Assembly: GCF_900094935.1 (NCBI RefSeq)
Contig: NZ_FMBA01000004.1
Location: forward strand, 1 to 64,000
Length of the DNA stretch: 64,000 nt
Direction of reading: 5' to 3'
DNA from: Gilliamella intestini
GTDB taxonomy: Bacteria > Pseudomonadota > Gammaproteobacteria > Enterobacterales > Orbaceae
This document shows positions 1 to 64,000 of this stretch, piece by piece. The translations under genes and the position numbers were made by a program. A model generated the notes under the pieces. That model saw nothing but the letters and a program-made list of their open reading frames with translations, ran no database searches and was not told the DNA's origin. Position 1 is the first letter of the stretch, and each line of letters opens with the position of its first letter.

Positions 1-51
1 AAAAGCAATAATAATAACGTTACCCTTGTTTATTTATGCATGATTTTTTAG

Positions 52-100
52 GATTTTTTACATAAACGTAGTACACTCCTGAAAGTTTTTGACAAAAATG
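52..100 (-). repeat. Copy A of a dispersed ~47-bp intergenic repeat
   Basis: Read on the minus strand this segment contains the core CTTTCAGGAGTGTACTACG, preceded by a T-run/A-run and followed by TTTATGTAAAAAA. Four more copies occur at 11175-11222, 45987-46031, 53597-53640 and 62269-62316. Here it lies about 40 bp before the transposase remnant at 138-374, the same spacing and relative orientation as in the 11 kb remnant. It may be an IS terminus or a small non-autonomous element. Confidence 0.7.
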
Positions 101-137
101 GCACTGCCTTTATTTTTTTAGTTAAAATATTTGTTTA

Positions 138-374
138 GATAAGCTGTGTAATAACCGGCATATCAAGAAAAATTTACTAAAACCACCTGCCACAAACGAA
201 TAGGAAAGCCGAAATAGTGATGCGTACATTAATAGAAAGTTACATAATCAGCAAATAGTTAGTGACGCAAAAAAATGACAACTAAAGCCTAAGCGGTTTA
301 TTAGCTTTTATAATACCGTTAAACCGCATAAAGCGATTTCAGGGAAAACGCCTTATGGTTTAGCTCAAAAATAG
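138..374 (+). pseudogene. Decayed IS481-type transposase, C-terminal remnant
   Basis: The plus strand reads KRFISFYNTVKPHKAISGK then TPYGLAQK and a stop at about 372-374. This matches the C-terminal end of an IS481-like DDE transposase (typical PHxAL-GxTP ending). The DNA from about 138 onward (GATAAGCTGTG) can be aligned with the transposase remnant at 10907-11160 on the other strand, but it carries in-frame stops and small indels. Only the integrase-core tail survives, with no start and no catalytic DDE triad. The family call rests on the C-terminal motif. The rest of 1-451 shows only the repeat at 52-100. Confidence 0.7.
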
Positions 375-451
375 GTAAATACACCGATTTGTTTACAAGA
401 TCTTAAATTGATATAGTCGAATAGCAAATAGTATTGGCAGTAATCGCAACA

Positions 452-805
452 TTAATTTTTTACTGCTGCCACAATTTTAATTTCGATTAAATATTCCTTT
501 TTCATTAATCCCGCTTGCACAGTGCAGCGTACAGGAGCGCTTCCTTTAACTACCCATTCGTCCCATGCTTTATTCATTGCGGCAAAGTCATTTTTATTAA
601 CTAAAAATAGTGTTACATCCAATATATGTGCTTTATCGCTGTTAGCTCTAGCTAATATTTTATCAATTTCGGCTAAAGCGCTTTTAGTTTGAATATAAGC
701 ATCATTTTCAAGATTAGTAGGAACACTTGTGTAATAAATAACGTTATTATAAATTACGGCTTCAGACCAGCGTTCTTCTGGATCAATTCGTGTTATTGTC
801 ATCAT
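452..805 (-). CDS. yoaB: RidA/YjgF-family protein, YoaB-like
   Basis: A 117-aa protein of the RidA/YER057c/UK114 superfamily, whose members form trimers; archetypal RidA deaminates reactive enamine/imine intermediates of PLP enzymes in the cytosol. The sequence is very close to E. coli YoaB as I recall it, including a MTI-RID start, FAAMNKAWDEWV in the middle and APVRCTVQAG with the conserved Arg near residue 93. An AAGGA lies just upstream of two tandem ATGs; the second (802) matches E. coli better. It follows uvrB by 22 bp on the same strand, so read-through is likely. The exact substrate of YoaB-type members is not known to me. Confidence 0.9.
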   Translation of the reverse strand: MMTITRIDPEERWSEAVIYNNVIYYTSVPTNLENDAYIQTKSALAEIDKILARANSDKAHILDVTLFLVNKNDFAAMNKAWDEWVVKGSAPVRCTVQAGLMKKEYLIEIKIVAAVKN

Positions 806-827
806 ATTTTCCTTGTTAGATGGTTAA

Positions 828-2831
828 TTAAGACACTTTAATAAAATCAGCACGCAATTTTTTTATTTCATCGCGCAGTACACCAGCTTTTTCAAATTCA
901 AGATTCTTAGCCGCTTCGTACATCATTGCTTCAAGCTCTTTCACTTTTGCCTGTACTTCTGTAACTGAAACATACTGATAAGGTTTGCCTGGTTCAAATG
1001 CTTGTACTTTGGCTGTTGATTTTTTGGTACTTAAACCTGCCTCTAATACGTCTTTAATTTCTTTGCGTACTGATTTTGGTGTGATGCCGTGCGCAGTATT
1101 AAAGTCTTCCTGTTTTTTACGACGACGGGCTGTTTCATCAATCGTTTTTTGCATAGCCGGTGTAATTCTATCAGCATATAATATGGCTTTACCATTTACA
1201 TTACGCGCTGCACGCCCTACGGTTTGAATTAGCGAACTTTCTGAACGTAAAAAACCTTCGCGATCAGCATCCAATATTGCTATTAGCGAGACTTCCGGTA
1301 TATCCAAACCTTCTCGCAATAGGTTAATGCCCACAAGTACATCAACCTTACCTAAACGTAGGTCACGGATAATTTCCATACGTTCAACCGTATTGATGTC
1401 TGAATGCAAATATTTTACAGTTACATTATGTTCTGACAGATAATCAGTTAAGTTTTCTGCCATACGTTTAGTTAATGTGGTCACCAAAACACGCTCTTCG
1501 TTATTGATACGAATTTTGATTTCAGATAATAAGTCATCAACCTGCGTCGCAACTGGTCGAACTTCAATAATGGGATCTAATAAACCTGTAGGTCTAACTA
1601 CTTGTTCAATAATTTCATGACCTGATTTTTCAATTTCGTATTTAGCCGGTGTTGCTGACACATAAATAGTTTGTGGCATAATGTTTTCAAATTCAGCAAA
1701 TTTTAACGGTCGATTGTCTAGTGCAGATGGCAAACGAAAGCCATATTCAACCAGATTAAGTTTACGTGAACGGTCACCATTATACATTGCCCCTAATTGT
1801 GGAATAGCGACGTGAGATTCGTCAATAAACAGTAATCCATCAGGTGGCAAATAATCAAATAAGGTTGCGGGCGGATCGCCCGGATTACGCTGAGCTAAAA
1901 AGCGTGAATAGTTTTCAATCCCAGAGCAATACCCCAACTCAGTCATCATTTCGATATCAAATAGTGTTCGTTGAGTTAAGCGCTGTTCTTCTAACAAACG
2001 ATTGTTGTCTAACAATACTTTTTGACGCTCTTTAAGTTCCTGCTTTATTTGGGCAATAGCGTTTTCCATTATATTTCTTGGAGTGACGTAGTGTGTTTTT
2101 GGATAAATAGTTATCCGTGATACTTCATTTATGCTATTACCGGTGAGTGGATCAAACATAACGATTCGGTCCACTTCATCATCAAATAACTCTACACGCA
2201 CTGCAATCTCATCTGAATCAGCTGGGAAGATATCAATCACATCACCTCTAACGCGAAATGTGCCACGACTAAAGCCTATTTCGTTACGAGTGTATTGCAA
2301 TTCGGCCAAACGAGTCAAAATTGAACGCTGATCGGTTATGGTGCCTTTCGTTAAGTGTAATATCATCGACATATAGGTTTCTGGCGCACCTAAACCATAA
2401 ATTGCCGATACCGAAGCTACGATCACAACATCACGTCGTTCTAGTAGTGATTTAGTGGCAGAAAGACGCATTTGTTCTATATGTTCATTGATTGATGCAT
2501 CTTTTTCAATAAATGTATCGGTTGAGGGCACATAAGATTCAGGTTGATAATAATCATAATAAGATACGAAGTATTCAACCGCATTTTCAGGGAAAAAGGC
2601 TTTCATTTCACCATATAGCTGAGCGGCTAATGTTTTATTTGGTGCTAAAATAATTGTAGGGCGATTATGTTTAGCAATAACATTTGCCATGGTAAATGTT
2701 TTACCTGATCCGGTTACGCCTAATAATGTTTGATGTGCAATCCCATCATCAAGATTTTGATTAATTCTTTTTATTGCTTCCGGCTGATCACCAGCTGGCT
2801 TAAATTCGGAATATAATTTAAATTTTTTCAT
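828..2831 (-). CDS. uvrB: Excinuclease ABC subunit UvrB
   Basis: UvrB is the damage-verifying helicase-like subunit of nucleotide excision repair; it is loaded by UvrA and recruits UvrC. The 667-aa length is close to the usual ~670. Walker A GVTGSGKT is at residues 38-45, the beta-hairpin region ([12 protein letters not shown]) follows near residue 92, [10 protein letters not shown] is helicase motif III-like, and QTVGRAARN is motif VI. The C-terminal UVR domain binding UvrC is present ([20 protein letters not shown]). The ATG is preceded by AGGTT at suitable spacing. I found no obvious LexA box in the 391-bp upstream gap, but there is a consensus DnaA box. Confidence 0.98.
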
Positions 2832-2867
2832 TACATCGCAACCTAATATTTTACCTATTAATAAAAA

Positions 2868-3104
2868 TTATCCCCAAAAGGGCTTGACCTTTTAAAATTT
2901 CCTATTTTTTGTTCAAATTGTTTTTTTATTTATAAAAAAAACAATTTATCTATGGCTTGATTTACAATAACATATTGATAATAAACAAAAATTCATTTAA
3001 CGGCTAACTTGCAATCAAATCAAGAAAAAGCCTGATAGTTACTGAGGTTAGCGTTTTTTTCAATAAACTATTAACAGAGTTATCCACAGGTAACGGGGAT
3101 AACT
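2868..3104. promoter_or_regulatory. uvrB upstream region with DnaA box and inverted repeat
   Basis: The 391-bp gap between uvrB and modF (2832-3222) has no convincing gene. It holds a perfect DnaA box TTATCCACA at 3080-3088 and a one-mismatch box TTATCCCCA at 2868-2876. The perfect box sits inside an exact inverted repeat, AGTTATCC (3078-3085) and GGATAACT (3097-3104). A DnaA box has been described upstream of E. coli uvrB, so DnaA-dependent modulation of uvrB is the simplest reading. An origin of replication is not supported: there is no box cluster, no dnaA/gidA context and no obvious unwinding element. Confidence 0.55.
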
Positions 3105-3222
3105 TCATAAGTATAGCCTTTATAGGCTTTTTTCTATTATCAAGACAATTTTTGCCCAAAAAAAACTTTTATTTTGGATGGTTTTTCCTATTTTTAAACT
3201 TCTTTTAATAGGTTTAATTAAT

Positions 3223-4686
3223 TTATTTGTTTAGCTGTTCAAATTGGTATTGATAGCTTTCATCAAAGCCACGAACGAAAGTTAATCGATGAGTGATGCA
3301 TTTTGGTGCATCTTCTGCATGATGAGACACAAAGAGTAACTGAGTATGTCCTTCACTAATTAAACGATCTATCCAGCGTTTGACTAATTCTCGATTAAGA
3401 TGATCGAGCCCTTGCAATGGTTCATCTAAAATAAGCAATGTTGGATGTTTAACCAAAGCCCTAGCTATCAATACTAAACGTTGTTGTCCCCAAGAAAGTG
3501 ATTGAAAAGTTTTATCTGCTTGTGCTTGTAAACCTAACAACTTTAACCATTCATCAGCCAATTTAGTTTGTTTATCGCTGGTGGCTTGATATACACCAAT
3601 CGAATCAAAATAACCAGACAATAACACGGTTTTAACGCTCGCATTAACGCGATAATCTAAATGTAAACTACTACTAACATAACCAATATGGCGTTTAATA
3701 TCCCAAATTGTTTCACCTGATCCTCGTTTACGACCAAATAAAATAAGATCATTGCAATATCCTTGCGGATGATCACCTGTTATTAAACTTAATAACGTCG
3801 ATTTACCTGCACCATTAGGCCCAACAATTTGCCAATTTTGCTTGGCTTTGACTTGCCAAGTTAATCTATTAATAATGGGTTTATCATCGTAATGAACATA
3901 ACCATTATTTAATATGATACGATCTAATTCATCAGTTAATTGAATTGGTGGTTCGTCGGCTTCAGGTAATGGTGTATTGGGTATATTTTCCAAATTGACC
4001 AATTGCTTGACTGTTACATCATTCAATATTGTGTCTTTTGTATCAATTTTCAATAGTTGGCAATCCGCTAATATACCAATATTTTTGATAAAGTAAGGAA
4101 TTTCATTAAAGCGATTTAAAACAAGAATAACTGTGATATCTTGCTTAGCAAGATCATCAAGAACTTCGGCTAAATTTTCTCGCGATGCAACATCTAAACC
4201 ATCAAAGGGTTCATCTAATATTAGCAAATCGGGTTGTTGCATCAAAACTCGGCAGATTAATGTTTTGCGTGTTTCGCCTGTTGAAAGGTATTTAAATCGC
4301 CTAGTTAATAAATGGCCGATACCAAATTGGTTTGCTAATTGTTGACAAAATGCTTGGTTAAAATTATTTTCTTGAATGATTTGCTCAGTGGTTAATCCTA
4401 TATCATTTTCGCCTTCACTTAGCATATCAGTATTATTACGCCTCCACTCATCATCAATCAGTTTCTGTAACTGCTCAAATGAAATATAACATGTTGATTT
4501 AAATTGATTATTAACTCTACCTGACAATAGTGTTAGCTCGCCAGATAATGCTTTAACTAACATAGATTTACCGCTACCATTGCGACCAATGCACGCTAAA
4601 TTGCCACCTCGATAAACTTCTAGTTTTTCAATACTAAAAACCTTATAATCACTGATTTTATAAACCGCATTTTCTATTTGTAACAT
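3223..4686 (-). CDS. modF: Molybdate-associated double ABC ATPase ModF
   Basis: A 487-aa protein with two complete ABC nucleotide-binding domains and no membrane segment. First Walker A is GRNGSGKS (34-41) and signature LSTGETRK; second Walker A is GPNGAGKST with LSWGQQRL and LLILDEPLQGLDH. Size and layout match E. coli ModF (490 aa, also called PhrA), whose precise role is unsettled. It starts 23 bp after modE on the same strand, matching the enterobacterial modEF operon. The ATG has GAGGT at good spacing. Confidence 0.93.
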   Translation of the reverse strand: MLQIENAVYKISDYKVFSIEKLEVYRGGNLACIGRNGSGKSMLVKALSGELTLLSGRVNNQFKSTCYISFEQLQKLIDDEWRRNNTDMLSEGENDIGLTTEQIIQENNFNQAFCQQLANQFGIGHLLTRRFKYLSTGETRKTLICRVLMQQPDLLILDEPFDGLDVASRENLAEVLDDLAKQDITVILVLNRFNEIPYFIKNIGILADCQLLKIDTKDTILNDVTVKQLVNLENIPNTPLPEADEPPIQLTDELDRIILNNGYVHYDDKPIINRLTWQVKAKQNWQIVGPNGAGKSTLLSLITGDHPQGYCNDLILFGRKRGSGETIWDIKRHIGYVSSSLHLDYRVNASVKTVLLSGYFDSIGVYQATSDKQTKLADEWLKLLGLQAQADKTFQSLSWGQQRLVLIARALVKHPTLLILDEPLQGLDHLNRELVKRWIDRLISEGHTQLLFVSHHAEDAPKCITHRLTFVRGFDESYQYQFEQLNK

Positions 4687-4709
4687 GAATACCTCGTCTT
4701 AATAAAATA

Positions 4710-5486
4710 CTAAACTAAAGTAGCGATAATAATATTTTGCGGATCAATAGAAAGTGTAATTTGCTTACCTTCGGTTAATGCGCATTGTTCAATTTCACGA
4801 GTTTCTCTGCTGGCATAAATCATAATTCCAGAAGGTAATGAAAAGGTAATATCACTCCAATCACCATCAATTGTTATATTTTCAACTTTTACCAATAAAC
4901 GGTTTTCATGGGTATCATTTAATTCAATTAGTGGCGCCTTAATTAATAAAATAACAGTTTTACCTAGGCTTAATTTCAATCGTTGCACACTTGGTTGAGT
5001 AATATAGACCTTTAATTGAGTTTGGTTATCATCTAATTGAACTATTACAAACCCGGCAACATCATTAGTTTTTATTCGTTTTACGCTACCATATAATTGA
5101 TTGCGAGCACTAGTTTGCAGTGATAATTTAGCTGTTGCTTTTAATATATCGTCTAATGGTACTTTATCATCCCTAAGAATATTAAAAGCATGTTGTTGTA
5201 ACTGAGTTAATAGTTCATAAAGTTGTATAAACCTAATGGCGTAATCACTTAGCTTAGTTCCCCCTCCTTTTTTGCCACCAATTTCAGTAATTAAAAAAGG
5301 TTTCGGTGCTAGTTGGTTAATTTCATTAGTAGCATCCCATGCCGTTTTATAGCTAATACCCACTTGCTTAGCAGCCTGACTTAATGAGCCTGTTTGCTCA
5401 ATTGCTTTTAATAGCGCAATGCGCCTTGGATCAGTAAATAACTTCTGATGTATATTTAACGTTAATAAAATTTCAGGAGAAAACAT
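4710..5486 (-). CDS. modE: Molybdate-responsive regulator ModE
   Basis: ModE is a dimeric sensor-regulator that binds molybdate and then its operator, repressing modABC and activating Mo-enzyme genes. The 258-aa protein has an N-terminal winged helix-turn-helix (GSLSQAAKQVGISYKTAWD near residues 32-50, then KKGGGTKLS) and two C-terminal Mop/TOBE modules: LQTSARNQLYGSVKRI is the first, and the second begins after the KAPLIEL segment. Length agrees with E. coli ModE (262). It is divergent from modA; a ModE-type palindrome sits in the shared intergenic region. Confidence 0.95.
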   Translation of the reverse strand: MFSPEILLTLNIHQKLFTDPRRIALLKAIEQTGSLSQAAKQVGISYKTAWDATNEINQLAPKPFLITEIGGKKGGGTKLSDYAIRFIQLYELLTQLQQHAFNILRDDKVPLDDILKATAKLSLQTSARNQLYGSVKRIKTNDVAGFVIVQLDDNQTQLKVYITQPSVQRLKLSLGKTVILLIKAPLIELNDTHENRLLVKVENITIDGDWSDITFSLPSGIMIYASRETREIEQCALTEGKQITLSIDPQNIIIATLV

Positions 5487-5609
5487 AATTTAACACCACA
5501 AATAACCACTAGCCAATTAGAACAAACACGATTAATCATTGTAGACGCTTTTTAGTATTCTTCAAAACTTGTTAAAAATCTTATTGATCATTTTATCTCA
5601 TCAGTTTAA

Positions 5610-5639
5610 TTGTACTTTGTGAATAAATTTTGCTAACAT
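5610..5639 (+). promoter_or_regulatory. Candidate sigma70 promoter of modABC
   Basis: TTGTAC (5610-5615), an 18-bp spacer and TAACAT (5634-5639) make a plausible -35/-10 pair. The -10 hexamer runs into the ModE palindrome that starts at 5638, so bound ModE would cover the transcription start. Inference from sequence only. Confidence 0.45.
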
Positions 5640-5665
5640 CGATATATATTATTTTATATAGCGAT
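5638..5665. promoter_or_regulatory. ModE-binding palindrome (Mo-box)
   Basis: ATCGATATATA (5638-5648), six bases, TATATAGCGAT (5655-5665): an inverted repeat with one mismatch. It corresponds closely to the ModE operator pattern of outer CG with TATATA half-sites. It lies between divergent modE and modA, about 100 bp before the modA start codon, which is the expected place for molybdate-dependent repression of modABC. Confidence 0.85.
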
Positions 5666-5764
5666 AATTAAGTGTTTTGCTAAAAAATAAAAATACACGT
5701 TTAAAAACAATTAAATATTATTAAAGGCTCAAATTAATAACGACTTTTGATTGTGAGGAAAAGA

Positions 5765-6532
5765 ATGAAAAAAATTATTGGAACTATCACCACTATCGTT
5801 ATAATAGCGATGACATATTCAACATCAGCAGTTGAAAAAGCGGCAGTTGGAAAAATCACAGTATTTGCCGCCGCATCATTAACAAATGCGATGCAAGATA
5901 TCGCAACAAGTTATAAAGCGGAGCATAAAGATGCCGATATTGTGTTTTCATTTGCATCCTCATCAGTATTAGCTAAACAAATTGAACAAGGCGCTCCTGC
6001 AGATATTTTTATGTCAGCAGATCAAAAATGGATGACTTACTTAATTGAGCATAATATTGTTAAAAACAAACAAGATCTATTGAAAAATAAATTGGTTCTT
6101 ATTGCGCAAAAAAATTCGCAAGTAGATAACGTCTTAATTAATAGCAATACCAATTGGCAAGCAATTTTACCTAAAGGTGAAAGAATTGCTATTGGCGATC
6201 CTGATCATGTTCCTGTTGGGCTCTATGCAAAAGAATCACTCACCAACTTGGGCGTATTTGACAAATTATTACCACAATTTGCTTCTGCTAGTAATGCGCG
6301 TGATGCTTTGATGTTAGTAGAGCGTAATGAAGCTGCGCTTGGCATTGTCTACAGTACCGATGCCAAAGTAAGCGATAAAGTAAAAATTGTTGGAACGTTT
6401 CCTGCAAATACATTCAAATCGATTGAATACCCAATCACGTTATTAAACTTAAAAGCGAACGATTTTTATCAATATTTAAATTCACCACAAGCGAAAGTTA
6501 TTTTTGAAAAATATGGTTTTATAATTAAGTAA
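5765..6532 (+). CDS. modA: Periplasmic molybdate-binding protein ModA
   Basis: Substrate-binding protein of the ModABC molybdate importer. A short basic start (MKK), a hydrophobic stretch and STSAVEKAAV make a Sec signal peptide. The mature part begins ITVFAAASLTNAM, the family hallmark containing an oxyanion-contacting Ser, followed by FSFASSSVLAKQIEQGAPADIF. Length is about 255 aa, as expected. I chose the ATG at 5765 because GAGGA precedes it; the TTG 18 bases upstream would add six charged residues before the signal peptide. First gene of modABC, with the ModE box upstream. Confidence 0.96.
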   Translation: MKKIIGTITTIVIIAMTYSTSAVEKAAVGKITVFAAASLTNAMQDIATSYKAEHKDADIVFSFASSSVLAKQIEQGAPADIFMSADQKWMTYLIEHNIVKNKQDLLKNKLVLIAQKNSQVDNVLINSNTNWQAILPKGERIAIGDPDHVPVGLYAKESLTNLGVFDKLLPQFASASNARDALMLVERNEAALGIVYSTDAKVSDKVKIVGTFPANTFKSIEYPITLLNLKANDFYQYLNSPQAKVIFEKYGFIIK

Positions 6533-6557
6533 TTTACGGTGGTGAAATAATACAACT

Positions 6558-7250
6558 ATGTTATTAAACGAATTTGAATGGCAAACCTTGCTACTTAGTT
6601 TAAAAATAGCCTTTGCTGCAATTGGTTTTAGTTTACCCATTGGTATTTTTACAGCTTGGATATTAGCACGCTGTCAATTTTGGGGTAAATCGCTATTTGT
6701 TAGTATTGTGCATCTTCCCCTTGTTTTACCACCAGTAGTTTTGGGCTATTTATTATTAATCACCATGGGGCGGCACAGTGTAATTGGTGGATGGTTAAAT
6801 CACAACTTAAATATTAGCTTTAGTTTTAATTGGCAAGGTGCTGCTTTAGCTTCGGCTGTGGTTGCCTTTCCACTTATGGTACGTTCAATTCGTTTAGCCA
6901 TTGAATCAATTGATATACGCCTTGAAAATGTAGCTAGAACCCTTGGTGCTTGTCGATGGCGAGTATTTATGACAATCACATTACCCTTGGCCTTTCCGGG
7001 CATTTTAATGGGAATAGTGCTAGGTTTTGCTCGTTGTTTAGGGGAATTTGGTGCCACAATTACGTTTGTATCAAATATTCAAGGCGAAACCCGTACTTTG
7101 CCGCTTGCCATGTACACAATGCTACAAATTCCCGATGGCGAACAAGGTGCATTACGGCTTTGTATTATTTCGATTATGCTATCACTAATTGCACTATTTT
7201 TATCTGAATTATTAAATCGTTGGCATAAAAATAAAATTGTTGGACAATAA
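6558..7250 (+). CDS. modB: Molybdate ABC transporter permease ModB
   Basis: Inner-membrane permease of ModABC, 230 aa (E. coli 229). It has about five hydrophobic helices and the cytoplasmic EAA loop, ESIDIRLENVARTLGACRW and LPLAFPGILMG, where ModC docks. It lies 25 bp after modA and 3 bp before modC, so the three genes form one transcript. Confidence 0.96.
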   Translation: MLLNEFEWQTLLLSLKIAFAAIGFSLPIGIFTAWILARCQFWGKSLFVSIVHLPLVLPPVVLGYLLLITMGRHSVIGGWLNHNLNISFSFNWQGAALASAVVAFPLMVRSIRLAIESIDIRLENVARTLGACRWRVFMTITLPLAFPGILMGIVLGFARCLGEFGATITFVSNIQGETRTLPLAMYTMLQIPDGEQGALRLCIISIMLSLIALFLSELLNRWHKNKIVGQ

Positions 7251-7253
7251 ATT

Positions 7254-7934
7254 ATGTTAAAGATACAGGTTAACAAACAGCTTGCTTCGTTTTCGTTCCA
7301 ATTCAATCATAATATTGATTGCCAAGGTATTACCGCTATTTTAGGCGTTTCGGGATCAGGTAAATCAACACTAATCAATCTTATTAATGGATTAATTAAA
7401 CCAGACCAAGGTTATATTGAACTAAATAATAGGCTGCTAGTTGATTGTGATAAGCGCCTTTTTGTTGCGCCAGAAAACCGCCAAATTGGTACCGTTTTTC
7501 AAGATGCATTACTTTTCCCTCATTATACAGTGATTAAAAATTTGACTTACGGGGCTAAAAAGGTTGAAACCTCAAGATTTGACGAAATCGTAAATGTGCT
7601 TAATATTCGACCATTATTAAATCGTTATCCAGCCATGCTATCAGGTGGTGAAAAACATCGCGTAGCAATTGGTCGAGCACTATTAACTAATCCTTTACTG
7701 CTGTTGATGGACGAACCACTTTCCGCGCTTGATATGCCAAGAAAGAAAGAACTATTAACCTATATTAATAAATTAGCTAACGAATTAAATATACCTATTA
7801 TTTATGTTACGCATAATATTAATGAAGTTAAACAAATCGCCAATAATGTTGTCATTTTAGAGCAAGGAAGGCTTATTGAGTTTGGTAAAACCGACCAAGT
7901 TTTACAAAGCAATTATTTAAAAGAGTGGTTGTAA
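7254..7934 (+). CDS. modC: Molybdate ABC transporter ATPase ModC, short form
   Basis: ATPase of ModABC. Walker A GVSGSGKST (31-39), Q-loop region GTVFQDALLFPHY, signature LSGGEKHRV, Walker B LLLMDEPLSALD and the switch His in YVTHN are all present. The protein stops at 226 aa, whereas E. coli ModC is about 350 aa with a C-terminal TOBE/Mop regulatory domain. That domain is absent here, and the following bases already belong to lpxH on the opposite strand (22-bp convergent overlap). The ATPase should be active but without direct molybdate inhibition through TOBE; ModE still provides transcriptional sensing. Confidence 0.93.
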   Translation: MLKIQVNKQLASFSFQFNHNIDCQGITAILGVSGSGKSTLINLINGLIKPDQGYIELNNRLLVDCDKRLFVAPENRQIGTVFQDALLFPHYTVIKNLTYGAKKVETSRFDEIVNVLNIRPLLNRYPAMLSGGEKHRVAIGRALLTNPLLLLMDEPLSALDMPRKKELLTYINKLANELNIPIIYVTHNINEVKQIANNVVILEQGRLIEFGKTDQVLQSNYLKEWL

Positions 7935-8689
7935 AGCTCAAAAATAGCGCTGTTTTGCGCTTGTTTAACATATGTCACCCCATCATGCCATGCGCCAAGA
8001 ACTAGGCGAGTTACTGGGCTGCGGTTTATTTCAAAGTGGTGAGTTGCTGGTTTGTGTGTATGACCATGAATCATAATATCGGCATTATACGCCATCAATA
8101 TATCAACTACCGCTTGTTGATTTACATCCATAATAGATTCAGACTTGATTTGATTCTGCTGACTACTTTTTTTCCTTAACTTAGTGGCAATTTTAAGCCG
8201 AATAAACAACGGCAAAAATAAAAATAGTTTTTGTAGCCATGTATTATGCATCACTTTTCGAAATTTTTGATATTGAAGGTCATCAGTGCACAGCAAATCG
8301 CCATGTAAAAAAACAATGTTTTTTTCTTGATTAGGTAAACAATTAACCTCTGGCAATAAGGTCATATCACACTGTTGAGCATACTTTTTACTTAATAAAA
8401 AATCACGGTTACCATGAACAAAATATTTTTTGATATTACGTTTTGATAAAGCTTGTAATGCTTGTGCAACTTGGTAATGTAAGTCTGTTTTTATATCATC
8501 ACCAACCCAATAATCAAATAGATCGCCTAAAATATAAAGCTCACAACTATCAGGCAGTGCATTTAGAAAAGACAAAAAGCCTGCGGTTATATCGCTATAA
8601 CCAGAAGCAGGCTCATTATCGGCTAGATGAATATCAGCGATAAAATAACGAACAGGATTATTCAACCGTAACACTCGTAATAACAACAT
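7913..8689 (-). CDS. lpxH: UDP-2,3-diacylglucosamine pyrophosphatase LpxH
   Basis: LpxH cleaves UDP-2,3-diacylglucosamine to lipid X and UMP in the lipid A pathway, at the inner membrane. Metallophosphoesterase motifs appear in order: [37 protein letters not shown] and IHGHTHKPA, followed by VLGAWH. The start is uncertain. The ATG at 8689 overlaps ppiB by 32 bp with poor ribosome-site spacing; a TTG at 8665, overlapping the ppiB stop, would give [11 protein letters not shown] and aligns better with E. coli LpxH. Either way it is translationally coupled to ppiB. Its 3' end overlaps modC convergently. Confidence 0.93.
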
Positions 8690-9149
8690 CTTCCATAGGA
8701 ACATCTGAGTGCATACCACTGCGCCCTGTTTTAACGGCTTTAATTTTATCAACCACATCAAGACCGTCTACAACTTGGGCAAAAACGCAATAACCATAAC
8801 CATTAACATCAGCAGATCGGAAGTTAAGATAATCATTATCCACTACGTTGATAAAAAATTGAGCTGTTGCAGAATGTGGATCAGATGTTCGTGCCATGGC
8901 TAAAGTACCACGGTCATTTTTTAGACCATTATCTGCTTCATTTTTTATAGGAGATTTGGTTTTTTTCTGCTTCATACCGGGTTCAAAACCACCGCCTTGA
9001 ATCATAAAATTATTAATAACACGATGAAAGATCGTATTGTTATAAAAACCGTCTTTGCAATATTCAATAAAATTTTTAACTGTTTCTGGCGCTTTGTCAT
9101 CAAAAGTTTCGATTTTAATATCACCTAAATTAGTGTGAAATATAATCAT
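8658..9149 (-). CDS. ppiB: Cytoplasmic peptidyl-prolyl cis-trans isomerase B
   Basis: Cyclophilin-type isomerase, 163 aa (E. coli PpiB 164), with no signal peptide. Family landmarks are [19 protein letters not shown] with the catalytic Arg, [19 protein letters not shown] and [21 protein letters not shown] precedes the ATG at good spacing. It is followed directly by lpxH, the same pairing seen in E. coli. Confidence 0.97.
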
Positions 9150-9241
9150 AAAAAGTTCCTTACTCTCTTATTTAATTTACAACGTAAATGGATGAATTCC
9201 AAACGATGAGACTATATTTATTTTAACTACATTAATTTTAG

Positions 9242-10093
9242 TTACTTGCTAAACTTTTCACAGGCTTCAAGCGTGTTACTCATCAACATAGCAACTGTCA
9301 TAGGACCAACGCCACCAGGAACTGGAGTTATCCAACCCGCTCGATTAACTGCAACATCAAACTCGACATCACCAACAAGTTTACCGTCAGGTAAGCGGTT
9401 AATACCAACATCAATAACAATTGCTCCGGGTTTAATCCATTCCCCTTTAACATAGTTAGCAATACCGACTCCTGCTACAACAATATCAGCATTACTCACA
9501 TGTTTGGCCAAATCAATGGTACGACTATGAGTAATAGTGGTTGTGCAACCTAATAATAATAGCTCTAACGCCATAGGGCGACCAACAATACTAGATGCCC
9601 CAACCACTGTGGCATTTAAACCTGATAGATTAACACCTATTGACTCAAGCATTTTAACTACACCATATGGTGTACATGGTCGCAAAATAGGGTCACGTTG
9701 TAATAAGTGCCCAATATTGTAAGGATGAAAACCATCAACATCTTTACTTGGATCAATACGTTCAAGAACCTTGGTTTTGTCAATATTATCAGGCAAAGGG
9801 AGTTGCACTAAAATACCATGCACATCAGGACATTGATTGAGTTCATCAATTAATGCTAACAACTCATCGGTAGTAGCCGTTGGGAAATCATAAGCAAAAG
9901 AAACAAAACCAACATCGTCGCACGCTTTTTGCTTATTTTTGACATAGATTTTTGATGCAGGGTCTGAACCTACTTGTATAACAGCAAGTCCTGGAATAGA
10001 TAAGCCTCTTTCAATACGCTTGTTGACTTTGCTGGCAATTTCATTACGAATTTGTTGCGATAATGCCTTACCATCAATTATTTGTGCACTCAT
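9242..10093 (-). CDS. folD: Methylenetetrahydrofolate dehydrogenase/cyclohydrolase FolD
   Basis: FolD interconverts 5,10-methylene-, methenyl- and 10-formyl-tetrahydrofolate for one-carbon metabolism. Conserved segments are [27 protein letters not shown] with the catalytic Lys, [32 protein letters not shown] (NADP site) and [18 protein letters not shown] took the ATG at 10093, which has GGAAG about 10 bp upstream and aligns with E. coli FolD; an upstream ATG at 10120 would add nine poorly supported residues. Length is 283 aa. Confidence 0.97.
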
Positions 10094-10162
10094 AAGCATA
10101 AGCTTCCGTTTAGCTATCATAGTAAAGGCATCATTTTCGCAAAAGTTTTTATTAATGTCTAT

Positions 10163-10858
10163 TTACTTGTGAATACTTTGATTAAGTTGCGTTAATATTT
10201 GTTCGTATTGCGTATCAATGCCTGTAATAACGGAACAAATATGAGCATCAAAAGCCTTTAATTTCGGTTTTTGCGCTTTCCACTCATTTTTAGAAATTGT
10301 CTTGATTGCGCCTAAATTTTTGAAAAAATTCAAATGTAAAATACTGCCACCCACAACATTATAAAAAATGCGTTGACCAATATCTTCTCCATCTTTTTTT
10401 AGATTATTGAAGTTTTGGTAAGAAAACCGCGTATTGCCATTTTCTGTACTAATTGAGCCATGTAGCAACTTAACTAAACGTTTATATAATTTGTTTAATT
10501 CACTTTTTAGTTCACTATCATTGCTAAGATGATTTTTTATTGCCTGCTCAAAAGTCATTTTAACTTCTAACAATAAATTTAACGACTGTTGCTCTAACTG
10601 TGGTAATTGTTGGCGTAAATCTTGCTGAAAATAAACCAGTTTTTTTTGTAATGACGGATTGGGTAAGATAGATCTGTTATTTAAAACCACATTACCATTT
10701 GGCATGATAGTTAAATCATCTTTTTTATTAAAAATATGCACACTTTCTTTATTGATAGTAATATCATAGCTAGGTTTAACCCCACACTCTTTTTTTGCAG
10801 CAAATGCAGTGATAGGCAGTAATAAAGTAATCAATAATAATCTTTTTAACATATTCAT
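10163..10858 (-). CDS. Exported DUF2884 (YggN-like) protein
   Basis: About 231 aa with a clear Sec signal peptide (MNMLKRLLLITLLLPITAFAAKKEC). It resembles E. coli YggN in layout: C near the mature N-terminus, a DLTIMPNGNVVLNN segment, a long helical middle and a final HICSVITG with a second Cys, suggesting a periplasmic disulfide. The function of the family is unknown to me. The ATG at 10858 is preferred over a TTG two codons earlier. It stands alone between folD and an IS remnant. Confidence 0.75.
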   Translation of the reverse strand: MNMLKRLLLITLLLPITAFAAKKECGVKPSYDITINKESVHIFNKKDDLTIMPNGNVVLNNRSILPNPSLQKKLVYFQQDLRQQLPQLEQQSLNLLLEVKMTFEQAIKNHLSNDSELKSELNKLYKRLVKLLHGSISTENGNTRFSYQNFNNLKKDGEDIGQRIFYNVVGGSILHLNFFKNLGAIKTISKNEWKAQKPKLKAFDAHICSVITGIDTQYEQILTQLNQSIHK

Positions 10859-10906
10859 ATCCAACTATTTATTTAATTAATGATGTGTAGGAAAACACCG
10901 AGTTGT

Positions 10907-11640
10907 TTACACTTCATGGTTAAAATAATCCTCTAAAAACTCATAAGGCGTTTTTCCAAAAATCGCTTTATGTGGTTTAACGGTATTATAAAAATTAATA
11001 AAGCGTTTAAGTTTTTGTTTTCTATCTTTTGAATCGCTAAATATATGCTGATTATGCCACATCTCCATTAAAGTTCGTATCACTCTTTCGGCTTTCCCAT
11101 TCATTTGTGGGCAGGTGATTTTGCTTGATATACTGGTTATCACACAGTTTATCTAAATAAATCAATATAGTAGTGTTTTTGTTAAAAAGTTTCAGGAGTG
11201 CACTACGTTTATGTATAAAAACAATAAAAATCAAACAGATAATCTCAAGTGAATATTCTCTATTCTGCTATATCGTTTCATTTTTAAGTAAAGGTAAACC
11301 GTAGGTATCAGTCTGTCGTATTTCGCTCAGAGAAATTTTGTTATCGCCTTTAGCTTGCCGTCTTAATTTATCTCCAATCCATTTTTCGACTTTAACCAAA
11401 CGTTTAATTCCATAACTGATGGTTTTATACGTTCATTCTGACTGGTTAAAGGCACAAAAAGCTTCAATCGAGCTTTTTTTAGTACGTTATAAATGGTAGG
11501 ACAACTGACCATAAAGCGTTTAGCCAAATTGGTGACAGTTATTTTTCTTTTTGATATCAGCGCTCTATCGCTTGTCTGCGATAAGGCGTTAGCTTTGTTT
11601 CTTGTATAAAAATATCAATAAAATCAATTCTTTTTCTTAA
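10907..11640 (-). pseudogene. Decayed IS481-type transposase, split by repeat B
   Basis: Two transposase pieces survive on the minus strand. 11280-11640 reads ETKLTPYRRQAIER, then a stop and shift, then VTNLAKRFMVSCPTIYNVL with KKARLK, the N-terminal helix-turn-helix of an IS481-like enzyme. 10907-11143 reads CPQMNGKAERVIRTLMEMW through FINFYNTVKPHKAIFGKTP and stops, the integrase C-terminus. The catalytic centre between them is missing, and a copy of the dispersed repeat sits at 11175-11222. The element is inactive. Almost the whole gap 10865-11903 is accounted for by this remnant. Confidence 0.8.
11175..11222 (+). repeat. Copy B of the dispersed ~47-bp repeat
   Basis: Best-preserved copy: GTTTTTGTTAAAAA, then GTTTCAGGAGTGCACTACG, then TTTATGTATAAAAAC. 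It lies between the two halves of the decayed transposase, on the opposite strand to it. AT-rich blocks of similar shape (TTTTTGT.. and ..TATAAAAA) frame a conserved core. Confidence 0.75.
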
Positions 11641-11903
11641 ATTTTTTATACCGATAAATTCTCTTTTATTGTGATTAAAAAGGATCGATAAGTTGCCTTT
11701 TATGGTGTGTGATGCTTTGAATAGTCAATCTAAATTGTGAAAAAATAAGCAACCAATTGCAAGTTTTTATATATAAAGACTGATTAGCTTTTAAAGTGTA
11801 TCATCAATAGATATAATCTATTTAATTAACTATATTTAACAACTTTTCTTTAATTTAAAGTAACGTATAGTATTTATATGTAAAAAACTTATTCGAGGTG
11901 AAA

Positions 11904-12170
11904 ATGTATACTGTAATTTTTGGACGTCAAGGTTGTCCTTATTGTGTTCGAGCTAAAGAACTAGCTGAAAAACTTTCTCAAGAGCGTGATGATTTTTCTT
12001 ATCGTTATGTGGATATAAATGCTGAAGGTATTACTAAAGAAGATCTTTCTAAAAGCGTTGGTAAACCTGTTGAGACGGTACCACAAATCTTTATTGATGA
12101 AAAGCCAATCGGTGGCTGTACTGATTTTGAAGCCTATGCAAAAGCGCATTTAGGACTTTTTAAAGAATAA
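11904..12170 (+). CDS. grxA: Glutaredoxin 1
   Basis: Small thiol-disulfide oxidoreductase reduced by glutathione; it serves ribonucleotide reductase and other disulfide substrates. 88 aa, with active site CPYC at residues 11-14, the TVPQIF cis-proline motif and GGCTDF glutathione-binding turn. Close to E. coli GrxA (RAKELAEKLS, ERDDF, GITKEDL). GAGG precedes the ATG at 11904; a GTG two codons upstream is less likely. An extra Cys occurs in GGCTDF where E. coli has Tyr. Confidence 0.95.
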   Translation: MYTVIFGRQGCPYCVRAKELAEKLSQERDDFSYRYVDINAEGITKEDLSKSVGKPVETVPQIFIDEKPIGGCTDFEAYAKAHLGLFKE

Positions 12171-12190
12171 ATAACACGCAATTTTTTGCT

Positions 12191-12218
12191 AAAAGCCCCT
12201 CCTTTGAGTGGCTTTTTT
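12191..12218. terminator. Terminator between grxA and tsaB
   Basis: AAAAGCCCCTC, loop CTTT, GAGTGGCTTTTTT: a GC-rich hairpin with one internal mismatch, followed by T residues on the plus strand and by TTTT on the minus strand. It is placed to end both convergent genes. Confidence 0.8.
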
Positions 12219-12221
12219 ATT

Positions 12222-12902
12222 TTATCTTCCTGGTAACTTTTTCCAAGTCACTTCGTTACGTAAATAAGTTGGCTCAACATCTTCAACATTCACAATTTCA
12301 TTCTTTTGCCATTTATTTTTAGCAAGAACAACAAGATCTTGGGCATGAGGTAATAAGATGTCGCTTTGCTTTACTCCATTAATCATATCAGGATAAGTTT
12401 GCCAACCCGTACCAGCACAATAATCATTTTGACTAATATGCTTTACCGTTTCGATTACTTTTTCAGGCCCAATAACACACTCAGCAATAACCGTTTGCCA
12501 TTGTTCGTTAACATAATGATATTGACCTAAATAGACTTCATTCATTCTAGCATCAATTGCGGCAATAACATTTGTTGCTTGTGTTGTTCGGTAAACACCT
12601 TGCGCCAAGGTCATTAATGTTGATATACCTATCATGGGTTTATCAATACCTAATGCTAAACCTTGAGCCACGCCAATACCAATTCTAACGCCTGTAAAAC
12701 TACCTGGACCTTGTCCAAAAGCAATTGCATCCACTTGCGTAAGTGAACAGTCTGATTGTTTAAGAAGTCTGTCAACCATCGGTAATATTTGTTTAGTATG
12801 ATCACGAGCCGATACAATAAAATCGTGAGTAATTTCGTTACGGTAGAGTAAAGCTGCCGAACAAGCTTCTGTCGAGGTATCAATGGCTAAAATAGTACTC
12901 AT
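12222..12902 (-). CDS. tsaB: tRNA t6A37 biosynthesis protein TsaB
   Basis: TsaB (YeaZ) partners TsaD in threonylcarbamoylation of A37 in ANN-decoding tRNAs. 226 aa (E. coli 231). It has the ASKHA-type N-terminus ILAIDTSTEACSAAL, HTKQILPMVDRLL and the family motif GPGSFTGVRIGIG, then ARMNEVYLGQY. It follows yoaA by 31 bp, the same pairing as in E. coli. GGAAAAAAC precedes the ATG. Confidence 0.96.
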   Translation of the reverse strand: MSTILAIDTSTEACSAALLYRNEITHDFIVSARDHTKQILPMVDRLLKQSDCSLTQVDAIAFGQGPGSFTGVRIGIGVAQGLALGIDKPMIGISTLMTLAQGVYRTTQATNVIAAIDARMNEVYLGQYHYVNEQWQTVIAECVIGPEKVIETVKHISQNDYCAGTGWQTYPDMINGVKQSDILLPHAQDLVVLAKNKWQKNEIVNVEDVEPTYLRNEVTWKKLPGR

Positions 12903-12933
12903 GTTTTTTCCAAAATATTTTATCTATTGTCAT

Positions 12934-14838
12934 TTAGCTTTTCGTTGTTAAAAAGTTTATAACTTTTTTTATATCCCGTGTTCTTGGTGACGGCGGTAAG
13001 CTATTAATAAATGTTGCACCATAAGGTCGCATTACTAAACGATTATCACAAATAATAACTGCACCACGATCATTGTGATGACGAATTAATCGCCCTACGC
13101 CTTGTTTTAAGGTGATAACAGCTTCCGGCAATTGTATATCATTAAATGCATCCCCGCCCTGCATTTGACAATCTTCCATACGAGCTTTAATTAACGGATC
13201 ATCAGGCGAGGTAAACGGCAATTTATCTATAATAACACATGAGAGTGTATCTCCTCTAACATCAATCCCTTCCCAAAAGCTACTGGTGGCAATAAGTAAC
13301 GCATTGCCAGTATGAATAAACTGTTCAAGCAATTTAACTTTACTGGTTTCGCCTTGTACGAGCACCGGTAATTGGGTTAATTCTCGAAACTGTTTAGCTA
13401 GTGCATTCATCATTGCGTATGAGGTACACAAAAAGAAACAACGTCCATTGTTAGCTTCAATAACGGGTAATAAAATGTTGGCTAATTTTTCAGCGTTACC
13501 TTGTTCGTTTGGTGATGGAATATAACGTGGAACACACAAAATCGTCTGATTAATATAATCAAATGGGCTTTCTAATATTAGCGAATCGGCATTTGTCAGC
13601 CCTAAACGTTTAGTAAAATAATCTAATTGATTATCAACCGATAACGTTGCAGACGTAAAAATCCAACTGCCTTTACGTTCAGTAAGTAATTCTGTAAATT
13701 TATCAGCCACAGACAGCGGTGTCAAAGCAAAGATAAAGGAGTTATAGCTACTTTCATACCAGTAACTAAAACCGGTTATATTGGTTTGCTGTAATCGCTT
13801 TAAAAGCATAGTATATTGCTTAATTCGTTCAAGACAGTTATCTAACGTTGTCGAACGTCCAACGGCTAATAACAAAACTTCTTGACAAAAATCTAATGCA
13901 TCGACAAGATAAGAAATCTCTTTTTTAACCGCTTCTTGGTTAAATAAAAACCGTAAGTTACCTTTTGGTGGCTGTTGGTTAATAGCAATTCGCAAGTCTT
14001 GCGTGCATTTTTGTAATTTATCCGCACATTGCTGTAACTGAGACATATCTTTGACTTCGGTACGATAAGCTAGATTAATTTCTTTTGCTAGATCAAAAAG
14101 TTGACGGCTATTTAGCTGTTCTCCAAAATAGTGGCAAGCAAGATCCGGTAATTGATGAGCCTCATCAAAGATCATAACATCTGCTTTAGGAATAAGTTCA
14201 CCAAAACCGGTATCTTTTACTACAACATCAGCTAAAAACAAATGATGGTTAACCACAACAATATCTGCATTTAAAGCTCGTTTGCGCGCTTTAACAACAT
14301 AACAATCACTATAGTGTTCACAATCACTTCCTAAACAATTATCATTTGTGCTTGTTAATATTGGCCAAATAGAATTATCTTCTGTGACAGTTGTGCATTT
14401 GCTAATATCCCCATCTTTGGTTTTAATCGACCAATTTTTAACACGCGCTAAATCAGCGCGTAACTCCTTATCAAGGTCACCTGCTGCTGCATATTGATGA
14501 TACATTCTTTCTAAACAAAGATAATTAGCTCGACCTTTAAGTAAGGCTATTTTTCCTGTGTAATTTAATGCTTTTTTTATTATTGGTAAGTCTTTGCTGA
14601 ATAACTGTTCCTGTAAATTTTTAGAGCCAGTTGAAAGTATTACTTTTTTATTACTACGTAGTGCGGGTACTAAATAAGCAAAAGTTTTTCCAGTCCCTGT
14701 CCCTGCTTCAACCACAAGAGAATGCTGTTTTTTTATTGATTCAGAGACTTTACTTGCCATATTGCGTTGTGGCTCTCTTGCTACAAACCCCTCTATAGCC
14801 TTAGCAAGCAAACCATCTTCTGCAAAATCATCAATCAC
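12934..14838 (-). CDS. yoaA: DinG/XPD-family ATP-dependent helicase YoaA
   Basis: Superfamily 2 iron-sulfur helicase; in E. coli YoaA acts with HolC in tolerance of replication damage. 634 aa (E. coli 636). It carries Walker A EAGTGTGKTFAYL (about 44-56), an Fe-S domain with cysteines in NYLCLERM and NDNCLGSDCEHYSDCYVVKARKR, the DEAH box (MIFDEAHQLPD) and C-terminal motifs TSSFWEGIDVRGDTL and LKQGVGRLIRH. Start is GTG at 14838 with AGGT upstream. The 295-bp upstream gap has only a small hairpin (CTCATTT/AAATGAG at 14932-14948). Confidence 0.95.
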   Translation of the reverse strand: MIDDFAEDGLLAKAIEGFVAREPQRNMASKVSESIKKQHSLVVEAGTGTGKTFAYLVPALRSNKKVILSTGSKNLQEQLFSKDLPIIKKALNYTGKIALLKGRANYLCLERMYHQYAAAGDLDKELRADLARVKNWSIKTKDGDISKCTTVTEDNSIWPILTSTNDNCLGSDCEHYSDCYVVKARKRALNADIVVVNHHLFLADVVVKDTGFGELIPKADVMIFDEAHQLPDLACHYFGEQLNSRQLFDLAKEINLAYRTEVKDMSQLQQCADKLQKCTQDLRIAINQQPPKGNLRFLFNQEAVKKEISYLVDALDFCQEVLLLAVGRSTTLDNCLERIKQYTMLLKRLQQTNITGFSYWYESSYNSFIFALTPLSVADKFTELLTERKGSWIFTSATLSVDNQLDYFTKRLGLTNADSLILESPFDYINQTILCVPRYIPSPNEQGNAEKLANILLPVIEANNGRCFFLCTSYAMMNALAKQFRELTQLPVLVQGETSKVKLLEQFIHTGNALLIATSSFWEGIDVRGDTLSCVIIDKLPFTSPDDPLIKARMEDCQMQGGDAFNDIQLPEAVITLKQGVGRLIRHHNDRGAVIICDNRLVMRPYGATFINSLPPSPRTRDIKKVINFLTTKS

Positions 14839-15133
14839 TTAAATATACCTAATAAAAATCTAAGTTCAATACACCAATAAAATTAAGAAAATATATTCTA
14901 AGAAAAATAAAACGTTATGAAAATATAATGACTCATTTCAAAAATGAGATAAATTTATTATTGCTGAATTGAATAGTTAACAATACAAATAATTGCCGTA
15001 CTATACCAGTAACCAAGAAAAAAAGATATATAGCTATATTTGAAGATGAATACGGTTGTTTTTTATTTTGAACATCACCCATTAAAAATAGATAATGTTC
15101 AATGCTTAAAAAGCCAAAGAATCAATAATAAAT

Positions 15134-16110
15134 TTATTTTGTCAATTTGGTTTTCAAGTAAATTAAATAATGCTTAATTCCCGATAAATATTTTTTCTGT
15201 TTAAACATTAATCGAGAATAGGCTCGTATTGAAGATGTTTTTTTACAACTATATAAAGGCAGCTTATCATTTTTCCATAGAGATTTTTGTAAATAAAAAT
15301 CAAATAATCTTGAACGATAAGGCTGATGCCAAGGTTTGTTTTTAGTAATATAATGAATTAATACTGTATCGTCTGGAACTTTCGAATCTTCATTACCATT
15401 TATTGATAAAGCTAGTAAATTATTATATTTCTTTGCTAATATGATTGTTTTTTCACCTATTGCAATATTTAATACGTCTTGATCTGGATATTGATATTTT
15501 TCACCACTATTTAATAGTGTTAGCGTTTTAGTTGTAATATCTTCCTGACACCAAAGTGGAATATTAATTAACATAACTCCAGAATTGAAATACGTACCAA
15601 ACATTACGCGGTATTTAGCACATTGGGACTCTTGCATATAGGGGGCATCAGCAACAGCAGCAACGACTGCTGAATCTAAATTAGTATTACAAATAAATGC
15701 TAAATTTTGAATACAGAGTGCATCACTATCAATATAAAGGCAACCTTTCGGTAACATCTTTTAAAATTATCGGAGCAATTAATCGAACACAAGCTGAAAA
15801 TAGGAAACTTTTCAGTATTTCTAGAGTCTATTTTAAACTGATCATTAATGACGTATTCGGTGATAGAAACATCATCTGATTTAATATCTGCAAATTTTTT
15901 TCTATTCTCTTCTGAAATATTATGTGTAAAAAGATGAAAATGAATCTGCTGTTTTGTGTTATTTTCAATAACAGAGATAACATCTACACCTGCCGATAGC
16001 GCATAACTATTATCAAAACATAATAAAATATGTAATACAGGCGTATTATTTAATGAATTACACAATAATAATTCATTTCGTTTATGAATAAACTTATCAA
16101 CATTAATCAC
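15134..16110 (-). pseudogene. Frameshifted GT8 lipopolysaccharide glycosyltransferase
   Basis: A broken paralogue of the intact GT8 gene at 16122. The N-terminus (16110 down to about 15800) reads ILLCFDNSYALSAGVDV and FHLFTHNISEENRKKF; the frame then changes to SACVRLIAPIILKDVTER and changes again to GCLYIDSDALC (the DXD motif), FNSGVMLIN, YPDQDVLNIAIG and the C-terminal YLSGIKHYLIYL. At least two frameshifts lie within about 15730-15810. No single start gives a complete enzyme. All expected GT8 blocks remain recognisable, so decay is recent; a sequencing error is possible but would have to occur twice. Confidence 0.82.
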
Positions 16111-16121
16111 ACCACTAATCC

Positions 16122-17153
16122 TTAATGCTTTTTGAACGCTTTATGTTTCAAATACAATAAATAATACTTACAAGCAGAAAAATATTTATGTTGGCTTGCA
16201 AGCAGTTTAGCGTATCGCCTTGTTGTTGAAGGAGCATTTTCGTTGGCAAGTAATAATTTATCCTTTGCCCATGGCGAGGAAGCGATATAACTTTGATAAA
16301 GCGGTGTTATATAAAGCTGGTACCAAGGTTTATTACCCGTTACATAATGAATAATAACGGTATCTTTACTGATAAAATTATCTTCTTGTCCACCAACCGT
16401 CAATGAAGTTAAATTATTAAAAAAACGAGGTAAAAACACAGTTTTACCTTGCATTAAAATGTTTAATACATCCTGATCAGCAAACTTATATATTTCACCA
16501 CTATTAATCATTGCAAATGCTTTGTCTGTAAGATTGTTTTGCACCCACATATCCGTATTAATATAAATCATTCCTGCATTAAAATATTCACCTAATGGAA
16601 TATTACAAGCAGTACATTGTTTTTCTTGTGTTTTATCGACATCAGGAACGACTGCCGAATATTTGTTCGTTAAATCAGTGTTGATTAATTCATTAAGATT
16701 ACTAGTACATAAGACATCACAATCCAAATATAGCACCCTTGAAGTCACTTTATTTAAAATTTGTGGAACAGCAAATCGTAAACATGTTGATGCCGAAACA
16801 TGCAGCACTAAAGTATCAGGATTAATAGAAAAATCATCACTAATCTCATAACAAATTACAGTCACATTTTCTTTACTTAATTGATTAAACCTTATTATTT
16901 TTTCATTCGATACGTTATTAGCAAATAAATGAAAAACTAAGTTTTTATCTGGATTATTTAAAATGACTGAAGACATAGCAATACCCGCTGGCATTGCATA
17001 ATTATCATCAAAGCAAAATGCAATATGTGTGAACTGTAAAGATTCTATGGTATTATTAAACAATGTTGTAATTTTACTAATAAAAAGGTTTTCTTTCATC
17101 TTATGCCGTTTTAAAGCCATGATTAAAAATTTGTATTTGTAATATTGTAACAT
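16122..17153 (-). CDS. GT8 glycosyltransferase, WaaJ/RfaJ-like
   Basis: Retaining sugar-nucleotide transferase of the GT8 family, resembling LPS-core glucosyl/galactosyltransferases (RfaI/RfaJ group). Motifs: FDDNYAMPAGIAMSSVI, the metal-binding DXD in YLDCDVLC, FNAGMIYIN, ADQDVLNIL and IHYVTGNKPWYQ. The C-terminus SSPWAKDKLLLA...YFSACKYYLLYLKHK fits the Glyco_transf_8C extension. The start is unclear: ATG 17153, 17120 or 17099 are possible and none has a strong ribosome site; 17099 (MKENLF) is the most conservative. Eleven bases separate it from the broken paralogue downstream. Confidence 0.88.
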   Translation of the reverse strand: MLQYYKYKFLIMALKRHKMKENLFISKITTLFNNTIESLQFTHIAFCFDDNYAMPAGIAMSSVILNNPDKNLVFHLFANNVSNEKIIRFNQLSKENVTVICYEISDDFSINPDTLVLHVSASTCLRFAVPQILNKVTSRVLYLDCDVLCTSNLNELINTDLTNKYSAVVPDVDKTQEKQCTACNIPLGEYFNAGMIYINTDMWVQNNLTDKAFAMINSGEIYKFADQDVLNILMQGKTVFLPRFFNNLTSLTVGGQEDNFISKDTVIIHYVTGNKPWYQLYITPLYQSYIASSPWAKDKLLLANENAPSTTRRYAKLLASQHKYFSACKYYLLYLKHKAFKKH

Positions 17154-17250
17154 ACGTTAAATTAAACAATGAAGTAATAATCAATTTTATATTGACATAT
17201 CACGTTAGTAATGACTAAATAACTGCGTTAAGTTTTAAAGAGTATTGGAA

Positions 17251-18201
17251 ATGGATAAGAGTATTGATATTGCATATTGTACAGACTCGAATTATCTTGA
17301 ACATGTAGGTGTTTCTATTACCTCTATCATACTTAATAATATGCATAATAATATTCATTTTCATGTTTTTTTATATGATGTAACTACAGAAGAACAAGAA
17401 AAATTACAACAACTTAGTTCATCAATTACACTCTACTCAATTCCTACTGACGAGTTGTACAAGTATTCAGATACACAAAATAACAAAATACAACATATTA
17501 ATCGATCGATGTATATCCGATTATCCGTTCCAAGATTATTACATGGCATTGTCGATAAATTTATTTATCTAGATGCTGATGTGTTATGTTTTGCGGATAT
17601 ATCACCAATTTTAAATACCAATATAGATTCGGTTATTTGTGCAGTAACCCCTGATTCATTAGATAAACAAAATATGTTAAAAAACAAAGAAAGGCTTGAG
17701 CTAACTTCTGACTGTTATTTCAACTCTGGTTTTTTATATATAAATGTTGATAACTGGATGAAGTTTGATACCGAAAATAAAACGAATAAAATATTATTAT
17801 CATTAGAACAAAAAGAGTTAATCTATCCAGATCAAGATGCACTAAATATGGTTTTACAGCATCAAGTATTATTTATCGATCCGAATTGGAATTATTTATT
17901 TACTTGGATGGATGATAAACAAAAAGAAACATTTTTTTATAATAAAAATACGTTACCATACATTGTTCATTTTACTGGCGCACGAAAAATGTGGTATCAA
18001 GAACACACTGGGCTTGCTCAAAATATTTATTGTTTTTATAAGCATTTTACGCCATGGGCAAATAATCCACTTGAAAGTTATAAGCATAAAATGCGCATTA
18101 ATGACTATCGTATTTATGCCAAAAATAATATGAAAGAGAAAAAATTTGCGACAGCCTTAAAGTATTATTTGCTTTATTTAGTCTATAAATTTAAAAATTA
18201 G
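17251..18201 (+). CDS. GT8 glycosyltransferase, LPS-core type
   Basis: 316-aa member of the same GT8 family, encoded divergently from the 16122 gene. N-terminal IDIAYCTDSNYLEHVGVSI, DXD in YLDADVLC, FNSGFLYINVDNW, YPDQDALNMVL and HFTGARKMWYQEHTG near the C-terminus; the end (YCFYKHFTPWANN...FATALKYYLLYLVYKFK) has the Glyco_transf_8C look. ATG 17251 is preferred to a TTG two codons upstream. Cytosolic, probably membrane-associated, adding a hexose to lipooligosaccharide core; the exact donor cannot be told. Confidence 0.88.
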   Translation: MDKSIDIAYCTDSNYLEHVGVSITSIILNNMHNNIHFHVFLYDVTTEEQEKLQQLSSSITLYSIPTDELYKYSDTQNNKIQHINRSMYIRLSVPRLLHGIVDKFIYLDADVLCFADISPILNTNIDSVICAVTPDSLDKQNMLKNKERLELTSDCYFNSGFLYINVDNWMKFDTENKTNKILLSLEQKELIYPDQDALNMVLQHQVLFIDPNWNYLFTWMDDKQKETFFYNKNTLPYIVHFTGARKMWYQEHTGLAQNIYCFYKHFTPWANNPLESYKHKMRINDYRIYAKNNMKEKKFATALKYYLLYLVYKFKN

Positions 18202-18212
18202 ATCTAACTCAC

Positions 18213-19334
18213 TTAAATATATTTACTAATTGACCTTATTAAATTATCTGGGTCAATTTTTTCCATACTATTAACATAAAAAACAATTTGTTTTCCATTT
18301 ATATCGTTGGGTGACCAAATATGGCTATTTACTTTCAAGTTAAGATTTGGGCTGTGTTTTTTTATATACTTTTTATCTAAAAATAAATCTTGTTGTAAAT
18401 ATTTATAATTACTCAATTCTCGGCTATAAACAGATTTCAAACTATTTGAGTCAGGAGGTGGAGGCTCCATATAAATTGAAATACATTTAGTTGAAAAAGC
18501 AGAAGCAATATGTACGATTGATGTATCAACACTAATAACTAAATCTGCTTTTTTTATTAAAGGAATGACATCAGAAATTGTAGGAGATTGGAATTTAATA
18601 CAGTCTGATATAAATAATTTGTCAAATTTTTCACCTTGACCAATTAATATTATTTTATATTCCTGATGAAAATTTTTTAATAGATCACACAACATTTTAA
18701 TCTGACGCTCAGATAAACAACGATAGTTTGAACTACCATAGGGATTTATCACAACAAATTTGTTCTGAGGCTTAATATTATTAGTGATAAATATGTCCAC
18801 ATTTTTTTCTTTAACAGAATCAATAAAAATTTCGTAATTAAACGAACTATATTTGATATTAAGGTATGTTAAATAATATTTAAGTTGATTTGTAACATGA
18901 TTTTCCGGGTGATAATAAGGCAAAGAAATATTAAATGATTTTATATTACTTTTATTATAACTAAGTAAATGTGTACTTCTCACAAAACAACAAAATAGCA
19001 AATGTTTCAAATCTAACCGTCTGTGAAATCTTGCATCAATTGCCAAATCAAACTCATGTTTTCTAACCATTTTTAGTGAGTTAATCAACTCACCAAAACT
19101 TTTATCATTATACGAAAAACGACCTGTTATATGTGGATTGTTATCTATAATTTCTAAACTGCTTTTTCGAGAAGATATATAAACTTCATACCCTTTATCA
19201 GCCAAATATCGGATAAATGGTGTTGTAACTATCATATCACCAATACAATCATTTCTAATAATAAGTACTTTCTTTATTGTATTGGTATTAAATAAATTTT
19301 TTTTCTTTTTCAGAAAAATAGTAAAAATAGACAA
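18213..19334 (-). CDS. GT9 heptosyltransferase-family protein
   Basis: GT-B fold transferase of family 9 (WaaC/WaaF/WaaQ type), which adds ADP-heptose or a related sugar to LPS core. N-terminal KKVLIIRNDCIGDMIVTTPFIRYL is the acceptor-side signature; FVVINPYGSSNYRCLSERQI and the donor-side SVDTSIVHIASAFSTKCISIY follow. 373 aa. The only start in frame is a TTG at 19334 without an obvious ribosome site; otherwise the first ATG is inside the conserved block (MIVTTP), so the true N-terminus is uncertain. It ends 12 bp after the convergent GT8 gene. Confidence 0.83.
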   Translation of the reverse strand: MSIFTIFLKKKKNLFNTNTIKKVLIIRNDCIGDMIVTTPFIRYLADKGYEVYISSRKSSLEIIDNNPHITGRFSYNDKSFGELINSLKMVRKHEFDLAIDARFHRRLDLKHLLFCCFVRSTHLLSYNKSNIKSFNISLPYYHPENHVTNQLKYYLTYLNIKYSSFNYEIFIDSVKEKNVDIFITNNIKPQNKFVVINPYGSSNYRCLSERQIKMLCDLLKNFHQEYKIILIGQGEKFDKLFISDCIKFQSPTISDVIPLIKKADLVISVDTSIVHIASAFSTKCISIYMEPPPPDSNSLKSVYSRELSNYKYLQQDLFLDKKYIKKHSPNLNLKVNSHIWSPNDINGKQIVFYVNSMEKIDPDNLIRSISKYI

Positions 19335-19445
19335 TATTTTTATATATATTTAATTTTTTTAGTAATAAAATTACGTTGCCAATTTAATTGCCGTAATTTT
19401 TGCTTTAAATCCATCAAAGTTATTCCTATTCTTTTGATCAATTTT

Positions 19446-20564
19446 TTATAATTTTTCTATTTCTAATTTTAATTGTTTGAGCATAATATCAATATCAAGA
19501 TTCGCTATTGGATCACCAAGCCCTGTACCTAAATTATCATTAGTAAATATTTGTATTGCGTTAGCATAATTTGGTGCCCAGACAAAATTATTAATAAATA
19601 CATTATCAATCATCCTATTGTTATAAACACAAAGCATTTTTTTATCATAAATAGAAGCAATATGTACAATTGAAGTATCAACAGAAATCACTAAATTTGA
19701 AAACTTCACCAAAGCTACACTTTGAAAAAAAGAACCTAATGGGTTAATAACAATATTTTTTTTAGTTTTAATATGAGAAATTGTACTTGGTTCGCCAATA
19801 ATAATTGTTATGCAATTATCATATTGAGACAAAAACGATAAGATGATATCAATTTGGGAATTAGAAAAACTTCTCGCCTGATTTGAACCATATGGGTTGA
19901 AAATAATGATATTTTTTTTTGAAGTAAGAAAAGGATTTATAAAATCTCTCGCTGAAAATTCGGCTTCTGTTGGAATATTAACAAAGTACTTTATGGGAGC
20001 TGATTCAATATTCATTAATTCAAGTATTTTTTGGCTTCGTGTTGAAATATGTGATTTGTATTCTTGATAGAAAATTGATGTATCATATAATTTATATTTT
20101 TCTTGATTAAAACCAATCGTATGTAATGGATTAATAGCTTGAATTATTTGAGCACGCCTTACACTATTTGGGCCTTTATCGACAAGATCTATTACAACGT
20201 CAATCTTTATATTCTGTAATTGTTCTTCTATCTGTTTTACACCTTTATTCCTATCGTAGGACAAAACACCATCCACCAAAATAAATTTATCAAAAAGAAA
20301 AGCAATCCTCCTTTCTACTAGTACATATACTTTAAAATTATTTTCTCTGAGATAATGAATTAAATAGGAAGTGACTATTGCATCACCAATTCCTTGATCA
20401 TTCATCAGAATAGCTACAGAATTATATTGTTCAAGAATAAAAGTCGATCTTTGTTTTTTTTTTCGATTTATTAATGCTAATTTGATCGCCAATTTAAAAG
20501 GCTTTATCTTTAAATTTCGTTGCCTATTTAAGTATTTAATACATTCTAGTAATTTATTTGCCAT
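19446..20564 (-). CDS. GT9 heptosyltransferase-family protein
   Basis: A second family 9 glycosyltransferase, same strand as the one at 18213. VAILMNDQGIGDAIVTSYLIHYL is the N-terminal signature, IIIFNPYGSNQARSFSNSQI the hinge block and SVDTSIVHIASIYDKKMLCVY the donor-binding block. About 372 aa from ATG 20564; a TTG at 20588 is an alternative. The N-terminus is basic (INRKKKQRS). It starts 36 bp after the MsbA-like gene, so it is likely in one transcript with the two flippases. Confidence 0.85.
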   Translation of the reverse strand: MANKLLECIKYLNRQRNLKIKPFKLAIKLALINRKKKQRSTFILEQYNSVAILMNDQGIGDAIVTSYLIHYLRENNFKVYVLVERRIAFLFDKFILVDGVLSYDRNKGVKQIEEQLQNIKIDVVIDLVDKGPNSVRRAQIIQAINPLHTIGFNQEKYKLYDTSIFYQEYKSHISTRSQKILELMNIESAPIKYFVNIPTEAEFSARDFINPFLTSKKNIIIFNPYGSNQARSFSNSQIDIILSFLSQYDNCITIIIGEPSTISHIKTKKNIVINPLGSFFQSVALVKFSNLVISVDTSIVHIASIYDKKMLCVYNNRMIDNVFINNFVWAPNYANAIQIFTNDNLGTGLGDPIANLDIDIMLKQLKLEIEKL

Positions 20565-20600
20565 TACTTTCAATATCCTATAATGCAAAAATCATATATA

Positions 20601-22373
20601 TTAAACCACAAAGTTTCCTTGGTATAATTTTGCATATAAACCATCCATTGATAACAACGTTTGATGGTTACCTTGTTCAATAATTTTACCATTATCAATT
20701 ACCAATATTTTATCTGCATTTTCAATAGTTGATAGTCGATGTGCTACCACTATTGATGTTCTTCCTTTTTGAAGATCGTCCAAGGCCTTTTGAATTGCTA
20801 GCTCTGATTCTGTATCTAAGGCTGAAGTAGCTTCATCAAGTATTAAAATTGGTGTATCTCGTAATAAAGCTCTTGCTATTGCAATACGTTGTCGTTGACC
20901 ACCAGATAATAACACGCCACTTTCACCAACTATTGTATCAAATCCATTTTCAAGCCCAATAATAAAATCATATGCATACGCTTTTTTAGCAGCTTCTTCT
21001 ATTTCTTCTTGAGAATATTCACCTACTTTTCCGTAAGCAATATTATTTGCAACAGTATCATTAAATAAATGCACATTTTGCGAAACTAATCCAATTTGAT
21101 TACGCAAACTATATAAAGTTAAATCTTGAATATTATTATTATCGATTAAAATTTCACCGCCATTTATATCGTAAAAACGTGTGAGCAAACTTGCGATAGT
21201 TGTTTTCCCTGAACCTGAACGACCAACTAAAGCAACGGTTTTACATGGCTCTACTAAAAAACTAATATCTTGTAATGCTGGCTCTTGTCTATTTTCATAT
21301 GTGAAAGTCACATGTTTAAATTCAATATTGCCTTTAACTCGCTCAATATTGATTTTTCCATTATTCTTCTCAATTGGTTGTTCAAAAATAGCAAATAACG
21401 TTTGGCAAGCAGCCATACCTTTTTGAAAATCAGCATTAACACTGGTTAAGCTTTTTATTGGTTGCATTAACGCTACTAGTGAAGAAAAAACGACCGTAAA
21501 CTGCCCTGGGCTAATATTTAAATCAGGATTACTTGCCATTAACAAGACAAAAGCGATAGCAAACGAAATAATAAGTTGAACAATTGGCGTTGATAATGCT
21601 GAAATAGAAACTAATCTCATACCATCTCGACGAAATTTATTATTCACTTTATCAAAGTTTTTTGATTCTTCATCTTGGGCACCAAAAAGAATAATTTCCC
21701 GATGGCCTTTTAACATCTGTTCAACAGACATTGTGATGCTGCCCATTGAATTTTGCATATTTTTGGCTAATCGCCTAAATTTTACGGAAATAAAAGTAAT
21801 TAACCCAATAACAATTGGCGTAATGATAATCAACGATAAAGATAACTGCCAGCTATTGCTAAACATAGTATAAAATAAACCACAAATAAAAGCTGATTCA
21901 CGTACTATTGTTATCAAAGCATCTGATGATGATGAGGCGACTTGATCTGTATCATAAGTAATACGAGACAACAATCTTCCTGTAGAGTTTTGATCATAAT
22001 AACTGACTGGAACATCAACAAAATGATTAAAAAGGCGTTGCCGAATATTAAGTACAATTTTAGTAGAAATCAAAGATAAAAAGAAAGAATATCCATAATT
22101 AGCAATGCCGCGGAGTAACACTAATCCAAAGATATAAAAAGGCGCCATCATTAAAAAATGCTGATCATTTTCAACAAAACCTTTATCAAGTAAAGGTTGT
22201 AACAACGCAATGAGCGAAGTATCGGCAAACGCACTAAAAATAAGCAAAATTATTGATAAAAACAGAATAAATTTATGTTTAGCAATATAAGGCCATAACT
22301 TAGAAAACGTTTTCCATGTGGATGTGTCTCGATCAATATCGTTGTTTATTGATTGATTATTATTTTTTTTCAT
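20601..22373 (-). CDS. msbA: MsbA-type lipid A flippase (copy 1)
   Basis: Homodimeric ABC exporter half-transporter that flips lipid A-core across the inner membrane. About 590 aa: cytosolic N-terminus, six transmembrane helices up to about residue 320, then the nucleotide-binding domain with GRSGSGKTT, Q-loop GLVSQNVHLFNDTVANNIAYG, signature LLSGGQRQRIAIARALL, Walker B ILILDEATSALD and HRLST. TSTWKTFSKLWPYIAKHK and SRITYDTDQVASSSSDALI closely follow E. coli MsbA. ATG 22373 (MKKNNNQ) was chosen; upstream codons overlap the preceding gene. Thirteen bases separate it from a paralogue. Confidence 0.92.
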   Translation of the reverse strand: MKKNNNQSINNDIDRDTSTWKTFSKLWPYIAKHKFILFLSIILLIFSAFADTSLIALLQPLLDKGFVENDQHFLMMAPFYIFGLVLLRGIANYGYSFFLSLISTKIVLNIRQRLFNHFVDVPVSYYDQNSTGRLLSRITYDTDQVASSSSDALITIVRESAFICGLFYTMFSNSWQLSLSLIIITPIVIGLITFISVKFRRLAKNMQNSMGSITMSVEQMLKGHREIILFGAQDEESKNFDKVNNKFRRDGMRLVSISALSTPIVQLIISFAIAFVLLMASNPDLNISPGQFTVVFSSLVALMQPIKSLTSVNADFQKGMAACQTLFAIFEQPIEKNNGKINIERVKGNIEFKHVTFTYENRQEPALQDISFLVEPCKTVALVGRSGSGKTTIASLLTRFYDINGGEILIDNNNIQDLTLYSLRNQIGLVSQNVHLFNDTVANNIAYGKVGEYSQEEIEEAAKKAYAYDFIIGLENGFDTIVGESGVLLSGGQRQRIAIARALLRDTPILILDEATSALDTESELAIQKALDDLQKGRTSIVVAHRLSTIENADKILVIDNGKIIEQGNHQTLLSMDGLYAKLYQGNFVV

Positions 22374-22386
22374 AATATTTTTTGCT

Positions 22387-24123
22387 TTAAGAATTAAATT
22401 GCATTTGATACATCTTGGCATAAGTGCCATTTTGAAGTAATAATGAACTATGAGAACCTTCCTCTATTACCGAACCATCATCAATAACCAATATACGATC
22501 AGCTTTTTCAATTGTAGATAGTCTATGTGCAATAATAATAGAGGTTCGATTTTTTTGTAAATTATCTATCGCCTGCTGAACAAATCTTTCAGATTCGTTA
22601 TCCAATGCTGAAGTAGCCTCATCAAAAATTAAGATAGGGTTATCGCGTAAAAGCACTCTTGCTATAGCAATTCTTTGTCTTTGTCCACCTGATAATAACA
22701 CACCATTATCACCAATCTCTGTATTCAATCCATGTTCTAATTTTTCAATAAACTCCATTGCGTTAGCTTGTTTAGCTGCATTAATAATGTCTTCTTGAGT
22801 ATACTGATTTTTAGCACCATAAGTTATGTTTTCAGCTATTGTGCCATTAAACAAATGGACTTTTTGTGAAACATAGCCTATTTGCTTACGCAATGAAGCA
22901 AGTGTGTAATCTTTGATATTAATACTATCTAGTAGTATCTCACCTTTTTGTATATCATAGAATCTAGGCAATAAACTTGCTATTGTTGATTTACCCGCAC
23001 CTGAGCGCCCTACTAAAGCTACCGTTTCGCCTTCTTTAATTTTAAAACTAATATTATTTAAAGATGGTGATGTTCTTGTTGGATAAGTATAAGTGACCTG
23101 ACAAAACTCAATATCTCCTTTTGCTCTATTCAACTCAACTTTTCCGTTGTCATCTTCGAGTGGTAAATTTAACAGTCCAAATAATGATTCGCAAGCAACA
23201 GCGCCTTTTTGTAATTCTAGATGAACACTAGTTAGCTCCCTTAAAGGACGCATCACTGCAACCATAGCCGAAAAAACAACAGTAAATGATCCTGGTGTAA
23301 TATCTAAAGTTTGACTTGCAACAAGAAACAAGATTAATCCTAAAGCCAATGTAGCAACTAATTGAATGATGGGTGTCGATAAACCAGAAACAAGTACAAT
23401 TTTTAAAATGCCTTTTCTAAAAATTTTATTGATTGAATAAAAATTGTCTTTTTCGTATTTTTGAGCATTAAAAATTAAAATTTCTTTATGCCCTTTCAGC
23501 ATCTCATCTGCTGCTGTTGTAATGTTACCTATTCCTTTTTGCATAGAAACAAGTGTATTTCGAAATTTTTTTGCAATAAATTGGGCTATAAAAATAACTA
23601 ACGGTACAACAATAATTAAAACTAAAGCCAACTTCCAATTACCATAAAACATAACGACACATAAACCGATAGCATAAGCAATTTCTCTTACTAAAATGAT
23701 AAGAGCATCAGATGAAGCTTTTGATAATAATTGAGTATTATAAGTAATTACCGTGACAAGCTCACCAATAGGATTTTTATCAAGAAAACTGGTAGGACTT
23801 TTAACTAAGTGATTAAAAATCATCTGTCTGAATTTGGTTACAACTTTACCAGATAACCAAGAAAGGCAGTAAGTAGAACAATAGTTAGACAATCCACGTA
23901 ATGCAATTAACCCTATAATACCAATCGAAAAAAGAATTAATAACTCATAATTTTTATCCATTAATCCATTATCTAATAAGGGTTTTGTTAACGAGATCAG
24001 TGTTGCGTCAGTTGCAGCATTTAGCAAAAGCGCAATAATTGCAACAATTAACGCTTTTTTATGTGGATAAATAAACGGCCACAATTGTTTAATGGTATTC
24101 AATGAGCTATATTTATTAGACAT
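22387..24123 (-). CDS. MsbA-type ABC exporter (copy 2)
   Basis: 578-aa tandem paralogue of copy 1 with the same topology: six-helix membrane domain, then Walker A GRSGAGKST, GYVSQKVHLFNGTIAENITYG, LLSGGQRQRIAIARVLL, ILIFDEATSALD and HRLST. Its membrane domain departs from MsbA where copy 1 does not, for example GELVTVITYNTQLLSKAS in place of the SRITYDxxQVASSSS pattern. This hints that it has a different lipid-linked glycan as cargo, or that the two work as a heterodimer. Both are inferences. It is the first gene of the run copy 2 - copy 1 - GT9. Confidence 0.88.
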   Translation of the reverse strand: MSNKYSSLNTIKQLWPFIYPHKKALIVAIIALLLNAATDATLISLTKPLLDNGLMDKNYELLILFSIGIIGLIALRGLSNYCSTYCLSWLSGKVVTKFRQMIFNHLVKSPTSFLDKNPIGELVTVITYNTQLLSKASSDALIILVREIAYAIGLCVVMFYGNWKLALVLIIVVPLVIFIAQFIAKKFRNTLVSMQKGIGNITTAADEMLKGHKEILIFNAQKYEKDNFYSINKIFRKGILKIVLVSGLSTPIIQLVATLALGLILFLVASQTLDITPGSFTVVFSAMVAVMRPLRELTSVHLELQKGAVACESLFGLLNLPLEDDNGKVELNRAKGDIEFCQVTYTYPTRTSPSLNNISFKIKEGETVALVGRSGAGKSTIASLLPRFYDIQKGEILLDSINIKDYTLASLRKQIGYVSQKVHLFNGTIAENITYGAKNQYTQEDIINAAKQANAMEFIEKLEHGLNTEIGDNGVLLSGGQRQRIAIARVLLRDNPILIFDEATSALDNESERFVQQAIDNLQKNRTSIIIAHRLSTIEKADRILVIDDGSVIEEGSHSSLLLQNGTYAKMYQMQFNS

Positions 24124-24346
24124 AATGAAGTAAAAAAATTAATTGGAAAGACAATTATACTATATATACTCTATTAATTTGAAATTTTATTACAACTCTT
24201 TTTCAACTAGAAAAAATTTGTTTTATCTATATAATAAAGTAATGTTAAGTAAGTTTATTAAATCCTTCTTACAATATTAAACTCTTGGTTAAATAATCAG
24301 TTATTAAATAATAATTAATTTCACACGATGTAATAGGAAATTGGCA

Positions 24347-25366
24347 ATGTATTTCGACGCAAACAAAATTATAAAAAAAATGATAATATTTGGAGCTAGA
24401 AATAACAATAATGTTAATCAACTAAACATCGCATATGGTATTGATAAAAACTTTTTTTTAGGTTGTACCACTTCAATCACTTCCATTTTATTAACTAACC
24501 CTAGTTTATGTTTTAATTTTCATATATTCACAAATTACATTAACGATGATCTTGAAAAAAAACTAGAACAACTTGCCGATGACTACGGAACAACCATAAT
24601 AATTTATTTAGTGGATGATAATGGTTTATCACACTTACCAACTACTAAAAATTGGACAATTGCAACCTATTTTAGATTTATCGTGGCAGATTATTTTTAT
24701 GGAAAAATAGACAAAATTCTTTATCTCGATGCCGATATTATCTGTAAAGGTTCATTAAAAGAATTATGTACGTTAAATTTTGATAATAATATCGCCTATG
24801 TAGTGACAGAAAAAGACTCTATATGGTGGAACAAATGTGCCACTCGACTTGATGAACATAAATTATCATCCGGTTACTTCAATGCAGGATTTTTGCTAAT
24901 TAATCTAAAAAAATGGCAAGAATTTAATGTAAATAGCAAAGCATTAGAGTTACTTTCCGATTCAAATCGTTCAGGAAAATTCACACATCTAGACCAAGAT
25001 GTATTAAATATTATATTGCTTGAAAAAGTTAAGTATCTTGATAGAAAATATAACCAACAAGTCAGCATTAATTACGAATTAAAATATAAATCAAACATTA
25101 ACTGTTACTCCCCCATTTCTGATGAAACAATACTAATACATTACATTGGACCAACCAAACCATGGCACAAATGGGCTAGAGATTATAAATGCTCACAATA
25201 TTTTATTGATGCTAAATCAGCATCACCATGGAAATCAACACCTCTGCTATCAGCTACGACAGCAACACAAATGAGATATTGCGCAAAACATAAATTGCAT
25301 CAAAAAAAATTGTTGCGTGGTTTTATTTGTTATCTAATATATTGTATAAAAAAAATAAAAGTTTAA
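24347..25366 (+). CDS. GT8 glycosyltransferase, RfaI/RfaJ-like
   Basis: 339 aa, the GT8 gene of this cluster nearest to enteric RfaI/RfaJ. NIAYGIDKNFFLGCTTSITSILL, FHIFTNYIN, DXD in YLDADIIC, LSSGYFNAGFLLINLKKW, HLDQDVLNIIL, HYIGPTKPWHKWA and the C-terminal SASPWKSTPLL match the family. AGGAA stands seven bases before ATG 24347. It is divergent from the msbA pair across a 223-bp region and convergent with the gene at 25381. Confidence 0.9.
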   Translation: MYFDANKIIKKMIIFGARNNNNVNQLNIAYGIDKNFFLGCTTSITSILLTNPSLCFNFHIFTNYINDDLEKKLEQLADDYGTTIIIYLVDDNGLSHLPTTKNWTIATYFRFIVADYFYGKIDKILYLDADIICKGSLKELCTLNFDNNIAYVVTEKDSIWWNKCATRLDEHKLSSGYFNAGFLLINLKKWQEFNVNSKALELLSDSNRSGKFTHLDQDVLNIILLEKVKYLDRKYNQQVSINYELKYKSNINCYSPISDETILIHYIGPTKPWHKWARDYKCSQYFIDAKSASPWKSTPLLSATTATQMRYCAKHKLHQKKLLRGFICYLIYCIKKIKV

Positions 25367-25380
25367 AAAATAGGATTTTT

Positions 25381-26382
25381 TTATACAAAATTACTAGTCA
25401 TTGTGTTTAGCATTGCATCTGGACTATATTGATACAAAACATCTAATGTAACTGGTGTAAACTTAGAGTTCAAAAATAACTCAATATTTTGATAATTTTC
25501 ATTATCAAGAATAAAAATCTGTTCTGGCGAATAAAAATTATATTCTTTTATAGATTTATTAGTAGTAATTAATTTTTTGTTAAATAAAATAGCTTCAAGG
25601 GCTCTTAAAGTGACTCCCGTTTGACCTATTTGCCCTATTTCTAAAATAACATCGCTCTGTTTTACTTTTTCTATATTTTCGAAATAGCTAATTTTTTCTC
25701 TCGATTTATAATAGTTAGATTTTCCTAACGGGTTTATTATTTGTGTTGATTTGTAATTGATTAAATTAAAATCTGTTTGGTAACCATTTTGGTGTAATAT
25801 AGGCGCAATTCTATTAATAATTTGGGCTCTATTTTCCCAATACTCGCCTATAAAAAAACATGTTTTTATAGTGTAGTGGAAATGATTAGGCTCTCCCCTC
25901 AATTTTTTCATTTCTGAAAAAGTAAATGGTAAAAATTGATTTAAATATGTAAAGCTATATTTTTGGCAATCATCAAAATCAAAACTATAAATTTTATCAA
26001 AAAACGGAGTGATTTTATTTATATAATCTTCATGTTGACATAACCATTTTTTTTTATTTTTCATGCTATTATTTAATACTTCAATAGTATCACGTAGCAC
26101 TAAAACTTTATGACATTGAAGATCTTTAACTAAGTCAATGAATCCAGAAATAGCAAAACCACTACACAATAAAATATCATCAGATTTTAATGTTCTTAAT
26201 TTCATGAATTGATGGAATTTGATAAACCATTGTCTAGGAAGATTTTTTCTATCTAATATAAAATTAATATCTCTAAAATGTTTCATTAATTTATTAAAAA
26301 GAACAACATCATATTCAGATTTTAAGACATTAACCATATGCTTTTCATAATCAGCATTCCACTCAGCAAAATAAATAGTCAT
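25381..26382 (-). CDS. Putative glycosyltransferase-like protein of unknown family
   Basis: 333 aa, no signal peptide or membrane segment. I do not recognise it with confidence. The two-half layout (N-terminal MTIYFAEWNADYEKHMVNVL; C-terminal CFFIGEYWENRAQIINRIAPIL, then SDVILEIGQIGQTGVTLRALEAILFNKKLITTN) resembles GT-B enzymes in which the late Gly-rich segment and the acidic RALEA block bind the nucleotide sugar. It sits 8 bp after rmlD with AGGT before its ATG, so it is the last gene of the rmlBACD transcript. A role in rhamnose transfer is possible but only from context. Confidence 0.6.
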   Translation of the reverse strand: MTIYFAEWNADYEKHMVNVLKSEYDVVLFNKLMKHFRDINFILDRKNLPRQWFIKFHQFMKLRTLKSDDILLCSGFAISGFIDLVKDLQCHKVLVLRDTIEVLNNSMKNKKKWLCQHEDYINKITPFFDKIYSFDFDDCQKYSFTYLNQFLPFTFSEMKKLRGEPNHFHYTIKTCFFIGEYWENRAQIINRIAPILHQNGYQTDFNLINYKSTQIINPLGKSNYYKSREKISYFENIEKVKQSDVILEIGQIGQTGVTLRALEAILFNKKLITTNKSIKEYNFYSPEQIFILDNENYQNIELFLNSKFTPVTLDVLYQYSPDAMLNTMTSNFV

Positions 26383-26390
26383 TAAGTAAC

Positions 26391-27254
26391 CTAAATAGAT
26401 CTAATTTTAGAAATACAAGATATTAATTGTTCTTCCCAATTTGAACCAGATAAATTATATTTTTTTATTTTGTCCATGCTCATTACAGAATATAATGGCC
26501 TCTTAGCTTTAGAGGGAAAAGATTGAGAATTAATTGGAGAAATAACAGGAACTTGAAATAATAAATTTTGATCTAATGCTATATCAAATATTTTTTGACC
26601 AAATAAAAACCATGATGTAGATTCATTACCACAATAATGATATATACCACCTTGAATATCATTCATTAGCATTTCTAAAATCGTTTTAGCAATATCACCA
26701 GCATAAGTTGGACATCCTAACTGATCATCAATAATGGTTAATTCAGGTCTAGTTTGGCTAAGTTTTAACATCGTTTTGACAAAATTATTACCATATTCAC
26801 TAAAAACCCAAGAGGTTCTAATTACAATTGTAGAGGAATAATTGTCTAAGACAGATAATTCACCAGCTAGTTTAGTCTCACCATAGACATTAACCGGATT
26901 GGTTAAATCGTTCTCTAAATAAGGGGAACTTTTTGTACCATCAAAAACATAATCAGTCGAAACATGAACTAGTTTTGCATGATATTTTTTGGCAGCAATT
27001 GCTAAATTCTTAGGACCGATAGCATTAACTTTATAAGCTAATTCATATTCATCTTCGGCTTTATCTACTGCTGTATATGCTGCAGCATTTACAATGGCAT
27101 CTGGTCTATGCAAGGCAACAAAATTATTAACAGCTAAACCATCAGTTATATCTAATTGCAGGCTGTCAGTAGCAAGTAATTGCCAATCTGAAGGAAAGAT
27201 ATCTTTAAAACAATGTCCTAATTGACCATTAGCACCAGTTAACAAAACTTTCAT
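26391..27254 (-). CDS. rmlD: dTDP-4-dehydrorhamnose reductase RmlD
   Basis: Last step of dTDP-L-rhamnose synthesis: NAD(P)H reduction of dTDP-4-keto-L-rhamnose. 287 aa SDR protein with the nucleotide motif TGANGQLGHCF, VNAAAYTAVDKAE, STDYVFDGTKSSPY and the catalytic YGETKLAGE (YxxxK). CAGGAG precedes ATG 27254, which is preferred to the TTG one codon upstream. Follows rmlC closely. Confidence 0.96.
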   Translation of the reverse strand: MKVLLTGANGQLGHCFKDIFPSDWQLLATDSLQLDITDGLAVNNFVALHRPDAIVNAAAYTAVDKAEDEYELAYKVNAIGPKNLAIAAKKYHAKLVHVSTDYVFDGTKSSPYLENDLTNPVNVYGETKLAGELSVLDNYSSTIVIRTSWVFSEYGNNFVKTMLKLSQTRPELTIIDDQLGCPTYAGDIAKTILEMLMNDIQGGIYHYCGNESTSWFLFGQKIFDIALDQNLLFQVPVISPINSQSFPSKAKRPLYSVMSMDKIKKYNLSGSNWEEQLISCISKIRSI

Positions 27255-27261
27255 CAATTAA

Positions 27262-27792
27262 CTATAACTCCTGTAGTTTTTTGCCTAACTTATCTTTTGC
27301 CGATAGTAATGGATTTGAAATCGGCCAACTGATATTTACTGTAGGATCGTTCCACAATAAACACCCTTCTGACTTAGGATCATAATAGTTAGTACATTTA
27401 TATTCAAAGTCAGCAATATCTGACAGTACAGCAAAACCATGAGCAAGTCCAGGTGGAATCCACAACTGTGTTTTATTTTCTTCTGTTAAGGTAACGCCAA
27501 CCCACTTTCCATAAGTAGGGGAATCTTTACGAATATCGACAGCTACATCAAAAACTTCACCTCTAACAACTCGAACTAGTTTACCTTGAGGGTTTTCCTT
27601 TTGAAAATGTAATCCTCTTAACACATCTTTTTGTGAACGCGAATGATTATCTTGAACAAAATTAAGTTCTATACCTAACATTTCTTGATACCGTTTTTGT
27701 TCGAAAGTTTCAAGAAAAAAGCCTCGTTCATCGCCAAACACTTTCGGTTTTATAATTTTTACATCCGCAATATTAGTTGAAATAACTTCCAT
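27262..27792 (-). CDS. rmlC: dTDP-4-dehydrorhamnose 3,5-epimerase RmlC
   Basis: Cupin epimerase converting dTDP-4-keto-6-deoxyglucose to dTDP-4-keto-L-rhamnose. 176 aa, as usual. DERGFFLETF, QDNHSRSQKDVLRGLHFQ with the catalytic His, GKLVRVVRGEVFDVAVDIR, WIPPGLAHGFAVLSD and the late FEYKCTNYYDP are all family blocks. GGTGGACAA precedes the ATG. Confidence 0.97.
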   Translation of the reverse strand: MEVISTNIADVKIIKPKVFGDERGFFLETFEQKRYQEMLGIELNFVQDNHSRSQKDVLRGLHFQKENPQGKLVRVVRGEVFDVAVDIRKDSPTYGKWVGVTLTEENKTQLWIPPGLAHGFAVLSDIADFEYKCTNYYDPKSEGCLLWNDPTVNISWPISNPLLSAKDKLGKKLQEL

Positions 27793-27805
27793 TTGTCCAC
27801 CTATT

Positions 27806-28672
27806 CTATTGTTCTATCAATCTTGCTAAATATTGTCCATATAATGTTTTACCTGAACTAATGGCTTCTTCTTTGACCTGTTCAGCACTGAGCCAGCCAT
27901 TACGATAAGCAATCTCTTCAAGGCAAGCAACTTTGAGTCCTTGTCTTTTTTCTATTACTTGAACAAACGATGACGCTTCAAGCAAACTGTCATGTGTACC
28001 TGTATCAAGCCAAGCAAAACCGCGTCCTAGGATCTCAACATTTAACAGTCCTGCATCCAAATACATTTGATTAAGAGTTGTAATTTCTAGCTCACCACGA
28101 TGAGATGGCTTGACTTGTTTTGCCATTTCAACCACATTTTCATCATAAAAATACAGACCTGTTACAGCCCAGTTCGATTTTGGATTGGCTGGTTTTTCCT
28201 CAATGGATAATGCTTTAAAATTTTCGTCAAAATCAACTACACCAAATCTTTCAGGATCAAGTACCTGATAACCAAAAATTGTTGCACCTTCTTTTTGAGC
28301 AGCAACTCTTACCAATTTTTTGCCAAAGCTTTCGCCAAAAAATAAATTATCACCTAACACTAAAGAACAGCGTTGTTTTTGAATAAACTCCTCACCAATT
28401 AAAAAAGCTTGTGCCAAACCTTCTGGCTTAGGTTGCTGTGCATAACTTAGTTTGACACCAAAACGAGAACCGTCACCTAGCAATCGTTGAAACATAGGTA
28501 AATCATCAGGTGTTGTGATTATTAAAATATCACGAATACCGGCAAGCATGAGTACAGATAAAGGATAATAAATCATAGGTTTATCATAAACAGGTAACAA
28601 CTGTTTTGAAATACCTCGAGTTATGGGATAAAGACGGGTTCCTGACCCACCAGCTAATACAATACCTTTCAT
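27806..28672 (-). CDS. rmlA: Glucose-1-phosphate thymidylyltransferase RmlA
   Basis: First step of the pathway: glucose-1-phosphate plus dTTP to dTDP-glucose. 288 aa from ATG 28672. [19 protein letters not shown] is the nucleotide-binding signature; [25 protein letters not shown] with the catalytic Asp and [22 protein letters not shown] follow. The longer reading frame starting at 28738 overlaps rmlB and would add 22 non-conserved residues. Confidence 0.97.
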
Positions 28673-28685
28673 AAAGTTACCTATA

Positions 28686-29747
28686 TTAAATAATTCCTTG
28701 TCGTGATCTTGCATATGAGCCATCTTTAATATGATCACACCATTGTTTGTTTTTGAGATACCACTCTACTGTTTTGCGCATTCCTGTTTGGAATGTTTCT
28801 TGTGGTTTCCAACCCAAATCTTGATAGATCTTTGATGCATCAATAGCATAACGTTGATCATGACCTGGCCGATCAGTAACATAAGTAATCAGATCTTTAT
28901 AACACTTAACGCCATCAGGCTTATTTGGAACGAGTTCTTCAAGTAATTCACAAATAATATTTACAACATCAATATTTTTTTGTTCATTGTGCCCACCGAT
29001 ATTATAAGTCTCACCTACTTTTGCTTTAGTAGCAACAAGATAAAGTGCTCTTGCATGATCTTCGACATATAACCAATCTCTAATTTGTTGACCATTACCA
29101 TATACTGGCAACGGCTTACCTTCAAGAGCATTAAGTATCATTAATGGAATTAGTTTCTCTGGAAAATGATAAGGTCCATAGTTATTTGAGCAATTAGTGA
29201 TAACTGTAGGTAAACCAAAAGTTCTATGCCACGCACGGACTAAATGATCACTCGAAGCTTTCGATGCTGAATATGGGCTACTTGGCGAATAAGGCGTTTT
29301 TTCAGTAAATAAATCATTAGTTCCATGTAAATCACCATACACTTCATCAGTTGAAATATGATGAAAACGAAATGTAGATTGTTTAGTTGCCTCTAGCGTT
29401 TTCCAATAAGCCAAAGATGCTTCTAATAAAGTATAAGTACCTATTATATTGGTTTCAATAAATTTAGAAGGATTATCAATAGAACGGTCAACATGACTTT
29501 CGGCAGCTAAATGCATAATAATATCAGGTCGAAAATCAGTGATTATAGAATCAAGTGATTTTCGGTCACAAATATCAATTTGCTTAAAATGGAATCGTTC
29601 GTTTTTAGATATCTCATCTAATGATTCCAAATTCCCAGCATAAGTCAATTTATCAATGACTAAAACTTCATTTTCTGTTTGATTAATAATATGCCTAACA
29701 ACAGCGGAACCGATAAAACCAGCACCGCCTGTAACAATCACTTTCAT
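28686..29747 (-). CDS. rmlB: dTDP-glucose 4,6-dehydratase RmlB
   Basis: Second step: dTDP-glucose to dTDP-4-keto-6-deoxyglucose. 353 aa extended SDR enzyme with [16 protein letters not shown] (NAD site), [23 protein letters not shown] containing the catalytic DE pair, and [15 protein letters not shown] (YxxxK). First gene of rmlB-A-C-D; the order differs from the common rmlBDAC of enterics. A 60-bp gap separates it from the 960-aa gene upstream, so it may continue the same transcript. Confidence 0.97.
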
Positions 29748-29807
29748 TTAGCTTCTCTTTAACTTATTATTTAATTATAAAATATTACTGATATTTAATT
29801 TTTGAAA

Positions 29808-32690
29808 TTAACTTGGATATTTTGTATAAATACAACCTTTATACCCATTTTGCTCACATACAAATACAGGTAAACGTTCAATAGCATGAGCAATAGTTCC
29901 TCCAACACCTATGGGTTCATTAGGAAAATCTTTATAAGATAAATTTAAAAAAAATAACTGCTCCAAAGCTTTTGGGCGATACCAAAACATAGTCCCAGCA
30001 GCAAATAATAGATCATTTAAGCACATTTCTGTCGAAAATCCCATCTTATAAATTAACTGATCTATTAATTTTTTCTCATTATAATTACCTGCTAAAGAAA
30101 TATTATTTTGAATATGTCCACATTTCAACTCACTATAGAAATCATTAATAATGATACCTACACTTTGATTTTGTTCAAAAATATTAAAAATATCAATTAC
30201 ACTTTCTTTTTTTATCAAATTAGAAAAAAGATAATTACGCCATGAAGATGAATATGATAAATGTGGGCTTTTTTTAGAATGAATATGACAAAATAAATCA
30301 TACTTATCTTGATATTTCTTTGTTTCAATCAGCCATGGAGCTACATCTCGGCCTCGATTTGGTACTAAGATAATACTCAACATATTTAAATTTTTTACTA
30401 TTTTCCTATTAAATAAATTAATTAATAAATCTCGTTTTTTTTCATCAGGAATAGTTAATATTAAATCGAATTTAACTGGAAAATTATGTAAGTACTTTAG
30501 TATCTCTTCTGAAAGATCAATGTTATAAAGATGACAATGAATTCCTACTTTTTTATTAAACGACAATGATAACTCATTCTTCGGAATATATCTTTTTTCC
30601 GGATTAACGAAACCAGTTGCAGAAAATACATTATCAAATCGATAATTTTCCATAATTAATTGATATTGTATAGATTTAGTTTTATAAAAAGAAATAGATC
30701 CTTGATAAAATACATGCCTTAATTGATTCATTTCACAATAAGGCGATTTTTGCCAAGAAAAATTAAAAAGCCTAGCAAACGCGGATAAATCAGTTATATC
30801 CAAAAAACTCACATATGAGCCAAATTGATTAATAAATTGAGACAAATAATCTTTCATTTCATTTTTGATTACTAATAAATCGTTTTGAAATTTTTTGTTC
30901 TCTAAAAGTAATTTTGATGGTGAAAGCAAGGAACACATTAGTATTTTTAAAGAAGTTGAATCATTTATAGTTGGTGAAATACAAAATGACTTAATGTTAC
31001 CATTATTTTTTTGAAAATTATCATTTCCATTAAAAGAATAAATTTGATCAAATAAAATATGAGTAATACTTGCTAATACTCCAGATAATAGCTCATCATT
31101 TTCTAAATTGAAAACAATTCCTCTTTTCCCTATATTCTCTTTCACTTCTTGTGAAAGAGAATCTACTAAATTATTTTTCAACTTAATTAGATATTGATTA
31201 AGAATTAAATTAAAACGTTTTAAAATATCAATACATTTCTCTTTGTTGTCAAAAAATAAAAGCTCTCTCTCTTCTTCAGATAATAAATTAAGTAACTTTT
31301 CAAGTAATGACTTGTCTAGAATAACGTCTTCAAGCATGTTACGAAATTTATAGTATTCATTATCACAATCATCAATACTTTCTATAAATCTTATAAAATC
31401 TTCATATTTGAGTATATGATAGATTTGTTTTGACATGAGCAGGCGTTGGCTCGGTAATTTTTTATTCAATAACTTATCTTTCAGAAAATTATAGGCAAAC
31501 TCAATTAGACATTCATTATTAGAAGCAAAATAAATTTTATCATAATTATTTTGAATTTCATTATTTTGCAGAATTTTTAATGCTATATATAATATAAGTG
31601 GAGATAAAAGCAATCTAGATAAACAACTAATATCAGCAAAAACATTAGGCTTTTTAGGCATTTGATAATGGTCAGCGAATACTCTATTAAAACTAAATCC
31701 AATTAACAACCTTTGACCTAAATCAAAATTCGCATATTCATAAAGAATCTCTTTATAGATTGACCGTTCTGATATTAAAATATTTTTCACATAAGGATAA
31801 TAGATTGCGGTAATATTTTTTTCCATTGGCTGTAAATAATCAGAATTATAATTACCACCTATATGAAAAATAGCTGATGGTTCAATATTCTCATTACTAA
31901 TCACATCGTTGAATAATTCACCATTATCTTTTTTCTTATTATAACTAACCGGAGTATATATTTTTTCAATTTTACAAAAACCATTCTTATGCAAAACTGA
32001 AAGTAAAAAATCCTCAGGTAAGTATGTATCCGATACTGCTATGATTTTTTTATTATTTTTAACCGCCATATCATATAAATACATAAAATCTTTTCTAACT
32101 GTAAGTAATTTACTCTCAATTTCTAATTCTTCTTGTTGAAGTAATAATTTTGTTTTTTCATCAAGAGAAAGTTTTTTTGCAATGAAATTATATATATCTG
32201 ATAACGATACATTTTGATGAACAAATTCATCAATAGCTAATAACCTAGCATTACACAAATCGATATTATACTTTTTCTTTACTGTGTGAAATAACAGATG
32301 TAATACATCCTTTGATTCTAAAGATGGGCGAATTAATAAATTATCAAAAACACCGAAACTTATGATTTTTATTGTTTCAAGTTCAATTATTTTACTGATA
32401 TTTTCAATGGTAATAGGTAATGAATCTTGTAAAACCTCATATTCATTACTTAATTCACTTTTCCCTGAGTGTATTTTTTCTCTGGTTGGTAGTTCTTTTA
32501 TTATTTTTAATCTCTTTGAAGCGATCCTAAACCCCAATAAACGAAATATTCTACGTTTATTTGTCTTCTCTATAATAAAAAAGCCATGCAAGAATTCTCG
32601 TCTATTTATGAATATCAACCTTTTGTAAATTGTAATTCCAAATAATCTAACTTTTACTTTGGATTTATCTTTTATCTTCTTTAATAGCAT
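29808..32690 (-). CDS. HAD-like/rhamnan synthesis protein F (RgpF) fusion
   Basis: 960-aa multidomain protein. Residues ~1-60 are basic (VKVRLFGITIYKRL). Residues ~105-330 form a HAD-like domain: SFGVFDNLLIRPS, IIAVSDTYLPEDF and FHIGGNYNSDYLQP. The HAD nucleophile position is Gly (SFGVFDN instead of SFDIFDT) and the late acidic motif is GGNYNSD instead of GDNYYSD, so phosphatase activity looks lost. The C-terminal ~300 residues match the rhamnan-synthesis F family (HCHLYNIDLSEEI, VPNRGRDVAPWL, FCHIHSKKSPH, FAAGTMFWYRPKAL), linked to polyrhamnose assembly in streptococci. Position directly before rmlBACD supports a role in rhamnose transfer. The middle third is of unknown type. Confidence 0.82.
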   Translation of the reverse strand: MLLKKIKDKSKVKVRLFGITIYKRLIFINRREFLHGFFIIEKTNKRRIFRLLGFRIASKRLKIIKELPTREKIHSGKSELSNEYEVLQDSLPITIENISKIIELETIKIISFGVFDNLLIRPSLESKDVLHLLFHTVKKKYNIDLCNARLLAIDEFVHQNVSLSDIYNFIAKKLSLDEKTKLLLQQEELEIESKLLTVRKDFMYLYDMAVKNNKKIIAVSDTYLPEDFLLSVLHKNGFCKIEKIYTPVSYNKKKDNGELFNDVISNENIEPSAIFHIGGNYNSDYLQPMEKNITAIYYPYVKNILISERSIYKEILYEYANFDLGQRLLIGFSFNRVFADHYQMPKKPNVFADISCLSRLLLSPLILYIALKILQNNEIQNNYDKIYFASNNECLIEFAYNFLKDKLLNKKLPSQRLLMSKQIYHILKYEDFIRFIESIDDCDNEYYKFRNMLEDVILDKSLLEKLLNLLSEEERELLFFDNKEKCIDILKRFNLILNQYLIKLKNNLVDSLSQEVKENIGKRGIVFNLENDELLSGVLASITHILFDQIYSFNGNDNFQKNNGNIKSFCISPTINDSTSLKILMCSLLSPSKLLLENKKFQNDLLVIKNEMKDYLSQFINQFGSYVSFLDITDLSAFARLFNFSWQKSPYCEMNQLRHVFYQGSISFYKTKSIQYQLIMENYRFDNVFSATGFVNPEKRYIPKNELSLSFNKKVGIHCHLYNIDLSEEILKYLHNFPVKFDLILTIPDEKKRDLLINLFNRKIVKNLNMLSIILVPNRGRDVAPWLIETKKYQDKYDLFCHIHSKKSPHLSYSSSWRNYLFSNLIKKESVIDIFNIFEQNQSVGIIINDFYSELKCGHIQNNISLAGNYNEKKLIDQLIYKMGFSTEMCLNDLLFAAGTMFWYRPKALEQLFFLNLSYKDFPNEPIGVGGTIAHAIERLPVFVCEQNGYKGCIYTKYPS

Positions 32691-32759
32691 ATTTTTATTA
32701 ACTTATTACTCATTTAATATCAAAATTTAAAAGTTTAAGATTAATAATTATATTAATTA

Positions 32760-33617
32760 TTAATCTGTAATGAGATGAGCATTTTTTAATAAATTCATTA
32801 CATAGTCAGAGTGTAATAAATCTGTAGAGGTATTAACAAAATTTACATTTTTGTATTTCTGCATAATACTATTTTCAAATATCGCTCTATTTTTGTAATA
32901 ATTATTAGGGTACATAATAACTTTTTTATTCAACATCGCTGCAAAAATAGAAATATGTAAGCGGTCTGTTTCAATCTCATCAAATTGTGATAAATAACTA
33001 GCCAAACTATATGTTACGTATTTTGATAACAAATAATTGCCCCACAACTCTCCATTCCAAGATAATGAAATGTCTTTATTAAATTCATTAATATAAAGAA
33101 GTTTAGATGATTCCCCGTCAGTTCGTAAACAATACCCGTGTCCTCTACCCTTAATAGCAAACTGTGATAATTCATTTTGTGGAAAATAAAAAGCCATATC
33201 ATCAGATAAGAACAGATTATTTTTATTAGCTCCATTTAAAACGCATAATTCATAACTAACTTTTTCTCGGCAGATGATAATTAAATTTCTATGAGTTTCT
33301 TGAACAAGATCTTTATAGCCCCAGATAGTATGAGGTAATATGATACATTTATTATTATTTAAATATTTTTTTAATTTTTTATATAAATGATCATACTTAC
33401 CTTCTACTAAATTTCCTCCTCCACTAAAAAATAGAATTTCATTAGAAATAGAAATATCATTATTAGGGTCGATAATCTCATAACAAATATTTAATTCATC
33501 AAATAAACAGTATGTCGAATATGTAATAAATGCGTCACCGGCATTCCCCGGATTAGTAATAAAATAAACTTTTTTATCTGAATAATTTGATAAAAAATCT
33601 CTCATATCAATTTTCAT
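32760..33617 (-). CDS. Polysaccharide pyruvyltransferase-family protein
   Basis: About 285 aa. Matches the family that adds ketal pyruvate from phosphoenolpyruvate to a sugar of an exopolysaccharide: ITNPGNAGDAFITYSTYCLF near the N-terminus, FFSGGGNLVEGKY, ILPHTIWGYK and a late ETDRLHISIFAAML, which is the usual D/E-T-R-L-H block. No signal peptide. I chose ATG 33617 (MKIDMRDF); an upstream start at 33662 would overlap the GT2 gene. Pyruvylation would put a negative charge on the glycan. Confidence 0.8.
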   Translation of the reverse strand: MKIDMRDFLSNYSDKKVYFITNPGNAGDAFITYSTYCLFDELNICYEIIDPNNDISISNEILFFSGGGNLVEGKYDHLYKKLKKYLNNNKCIILPHTIWGYKDLVQETHRNLIIICREKVSYELCVLNGANKNNLFLSDDMAFYFPQNELSQFAIKGRGHGYCLRTDGESSKLLYINEFNKDISLSWNGELWGNYLLSKYVTYSLASYLSQFDEIETDRLHISIFAAMLNKKVIMYPNNYYKNRAIFENSIMQKYKNVNFVNTSTDLLHSDYVMNLLKNAHLITD

Positions 33618-33640
33618 CACACTATCACCACTTATATTAT

Positions 33641-34675
33641 TCAACTTTTTTGTTTTTTCCAACGTCGAATTTTTCTAATTAATAATCTGATCCTATTATA
33701 GATCGTCACTCTTTCATTCAAGATTTTTTTTACTTCCTGTAATTGATGATTAAGATGATCAATTGAGTTGCCTAATTGATGCGCTAATGCTCTAATCTCA
33801 TTTAAATTTTTATCCTGTTCAAGCAATAGAATTTGTAATAAACCATAATTTCCTTGCGATTCTTGAAAAGATTTTCTAACCAATGCATTTTTGTAACGGA
33901 TTGCATAAAGTTTATGTTTATTAACACCAGCATGTACAGAATTTCCATAGATAGATGTTGCATTAACTCTATGGTGATAAAAAGCAAGTTTTTCATCTAA
34001 CGTTAAAATTTCGCCACATCGAAATAGCCTCAAATTATAATCCCAATCACCTAATACTGGTAAATCAGCGTTAAAAGGCCCTATCGATTTAGCAACATCC
34101 ATTCTAATGAGCAAACAAATTGGAGGAGTTATATTTCCTTTTAAAAGGACTGATATATCAACATCATCACGCCAATATCCCCATTCATATCTAGCAGTTT
34201 CTTGAACATAATTATTTGTGATTTCTTCATGTATTACAACACAATTTGTGATGACAGCTACAGCATGTTTATTCTCTTTTAAAAAATTAGTCGTTTTTTG
34301 TAGAAATTGAGGAGTCCATGAATCATCATCATCATGAACGACAATGAATTCCTCAGACGCAAGTTCAAATCCTTTATTTGAAGCAGCTTCCATACCTAAT
34401 GATTTTTCGTTATGTAAAAGAGTTAATCTACCATCAAAAGAAGAAGCATATATATTTACTAGATCTTCTACTGATTTTTTATCCCCACCATCGTTTATCA
34501 AATACAAATGCCAATTCTGATACTCTTGTTCTAATACACTTTTTAAAGCCCTTGCTAATAAAATAGGCCTATCTTTAGTTCGCATAATAACGGCAACGGA
34601 TCCGTCATGTTTTATATAATTAACATTTTCATAATCTCGAATGTAAGACGGATATAATTGTTCTGATATATTCAT
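33641..34675 (-). CDS. GT2 family glycosyltransferase
   Basis: Inverting GT-A enzyme, 344 aa. SVAVIMRTKDRPILLARALKSVL at the N-terminus, NDGG, then VVHDDDDSWTPQFLQ containing the DXD-type metal site, and VLGDWDYNLRLFRCGEI. The last ~80 residues are predicted helical and basic, with a likely coiled coil (LAHQLGNSIDHLNHQLQEV) and RLLIRKIRRWKKQKS that could hold it on the membrane. AGGATA precedes the ATG. Six bases after the HAD-like gene. Confidence 0.9.
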   Translation of the reverse strand: MNISEQLYPSYIRDYENVNYIKHDGSVAVIMRTKDRPILLARALKSVLEQEYQNWHLYLINDGGDKKSVEDLVNIYASSFDGRLTLLHNEKSLGMEAASNKGFELASEEFIVVHDDDDSWTPQFLQKTTNFLKENKHAVAVITNCVVIHEEITNNYVQETARYEWGYWRDDVDISVLLKGNITPPICLLIRMDVAKSIGPFNADLPVLGDWDYNLRLFRCGEILTLDEKLAFYHHRVNATSIYGNSVHAGVNKHKLYAIRYKNALVRKSFQESQGNYGLLQILLLEQDKNLNEIRALAHQLGNSIDHLNHQLQEVKKILNERVTIYNRIRLLIRKIRRWKKQKS

Positions 34676-34681
34676 TATATA

Positions 34682-36775
34682 TTATCCTAAAATAAAATTT
34701 TTTAAAATTGTCGGGTAATTAGATAATTCGTTACTAACAATTTGATACAAATGAGCATTGTCAGAATAATATCCATTATATTTCCAGTAAAGTAATTGTC
34801 CACATAACCAACCTCCTCGGTGAATCATAGGATATATTTTCTCATCCCAAGGTTCTTCATTTGACCAAATCAAAGGAAAATAAATCTCATGATCGTATCC
34901 TGGAGCATGTAATATATTTCCCAATTCTTTAACTTCTAGACTAGTAGGAGAACAAATGACTTGAGCTAAAGCTCCTTTTGCCGTATTTACATTAATATAA
35001 TCAGAATTAATTCCGAAAACATCTTCATTTTTAACCCATTTAGATATAACCGAATGCAATCCCTTATAAAATCTTTTTAAATTCACTACTTGTTCTTTAA
35101 GATTATCTTTTTTTTCTTTGAAAATAGGAATATATTTTCCCATTGATTCAGTAAAACCAATAACAGATTCATGATCTGCGACATGAAGATTCTCTAATAT
35201 ATTAATGCTATTTTTCATTAAGAAAATTTTATTAGGATCATTGAATTCACTAAAAAATGCAGCATCCATTAATCCGTTGTAAAATATTCGGCCAGTAGCC
35301 AAACCATTGTGTAATCCATAATAAAACCCAGATATTTTTTCTTTAATACCATGATTTTCTCTAAACAAAGTTAGAGCTTGCTGTAAAGTACCTGACCATC
35401 CCAAATCAACTATTGCTATTTTTTTAGAGCTAAATATACCTTCTTGATCATAGTATTGATAGGAATTTTTGTATTGTTCTTCAAATTGAGGTAGTAGTAG
35501 AGGAAGTAAATCATGACCAAGATAAAATTTAAAATCATCCAATAGTGAAAATTTAAATTTGCTATCCAAATCACCAAATTTATTAACAAAATTATTTACG
35601 TCAATATCAGATATATTAATTTTTAATCTTGTTAGAACGTCTCTATTAGTTTGCCCTTCAACTATATTATGGTTAGAAAGAAAAGTTAAAGATGCCTCAG
35701 AAAGCTTGTTATGTTTTTGACATTCGATGTAACACTGGCTATATCCAAGAACAAGTCTAGATATATATAAATAACTTGATGTTACACCACATAGTTTATC
35801 AAAATTAAATTCTTTCCATAAATTGTAAATAATTTGTGCATCACGAGAGCAAAAGTAAACATGTTCAATTTTATTTTTTCTAACGTGATCATTCAACCAT
35901 TGAAGAAAACTATAAATAAAAAAAGAACCACAAGAAATCCCGAAAACAAACCAGAAATCTTTATATATTACCTTATCTGTTAATAAAATCATTTTTTTTA
36001 TCAAAGAAAAAGGAATAATATTTGTCGACAATTGCCCACCTAATCTTCTTTCTGTTATGAGAGAATTATACCAAATAGTATCTATACCGTCTCTTTTAGG
36101 CACCTCAACATCTGAGTAATAGTTATCACCAATATGTAGGATTTTTTGATTGGCATAATCATCAAGGACGTTTTGCCAAATAGTACCGTGATTTTTAGTC
36201 TTTAATAAATTACTTGATAAATATAATTTATCAAAAGATGAAACCCCAACTTTGCTTAACATTTTTTTTATTGTTTCTTCATCTAAATACATATCAGAAA
36301 CTAAAATAATTTTTTTATTTTTTTCAAAAATTTTATTTATCAAAAATAGATTATCTAAAGATGGGACACAATAATTTATTTCGATCATCATTTCCGTTTG
36401 CTTTGCTTCTTCAATAACATCTTGATACTCAGGATAAGTTATTTTCAATTGTTCATAAATATTGTCTAAAGTAACCTCTTCTATATTTTGTTGATAGGCA
36501 ATATCTCTAGCAATTTTTTCCGATTCGAATCTAGCAACAGCAAAACTAGCACAAAAATGACCTTTTTCGATTAGACATTTCTCTACAATTGAAAAAACAT
36601 CGATAGGACACTCGACTAACCTTGTCAAAATAGTGTCAAAAATATCAAATGAAATCACTTCATAGCATTCAATATCCTTTAAAACTCTCTCAATATAGGT
36701 ATCGTCATATGTTTTGGCATTTTGAAAAAAATAATTCCTAGTAGAACTTAATAAATTAATAATATCTGTTTTCAC
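34682..36775 (-). CDS. Large HAD-like protein of the polysaccharide locus
   Basis: 697 aa. Residues ~38-250 form a HAD domain with all motifs intact: SFDIFDTIL (nucleophile Asp), VSDMYLDEETIKKML and HIGDNYYSDVEVPKRDGI. The remaining ~430 residues (HVYFCSRDAQIIYNLW, AIVDLGWSGTLQQAL, GFYYGLHNG) form the C-terminal region seen in large HAD-like proteins of O-antigen and capsule clusters; its activity is unknown to me. Start is GTG 36775 with AGGT upstream. It is first in the transcript running down to rmlD, and its HAD part is an intact counterpart of the degenerate one in the 960-aa protein. Confidence 0.8.
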   Translation of the reverse strand: MKTDIINLLSSTRNYFFQNAKTYDDTYIERVLKDIECYEVISFDIFDTILTRLVECPIDVFSIVEKCLIEKGHFCASFAVARFESEKIARDIAYQQNIEEVTLDNIYEQLKITYPEYQDVIEEAKQTEMMIEINYCVPSLDNLFLINKIFEKNKKIILVSDMYLDEETIKKMLSKVGVSSFDKLYLSSNLLKTKNHGTIWQNVLDDYANQKILHIGDNYYSDVEVPKRDGIDTIWYNSLITERRLGGQLSTNIIPFSLIKKMILLTDKVIYKDFWFVFGISCGSFFIYSFLQWLNDHVRKNKIEHVYFCSRDAQIIYNLWKEFNFDKLCGVTSSYLYISRLVLGYSQCYIECQKHNKLSEASLTFLSNHNIVEGQTNRDVLTRLKINISDIDVNNFVNKFGDLDSKFKFSLLDDFKFYLGHDLLPLLLPQFEEQYKNSYQYYDQEGIFSSKKIAIVDLGWSGTLQQALTLFRENHGIKEKISGFYYGLHNGLATGRIFYNGLMDAAFFSEFNDPNKIFLMKNSINILENLHVADHESVIGFTESMGKYIPIFKEKKDNLKEQVVNLKRFYKGLHSVISKWVKNEDVFGINSDYINVNTAKGALAQVICSPTSLEVKELGNILHAPGYDHEIYFPLIWSNEEPWDEKIYPMIHRGGWLCGQLLYWKYNGYYSDNAHLYQIVSNELSNYPTILKNFILG

Positions 36776-36962
36776 ATTAAATTACCTAAATTAAATCACA
36801 CATAGTTTTTCAAACTACAACTGACTGCGTCAGTATAACAGCCAATAAAGATATTGCATATATGTTAAATATCATTTATATTGATTAGCTCAACAGAGCA
36901 ATATAAATGCATACTTCAATTTTGTTATGATTTTTGCTACAATATAGATAAAAATAAACCTA

Positions 36963-38204
36963 TCACCGCCCTATCCCATAATCTCTCAACTTATTTGCAA
37001 TCGCCGTATGCGATACACCTAATCTTTTGGCGAGTTTTCTTGAGCTTGGATATTTGTCGTAGAGTTTTAATAACACCTCTTTCTCGAATTGTTTAGTCAT
37101 TTGATCTAGTGTTTTATTTTCAATATTGTTAGTCCAAGACAATTGCGATGGCGTCGAACTTGGTAATACGATATCTTTAGCGGTTAGTTTAGGTGTTTTC
37201 AATTGCGCTAATGCCGAATAAAGAATATTTTTAAGTTGCCTTACATTACCCGGCCATGAATAACTCTTCAAATAATCAATAGCATTATCGTCAACTGTTG
37301 GAGATGTGATGCCTTGTTTATTGGCAAATTCATTCACAAAAATACCCGTAAGTTGAGCGATATCTTCTTTACGTTCTTGTAAAGAAGGTAGATTAAGTGA
37401 CAACACATTTAATCTATAATAAAGATCTTTTCTAAATTTTCCTTGTTCGACCAGATCGGCCAAATCAACTTTCGTTGCACAAATGATTCTAACATCGACA
37501 TAAACCTCGTTATCGTCCCCCACACGACGAAAATAGCCATCGTTAATAAAACGCAATAACTTAGTTTGCATTTGAAACGACATTTCATCAATACCATCAA
37601 GCAAAACGGAACCGCCATTAGCTTGTTCAAAAAAGCCTTTTTTGCTCTCAATTGCGCCGGGGTAAGCGCCTGCTGCATGACCGTATAACTCACTTTCAAC
37701 GACTTCATCAGGCATGGCTGCACAATTTAAGGCTAAGAAAGTCTGATCGCCACGAGGACTATATTGATGACAAGCTTTAGCCAATAAATCCTTACCGGTA
37801 CCCGTTTCGCCAGATATTAATAACGGTTCACGTTGCATAGAAAACACTTTCGCTTGTGCAATGAGTTTTTGCATAACCACGCTTTGGGTAGCAAAGATAT
37901 CAAAAGCATGGCAAGCTACTACGGTTATTTTTGATAAGCGTTTTTTTAGATAATCAATCGGTTGTAAAATAAATATTGTTTTAGATAATTCCATCACTTT
38001 TTGCAATAAAAAGTGCTGAGAATTTAAAACAATAATCGTATCATCTTGCTTATCCATATTAACGGTATTATCAAAACTAAAAATCGATTGATAATCAAAA
38101 GGTTGTTTTAATACCAAAGCCTTATCTCCCAACAACTTCTTAGCTATGTCGTTATAAGCAACCAGATGTTGGTTATGATCAATTTCAATGATGGCTACTT
38201 GCAT
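36963..38204 (-). CDS. tyrR: TyrR-like regulator lacking the N-terminal ACT domain
   Basis: 413 aa from ATG 38204. Short PAS-like N-terminus (VAIIEIDHNQHLVAYND), an AAA+ domain with GETGTGKDLLAKA, and a C-terminal Fis-type helix-turn-helix ending YPSSRKLAKRLGVSHTAIANKLRDYGI, very close to the TyrR DNA-binding end. E. coli TyrR is 513 aa with an ACT domain first; that is missing here. The sigma54-contact loop GAFTGA reads GAYPGA, and Walker B reads VLLDGIDEM, so sigma70-type regulation is more likely than sigma54 activation. The start lies inside the nagZ end (20-bp overlap), implying coupling. Confidence 0.87.
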   Translation of the reverse strand: MQVAIIEIDHNQHLVAYNDIAKKLLGDKALVLKQPFDYQSIFSFDNTVNMDKQDDTIIVLNSQHFLLQKVMELSKTIFILQPIDYLKKRLSKITVVACHAFDIFATQSVVMQKLIAQAKVFSMQREPLLISGETGTGKDLLAKACHQYSPRGDQTFLALNCAAMPDEVVESELYGHAAGAYPGAIESKKGFFEQANGGSVLLDGIDEMSFQMQTKLLRFINDGYFRRVGDDNEVYVDVRIICATKVDLADLVEQGKFRKDLYYRLNVLSLNLPSLQERKEDIAQLTGIFVNEFANKQGITSPTVDDNAIDYLKSYSWPGNVRQLKNILYSALAQLKTPKLTAKDIVLPSSTPSQLSWTNNIENKTLDQMTKQFEKEVLLKLYDKYPSSRKLAKRLGVSHTAIANKLRDYGIGR

Positions 38205-39228
38205 AATCTGCCCACTTTTCATTAAGTTTGATTAAATTATCTCGGCGATTTTGCCATTTAGGATTTTTTATCAATTCAGCATAAGTGATTTTAGTCCGGG
38301 TTAATAAGCATTTTGCTTTATCTGATGTTAGCGGACTAACCTTATCTAACGCCATTAACTGCTCTAAAATAGCCATCGTTCCTTGCCGATTATTGCAAGC
38401 CAAAAGCAGATCACAACCAGCAGCTAACGCAGCTTGGGCACGCTCAGCATGATTGCCCATTACTGAAGCACCTTCCATTGATAAATCATCAGAAAAGATT
38501 ACACCATCAAAATGTAATTGCTCACGAAGCACTGTTTTAAGCCAATATGGCGAACCGCTAGCAGGTTTATCATTAAAGGCAGGATAAATCACATGAGCAG
38601 GCATAATCGCATCGAGCTTATTATTAGCAATAAGCTTAGCAAAAATCTGCATATCGTGCTCAATCAATGCTTTTTCACGATGATCAACAGGCGTTTCTTT
38701 ATGCGAATCGGCAATCACATGCCCATGCCCAGGAAAATGCTTGCCTGTTGTCTTCATCCCTGCAGCATGCATACCATCAATCATGGCAGAAGCAACTTGA
38801 TAAGCAATATCGACATCTTGATGAAATGAACGTGTACCGATAGCAAGACAATCATGTCCCAAATCTAAAACAGGGGCATAGCTTAGATCGATATCAAACG
38901 CAATTAACTCCATAGCAAGAACCCAACCGGCATCAAAAGCCAAGGACTTTGCTTGCTCTAAGTTATTCAGAGCTGCAAACGATTGCGCAGGGGGAATTGC
39001 CGTAAAGCCCTCTCTAAATCGCTGAACTCGCCCGCCCTCATGATCGACCGAAATTAACAAACGTTGTGAGCTAGCTGCTCTAATTTGTTTAATTAATTCG
39101 TATAGTTGCGTAGGATCTTGGTAATTTCGGCTAAATAAAATCACCCCTGCCACCAATGGATTTTGTAACAACTTTTTATCGTCTTGAGTTAATGTTAAAC
39201 CATCAACATCAATCAACAACGGCCCCAT
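38185..39228 (-). CDS. nagZ: Beta-N-acetylhexosaminidase NagZ
   Basis: Cytosolic GH3 enzyme releasing GlcNAc from anhydromuropeptides in cell-wall recycling. 347 aa (E. coli 341). MGPLLIDVDGLTLTQDD, SVDHEGGRVQRFREGFT, KHFPGHGHVIADSHKETP with the catalytic His/Asp loop, and VIFSDDLSMEGA with the nucleophile Asp. Its ATG overlaps the lpoB stop (TAATG). Order hinT-lpoB-nagZ matches enterics. Confidence 0.97.
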   Translation of the reverse strand: MGPLLIDVDGLTLTQDDKKLLQNPLVAGVILFSRNYQDPTQLYELIKQIRAASSQRLLISVDHEGGRVQRFREGFTAIPPAQSFAALNNLEQAKSLAFDAGWVLAMELIAFDIDLSYAPVLDLGHDCLAIGTRSFHQDVDIAYQVASAMIDGMHAAGMKTTGKHFPGHGHVIADSHKETPVDHREKALIEHDMQIFAKLIANNKLDAIMPAHVIYPAFNDKPASGSPYWLKTVLREQLHFDGVIFSDDLSMEGASVMGNHAERAQAALAAGCDLLLACNNRQGTMAILEQLMALDKVSPLTSDKAKCLLTRTKITYAELIKNPKWQNRRDNLIKLNEKWADYASSHH

Positions 39229-39866
39229 TATTGATTATCTCCAATTTGTTTTGATTGTGCATTACTATTGCTATCAGACGGTTTTGGAAAATCTTTCGAC
39301 GCAACTCTAGTTAAGATTTCGCCACTTTTCGTTGAAAGTAACTCCATTGCTAAATCGGTATCAGTACTTTCGCTTGGCACTTTATAAATTGTTGTAAAAA
39401 GGACATAATTTGCATTCATCGATTTAGCCAGTCCAATCATCTTACCGCGTGACACAAGCTTATCATCAGCCGAAATACCCAGTGATTGTTTAGCTTGGCT
39501 TATCGCTTGTTGATCAACTACAGTGAACGTATTTTGTTTGTGCATTAATTGATGCAATGCATCAGCAATTTTATTACTGGCAAGATAATCACCACTACGA
39601 TTTTGGATATCGCTAATTAAAATCAGCTTATTATCTGAGTCTAAAGAGGATAAATTCACTAATTTACTGATAAATGGTGACAATATTGAATGCCAATCAG
39701 TCTGCCTAACAATTTGCGGTGGTGTTTCAATCACGCCAGTACCATCAGGTTGATTAACATCAACAGGCGGTTTTACTTCGGTTTTTTGAGAGTTCCCAAG
39801 AAGATGACAACCCGCTAACAAAAAAGCTAATGAGCTAACAACAAATATACGCTTGATCTGTTTCAT
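39228..39866 (-). CDS. lpoB: Penicillin-binding protein activator LpoB
   Basis: Outer-membrane lipoprotein that stimulates PBP1B. 212 aa with signal peptide and lipobox LAGC (Cys20), a Pro-rich linker, then the folded domain: LILISDIQNRSGDYL, NTFTVVDQQAISQAKQSLGIS and GLAKSMNANYVLFTTIY. Length matches E. coli LpoB (213). The tail is Ser/Asn-rich. Seven bases after hinT. Confidence 0.92.
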   Translation of the reverse strand: MKQIKRIFVVSSLAFLLAGCHLLGNSQKTEVKPPVDVNQPDGTGVIETPPQIVRQTDWHSILSPFISKLVNLSSLDSDNKLILISDIQNRSGDYLASNKIADALHQLMHKQNTFTVVDQQAISQAKQSLGISADDKLVSRGKMIGLAKSMNANYVLFTTIYKVPSESTDTDLAMELLSTKSGEILTRVASKDFPKPSDSNSNAQSKQIGDNQ

Positions 39867-39873
39867 ATCATGA

Positions 39874-40221
39874 TTAACCTATTAATCGACCTAAATTTTT
39901 ACCGCCTAATAAATGCATATGAAGATGGAAAACCTCTTGTCCTGCATCTTTATTACAATTCATAATTAAACGATAACCGCTTTCATCAATACCTTCTTGC
40001 TTGGCAATTTTAGCCGCAACCACCATCATATGCCCAAGAACGGCTTCATCTTCTTCTTGAATATCATTAACGGTTGGAATTAGTTTATTTGGAATAATTA
40101 ACACATGAGTCGGCGCTTGAGGAGAAATATCACGAAATGCTGTCACCTTATCGTCCTGAAAAACAATATCAGCGGGGATTTCTTGTCGAATAATTTTGCT
40201 AAAAATAGTTTCCTGAGCCAT
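39874..40221 (-). CDS. hinT: HIT-family purine nucleoside phosphoramidase HinT
   Basis: Histidine-triad hydrolase of AMP phosphoramidates and acyl-adenylates. 115 aa with [20 protein letters not shown] at the N-terminus and the active site [14 protein letters not shown] precedes ATG 40221; a TTG one codon earlier is less likely. First gene of hinT-lpoB-nagZ-tyrR. Confidence 0.97.
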
Positions 40222-40488
40222 CAAACCTTTCCTCTTATCTTACCTATATAGTTATACAAACATCTACTAATAACAATTCTATTGCGCGAAAGCATATCAT
40301 ATTTTACTAACAAAAATGTATAGAAATCGTTACATTTTACAATGCATTTTTACAACCACAAAAAACGGTCAGTAAAAACATTGATTTTATTAATTTTTTT
40401 ATAGTTTCCACACAGCGATTTTATAAAAACAGATACTTACCATCAACAAAACGTAACATTGTCTTATAAAGAATCTTGGCATATTCAT

Positions 40489-40517
40489 TTGTCAAGCACT
40501 ATAACTTGATATATAAT
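40489..40517 (+). promoter_or_regulatory. Sigma70 promoter of rpsF operon
   Basis: TTGTCA (40489-40494), a 17-bp spacer and a perfect TATAAT (40512-40517). It lies about 95 bp before rpsF, leaving a leader of about 90 nt. The rest of the 391-bp gap between hinT and rpsF shows no gene. Confidence 0.85.
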
Positions 40518-40523
40518 GCCCCG

Positions 40524-40612
40524 TCGATTTCAACCGCTTATTTTCATGTTCCTTGCTTTCAATGGGTTGCGGTTGCCCCGACAGAAAGCTGATTAATCCG
40601 TAGGGAGCGATA
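40524..40612 (+). promoter_or_regulatory. rpsF 5' leader, possible S6:S18 autoregulatory RNA
   Basis: The leader of the rpsF-priB-rpsR operon is GC-richer than its surroundings (GGGTTGCGGTTGCCCCGAC) and can form local stems before AGGGAG-ATG. In many bacteria this leader binds the S6:S18 complex through a CCG-containing bulge. CCG occurs here at the end of the Pro-like tract and again in AATCCGTAGGG. I have not folded it, so the assignment is from position and general composition only. Confidence 0.4.
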
Positions 40613-40996
40613 ATGCGTCATTACGAAATAGTATTTATGGTTCACCCAGACCAAAGTGAACAAGTGCCAAGTATGATTGAACGTTATACTGGTACGTTAA
40701 CCACTGATGGTGGTAAAATCCATCGTTTAGAAGATTGGGGTCGTCGCCAATTAGCCTATCCTATCGAAAAACTGCACAAAGCACATTATGTGTTAATGAA
40801 TGTTGAAGCAACTCAAGAAGCGGTTAACGAACTTGAAGATAACTTCCGTTTTAATGATGCAGTAATTCGCAGTTTAATTATGCGTACTAAACATGCTGTA
40901 ACTGAAACTTCACCAATGTTAAAAGCGAAAGATGAGCGTCGTAGCTCTGATGAAGAGTTTAACGAAACAAACATGGACGATGATTCCGAAGAATAA
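40613..40996 (+). CDS. rpsF: 30S ribosomal protein S6
   Basis: 127 aa, with [42 protein letters not shown] and [18 protein letters not shown], ending in the acidic tail typical of enteric S6 (the part glutamylated by RimK). AGGGAG at good spacing. First gene of rpsF-priB-rpsR-rplI. Confidence 0.98.
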
Positions 40997-41288
40997 TCGT
41001 TTAACGTTATCGGGTATTGTTATCAAAACACCGATACGAAAAATCAGTCCAAGTGGGATATCACACTGCCAGTTTTATTTAGAACATGTTTCTGAGCAAA
41101 TTGAAGCAGAGCTCGCAAGGCAAGCATGGTGCGTAATGCCTGTGATTGTTAGTGGACAACATGAGTTAAGTTACATAAAAAAAGGCAGCAACGTTTTAGT
41201 TAGTGGATTTATAAGTACCCACACTAAACGCAACAAAACAAGTCAACTTGTTTTACATGCTGACCAAATTAAACTATTAGGAGAATAG
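40980..41288 (+). CDS. priB: Primosomal replication protein N, PriB
   Basis: Single-stranded DNA-binding OB-fold protein for PriA-dependent replication restart. 102 aa from ATG 40980: [51 protein letters not shown] and [11 protein letters not shown] all match E. coli PriB. The start overlaps the rpsF end by 17 bp; a longer frame from 40932 is a shadow of rpsF. Confidence 0.96.
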
Positions 41289-41292
41289 CCAA

Positions 41293-41520
41293 ATGGCACG
41301 TTATTTCCGTCGTCGCAAATTCTGCCGTTTTACTGCAGAAGGCGTTAAAGAAATTGATTATAAAGATGTTTCTTTATTAAAAAGCTATATCACAGAAAGT
41401 GGTAAAATTGTACCAAGCCGTATTACTGGTACTAGCGCAAAATATCAACGTCAATTAGCTCGCGCAATCAAACGCGCTCGTTACTTGGCATTATTACCAT
41501 ACACTGACAACCATCAGTAA
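41293..41520 (+). CDS. rpsR: 30S ribosomal protein S18
   Basis: 75 aa, the standard length. [33 protein letters not shown] and [30 protein letters not shown] are diagnostic. Four bases after priB. Confidence 0.99.
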
Positions 41521-41542
41521 TTAGCAACAGAGGGAACATATA

Positions 41543-41992
41543 ATGCAAATTATTTTACTCGACAAAGTTGCTAATTTAGGCAGCTTAGGTGATCAAGTTA
41601 ATGTTAAAGCGGGTTATGCGCGTAACTTTCTGATTCCACAAGGTAAAGCAGTAGCAGCGACTAAAAAGAACATCGAATTCTTTGAAGCTCGTCGTGCTGA
41701 ATTAGAAGCTAAGCTTGCAGAAACATTGAAAGCAGCTGAAGAGCGTGTTGCTCAAATCAATGCACTTGGTAAAGTAACTATTACTTCTAAAGCCGGTGAT
41801 GAAGGCAAATTATTTGGTTCAATCGGTACTCGTGATATCGCTGATGCTGTTAAAGCTCGTGGTATTCAAGTATCAAAAAGCGAAGTTCGCTTACCAAATG
41901 GTGTACTGCGTACTACTGGTGAACATGAAGTGTTCTTCCAAGTACACAGCGAAGCATTTGCTAAACTTATTGTTGATATTATTCCTGAATAA
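41543..41992 (+). CDS. rplI: 50S ribosomal protein L9
   Basis: 149 aa (E. coli 149). [29 protein letters not shown] is the N-terminal L9 signature, then a long helix and the C-terminal domain ([38 protein letters not shown]). AGAGGGA precedes the ATG. The last 113 bases of the gene plus 24 bases beyond the stop are duplicated exactly at 43684-43820. Confidence 0.99.
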
Positions 41993-42016
41993 TCATCCAA
42001 CAATAAATACAAAAAG
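41880..42016 (+). repeat. 137-bp direct repeat, original copy (rplI 3' end)
   Basis: Spans GCGAAGTTCGC within rplI to AAAAAG just before the terminator stem. It is base-for-base identical to 43684-43820 over 137 bp. The two copies are 1,667 bp apart and flank the chaB-like gene and the exported hydrolase. A crossover between them would remove the cargo and leave an intact rplI. Confidence 0.95.
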
Positions 42017-42042
42017 CCCGTTCAAATGACGGGTTTTTTTAT
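42011..42042 (+). terminator. rplI operon terminator
   Basis: CCCGT, loop TCAAATG, ACGGG, followed by seven T residues. Placed 25 bp after the rplI stop. Confidence 0.88.
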
Positions 42043-42125
42043 TGTTAAAATATAAAATTTTCATGCTATATGAAAAATTAAAAGTATAATAAATTCTTAG
42101 TTAATCATATTTATCAAATAAATAC

Positions 42126-42353
42126 CTATTTAGCCACCCATTTACCCTCTTCATCTTTGTGGTAAACCTTTTCAACAGCCGCCCAAGCCACTTTAAAAGC
42201 AATTGTCTCGGGATTGCTATCATCACGCCGTTTATGCGGATCTTGATATTCTTTAATCGCACTATTAAACGCTTCCTTAAAAATATCCTGCGCATGTTCA
42301 GGTAAAACATGGCGCACTGAATCAGGTAAATCTTCACGTTTTTTATATGGCAT
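42126..42353 (-). CDS. chaB: ChaB-family protein (copy 1)
   Basis: 75 aa, cytosolic, close to E. coli ChaB (MPYKxxxDLP, VKHVLPxHAQDIYKEAFNSA, KVAWAAV). ChaB is described as a regulator of the ChaA cation antiporter, but the evidence is thin; chaA is not in this window. AGGAGG stands eight bases before the ATG. It is identical to copy 2 (53020-53247) at 68 of 75 residues by my count. Lies inside the segment bracketed by the rplI repeats. A longer frame at 42101-42370 is out of phase and spurious. Confidence 0.88.
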   Translation of the reverse strand: MPYKKREDLPDSVRHVLPEHAQDIFKEAFNSAIKEYQDPHKRRDDSNPETIAFKVAWAAVEKVYHKDEEGKWVAK

Positions 42354-42552
42354 ATCATATTCCTCCTCATAATTTAGTTTTGAAGGTGAAACATTTAAAT
42401 GATAATTTAAAATGATAATAGTAAAAGTAACAATATTTTACTACTTTATTGAAATACCTATATCTATTTATTGCTAAAGAACTAAAAATGCTTAAAATAA
42501 ATTATCTTATTTTATAAGGAATTTACCATTTTTAAATAAAATTAAAAGGTTA

Positions 42553-43551
42553 ATGAAAGAAATGATTAAAGAAAACACACACATAATTATTCGTGCAGCT
42601 GTGATTGCTATGGCTTTATTTCCATTATCAATACTCGCTAATAATTCATTTGAAAAATCAAATACAGTACCTCAAAGCAATGTTAGTTTACAAGAAGCAA
42701 GAGCTAACTTTAACACTAAAATTGTCAATCCAAAGGATTATAATGAAAAACCACCTATTCCACCTAAAGATATTTTTTCATTAGTTTATTATCCAGCAAA
42801 AGATGGTGATATGTCAGCGTATTTAACACCAGATCCTAAAGATGGGAAAAAACATCCTGCCGTGATTTGGATTAGTGGCGGATTTGGTGGACAAGGTGGT
42901 GACGATTTTTGGACGCCGGCACCTAAAACTAACGATCAAACCGGTAGTGCTTTTCGAAAGGCTGGATTAATTTTAATGTTACCAAGCTTTAGGGGGGAAA
43001 GCGGAAATCCTGGACAAGATGAAATGTTTTTTGGCGAAATTGATGATTTAGAAAAAGCTCGTCAGTTTTTAGCAGCCCAACCTTATGTTGATGCTAATAG
43101 AATTTACCTAGCAGGACATAGCACTGGTGGTACTCGCGTTTTATTAGCTAGCGAACTTTTAACAGGATTTAGGGCTATCTTTTCTTTGGGTGGTGTAAGT
43201 GATGTCAAAAAATGGTGGGGTAACGCTGATATGTCATTCTTGCCTTTTGATACAACTAGCGCCGAAGAATTTAAACTTAGATCACCTGGTTTTTTTATTG
43301 AATCAATCAAAACACCAACTTTTTACTTTGAAGGTGAAGAATATTACAACACAGACTTCAATATCCTATCGTCTATGGCAAAAGATAAAAATATTCCTTT
43401 TTATTCAAATATGATTAAAGGTGGCGATCATTTTACTATTATCTACCCAATCACCGAGTTAATTAGTCAAAAGATAATTAACGATACTAGTGAAAAGACA
43501 AACATTACTTTTACGCAAGAGGACATTAAAAAGATAGAAGATTCACTTTAA
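42553..43551 (+). CDS. Exported alpha/beta hydrolase
   Basis: 332 aa with a Sec signal peptide (RAAVIAMALFPLSILANNS). The mature part is an alpha/beta hydrolase of the dienelactone hydrolase/prolyl-oligopeptidase superfamily: HPAVIWISGGFGG (oxyanion region), nucleophile elbow GHSTGG, and a late GGDHFTI with the catalytic His. Substrate unknown. Start could be ATG 42553 or 42562; AAAGG is nearby. It is the main cargo between the rplI repeats. An inverted repeat follows its stop. Confidence 0.8.
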   Translation: MKEMIKENTHIIIRAAVIAMALFPLSILANNSFEKSNTVPQSNVSLQEARANFNTKIVNPKDYNEKPPIPPKDIFSLVYYPAKDGDMSAYLTPDPKDGKKHPAVIWISGGFGGQGGDDFWTPAPKTNDQTGSAFRKAGLILMLPSFRGESGNPGQDEMFFGEIDDLEKARQFLAAQPYVDANRIYLAGHSTGGTRVLLASELLTGFRAIFSLGGVSDVKKWWGNADMSFLPFDTTSAEEFKLRSPGFFIESIKTPTFYFEGEEYYNTDFNILSSMAKDKNIPFYSNMIKGGDHFTIIYPITELISQKIINDTSEKTNITFTQEDIKKIEDSL

Positions 43552-43566
43552 GTTAAATAATCTAAA

Positions 43567-43594
43567 CAGACTAGCTATAATACATGCTAGTCTG
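43567..43594 (+). terminator. Hairpin after the exported hydrolase
   Basis: Perfect inverted repeat CAGACTAGC, ten-base loop, GCTAGTCTG, 15 bp after the stop. No strong T-run follows, so termination strength is uncertain. Confidence 0.5.
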
Positions 43595-43683
43595 GATTTA
43601 TCTCATCTATTTACATCAATAAAAAAACGCCTTTTATTTGCTCGGCGAGCATTTTGTTTATCATAAATTCCAAGCATAAAAAT

Positions 43684-43820
43684 GCGAAGTTCGCTTACCA
43701 AATGGTGTACTGCGTACTACTGGTGAACATGAAGTGTTCTTCCAAGTACACAGCGAAGCATTTGCTAAACTTATTGTTGATATTATTCCTGAATAATCAT
43801 CCAACAATAAATACAAAAAG
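43684..43820 (+). repeat. rplI: 137-bp direct repeat, second copy (rplI 3'-end duplicate)
   Basis: Exact duplicate of 41880-42016, including the last 37 codons of rplI, its stop and the 24 bases beyond it. It has no start and no ribosome site, so it is not expressed as L9; an out-of-frame ORF over it (43654-43863) is spurious. A different terminator follows it than in the first copy. Confidence 0.95.
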
Positions 43821-43844
43821 ACCCGTCATTATGGCGGGTCTTTT
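43817..43844. terminator. Bidirectional terminator between rplI duplicate and ggt
   Basis: AAAAGACCCG, loop TCATTATG, CGGGTCTTTT: a perfect ten-base stem with A and T flanks on both strands. It can end ggt (minus strand) and reads from the left. It was probably the native rplI/ggt terminator before the 1.8-kb segment arose. Confidence 0.85.
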
Positions 43845-43849
43845 ATTAT

Positions 43850-45553
43850 CTATTTCACAATAATTGATTTACCTCGACCTCTAATATCTGATACGGCTTC
43901 GGGTTTATTATTGTTAATTCTTATGGCTTGAATATCACCGCTAAAATCTTGTTGTTCAAAATGATATCCCATCTGTTTAAGTTTGTCTTTTAACTCCTCT
44001 GGTACTTTATTTTGAAAACGCTCAATAAAGATAAGATTCGTTGGTAATAGTTGATGATGATAACGCGGAGCATCCATTGCCGCTTTTAATGACATATGAT
44101 TATCAAAAACATTTGTAACAACTTGGAATATTGATGTAAAAATCCTTGAACCGCCCGGTGTACCAATAATCATTGCAACATCATTATTTTTAATAAAAAT
44201 ACTCGGCGTCATAGAAGATAACGGGCGTTTATTGGGCTCTATCGCATTAGCATCTTTACCAACCACGCCAAATTGATTAGCAACACCTGGTTTACTACTA
44301 AAATCATCCATTTCATTATTTAGAATGATACCAGTACCTTCTATTACAACAGCAGATCCAAACCAACCATTTAGCGTGTAAGTATTTGATACCGCATTAC
44401 CCCATTTATCGACAATTGAAAAATGGGTTGTCTGTAATTTTTCACGATTATTATCTAAACCGGGTTTAACTTGTTCAGTAACAGATATCGCTTTTGGATT
44501 AACTTGCTTCGCTCTTTCTGCAACATAATTAGGATCAATTAACTTCTCTACAGGCACAGTAATAAAATCAGGATCTCCCATATATTCAGCGCGATCAGCA
44601 AAAACACGTTTTTCGATTTCGGCCAATAAGTGAATATATTGTGCTGAATTTACTTTTACATTTTTAAAATCTTTAGCAAGGTCTTGTTTCATTAATAATA
44701 GCTGAATCAAACCAACGCCCCCAGAACTTGGTGGTGGTGCTGTAACAATTTGCATATCTTGCCAACTAGCAACTAGAGGAGTACGCCATTTAGCTTGATA
44801 ATTTGCCAGATCACTTTCGCTAATTAGTCCATCATTTTCTTTCATTTGTTGGGCAATTAATTTAGCTGTTTCGCTTTTATAAAAACCGTCACTACCTTGA
44901 TTTGCAATACGCTCTAATACTTTGCCAAGCTCAGGTTGTTTAAATATTTTTCCTTCTTGCATTGAACCAAAGTATTGCTTAAAGTGGCCATTAGCAGGTG
45001 CAAGTTCTTGTGCTTCTTGATAACGTTTAACTAGTTGTTTGTCTACAACAAATCCTTCATTGGCAAATCGAATAGCTGGTGCTATAACCTCTTTCCACGG
45101 TAATTTACCAAAACGTTGATGCACAGCCCACATACCTGCAACGGTCCCAGGAACGCCCGATGCTTTGTGAGAATATAAACTTAAATTAGGGATCACATTT
45201 TTATGTTCATCAAGATACATATCTTTATCAGCTTTGCTTGGTGCAACTTCTCGATAATCAATAAAATAAGGCTTACCGTCCATCCAAAGGGTCATAAAAC
45301 CACCCCCTCCAATGTTACCCGCTTCAGGATAAGTTACAGCAAGCGCAAAGGCGGTAGCCACCGCAGCATCGGCAGCATTGCCTCCTTTTTTTAATATTTC
45401 TTGTGCAGCAATGGCACCATAATAATCGGGCGAAGCAACTGCACCAGCTTCTAATTTTTGTTTTATGTTTTCGACAGCAAGTACTTGTTGGCTTATCAGT
45501 AAAAATACAATAAAGTAGCAATACTTTATCAACTTACGTTTAAGATAAAACAT
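43850..45553 (-). CDS. ggt: Gamma-glutamyltranspeptidase
   Basis: Periplasmic N-terminal nucleophile hydrolase that cleaves or transfers the gamma-glutamyl group of glutathione and related peptides, self-processing into two subunits. 567 aa from ATG 45553 with AGGAGG six bases upstream; the ATG-less extension to 45592 is dismissed. Signal peptide YFIVFLLISQQVLA, then GAVASPDYYGAIAAQEIL, GGNAADAAVA, the autocleavage Thr in SNTYTLNGWFGS and the GSRI block (IGTPGGSRIFTS). Convergent with the rplI duplicate. Confidence 0.96.
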   Translation of the reverse strand: MFYLKRKLIKYCYFIVFLLISQQVLAVENIKQKLEAGAVASPDYYGAIAAQEILKKGGNAADAAVATAFALAVTYPEAGNIGGGGFMTLWMDGKPYFIDYREVAPSKADKDMYLDEHKNVIPNLSLYSHKASGVPGTVAGMWAVHQRFGKLPWKEVIAPAIRFANEGFVVDKQLVKRYQEAQELAPANGHFKQYFGSMQEGKIFKQPELGKVLERIANQGSDGFYKSETAKLIAQQMKENDGLISESDLANYQAKWRTPLVASWQDMQIVTAPPPSSGGVGLIQLLLMKQDLAKDFKNVKVNSAQYIHLLAEIEKRVFADRAEYMGDPDFITVPVEKLIDPNYVAERAKQVNPKAISVTEQVKPGLDNNREKLQTTHFSIVDKWGNAVSNTYTLNGWFGSAVVIEGTGIILNNEMDDFSSKPGVANQFGVVGKDANAIEPNKRPLSSMTPSIFIKNNDVAMIIGTPGGSRIFTSIFQVVTNVFDNHMSLKAAMDAPRYHHQLLPTNLIFIERFQNKVPEELKDKLKQMGYHFEQQDFSGDIQAIRINNNKPEAVSDIRGRGKSIIVK

Positions 45554-45965
45554 TTTGCACCTCCTAATTAAAGTATTATTTATCGTACCCACTTAACAGC
45601 AAAATACATGAATCACATTAATAAATCCTGCAATAATCAGTTAAGGGGAATCATCAATATAACATAGAAAATAAAAATATTGAGTAAATATTGATCAGCC
45701 AGCCACAATGCAATGCTTTATCCTTACTTGTCATTTACATAGAGCACCAATAATTGCTAATACCTGAAATAAGATGATCAGTTAGTTTTACTCAATAAAG
45801 GCTGATAATTTAATGCAATCGATGATAATAAAACTCATCTATATAGAGATGCCTATCTATCTTATTTGATGAACATAAGTAGGAAATAGTTAAACTTTGG
45901 TGAAAATGTTATTAAGAAGTGTCAAATATGATGTATTTTCTTAATAAAGTTAGCGATAAAAACAT

Positions 45966-45990
45966 AATCCGCTTAAATAAAGCGGATTTT
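45966..45990 (+). terminator. Orphan terminator-like hairpin next to repeat C
   Basis: AATCCGCT, loop TAAAT, AAGCGGATTTTT. It forms a seven- to eight-base stem with a T-run, but no gene on the plus strand precedes it within 2 kb. It touches repeat C. In the 45554-46164 gap I see only this, the repeat and the terminator at 46104. Confidence 0.5.
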
Positions 45991-46031
45991 TGTAAAAAAG
46001 TTTCAGGAAACACTACGTTTAAGTATAAAAA
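45987..46031 (+). repeat. Copy C of the dispersed ~47-bp repeat
   Basis: TTTTTGTAAAAAA, then GTTTCAGGAAACACTACG, then TTTAAGTATAAAAAA. The core has diverged slightly from copy B. No transposase remnant is visible nearby. Confidence 0.7.
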
Positions 46032-46103
46032 AGTAGTGAATTTAGTCAAAATGATTTCTTGATCCTCATAGAAAATAGGCGCAATTGATTTTTATGATTA
46101 TCA

Positions 46104-46147
46104 ATAAAAAAGAGCGTAATTCATTTAATTAAAGTATATACGCTCTT
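46104..46147 (-). terminator. Terminator of the beta-glucoside PTS operon
   Basis: AAGAGCGTA (46110-46118) pairs perfectly with TACGCTCTT (46139-46147); read on the minus strand the stem is followed by TTTTTT. It lies 18 bp after the EIIC stop. Confidence 0.85.
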
Positions 46148-46164
46148 ATCTAAAACATAAAAAA

Positions 46165-47514
46165 CTAAGCTGTTTGAATTTGACTTTCTGACTTACCTTG
46201 TTCCTCTTTATACAATTTATTGTCATATAATTTGACAAAAGGCATATAAATTAGTAAAGCGACAACAGCTGAAAGTATCGCAACAATAGCGGCCTTGTAG
46301 TCTCCACCAGTACCAATAAATGCGCCTAATCCCATTGGTGATGGCCATGGAATTAATGCAATGATTGGATGGATAAAACCTGTATTAATCGCAAAATAAC
46401 CTAATGTGCCACATACCATGGGGGCTAAAAAGAAAGGAAGCGCTAAATAAGGATTATATACAATCGGCATTCCAAAAATAACTGGTTCGTTAATATTGAA
46501 TATTGCAGGTACTGCAGACGCTCGTCCTAAGATTTTTAGTTGGCTAGACTTCGCAAAAAACGCAATAAAAAATGTCATTAATAAGGTAGAACCTGATCCC
46601 CCTAAAATCACAAGTGAATTATTAAATTCACCCGCAAAAGGAATATGAGCGCCTGCCGCATTTTCAGTCATATTAGTTAACATAATCGGGGTAATAAATG
46701 CCCCAATAATACTCGCACCATGAATCCCAACCACCCATAATGCATGAATTAAAAATAGGATAACCATAATACCCAACCAACTTTTAGTGAGATTGGTTAC
46801 AAAGGCAAATGGCACGGCAATAATATTGAAAATATCAGTACCAAAATAGATCAAAATACCATTAAGGATGATCACAAAAAAAGCAATCACAAAAGTTGGG
46901 ATCAGTGCGGTAAAGGATCGCGAAACACCTAATGGCACTGTTTCAGGCATTTTTACAACCCAGTTGCGTCTGACGCATAAAAAATAGAGATGAGTCGCCA
47001 CAATAGCCATAACGATGGCAATAAATATCCCCGATGTCCCCAACCGAAAGACAAAGGGTTTTAAGCGTAGCCCATTAAAGACTAAATTATTTTTATCATT
47101 AAGTAAGGTAATCGCACCATTTTGCATGACCAATTCAGGCAAAGTCATGAAAAAAGCAAATACTGATAACATTGCACCATTAAGTGCATTAACTTTAAGA
47201 CCAGTTTCTTCTGCTTCGATTTTAGTTAGTTCATAACCAACAACAAAGTTAAAATAAAGGGCCAAAATACCGATTGTCGCGGTATTAGCAATCATATAAA
47301 GATCACTCACTCTAAAAAAAGTATTCTGAAAAAAACCTTCTAATCCAGTAAATGTCACTGGCAACGTGTTGAATACTAAAAACATAGAGCCAACAATAGA
47401 AAAAGGTACTGACGCCATTCCCGCCGCCATTACAGCTCGAACAATTTTAAATTGTGATATTTTCGCCATCGGCGTCATCAGATATTTCTGCAAAATAACA
47501 AATCCCGTATTCAT
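46165..47514 (-). CDS. PTS EIIC permease, lactose/cellobiose family
   Basis: 449 aa, about ten hydrophobic helices, of the Lac/cellobiose (CelB-like) EIIC family. It imports and phosphorylates a beta-glucoside together with the EIIA and EIIB of the same operon. GIHGASIIGAFITPIML and the FNINEPVIFGMPIVYNPYLALPF block, which contains the sugar-contact Asn-Glu-Pro, are diagnostic. GAGGAAAAC precedes the ATG. Last gene of the operon. Confidence 0.93.
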   Translation of the reverse strand: MNTGFVILQKYLMTPMAKISQFKIVRAVMAAGMASVPFSIVGSMFLVFNTLPVTFTGLEGFFQNTFFRVSDLYMIANTATIGILALYFNFVVGYELTKIEAEETGLKVNALNGAMLSVFAFFMTLPELVMQNGAITLLNDKNNLVFNGLRLKPFVFRLGTSGIFIAIVMAIVATHLYFLCVRRNWVVKMPETVPLGVSRSFTALIPTFVIAFFVIILNGILIYFGTDIFNIIAVPFAFVTNLTKSWLGIMVILFLIHALWVVGIHGASIIGAFITPIMLTNMTENAAGAHIPFAGEFNNSLVILGGSGSTLLMTFFIAFFAKSSQLKILGRASAVPAIFNINEPVIFGMPIVYNPYLALPFFLAPMVCGTLGYFAINTGFIHPIIALIPWPSPMGLGAFIGTGGDYKAAIVAILSAVVALLIYMPFVKLYDNKLYKEEQGKSESQIQTA

Positions 47515-47528
47515 TTTGTTTTCCTCAT

Positions 47529-48014
47529 CTAATTAATAAATTCTTCGTAAGCTTGGATTCTTTTAAAATGCTGATCCCGATTATGTTGAATATTATTTAA
47601 CTTTCTAAGCATTAAAAACGTAATAATTAAACTCACCGTCAGTAATACCATTAATACATGTAAAGCATCTGGTGTCTGTTTTAAAAATGGAAAGAAAAAT
47701 TGATACAAAGGGGTATAGAGCGTAATCATTAGTGCTATAAAAACTATCATTAAGGCACAATAAAATAACCGAGCATAAGGCAATTTATTGCAATGATTAC
47801 GATAAAGTTTAATTTGTTCCCATGTGGTAAGTATGCCCAAAACAAAAAGAGCAAGCGGTAAAATAGCGACTATTGACAATGAACCTATTAGAAAGGTTGC
47901 CCAATAAAGATTCAAAAATAAAAAAAATGCGGTGGTATAGCGAATCACTAAAAATCGATTAAAATAGAGATTAGTTAGGCTGATTTTTTTATGCATGGTT
48001 AGCTTTTCTGTCAT
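47529..48014 (-). CDS. Membrane protein of unknown function in PTS operon
   Basis: About 161 aa with four hydrophobic segments (near residues 18-50, 50-65, 85-105 and 118-140) and charged ends (KLTMHKK; KRIQAYEEFIN). I do not recognise a family. It sits between EIIA and EIIC with gaps of 13-15 bp and a GGAG ribosome site, so it is certainly co-expressed. It may assist the permease or belong to the glucoside response. Two tandem ATGs (48017, 48014) are possible starts. Confidence 0.72.
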   Translation of the reverse strand: MTEKLTMHKKISLTNLYFNRFLVIRYTTAFFLFLNLYWATFLIGSLSIVAILPLALFVLGILTTWEQIKLYRNHCNKLPYARLFYCALMIVFIALMITLYTPLYQFFFPFLKQTPDALHVLMVLLTVSLIITFLMLRKLNNIQHNRDQHFKRIQAYEEFIN

Positions 48015-48029
48015 CATGCTACTCCTTAT

Positions 48030-48380
48030 TTAGCCCTTTAATGTTGTTTCTAGTTCATGATGTTTTTCATATAAATGTAACATTTCAATCGCCATTTCTC
48101 GAAAACTCATAGTTGTCATTAAGTGATCTTGTGCATGTACCATAATAATTTCCATCGTGATTTTGGTACCATTTGCATAATTTTGCAGTAGTTCTGTTTG
48201 TGAATGATGTGCTTGCAAGATCTCTTTATTTGCTTCATCAAGAAGCTGATTTGCGGCAATAAAATCAGCTTGCCTCATTGCTTTAAAAGCCTCGTGGATT
48301 TTGGTTTTAGCATTACCACTATATAAAATAATATTAAAAGCGATAAGTTGAATATCCTCTGAGCTCATTTCTTTATTCAT
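48030..48380 (-). CDS. PTS EIIA, lactose/cellobiose family
   Basis: 116-aa trimeric helical phosphocarrier. The phosphorylated His is in EIIMVHAQDHLMT, the hallmark of this family. SSEDIQLIAFNIILYSGNAKTKIHEAF at the N-terminus also matches. GAGGTATAGCA precedes the ATG. Two bases after the regulator gene. Confidence 0.95.
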   Translation of the reverse strand: MNKEMSSEDIQLIAFNIILYSGNAKTKIHEAFKAMRQADFIAANQLLDEANKEILQAHHSQTELLQNYANGTKITMEIIMVHAQDHLMTTMSFREMAIEMLHLYEKHHELETTLKG

Positions 48381-48382
48381 TG

Positions 48383-50389
48383 CTATACCTCTTTTTCAAT
48401 AAGTTGGATAAAAAGTCGTTTAAATTGATCAAAGTTTTGTGATTTCAATAGTTTTGATTGCATTTCTAAATCATCAATCAAGTTAACAATCGCTTTTGTC
48501 ATCATCGCAAGAGTCGGATTTTGATAAATCGAGGGTGAAATCATAAAGATAAAGTGAATTTTTGGATAATTGTGATCCCAAAATAATCCATCAGGAATAA
48601 TTGCAATGCCAATTTTAGGCAATTTTCCCACTGGCATTGCTGGATGTGGCACTACGATAGTTGGGCTAAAGAAAATATCACCTAATAGCATACGATTTTC
48701 CATTTGCTTTATCATCAGTTGTTTATAATCACTAGTTTCATTTAGCGCTAAAAGATCAAGTAAACAATTTAAAACTTGTTCTTTATTTTGCGGCTGTTCA
48801 CATCGGTAAAAATAACCAGCGGATAAATCATCTACTATTTGCAAAGCATCAATAACATGATCTAAAGATCTTGACTTTGATATTGGTTCTTTATGTGTTG
48901 AAATAAGCATATTAGGTGACGAAAGATGACGGCGAATTTTTTGTACATCATCTTCGGTAAAAAATACTGAAACATGAAAAACTGGGACTTTAAATACTTT
49001 TGATGAGAGATCCACCGACGAGATAATAAAATCAATCTTGTCTAAGATCTTCGGCTCAATTTCATAATAGCCTTGCGTGGCAACAATTTTGATTCTTTCA
49101 TTAAATTCACATTCAACGCGATTTTTTAGTAGTTGAGCACTACCAAGACCTGTTGCACAAATAATTAATACTTTGGCTTTTTGTTCATTTTTCAGTTTTT
49201 GAATCGAAGCTAAAAAGTGCAAAGTCAAATAGCCCCATTCATCATCATGAATAGTAAATTTTTTAAGCTCAGGAAGCTGGCTAAGGTAATTTTTAACTAA
49301 CTCAAACAATTCTGGAGAATTGGCTTTAATTTCATTAAGCAATGGATTTTTCAGTTTAATATGTTGCTTTAAACGAACAATCATTGGTTTTAAGTGTTGG
49401 ATAATGCCGTTTTTCAATTGCTCATCATTTAAAAATAAATATCCCGTCTCTTGTTCTATCTTGATGAGTAAATTAGTCAAAGACGAATACAACTCAGCAT
49501 CAAAATCATTTTGGCAAAAATTTGATTTACTCATTAAATGTAAAGTTAAATACATTTGTTCTTCTTTTGGAAAACAAAAACCTGTTACCTTTTCAATTCT
49601 ATTGATAATCTTTTTAGCGACTTGATATTCCAAGGTATTTTTTGTCGATTGTGACATATCAAGATTTTGAATAGAAAGCCCTGACTGTAAGCGTTTAATG
49701 CTTAATGACAGATGTAACACGATATTTTGTATCATTACATCAGATAATTTTATTTTTGCCTCACGGCATTCATCTAAAATAATGATGGTTAACGAATCAA
49801 AACTAATGACATCACTAAAGTTATTTAAATACGTTATATGCTGCAAAAGATTAATTGATCCATCATGGAAAAAATAACTCAAAATGAAATGTCGTTTTGC
49901 TTTTTCCTCGCCTTCAACATAAAACAGGGATTGGCTTTTTTTGACTGTCAGACCATACGGTTTAAGTTGATGCTTAATTTCTAAAATATCTTTATTGAGT
50001 TGGGAAGAACTAATAAATAATTGTTCAGCTAATGCTTCTATATCGATTTTTTGGCTTTCTAATAATAACAGATTAAGAATATGGTGTTTTCTTTGACATG
50101 CTTCTCGACAATTTGCTTGCTCTACATTGCGATCTAATAAATGATGCTCAATTAAAAATAAGTTGAAAGCTGTTCTGTCTTTAATTTGTAATTTGTAACC
50201 ATAACCTTGTTTACTAATAATAGATCCACCGTGACTTTCAATTAACGATTTCAAATCATTAAGATAAGTGCGAACAGTACGATCTGATAATGCTAACTCA
50301 GTCGCTAGTAATGCACTGCTTTTAAATAGATCTTTAGAACGAACCAATAAACTAATAAGGTCACGCTGTTTATTTTTAATCACTATCAT
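48383..50389 (-). CDS. LicR-type PTS-regulated transcriptional activator
   Basis: About 668 aa with the domain order of BglG/LicR-type regulators: N-terminal helix-turn-helix regions (LATELALSDRTVRTYLNDLKSL; LFISSSQLNKDILEI), two PRD domains carrying conserved His (LHLSLSIKRL; LTLHLMSKSNF), an EIIB-like domain with its Cys (VLIICATGLGSAQLL) and a C-terminal EIIA-like domain (FSPTIVVPHPAMPVG). Such proteins are switched by HPr- and EII-dependent phosphorylation. ATG 50389 has AGG at good spacing; a longer start at 50407 is possible. It probably controls its own operon through the inverted repeat upstream of the glucosidase. Confidence 0.9.
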   Translation of the reverse strand: MIVIKNKQRDLISLLVRSKDLFKSSALLATELALSDRTVRTYLNDLKSLIESHGGSIISKQGYGYKLQIKDRTAFNLFLIEHHLLDRNVEQANCREACQRKHHILNLLLLESQKIDIEALAEQLFISSSQLNKDILEIKHQLKPYGLTVKKSQSLFYVEGEEKAKRHFILSYFFHDGSINLLQHITYLNNFSDVISFDSLTIIILDECREAKIKLSDVMIQNIVLHLSLSIKRLQSGLSIQNLDMSQSTKNTLEYQVAKKIINRIEKVTGFCFPKEEQMYLTLHLMSKSNFCQNDFDAELYSSLTNLLIKIEQETGYLFLNDEQLKNGIIQHLKPMIVRLKQHIKLKNPLLNEIKANSPELFELVKNYLSQLPELKKFTIHDDEWGYLTLHFLASIQKLKNEQKAKVLIICATGLGSAQLLKNRVECEFNERIKIVATQGYYEIEPKILDKIDFIISSVDLSSKVFKVPVFHVSVFFTEDDVQKIRRHLSSPNMLISTHKEPISKSRSLDHVIDALQIVDDLSAGYFYRCEQPQNKEQVLNCLLDLLALNETSDYKQLMIKQMENRMLLGDIFFSPTIVVPHPAMPVGKLPKIGIAIIPDGLFWDHNYPKIHFIFMISPSIYQNPTLAMMTKAIVNLIDDLEMQSKLLKSQNFDQFKRLFIQLIEKEV

Positions 50390-50550
50390 CCATACCTGTG
50401 TCATCAACTAAAACCATATTATTAATAATATAGTGAATACTTGTAACTATTACATAAGCACAATAAAGTAAGATAGTAAGGCGCTGCTATTTTAATAATC
50501 TATTCACAACGCCAAATCATATCGCTAAAGCCGATATATATTGATTTAAA

Positions 50551-50868
50551 TTAGTTTATATTCTCCTCTACTAACTTAGCCAATTGTTCAATGCCTGATT
50601 GAATGGGTATATAAGCCTGAAAAGGAATACTGACAACAGGCTTACCGACTTCTTCCCCCAATTTTTTAAATTTATCAAGCATCATCATTGTTTGCGGACT
50701 AATTAAAAAAAGTGAAAAATCACTATTTTTAATCATATTCGCCCCTTCAGTTGCTGATACCGCATCAACCGAAACCGCTTTATCTTTGCTAGCAAAATAT
50801 TCTGTCACTTTTTTTGCCATTAATGATGATGACATCCCTGCGGCACAAATAATTAATGCTTTTTTCAT
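50551..50868 (-). CDS. PTS EIIB, lactose/cellobiose family
   Basis: 105 aa. The phosphorylated Cys is in MKKALIICAAGMSSSLMAKKV, typical of CelA/ChbB-type EIIB. TAGGAGAATTT precedes ATG 50868; the frame upstream runs into the glucosidase gene and is not real. A 161-bp gap to the regulator has no clear terminator. Confidence 0.95.
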   Translation of the reverse strand: MKKALIICAAGMSSSLMAKKVTEYFASKDKAVSVDAVSATEGANMIKNSDFSLFLISPQTMMMLDKFKKLGEEVGKPVVSIPFQAYIPIQSGIEQLAKLVEENIN

Positions 50869-50896
50869 AAATTCTCCTAAAAAATAGTTATATGCT

Positions 50897-52360
<1,464 letters not shown>

Positions 52361-52403
52361 TCAAATTTAGTATAAAAGGAAAAAAATAGAATTACTAACC
52401 AAC

Positions 52404-52427
52404 TTTTTCCGTATTGATCAGGAAAAA
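52404..52427. promoter_or_regulatory. Inverted repeat upstream of the glucosidase operon
   Basis: TTTTTCC, ten bases, GGAAAAA, located 71-94 bp before the glucosidase start codon. It is a reasonable operator candidate for the LicR-type activator or another regulator. No known consensus was matched. Confidence 0.4.
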
Positions 52428-52588
52428 TAAAAGTATATTTTGGAGGAAAGTTATAAATTAATATTAGTAAGATGAGTTACTTTTTTTGATATTTAGAAAT
52501 TTATCGGCATACGATAAAGATAAAAAAATAATTTTAAATTTTAAATAGTTAAAGCAAAATCTTAAATAAATTCGTCAAACTCATCAGC

Positions 52589-52845
52589 CTATTTCGAAGG
52601 CACAAATTCGATAATATGGTATTGAGTAATGTGATGAATATAAAATGAATCTTCCTTTATGATTAAAATTGCTGTTTCTTGCTTTCTACTTAGCAAACAA
52701 TCATTCCGCCTATGCGTGGAACTTTTCGACCTGATGCTATAAAATGTCCCAGCTCGTAATAGCTTTCCAGATAACTAATATATTGCTGTTAATTACGTTT
52801 TACTTCGTTAATAGGTTTAAAGTAAGTCAGAGAAAAATAAACAGC
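52589..52845 (-). pseudogene. Decayed YciI-family protein
   Basis: Read on the minus strand from about 52845: VYFSLTYFKPINEVKRN, a stop, QQYISYLESYYELGHFIASG, RKVPRIGGMIVC, a stop/frameshift, then LSRKQETAILIIKEDSFY and HHITQYHIIEFVPSK with a normal stop at 52589. This is clearly a ~95-aa YciI-like protein (SLTY start, GxFIASGxxVPRxGG, EFVPSK end) broken by one nonsense codon and one frameshift. No start codon is evident. It accounts for the middle of the 52334-53019 gap. Confidence 0.78.
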
Positions 52846-53019
52846 GTTTATTTATAACTAGGATAAAAAAGAAAACCAATATAATAAATCCGTTTTTACT
52901 TGTGATAGAAATAATCTAATCCTAACTTATTTTATTCTCATAAAAGTAATGATTAGTAAAAAATTAGGATAATATAAATTATTTCTATCAAATTATTATT
53001 TAACTGGGATGCCTAATGA

Positions 53020-53247
53020 TTATTTACGTTGCCATTTACCATCTTCCCCCTTGTGGTAAACCTTTTCGACTGCTGCCCAAGCCACTTTAAAAGCAATCGT
53101 TTCGGGATCACTATTATCACGCCGCTTATGCGGATCTTGATATTCCTTAATCGCGCTATTGAATGCTTCTTTAAAAATATCTTGTGCGTGTTCAGGCAAA
53201 ACATGGCGTACTGAATCGGGTAAATCTTCACGAGTTTTATATGGCAT
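53020..53247 (-). CDS. chaB: ChaB-family protein (copy 2)
   Basis: 75 aa, identical to copy 1 (42126-42353) at 68 of 75 positions; the differences are mainly in the last ten residues. ATG 53247 is preceded by GAGGG at eight bases. The bases upstream of the two copies are also alike (AATTTAAAATGGTAATGGT versus AATTTAAAATGATAATAGT), showing that a whole gene with its promoter was duplicated. No chaA nearby. Confidence 0.88.
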   Translation of the reverse strand: MPYKTREDLPDSVRHVLPEHAQDIFKEAFNSAIKEYQDPHKRRDNSDPETIAFKVAWAAVEKVYHKGEDGKWQRK

Positions 53248-53448
53248 ATCACATTCCCTCATAAATTAATCTTAGATGACTGAAAATTTAAAATGGTAAT
53301 GGTAAAAATAGCACTCCAACGAATTTATTCCCATTTATAAAATAATACAAGCGCTAATTTCATTTAAGAACTTGCTGATGTGATCTAACGAGTCGGAATA
53401 CCTCACATTGTTGATAGTAATTTCAGCAATGACAGTAATGCATATATC

Positions 53449-53597
53449 TAACGCCGTATCCCAGATAAGCGATATGGCGTCTATATCATAAAAAATCACC
53501 GTTATTAATTAGCTAAATATTTATGCTCAGTCATCCAACCATTTATAGTGTGTTAAAAAAAGCTCGATTGAAGATAAATTAAGATAGCAAGCTAAAT
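53449..53597 (+). pseudogene. N-terminal remnant of the IS481-type transposase
   Basis: From TAACGCCGTATCCCAGATAAG to AGCTCGATTGAAG it follows the N-terminal part of the 11 kb transposase (there CTAACGCCTTATCGCAGACA to AGCTCGATTGAAG), then jumps to GATAAATTAAGATAGCAAGC, which in the other copy lies about 100 bp further on. It is thus an internally deleted third copy, ending at repeat D. No open frame remains. Confidence 0.7.
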
Positions 53598-53640
53598 TTT
53601 TGTAAAAAATATTCAGGAGTCTATACCGTTTCGTGGTTGA
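53597..53640 (+). repeat. Copy D of the dispersed ~47-bp repeat
   Basis: TTTTTGTAAAAAAT, then ATTCAGGAGTCTATACCG, then TTTCGTGG. The most diverged copy; the right part is nearly lost. It abuts the transposase remnant, here on the same strand as the transposase rather than opposite as at 11 kb. Confidence 0.65.
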
Positions 53641-53684
53641 TTAACAGTAATTATCAAGATACCACTGTTTAGCAATACCTAGAT

Positions 53685-54680
53685 TCATTTGTTTACATCA
53701 ACAACAAAGCGCCCTTTTATTTTTCCTGCGATCATTTTATTTGCCACTTCAACACACTCGTTTAATGTGATTATTCTGCCGATATAAGATAAGATATCTT
53801 CATCCAGATGCTGCGCTAATAAACTCCATGCTGTTACACGTTTATCATAGCTTGCCATGACACTATCCACGCCAGCCAAAGTTACGCCACGTAAAATAAA
53901 TGGTGCAACCGTTGCAGGTAAACTCATTCCTTGAGTAAGCCCACAACAAGCGACAATACCGCCATATTGAGTTTGAGCACAAGCATTGGCTAAAGTGTGC
54001 GAACCAACCGCATCAACAACCGCTGACCACTGTTCTTTTTGTAAGGGTTTACCTGCTTCTTTTAAAATTTGACTATCGATAACATTAACTGCACCGAGTT
54101 TTTGTAGATAATGTGCTTCATCGATTTTACTGGTCGATGCTGTGACTTGATAACCAAGTTTAGTAAGTAATGCAACGGCAATTGAGCCAACTCCCCCACT
54201 TGCCCCTGTCACAAGCACCATACCATGGTGTGGTTTTATTCCAAAATCGATAATTCGCTCAACACATAACGCAGCTGTATAACCTGCTGTGCCAATGACC
54301 ATGGCTTGATAAGGCGTTAGATTGTTAGGTAGTGGAATCAGCCAATCCGATTGAAAATAGGCATATTGTGCCAAACACCCCCAATGCGTTTCGCCACAAC
54401 CCCATCCATTTAATATAACTATATCGCCTTTTTGATAACGACCACTGCGACACTCTAGCACAATACCAACACCATCAATACCTGGTACCATTGGCCATTG
54501 CCTAACTACAGGGCCTTTGTTGGTTAAAGCTAGCGCATCTTTATAGTTAATACTTGAATAGGTTACTTGGATTAAGGTATCACCTTCTTGCGCTAATAAC
54601 TGCTGTTTACTAATACTCTTTAAGGAGCATGAAAACCCCGTTTTTTCTTCTTTCGATAAAACAATGGCATTAAATGGCAT
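53685..54680 (-). CDS. acuI: YhdH/AcuI-family acrylyl-CoA reductase (NADPH)
   Basis: Zinc-independent MDR-superfamily reductase, 331 aa (E. coli AcuI/YhdH 324). The family reduces acryloyl-CoA to propionyl-CoA with NADPH. SSINYKDALALTNKGPVVRQWPMVPGIDGVG, ILNGWGCGETHWG, TGASGGVGSIAVALLTKLGY (NADPH site) and GVDSVMASYDKR are typical. GAGGAGACACT precedes the ATG. It stands alone. Confidence 0.92.
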   Translation of the reverse strand: MPFNAIVLSKEEKTGFSCSLKSISKQQLLAQEGDTLIQVTYSSINYKDALALTNKGPVVRQWPMVPGIDGVGIVLECRSGRYQKGDIVILNGWGCGETHWGCLAQYAYFQSDWLIPLPNNLTPYQAMVIGTAGYTAALCVERIIDFGIKPHHGMVLVTGASGGVGSIAVALLTKLGYQVTASTSKIDEAHYLQKLGAVNVIDSQILKEAGKPLQKEQWSAVVDAVGSHTLANACAQTQYGGIVACCGLTQGMSLPATVAPFILRGVTLAGVDSVMASYDKRVTAWSLLAQHLDEDILSYIGRIITLNECVEVANKMIAGKIKGRFVVDVNK

Positions 54681-54810
54681 AGTGTCTCCTCATCACATAT
54701 AGTATCGGAACATCTAAATAATATAAGAAACAACTTAAATATTAGATGTTTTTTAATAATAAAGAGCCATTCGAGAAAAAGCAATGTGATATGTTTGGTT
54801 GTGAGGAATA

Positions 54811-54852
54811 AATAAAAACTGAGCTGATAATAACAAATTACCATACTCAGTT
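54811..54852 (-). terminator. sstT terminator
   Basis: AACTGAG (54817-54823) pairs with CTCAGTT (54846-54852); on the minus strand it is followed by TTTTTATTTATT. It is 12 bp after the sstT stop. Confidence 0.7.
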
Positions 54853-54863
54853 ATAAATGAGAG

Positions 54864-56144
54864 TTACCAATTAGATAGGTTTGAATACTTAATTTTAGTC
54901 GTATTATTTTGCTTTTTCTGCGCTGCTGATGAAACCGCACCAATAAATACAACATCACTTGATGAATTTAATGCAGTTTCAACCGAATCTTGAATTACAC
55001 CAATGGCAATACCAATTCCAATTACTTTAGCCGAGATTTCATTCGGTATACCAAACATACTGCAAGCAACTGGAATAAGCAGTAACGATCCCCCAGCAAT
55101 GCCCGATGCACCACAAGCACACACTGAAGTTACAATACAAAGTAATACCGCAGAATAGATATCAACATGTATACCGGCACTAACTGGCATTGAGTTCACT
55201 GTTGCTAGTGTTAACACCGTAATGGTAACAGCTGCACCCGACATATTAATTGCCGCACCGAGTGGCACTGCAACGGTATAGGTATCTTCATCCATATTAT
55301 ATTTTTTACAGATTTCCATATTGACAGGAATATTGGCAGCTGAGCTACGTGTAAAAAAAGCAGGGATCGCGCTTTCTTTTAAAGCGGTAAATACGAGTGG
55401 ATATGGGTTTTTTCGCATAACTAGATAAGCGAGTAATGGGTTGATAACCAATGCAACAATCACCATGCAAGAAACTAATACAATTAATAAATGCGCATAT
55501 TTTTCGATCTCATCAAAACCTGTTTCGGCTAATGTTGAAGCAACAAGCCCAAAGACGCCTAAAGGCGCAAATCGGATAATAATTCTGACAATAAACGAAA
55601 TAGCATAAGACAAATCATTCATCATCGTTTTAGTGGTTTGACTGCTATGTCTTAATGCCAAGCCAATACCAACTCCCCACACAATAAGGCCAATATAATT
55701 TGCATTCATCAGCGCATTAATTGGATTGTCGATCATTTTGCCTAGTAACGTTTTTAACACCTCGGTAATACCATTAGGCGGAGAAAGCTCAAGGTTATTT
55801 AGTGTGTCACCAAATGAAATTTGCGATGGGAATAAAAAACTGGCAACGGTGGCTAATAATGCAGCTAACATCATACCAACAAGATAAAGAGTAATTAACG
55901 ATCTCATATTCGCTTGTTTACCGTGTTGGTGATTTGATATTGAAGAAATTACTAAAATAAGCACAAGAAGAGGGGCAACTGATTTTAGGGCGTTAATAAA
56001 GAGATCGCCTAATAATGACATATTTAGTGCTGTATTTTTAGATACATCAGCAAGTATAGCGCCAAATATTAAACCTAATAAAATCTGTAATACTAACCCA
56101 ACTTTAAAATAAAAACGGACCAGAGGATGAGATGAGTGTGCCAT
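54864..56144 (-). CDS. sstT: Serine/threonine:sodium symporter SstT
   Basis: 426-aa inner-membrane carrier of the dicarboxylate/amino acid:cation symporter family. [43 protein letters not shown] contains the Ser-rich hairpin and the NMxG motif; [25 protein letters not shown] forms the second hairpin region. Length and sequence match E. coli SstT (414 aa). GGAAAGTAGA precedes the ATG. Confidence 0.95.
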
Positions 56145-56334
56145 TCTACTTTCCTATTTATTAAAGATAATTCTAAAACCTTAACATATTTGAATAATAA
56201 ATTTATATAAAAAATCATGATAATAATCTTTTTTTATATATTACTTCAAGTAATTACTAAGTTTTATTATTCATTAAAAACTGTCTTGACTTAAGCATCA
56301 TTTAGTCATTTACTATCAAAAAATGGCTAAACAT

Positions 56335-56375
56335 AAACAAAAAACTAGTATTATTATTTTAATATAATACTAGTT
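56335..56375 (-). terminator. Terminator of the pxp/biotin carboxylase operon
   Basis: AACTAGTATTAT (56343-56354) pairs over twelve bases with ATAATACTAGTT (56364-56375), loop nine; the minus strand continues TTTTTTGTTT. It lies 65 bp after the operon's last stop codon. Confidence 0.85.
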
Positions 56376-56439
56376 ATTAAAGCTTAACCATTAGGCTGTA
56401 GAAGTGCCCAAATTGGGATTAATTGAAGCTAATCAGGTG

Positions 56440-58203
56440 CTAGTTAATTTCAGCAACGACATCACCTGCATTAACATAATCGCCCTCTTGGACTGTTTTG
56501 GTTACTGTGCCACTTCGGTGTGCAATAATTTGTACTTCCATTTTCATGGCTTCCATAATACCAATGGCATCACCTTCGTTTACATTTTGGTTATTATCAA
56601 TTAACCATTTAAAAAGGTTACCAGATACAGGCGATGGTACAAGCGAATCGGATAGTACGTCATTAGCAGAAGTTGAAGTCGATGAGATAACGTTTGCTTC
56701 GGTTTGCATAGCAAATCTAGCAAATAGGTTTGCTGGTAAGCCCAGTTTACAGCGTTTGCCGTCAATTTCGATAACGGTTTTTATTAATGCTTCTTCTTTG
56801 GCAGGAATTTGCCTTTTTGCAGGTGTGATTGTGGCATTTAATTCGGTTTCAATCCAACGTGTATGCAATTTAAAATCATCACAAAAATCAGAATGTTCAA
56901 TAACCGCACGATCAAATGGCAACACACTAGCAACCCCTTCAATTGTAAATTCTGCTAATGCACGGCGAGCTCTAGCAATAGCTTGTTGTCGATTATGACC
57001 AACTACAATCAATTTTGCCATCAGTGAATCAAACGTGGCAGGAATTGTTGATCCCACCGTTACGCCACTGTCCACGCGAACACCTGCTCCTAATGGTACA
57101 TCAAAGCGTGTAATAGTACCAGCTACAGGTAAAAAACCATTAGCTGCGTCTTCGGCATTGATACGAAATTCGATTGCATGAGCTTTAGGTTTTGGTGTTT
57201 CATCAATGCTTAATGGCAAACCTTGAGCGATACGCAGTTGTTCAACAACAAGATCAATGCCTGTTGTTTCTTCTGTTACAGGATGTTCTACTTGTAATCG
57301 TGTGTTGACTTCTAAAAATGATAATTTGCCATCTTGGCTGAGTAAAAACTCAACTGTCCCTACGCCTACATAGTTTGCTTTAGCGCAAATATCAATCGAA
57401 GATTGAATAATTTGCTGTTCTAATTGCTCAGTTATAAAAGGTGCAGGAGATTCTTCAATTAATTTTTGATTACGTCGTTGTAATGAACAGTCACGTGTAC
57501 CGACCACAACAATATGACCTAATTTGTCGGCAATAACTTGTGCTTCGACATGTCTAGGATTATGTAAAAACTGTTCTAAAAAGCACTCTCCACGCCCAAA
57601 AGCGGCAGTTGCTTCACGCACGGCAGAATGGTAAAGCTCTTCTACTTCATCTATTTGCCAAGCAACTTTTAAACCTCGACCACCACCACCAAATGCGGCT
57701 TTTATAGCAATAGGTAAACCATGGGCATGGGCAAATTCGACTGCTTCTTTAGCGTTTTTAGCAGGTTCTTTTGTTCCCACAACCAATGGCGCACCCACTT
57801 GCAATGCAAGTTGCCTTGCTTTGACTTTGTCACCTAATATTTCAATCGTTTCGGGATTGGGTCCAACCCAAATTAACCCAGCATCTTGCACCGCTTTTGC
57901 AAATTCAACACGTTCAGATAAAAAACCATAACCAGGGTGCACCATCGTTGCTCCTGATTTTTTAGCTATAGCGATAATTTTATCAATATCTAAATACGTT
58001 TCGCTTGGCATATTGCCTGCTAGTCCATAAGCTTCGTCGGCCATTTGTACATGAAGTGCGTTAATATCGGCATCAGCATAAATCGCAACAGATAAAAATC
58101 CCATATCACGACAAGCACGCACAATGCGTACGGCAATTTCGCCACGGTTAGCAATTAATACTTTATGCATTATTGTTTGATTATTTTCAGACATGATCAA
58201 CAT
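56440..58203 (-). CDS. Biotin carboxylase-BCCP fusion protein
   Basis: About 587 aa. N-terminal biotin carboxylase of the AccC type (KVLIANRGEIAVRIVRACRDMG, IKAAFGGGGRGLKVA, EVNTRLQVEHPVTEE, FRINAEDA) runs to about residue 450; after a linker, a biotinyl domain ends the protein with the biotin Lys in IMEAMKMEVQI. It would load CO2 onto its own biotin. There is no fused carboxyltransferase; the partner is probably the KipI-KipA protein encoded just upstream, whose gene overlaps this one. Start ATG 58203 (MLIMSENN) has GGGAG upstream; ATGs at 58194 and 58170 are alternatives. This is not the AccC of fatty-acid synthesis, which lacks a fused BCCP in this class. Confidence 0.88.
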   Translation of the reverse strand: MLIMSENNQTIMHKVLIANRGEIAVRIVRACRDMGFLSVAIYADADINALHVQMADEAYGLAGNMPSETYLDIDKIIAIAKKSGATMVHPGYGFLSERVEFAKAVQDAGLIWVGPNPETIEILGDKVKARQLALQVGAPLVVGTKEPAKNAKEAVEFAHAHGLPIAIKAAFGGGGRGLKVAWQIDEVEELYHSAVREATAAFGRGECFLEQFLHNPRHVEAQVIADKLGHIVVVGTRDCSLQRRNQKLIEESPAPFITEQLEQQIIQSSIDICAKANYVGVGTVEFLLSQDGKLSFLEVNTRLQVEHPVTEETTGIDLVVEQLRIAQGLPLSIDETPKPKAHAIEFRINAEDAANGFLPVAGTITRFDVPLGAGVRVDSGVTVGSTIPATFDSLMAKLIVVGHNRQQAIARARRALAEFTIEGVASVLPFDRAVIEHSDFCDDFKLHTRWIETELNATITPAKRQIPAKEEALIKTVIEIDGKRCKLGLPANLFARFAMQTEANVISSTSTSANDVLSDSLVPSPVSGNLFKWLIDNNQNVNEGDAIGIMEAMKMEVQIIAHRSGTVTKTVQEGDYVNAGDVVAEIN

Positions 58204-59794
58204 CACTCCCTTCAAATTCTTTAAATATCCCTATCGGATTAAATTTTATTTTGGCATTAACTGGTATTTGACCTGCCAAATCTAAATGATAATTACATAC
58301 TGCACCAATAACAGGATAACCACCCGTTAAAGGGTGATCATTCAAAAATAGTACTGGCTGCCCATTAGCAGGAATTTGGATTGCGCCGATACAAGTTCCT
58401 TCACTCTGTAATTCTTGGTGTTTTTCACGACTTAATGGTTGTTCACCAGATAAGCGTAATCCAATACGATTAGAAGCTGGCGTTACTTGCCATAGCTGTG
58501 AAGTAAGAAGCTCTATTGCTTGCTGAGTAAACCAATCAGTACGCGGCCCAAGCACAATATCTAAAACAACCACATCCTCACTAGTTGGGTAATTGATAGC
58601 AGGGGTTTCAGTTAATGGAATTGGTTTTAACGCATTTGTTTGCTTTATTGCCAATGTTTGCCCTGCTTTTAGTGGCAATGGACCTACTTGTGCAAGGGTA
58701 TCAAACGCACAACTGGTTAAAATTGGCGATACTTGAAAACCACCACGCACCGCTAAATAACTACGAACGCCACATTTTACATTACCTAAACGGATAATAT
58801 CACCTACTTCTAATTGAATTGGCCGATACATGGGCGAAGTATAGGTTTCACCTTGTGAGGTGGTGATGGTGATATCGCATACAGCTCCTGTTACTGCAAC
58901 TAACATGGGGCGGTTTATTTGTGCACTAAAACCGCCTTGAGTAATTTCTAACGCTGGTTCATTAATTGAATTACCTAACACTCGGTTAGCGCTGTGTAAT
59001 GCGCTTTTATCCATCGCTCCCGATTCAGAAATACCTAACGCCGCCTGCCCAATTCGACCATTGTCTTGAAACAATGTTTGCAATCCTGTCGTTAATACTG
59101 TTATATCTTGTTGCTCAACAAGGTCTTCTTGTTTTTTAGCAGCTGATAAATGAGCAGGTAAATGATAAGTTGTTTTCGATTGACTTACATCAATAAAATG
59201 AACCCGAGTACCCGGTTTGAACAGCGCTGGCTTATCACGATAGATGTCCCAAACTGCGGTGTCAGTAATACCAATTAGTTGCCAACCACCAGGACTTGCT
59301 TGTGGGTATACACTACTAAATTCTCCTGCCAAAGCAACCGATCCTGCCGGAATACGAACTCGAGGCGACTTGCGACGCGGTACATTAAGCTGAGCCGTTT
59401 TAGATACCATATAAGCAAATCCAGGAGCAAAGCCACAAAAAGCCACTTGATACTCGTTATCAGTGTGCCTTGCAATGACTTCGGCAACCGTTATACCAAG
59501 ATAGTCTGCCACTTGAGCTAAATCTTCACCATTATAGCGAACAGGTATTGTTACCAATTCGCCAGATTGTATAACAGTTGCCGAAATATCTAATTGAGCA
59601 ATCTGCTTAGCAAGTATATTAGCACTGGTTACAATGGGGTTATAACGGATTAATAAGGTTCGTGCTGCTGGGATTATTTCATTGATATGCCAATCAGCAA
59701 TAACACCTTGAAGCACATCAGTAAGTGCCATAGTTTGCTCAAGGCTGTTTAATTCTACGATAAACGCATCGATATTAACGGGTAAAAATCGCAT
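58187..59794 (-). CDS. pxpBC: Fused 5-oxoprolinase subunits B and C (KipI-KipA)
   Basis: 535 aa. Residues ~1-215 match KipI/PxpB (FLPVNIDAFIVEL, TIPVRYNGEDLAQVAD, GFAPGFAYM, ASPGGWQLIGIT); residues ~235-535 match KipA/PxpC (GRIGQAALGISESGAMDKSALHSANRVLGN, YLAVRGGFQVSPIL, LRLSGEQPLSR). E. coli PxpB and PxpC are separate proteins acting with PxpA on 5-oxoproline; here they are one chain. The same two domains form the carboxyltransferase half of urea carboxylase. GAGGTAC precedes ATG 59794. Its stop overlaps the biotin carboxylase start by 17 bp. Confidence 0.92.
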   Translation of the reverse strand: MRFLPVNIDAFIVELNSLEQTMALTDVLQGVIADWHINEIIPAARTLLIRYNPIVTSANILAKQIAQLDISATVIQSGELVTIPVRYNGEDLAQVADYLGITVAEVIARHTDNEYQVAFCGFAPGFAYMVSKTAQLNVPRRKSPRVRIPAGSVALAGEFSSVYPQASPGGWQLIGITDTAVWDIYRDKPALFKPGTRVHFIDVSQSKTTYHLPAHLSAAKKQEDLVEQQDITVLTTGLQTLFQDNGRIGQAALGISESGAMDKSALHSANRVLGNSINEPALEITQGGFSAQINRPMLVAVTGAVCDITITTSQGETYTSPMYRPIQLEVGDIIRLGNVKCGVRSYLAVRGGFQVSPILTSCAFDTLAQVGPLPLKAGQTLAIKQTNALKPIPLTETPAINYPTSEDVVVLDIVLGPRTDWFTQQAIELLTSQLWQVTPASNRIGLRLSGEQPLSREKHQELQSEGTCIGAIQIPANGQPVLFLNDHPLTGGYPVIGAVCNYHLDLAGQIPVNAKIKFNPIGIFKEFEGSDVDHV

Positions 59795-59956
59795 TAAGTA
59801 CCTCGAAATATGATCAACATCCAATCACTAACAATACATATTTTATATTGTTTGGTCATATTAAAGGCCAAGTTTATAGCCCACTTGGTAAAGTGTTGTC
59901 TAATCATACTTTTATTTTTTTATTAATTTGATTAATTTTTCAAAATATTAACTAAT

Positions 59957-60739
59957 TTATTTATTGTTACTTTTAGCAAACGAGGCAATATTAATGCCAT
60001 TTTGTTGTAGTTTTTGTCGCACTTTTTGTGCCATCGCTAAAGCGCCAGTGCTATCGCCATGGACACAAATTGATCCTGACTCAATACGCACAAATTGCCC
60101 TTCAATAGACATCACGCCACCATCATTAACCAATTGCAACATACGATCGGCTACTAAATCAGGATCGTGCAATACAGCACCTGCTTCTTTACGCGAAACT
60201 AATGTACCATCAGCATGATACGCTCTATCAGCAAACGCTTCGGCAACTACGCTTAAGCCACTTTCTTTAGCCCAGTGAATCAATCTTGAACCAGCAAGAG
60301 CAACCAAAATCAGCGTCGAATCAACCGCACAAAGCGCATCAATCACCGCCATTGCTTGACGTTTATCGTGTGCAATAGTGTTATATAATGCGCCATGTGG
60401 TTTAACATAACTTATTTTGGTGCCGATTGATGTGGCTAATCCTTTAAGTGCACCAATTTGATAAATCACATCAGCGGTTAACTCATCAGTTGCTATATCC
60501 ATATTGCGACGACCAAAACCGACTAAATCAGGATAACCGACATGAGCACCCACTTCAACATTATTGGCTTTGGCCGCTTTCAATGTTTTTAAAATACCGG
60601 CTGGCGAACCGGCATGAAATCCACAAGCGACATTGGCACTGCTAACAACTTTTAGCATTGCCTCGTCATTACCCATTTGCCATTGACCAAAGCTTTCGCC
60701 AAGGTCACTGTTTAAATCAATACATTTGGTGATTGTCAT
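59957..60739 (-). CDS. pxpA: 5-oxoprolinase subunit A (LamB/YcsF family)
   Basis: 260 aa. [58 protein letters not shown] and [16 protein letters not shown] are the family signatures. With PxpB/PxpC it cleaves 5-oxo-L-proline using ATP. AGAGGACAAT precedes the ATG. It follows the transporter by 8 bp and is followed by pxpBC after a 162-bp gap without a clear terminator. Confidence 0.95.
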
Positions 60740-60747
60740 ATTGTCCT

Positions 60748-61983
60748 CTATTTTAAATCGTTAAAAATAGTCGCAACCGACATTATGCCCATATACCAAG
60801 TCATTGCGCACACTATCACACCTGAAAATAACAACCATCTTGGATAATGATATCCAGACATAAGATCAGCTCGTCGCCAACCAATATACACAAAAATAGT
60901 CAAACCAAGCGGTAACACTAAACCATTAAAACCACCGGCAAAAACAAGTAATGATACAGGTGCTGTTCCCATAGCTAAATAGATCACAAGCGAAACAGCA
61001 ATAAAGATAATGGTGGCAAATTGGCGTTGTCTATCTGTAATTGTTCGTTTAAAAGGTGTAATAAATGTCATTGAAGTATAAGCGGCCCCAATAACACTAG
61101 TTATGGCTGCCGCCCATAAAATTAAACCAAAAAGGCGTAATCCAAGCTCGCCCAAGGCAGCCTGAAAGGCTTGCGATGCGGGATTGGCTGCATAACTTGA
61201 AATATCAATTGTCACACCACTTGCCACGACCCCTAAAATCGCTAAAAATAAAATGTAACGCATTAAACCAACAACGACAATTCCTTTTGTGGCCGCGCCT
61301 GAAACATAATCAATATGCTCTACACCAACCATACCTTTATCAAGTAAACGGTGAGCGCCAGCATAAGAAATATATCCCCCAACGGTTCCACCAACAATAG
61401 TTGTGATTGAAGCAAAATTGATATCACTCGGAAACACGGTTTCTTTTAATGCTTCACCAACTGGAGGGTGCGATGCAAATACCACAAATAACGTTAAAAC
61501 AATCATTAACAAACCAAAACCTATCATTAAACGATCAATAAAATTGCTGGCTTTACGCGACGAAAAGATATAAACCGCTAAAAGTGCACTAATTGCTCCG
61601 CCCCATTTAGGATCAAGCCCAACAAGTGCATTTAAACCTAATCCTGCGCCGGCAATATTACCAATATTAAACACTAACCCACCAAATATAATTAGTACCG
61701 CTAGCACATAACCACTAAATGGAATTGTGGCATTGGCAATGTCTGACGAGTTCATTTTGGTTAACGCAACCACTCGCCAAATATTTTGCTGAACAACAAA
61801 ATCGATAATAATAGATGCTAAAATACCAAAGCCAAAGGCAGTACCAAGCTTAACGGTAAACGTAGCGGTTTGAGTAATAAATCCTGGACCAATTGCCGAT
61901 GTCGCCATTAAAAAAATGGCACTGATTAATGAAGCACGCTGATTTTTAACAAAAGCAACGGTACTACTGCTATGATTTTCCAT
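60748..61983 (-). CDS. NRAMP-like transporter, YcsG type
   Basis: 411 aa, about eleven hydrophobic helices, of the NRAMP-related family commonly encoded beside pxpA/ycsF (YcsG in B. subtilis). The usual first-helix metal motif DPGN of true Mn/Fe NRAMPs is replaced by [16 protein letters not shown], and [18 protein letters not shown] follows, so the substrate is probably not a divalent metal. From context it may import 5-oxoproline or a related acid. GAGGAG precedes ATG 61983 at eight bases. Confidence 0.85.
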
Positions 61984-62268
61984 ATGCATGTCTCCTCTTA
62001 ATTTATTTCTATAATGCCGTAGTAAATATAATTATATTCAATGTTATCTATAAGAAATAACCATGTCATAACTTTAACAAATTTTGATAAATGCAAATTA
62101 ATATCATTACTACTTTTTACGCCAAAAACTAATAAAAATAATTATAATGATTCATCATCCTGTAGTAATAAATTTATAATGTTCTAAAAACTTGGCATGC
62201 ACAAAATTGTATACAAAAATGTCTTTATATAATACGTATATCTTTAATTTATATGGCTAAAGATAATA

Positions 62269-62316
62269 ATTTTTGTAAAAAAGTTTCAGAAAATACTACG
62301 TTTCAGTATAAAACAA
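62269..62316 (+). repeat. Copy E of the dispersed ~47-bp repeat
   Basis: TTTTTGTAAAAAA, then GTTTCAGAAAATACTACG, then TTTCAGTATAAAACA. Located in the 651-bp gap 61984-62634, in which I see no gene or transposase remnant; the only other structure is the inverted repeat GTTTCTCA (62549-62556)/TGAGAAAC (62572-62579), which may follow the prepilin peptidase transcript. Confidence 0.7.
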
Positions 62317-62634
62317 AAACATCAATCTTATACATAATTATAATTTAATGTAATAATTTTTAAAAAATTTTTATTATATCTTTGCGTAAAGCAAGAATAA
62401 TTATCTTTTAAAACAAAATGGGGTATTAGTGTATAAGATTTGCTTGTAATCAAGCAATCACTTATTTTCTATACATTTAGGTTTACATATACTGTAATTA
62501 TCGTTCAGGTATAAGGTATTATTAGTTAATGTCATATAAGAAAGGAATGTTTCTCAATCATTTATTTAGAATGAGAAACACTAATACTGATTATCAAAAT
62601 ACACATATCATTAAGGTGAATGTTGAGTTTACTA

Positions 62635-63090
62635 TTACAATATAACCTTAAATAGTGTAATTGATGTTAAAAAATAGCTTGCGCTTATTGCAATTCCATA
62701 GGGTAATGTAATACCGCCTTCGGGTTTCTTTAAACGTTTATATATAATTACAAAGATTGCTAGTGGCAAACCAAAAAATGTAATCACAACCAAGAAAAAC
62801 AGAACGCTGCTTACAGGAATTGTTATTAAAAGTGCCGTAATTAATTTAATATCCCCCGCACCGGCTAATCGGCAATAAAACATAAGCAAACCACAGATTA
62901 AAAATATTGCTGATGCACCATAATTTAGCTGTCCTTGACCAAACAAAAAGTTTAAAATAGCCAGAATGAATATTATTATGACGATTTTATTTGAGATTAT
63001 TCGGTACTTCCAATCCGTATAACAAGAAACTAACAAACACAGCCAAATCGCCAAAATAATAATATCATTAATTAATCCTTGGTTAATCAT
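62635..63090 (-). CDS. A24 prepilin peptidase, short (CpaA/TadV-like)
   Basis: 151-aa membrane aspartic protease with about five helices and no N-terminal methylase domain. The two catalytic Asp are in CYTDWKYRIISN and AGAGDIKLITALL. Such enzymes cleave type IV prepilins, including Tad/Flp pilins. Its start overlaps the RCC1-repeat gene by 1 bp (TAATG), implying coupled translation. Other pilus genes are probably beyond the right edge. Confidence 0.9.
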   Translation of the reverse strand: MINQGLINDIIILAIWLCLLVSCYTDWKYRIISNKIVIIIFILAILNFLFGQGQLNYGASAIFLICGLLMFYCRLAGAGDIKLITALLITIPVSSVLFFLVVITFFGLPLAIFVIIYKRLKKPEGGITLPYGIAISASYFLTSITLFKVIL

Positions 63091-64000
63091 TAGTAACCTT
63101 GCCCTGGAATATAGTTTTCACCATAAACTTTTTTCATTTCATCTGTAACAAATTTTAATTCTACTCCTGGCCAATTAACTGCACCGGTTCCTGAGCGAAA
63201 TTTATTTGTGCCAGGAAAGCCAACGCCAAAAACTTTACCTTCATCATTCCAATACAGTAGGCTTTCTTTACCTCCATCAACTTTTGTTAAATTGCCAATA
63301 TGGCTTTTAATCGTTGGTATTGCTTCATATATTATATGATTAAAAGCACCAGCAGTTACACCCCATACTGATATTTTATTGCTTTTTGTGGTAGCAATAC
63401 ATCCTGCATAGCGACAATATAACATACCAACATTACCGGTAATTAATTGAGGATCTTTTATGCCTCTTTCGCACCGACTATCATAATGAGAGTCACAACC
63501 AATTCCTATGTGATTTGCTGCCCCCATAGAGTAAACGTCAGCGGATGATGTTACAAAAGTCGTGAACCGATTTCCGCCTGTTATCTGCATAATATTTTTT
63601 CCATCAACGGGTAAATTTGTGATTTGTTTCGGAGCAAAATTATAAACATGGACAGGTATATTTTCAAAACCAAATGCATTTGATTCTTCATCCCCCCAGG
63701 CAAAAACTTCGCCATTATCATTAATAGCATAACCGCTTTCATAAGCCGCTCCGATTAATACTACCGGTCTATTATTAAAATACTTTTGTGCAATACGATT
63801 AACTCCAACTATTGATCTTCTTGTTCCTTGCCCTGCTTGCCCATAAAGATTATATCCCCAAGAATAAACCTCGCCACTTCTTGTTAATGCATAAGAAGTA
63901 TATTCCCCTGCATTAATCATGATAACATCTTTATTATCTAACACTAAAGCAGGCGAGGTTGGATAACCGTAGTATTTACCTCCGGCAGCTTCCTGATAGC
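63090..64000 (-). CDS. RCC1-repeat protein, partial, next to prepilin peptidase
   Basis: The frame is open to the window edge (first visible residues YQEAAGGKYYGYPTSPALVLDN), so the N-terminus is missing. The visible ~303 residues contain RCC1/BLIP-II-type propeller repeats: SYALTRSGEVYSWGYNLYGQ, SGYAINDNGEVFAWGDEESNAFG, TTFVTSSADVYSMGAANHIG, CIATTKSNKISVWG and LLYWNDEGKVFGVG. Two Cys pairs (GCDSHYDSRCERG; LYCRYAGC) suggest an extracytoplasmic protein. The coupling with a prepilin peptidase suggests a pilin-fused or pilus-borne adhesin, with a pilin-type N-terminus expected outside the window. Confidence 0.85.
   Translation of the reverse strand, partial: YQEAAGGKYYGYPTSPALVLDNKDVIMINAGEYTSYALTRSGEVYSWGYNLYGQAGQGTRRSIVGVNRIAQKYFNNRPVVLIGAAYESGYAINDNGEVFAWGDEESNAFGFENIPVHVYNFAPKQITNLPVDGKNIMQITGGNRFTTFVTSSADVYSMGAANHIGIGCDSHYDSRCERGIKDPQLITGNVGMLYCRYAGCIATTKSNKISVWGVTAGAFNHIIYEAIPTIKSHIGNLTKVDGGKESLLYWNDEGKVFGVGFPGTNKFRSGTGAVNWPGVELKFVTDEMKKVYGENYIPGQGY

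Follow-up and report, generated by a model that had tools for sequence, protein, structure and literature searches.

PxpABC, which Niehaus (2017) reportedly found to be active as a 5-oxoprolinase without biotin, is one of the systems closest to the locus described here. In PMC8453981, ATP hydrolysis is reported for PxpBC lacking a biotin carboxylase (BC), and ring opening of 5-oxoproline for PxpABC, so the PxpBC family as such can do without biotin. In B. subtilis, homologues of PxpA, KipI and KipA share one operon with ycsG, according to PMC10448178. A second system is the mum operon of Acinetobacter baumannii, published in 2016 as mumT-L-U-H-C and read as a urea carboxylase with an allophanate hydrolase (PMC5050338). 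That study includes in its operon count those with four or more of the five mum genes, names P. mirabilis as a mum-bearing species and reports mumR in Acinetobacter only. Deleting either mumH or mumC makes A. baumannii more sensitive to calprotectin. Growth on urea is lost in the mumC deletion and kept in the mumH deletion; mumC is required for urea as the sole nitrogen source, and loss of mumT impairs growth there. According to the title of PDB entry 9yx5, whose chains include AccA3, MSMEG_0435-0436 is bound in a long-chain acyl-CoA carboxylase complex of M. smegmatis; AccA3 also serves acyl-CoA carboxylases (PMC11001197), and no paper describing 9yx5 was found in the open-access literature searched. 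For the urea carboxylase of K. lactis (KlUA), the reported general base is Lys1605.

The window, a stretch of 64,000 nucleotides from Gilliamella intestini, carries at 56440-61989 four genes in a single minus-strand row, which encode in turn a transporter of Nramp type, PxpA, a fusion of KipI with KipA, and BC-BCCP (Table 1). Open reading frames and Pfam matches thus confirmed the four-gene operon layout and the gene types given in the first-pass annotation. Its overlap of 17 bp also holds if BC-BCCP begins at ATG 58203, which is probably the start, and becomes 29 bp with TTG 58215. The KipI-KipA start is probably ATG 59794 (MRFLPVN), close to the onset of similarity in many relatives. The four genes are presumably co-transcribed; promoter and terminator patterns at the row occurred at chance level only, and an Rfam scan of 56000-62700 returned zero matches. 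Upstream of the row lie genes of prepilin-peptidase and RCC1 type. Comparison of the four genes with six same-genus genomes, in which BC-BCCP and the Nramp-like gene were covered in part, as far as the loci extended, gave dN/dS values of 0.045-0.131 in 23 of 24 cases, the remaining one being not computable.

Table 1. Features of the gene row and the evidence for each.
Feature	Position	Strand	Basis
BC-BCCP (MumC-like): biotin carboxylase with C-terminal biotinyl domain	56440..58215	-	Pfam
Biotinylation motif EAMKME	56536..56553	-	sequence
Overlap of KipI-KipA end with BC-BCCP start, 17 bp	58187..58203	-	sequence
KipI-KipA fusion (PxpB-PxpC type, MumH-like), proposed carboxyltransferase	58187..59824	-	Pfam CT_C_D + CT_A_B; AlphaFold2 model
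KipI (CT_C_D) half, residues 11-202	59219..59794	-	Pfam
Arg150, aligned to urea-carboxylase general base Lys1605	59375..59377	-	alignment
KipA (CT_A_B) half, residues 263-529	58238..59038	-	Pfam
Loop DHPLTGGYPV (residues 496-505), belonging to the BC-BCCP-linked signature	58310..58339	-	residue comparison
PxpA (LamB/YcsF), proposed ring-opening hydrolase	59957..60739	-	NCBIfam NF003814, Pfam LamB_YcsF
Nramp-like transporter (MumT/YcsG-like)	60748..61989	-	Pfam Nramp 68.3 bits

BC-BCCP contains the Pfam domains Biotin_carb_N, CPSase_L_D2, Biotin_carb_C and Biotin_lipoyl, and its top PDB matches are 5mlk (669 bits) and AccA3 (667 bits), the next reaching 457 bits. Biotin is expected to be attached at Lys558, within the motif EAMKME. 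This motif is kept in 79 of the 80 nearest named loci (the best 80 of 561), the remaining one, L133, ending at a contig edge. EVNTRLQVEH and R351, which we take to be the BC catalytic residues, are conserved together with EAMKME at 98% or more. BC residues, a biotinyl lysine and the CT_A_B/CT_C_D carboxyltransferase (CT) fold, features of a biotin-dependent carboxylase, are present in the gene row. A separate AccC-type gene lies on a different contig of the genome.

The fusion, a MumH-type protein with the CT domains and no amidase domain, matched CT_C_D with 193.5 bits and CT_A_B with 268.5 bits. It passed the cut-off of the broader family TIGR00724, "5-oxoprolinase/urea amidolyase family" (255.7 against 230.2), and stayed below the NCBIfam equivalog cut-offs of PxpB (TIGR00370, 132.9 against 145.55) and PxpC (NF045499, 182 against 500). 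Its AlphaFold2 model (pLDDT 87.5) matched the fold of 3mml_C with Z 38.2 and that of urea amidolyase 5i8i with Z 33.7; the VIA list re-examines the matches that Foldseek itself returned, and its rows past the CT relatives, which were middling, are left out. PxpA scored 375.6 bits with NF003814 (cut-off 226) and 336.5 bits with LamB_YcsF. Homologues of PxpA, PxpB and PxpC thus lie in one gene row, the gene content of PxpABC, and in the genome search the fusion was single copy and PxpA gave a single match.

BC-BCCP lies directly downstream of KipI-KipA, on the same strand, in all 80 nearest named loci. These rank as the best 80 among the 561 confirmed relatives listed, so they are the nearest ones and no random sample, and L062 and L015 are one identical place. 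Such constant adjacency on a shared strand among the nearest relatives argues that the pairing is not due to chance. Among 24 genomes of the same genus, the fusion was found in 15 and BC-BCCP in exactly those 15, the other nine being without both (Fisher's test, p = 7.6e-7, a value that ignores kinship and physical linkage).

A KipA residue signature obtained from the first sample told, in a second one, which KipI-KipA loci have a BC-BCCP partner: a fused BC-BCCP gene accompanied all ten signature loci and none of the 83 others. The second sample was an even draw across the phylum, with a match in 102 of 299 genomes; 93 of 140 rows (hand count) were used after dropping 38 of urea-carboxylase length, six from already used genomes and three partial ones. 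No KipA sequence among the 93 was at least 99% identical to the first sample, and the ten signature loci showed 56-96% identity to their nearest counterpart. The residue set of 94 counts one place twice (L015 and L062), and the first BC-less set excludes the repeat loci L028-L032 as well as L050 and L053. Position 505 is Val in the clade and mostly Lys or Arg in BC-less PxpBC. It was rejected as a marker that would strictly indicate biotin use, given exceptions in both samples: in the second, a BC gene was present in the stretch in 5 of 69 Lys/Arg505 loci (L195, on the other strand and 3.6 kb away, L224, L229, L235 and L249) and absent from 8 of 24 loci without Lys/Arg505 (Fisher's test, p = 2.3e-8, a trend only), and Val505 occurred in 4 of 30 BC-less loci of the first set. 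L035 (genome G079), with Val505 and 9 of the 18 signature residues, branches beside the clade and has no BC within the fetched 19 kb.

The two proteins plausibly form one two-part biotin-dependent carboxylase, as the first-pass annotation had suggested. This reading is well supported by the strict pairing, the signature in the second sample, the intact BC residues and biotinyl motif, and the solved complex of relatives (9yx5), which is evidence of binding, not of catalysis. The published phenotypes point both ways: calprotectin sensitivity of both the mumH and mumC deletions is as expected of a joint enzyme, whereas a simple two-part enzyme is hard to reconcile with the mumH deletion growing on urea.

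On balance, we favour the view that the operon encodes a biotin-coupled 5-oxoprolinase, in which KipI-KipA carboxylates 5-oxoproline and PxpA opens the ring. BC-BCCP would spend ATP and bicarbonate on charging its own biotin with CO2, and KipI-KipA, as the carboxyltransferase half, would pass it to the lactam nitrogen of 5-oxoproline; hydrolysis of the activated ring by PxpA would yield N-carboxyglutamate, which would lose CO2 to give glutamate. The Nramp-like protein, whose gene is present in 44 of the 80 nearest named loci (best 80 of 561 relatives), would probably import either Mn2+, to serve PxpA or BC, or 5-oxoproline. We infer the carboxyl transfer, the substrate, the order of steps and the binding of the window's two proteins to each other. 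A CO2-coupled 5-oxoprolinase, one of the options first proposed, is the best reading of the substrate given these observations: PxpA accompanies the pair in 78 of the 80 nearest named loci (best 80 of 561); a D-Glu_cyclase-family (PF07286) homologue is present in 45 of these 80, in 43 placed between PxpA and KipI-KipA; and two same-genus genomes without the biotin version, G004 and G010, have a BC-less PxpABC instead. The lack of a HyuA-type 5-oxoprolinase match in the genome, and the larger number of conserved positions that the clade shares with BC-less PxpBC than with urea carboxylase, point the same way. Against it stand the scores of KipI-KipA below the PxpB and PxpC cut-offs, the Arg at the position of the urea-carboxylase general base, the reported activity of BC-less PxpABC and two loci, L132 and L135, in whose available flank PxpA was not found. 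The ggt gene proposed as a source of 5-oxoproline is indeed present in the window (43850-45592), but it lies about 11 kb from BC-BCCP and proximity is the only link.

More tentatively, and with somewhat less than even confidence, the mum-type operon of alpha-, beta- and gamma-proteobacteria in general may be a 5-oxoprolinase that spends biotin-bound CO2, with N-carboxylation of the lactam by KipI-KipA and hydrolysis by PxpA, a counterpart of urea amidolyase that acts on a lactam; PxpBC without BC may do likewise via carboxyphosphate and without biotin. If true, one chemical logic, carboxylating an amide nitrogen and then hydrolysing, would serve two nitrogen-salvage systems, and the binding of a KipI-KipA pair to a mycobacterial acyl-CoA carboxylase would be easier to explain. 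The published urea assignment of mumH and mumC would need revision, correcting the reading of a pathogen operon studied for manganese starvation and urea use. The gene set is widespread and no local oddity of one gut bacterium; no earlier report of a biotin-dependent 5-oxoprolinase was found in the open-access literature searched.

It is unlikely, in our estimate, that the pair instead carboxylates a related lactam, imide or amide (e.g., D-5-oxoproline, hydantoin or another cyclic amide) for PxpA to open. Many fixed positions separate the KipI-KipA clade from BC-less PxpBC, which favours a different substrate, and the D-glutamate-cyclase-family homologue may hint at the D-form; however, the BC-less PxpABC of the two same-genus genomes suggests that the substrate is the same, and a HyuA-type 5-oxoprolinase gave no match in the window genome, the only one searched. 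We consider it improbable that KipI-KipA and PxpA are an ordinary biotin-free 5-oxoprolinase and that BC-BCCP is only co-transcribed, serving another carboxyltransferase or regulation. The reported activity of BC-less PxpABC, the differing urea phenotypes of mumC and mumH and the five Lys/Arg505-type PxpC loci with a separate BC gene agree with such an arrangement, but the one-to-one pairing in nearest loci, second sample and same-genus genomes, the solved complex and Pfam matches that show no carboxyltransferase of acyl-CoA type in SstT or the four genes of the operon argue against it.

Urea is an unlikely substrate. The first-pass annotation took missing urea-carboxylase catalytic residues as a refutation of its complete biotin-dependent carboxylase; one such residue is indeed missing, the reported general base Lys1605 being replaced by Arg150, so full identity with that active site was not borne out, while many other CT-core positions are shared. 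Arg occupies this position in 97/97 clade and 10/10 second-sample sequences, and Lys in 8/8 urea carboxylases. Conserved positions common to the clade and BC-less PxpBC and absent from urea carboxylase number 29, against 11 for the reverse (hand count). The single-chain urea carboxylase model TIGR02712 (BC-CT-BCCP) gave 502.1 and 149.9 bits, below its cut-off of 1303.85. The genome search yielded no amidase-signature (PF01425) protein and so no allophanate hydrolase, while the same family was detected in 12 of 14 control genomes; urease alpha had no match either. atzF was seen in 1 of the 80 nearest named loci (best 80 of 561), at the far edge of L109, although its proximity is a weak control, as one true urea carboxylase locus has it adjacent (L280) and the other does not (L279). 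The published pathway, with MumC-type BC-BCCP and KipI-KipA converting urea to allophanate, is therefore very doubtful and was set aside on the missing amidase-signature protein and urease alpha and the Arg at the Lys1605 position, despite the CT fold shared with urea carboxylase and, on urea, the need for mumC and the impaired growth upon loss of mumT; the mumH deletion still grows there.

Compared with known systems, the window shares with urea carboxylase and urea amidolyase (3va7, 5i8i) the modules BC, CT (with its same two subdomains) and BCCP as well as many CT positions, but it distributes the modules over two polypeptides; the CT domains run C_D-A_B, BCCP is joined to BC, Arg replaces Lys1605, and the genome search gave no allophanate hydrolase. 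Like PxpABC of B. subtilis and E. coli, it has PxpA, KipI and KipA homologues in a single operon; unlike there, KipI-KipA is fused, BC-BCCP is added and the PxpB/PxpC equivalog cut-offs are not reached, identity to sampled BC-less PxpBC being 27-47%. A BC gene also adjoins the KipI-KipA pair at five PxpBC loci (L155, L182, L183, L184 and L197), but there BC stands on its own, with 25-28% identity and Lys at the urea-carboxylase general-base position; a BCCP gene is present in four of the five (not L184) and PxpA in three (L155, L184 and L197). MSMEG_0435-0436 (3mml), found in one structure (9yx5) with AccA3, one of the two closest solved BC-BCCP matches, differs in having separate KipI and KipA chains; it branches as sister to the KipI-KipA clade (tree support 1.0) and has 15 of the 18 signature residues. 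The gene set itself is not new and matches the published mum operon, with the same gene types and order as far as these are named in PMC5050338 (NRAMP transporter, mumL, mumU, "allophanate hydrolase", biotin carboxylase). The "allophanate hydrolase" label differs from the MumH-type proteins seen here, which have no amidase domain. The window has no mumU-like gene and its genome no PF07286 match, so the row holds four of the five mum genes in order, within the published count. The same four-gene layout recurs in P. mirabilis (L148), and three Agrobacterium loci (L082, L083 and L085) have the layout including a mumU-like gene.

All four genes reported in the first-pass annotation were found on the minus strand of the window, in the order Nramp-like transporter, PxpA, KipI-KipA fusion and biotin carboxylase with a biotinyl domain (BC-BCCP), and the 17-bp overlap of the last two is obtained when BC-BCCP is read from the ATG at 58203. 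Searches of the genome (2.52 Mb, 113 contigs) revealed a single KipI-KipA fusion, a single PxpA and a separate AccC-type gene located elsewhere. When the four genes were compared with six same-genus genomes, dN/dS was 0.045-0.131 in 23 of 24 comparisons and not computable in the 24th, the BC-BCCP and Nramp genes being covered in part only.

Coordinates of features in the window and in compared loci
Record	Positions	Feature	Observation
Window	34682-36775	697-aa ORF	No Pfam match at E 0.001; RgpF-type glycan synthesis gene in the same region
Window	54864-56144	SstT serine/threonine transporter	Directly downstream of BC-BCCP; same in both named Gilliamella loci
Window	60748-61989	Nramp-like protein	
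L144, BC-less PxpABC locus	6188-10434	DUF969 and DUF979 genes adjoining PxpABC	Pfam, run on this locus only (L145 being the other)
L149, Lactiplantibacillus plantarum plasmid	4869-7231	PxpB, carboxyltransferase family protein, biotin/lipoyl protein and biotin carboxylase, consecutive	Biotin carboxylase ends the row at the record end; PxpA absent from the stretch
L154, Klebsiella pneumoniae plasmid pINF361.2 (IncFIB)	2159-8329	Entire five-gene cluster	Divalent metal transporter, LamB/YcsF, putative hydro-lyase, urea amidolyase family protein, ATP-grasp protein

The biotin link of the KipI-KipA operon is real and conserved, and very probably functional. A scan of named genomes gave at least 561 confirmed relatives, the best 80 of which were kept as loci. 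The co-occurrence that the earlier annotation suggested surveying held throughout this set: BC-BCCP was directly downstream on the same strand in 80/80, its similarity starting -39 to 175 bases from the end of the KipI-KipA frame. PxpA was upstream in 78 and an Nramp-like gene in 44 of these best 80. Blastp identified a homologue of a PF07286 (D-Glu_cyclase) protein in 45 loci, two of which were put through Pfam; a position test placed it between PxpA and KipI-KipA in 43 of the 45. Hosts among the loci listed include Providencia, Proteus, Xenorhabdus, Photorhabdus, Pseudomonas, Agrobacterium, Shinella, Variovorax and Cupriavidus. Two named Gilliamella loci shared about 75% of the fusion and had identical gene order, which makes Gilliamella the most likely genus of the window. 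KipI-KipA and BC-BCCP distances were correlated (r 0.92, 77 loci), as would be expected of a co-inherited unit, a correlation that species history alone also produces.

Within the genus, the fusion was present in 15 of 24 genomes (the window's own counted; three assemblies are <90% complete), and BC-BCCP was found at ≥75% identity in exactly those 15; both were missing from the other nine. Two of the nine, G004 and G010, carry PxpABC without a biotin carboxylase (BC-less), with KipA 36-39% identical. These gene contents are most simply read as two forms of a single function, biotin-linked and BC-less, each standing in for the other in the genus. Besides the K. pneumoniae plasmid cluster (table), other Klebsiella, Kluyvera and Enterobacter plasmids had KipI-KipA matches scoring nearly as high, among the matches listed.

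Residues separating the linked clade were sought in an alignment of 94 BC-BCCP-linked sequences (one place in twice), 27 BC-less PxpBC pairs (no BC within up to ~8 kb each side, 27/27) and eight urea carboxylases. Eighteen positions set the clade apart; its members agreed with the window at 15-17, BC-less loci at 0-4 (L035, from genome G079, excepted at 9) and urea carboxylases at 5. Clade support was 0.86, rising to 0.95 after three plasmid-record sequences were added. Since the positions had been picked on this first sample, the 12 in KipA were retested on a second one, comprising 93 non-urea-carboxylase places drawn from 299 surveyed genomes of the phylum. All 12 occurred in 10 loci, each with a fused BC-BCCP gene beside it (10/10), compared with 0 of the remaining 83. 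In 11 of those 83 (11/93 overall, in other KipI-KipA lineages) a BC gene lay in the stretch, and the biotinyl motif was absent from that gene. Separate biotin genes also adjoin such lineages on a Rhizobium plasmid (L155), in genomes G130, G251 and G240, and on a Lactiplantibacillus plasmid. A pair in G079 (L142) carries half of the signature residues and falls beside the clade in the tree; no BC was found in the 19 kb around it.

Position 505 (Val in the window) was Lys/Arg in 24/30 BC-less loci of the first set and in 0 of 97 + 8 + 5 biotin-linked sequences. Five second-sample exceptions ruled it out as a rule for biotin use, leaving a trend.

The M. smegmatis pair MSMEG_0435-0436 matched 15/18 signature positions and was sister to the linked clade (support 1.0). 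PDB entry 9yx5 (released 2025-11-26) is titled 'Structure of the long chain acyl-CoA carboxylase complex from Mycobacterium smegmatis with MSMEG_0435-MSMEG_0436 bound', and AccA3 is among its chains. Its title and chains place a KipI-KipA pair of this kind on a BC-BCCP-containing complex, which speaks of binding, not catalysis. A BC-BCCP encoded elsewhere in the genome may serve the L142 pair, and the same may hold in M. smegmatis. Against solved structures, the window BC-BCCP scored 669 bits with 5mlk and 667 with AccA3, the next being 457. The fusion as modelled by AlphaFold2 (pLDDT 87.5) matched 3mml_C (Z 38.2; 1.7 Å over 287), TTHA0988 3ore_A (Z 35.8; 3.3 Å over 461), E. coli YbgJK 5dud_A (Z 34.7; 1.8 Å over 276) and urea amidolyase 5i8i_A (Z 33.7; 1.9 Å over 296). 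We consider it highly likely that KipI-KipA and BC-BCCP form one carboxylase.

The first-pass annotation had looked to the fusion for the carboxyltransferase catalytic residues of urea carboxylase, an expectation that fails at the general base, Lys1605 in the K. lactis enzyme according to the account in PMC5770610. In this column, placed by counting along the alignment, the window has Arg150. Arg was found in 97/97 clade and 30/30 BC-less sequences of the first set, and Lys in 8/8 urea carboxylases and 4/5 pairs with separate BC genes. Of the second-sample loci, 10/10 with the signature and 71/72 without BC had Arg, and 6/11 with separate BC had Lys. The genome search gave no match for an amidase-signature protein, hence no allophanate hydrolase, and none for urease alpha. 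AtzF appeared in just 1/80 named loci, at the locus edge, a weak control because atzF is likewise missing from the neighbourhood of one of two genuine urea carboxylase loci. Together with Arg150, these results disfavour urea as substrate.

By hand count, 29 conserved positions were common to the clade and PxpBC versus 11 to the clade and urea carboxylase, part of this excess being expected from the greater distance of urea carboxylase. D-glutamate-cyclase-type enzymes interconvert D-glutamate and 5-oxo-D-proline. This count, the presence of PxpA in 78/80 loci and of the D-glutamate-cyclase-family gene in over half of them, and the BC-less PxpABC of genus mates favour 5-oxoproline; a search of the genome for a HyuA-type 5-oxoprolinase gave no match. 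Provided that the pair forms one carboxylase, 5-oxoproline is the probable substrate, and the joint claim of one carboxylase acting on 5-oxoproline is modestly favoured.

Where canonical Nramp metal sites have DPGN and a Met motif, the Nramp-like protein of the window has GPGF and GGTVGG; its G34, P35, F37 and 200-205 are conserved in 44 loci and the window. B. subtilis YcsG is described as a Mn2+ importer, and a polar effect may account for its influence on the use of 5-oxoproline (PMC10448178).

In the account of the Acinetobacter baumannii mum operon in PMC5050338, MumH is called allophanate hydrolase by homology and MumC urea carboxylase; deletion of either raised calprotectin sensitivity, and growth on urea was abolished by mumC deletion, not by mumH deletion. 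With MumH as carboxyltransferase partner, as proposed here, this urea result stays unexplained; in that strain, MumC might load a different carboxyltransferase. The Proteus mirabilis record L148 (NZ_OL790812.1, 4.09 Mb), labelled plasmid, is probably chromosome. The mum layout described in the same paper agrees with that of the window operon and is reported there to be kept in P. mirabilis and A. tumefaciens (PMC5050338); among our loci, L148 has the four-gene layout and Agrobacterium L082, L083 and L085 the five-gene layout.
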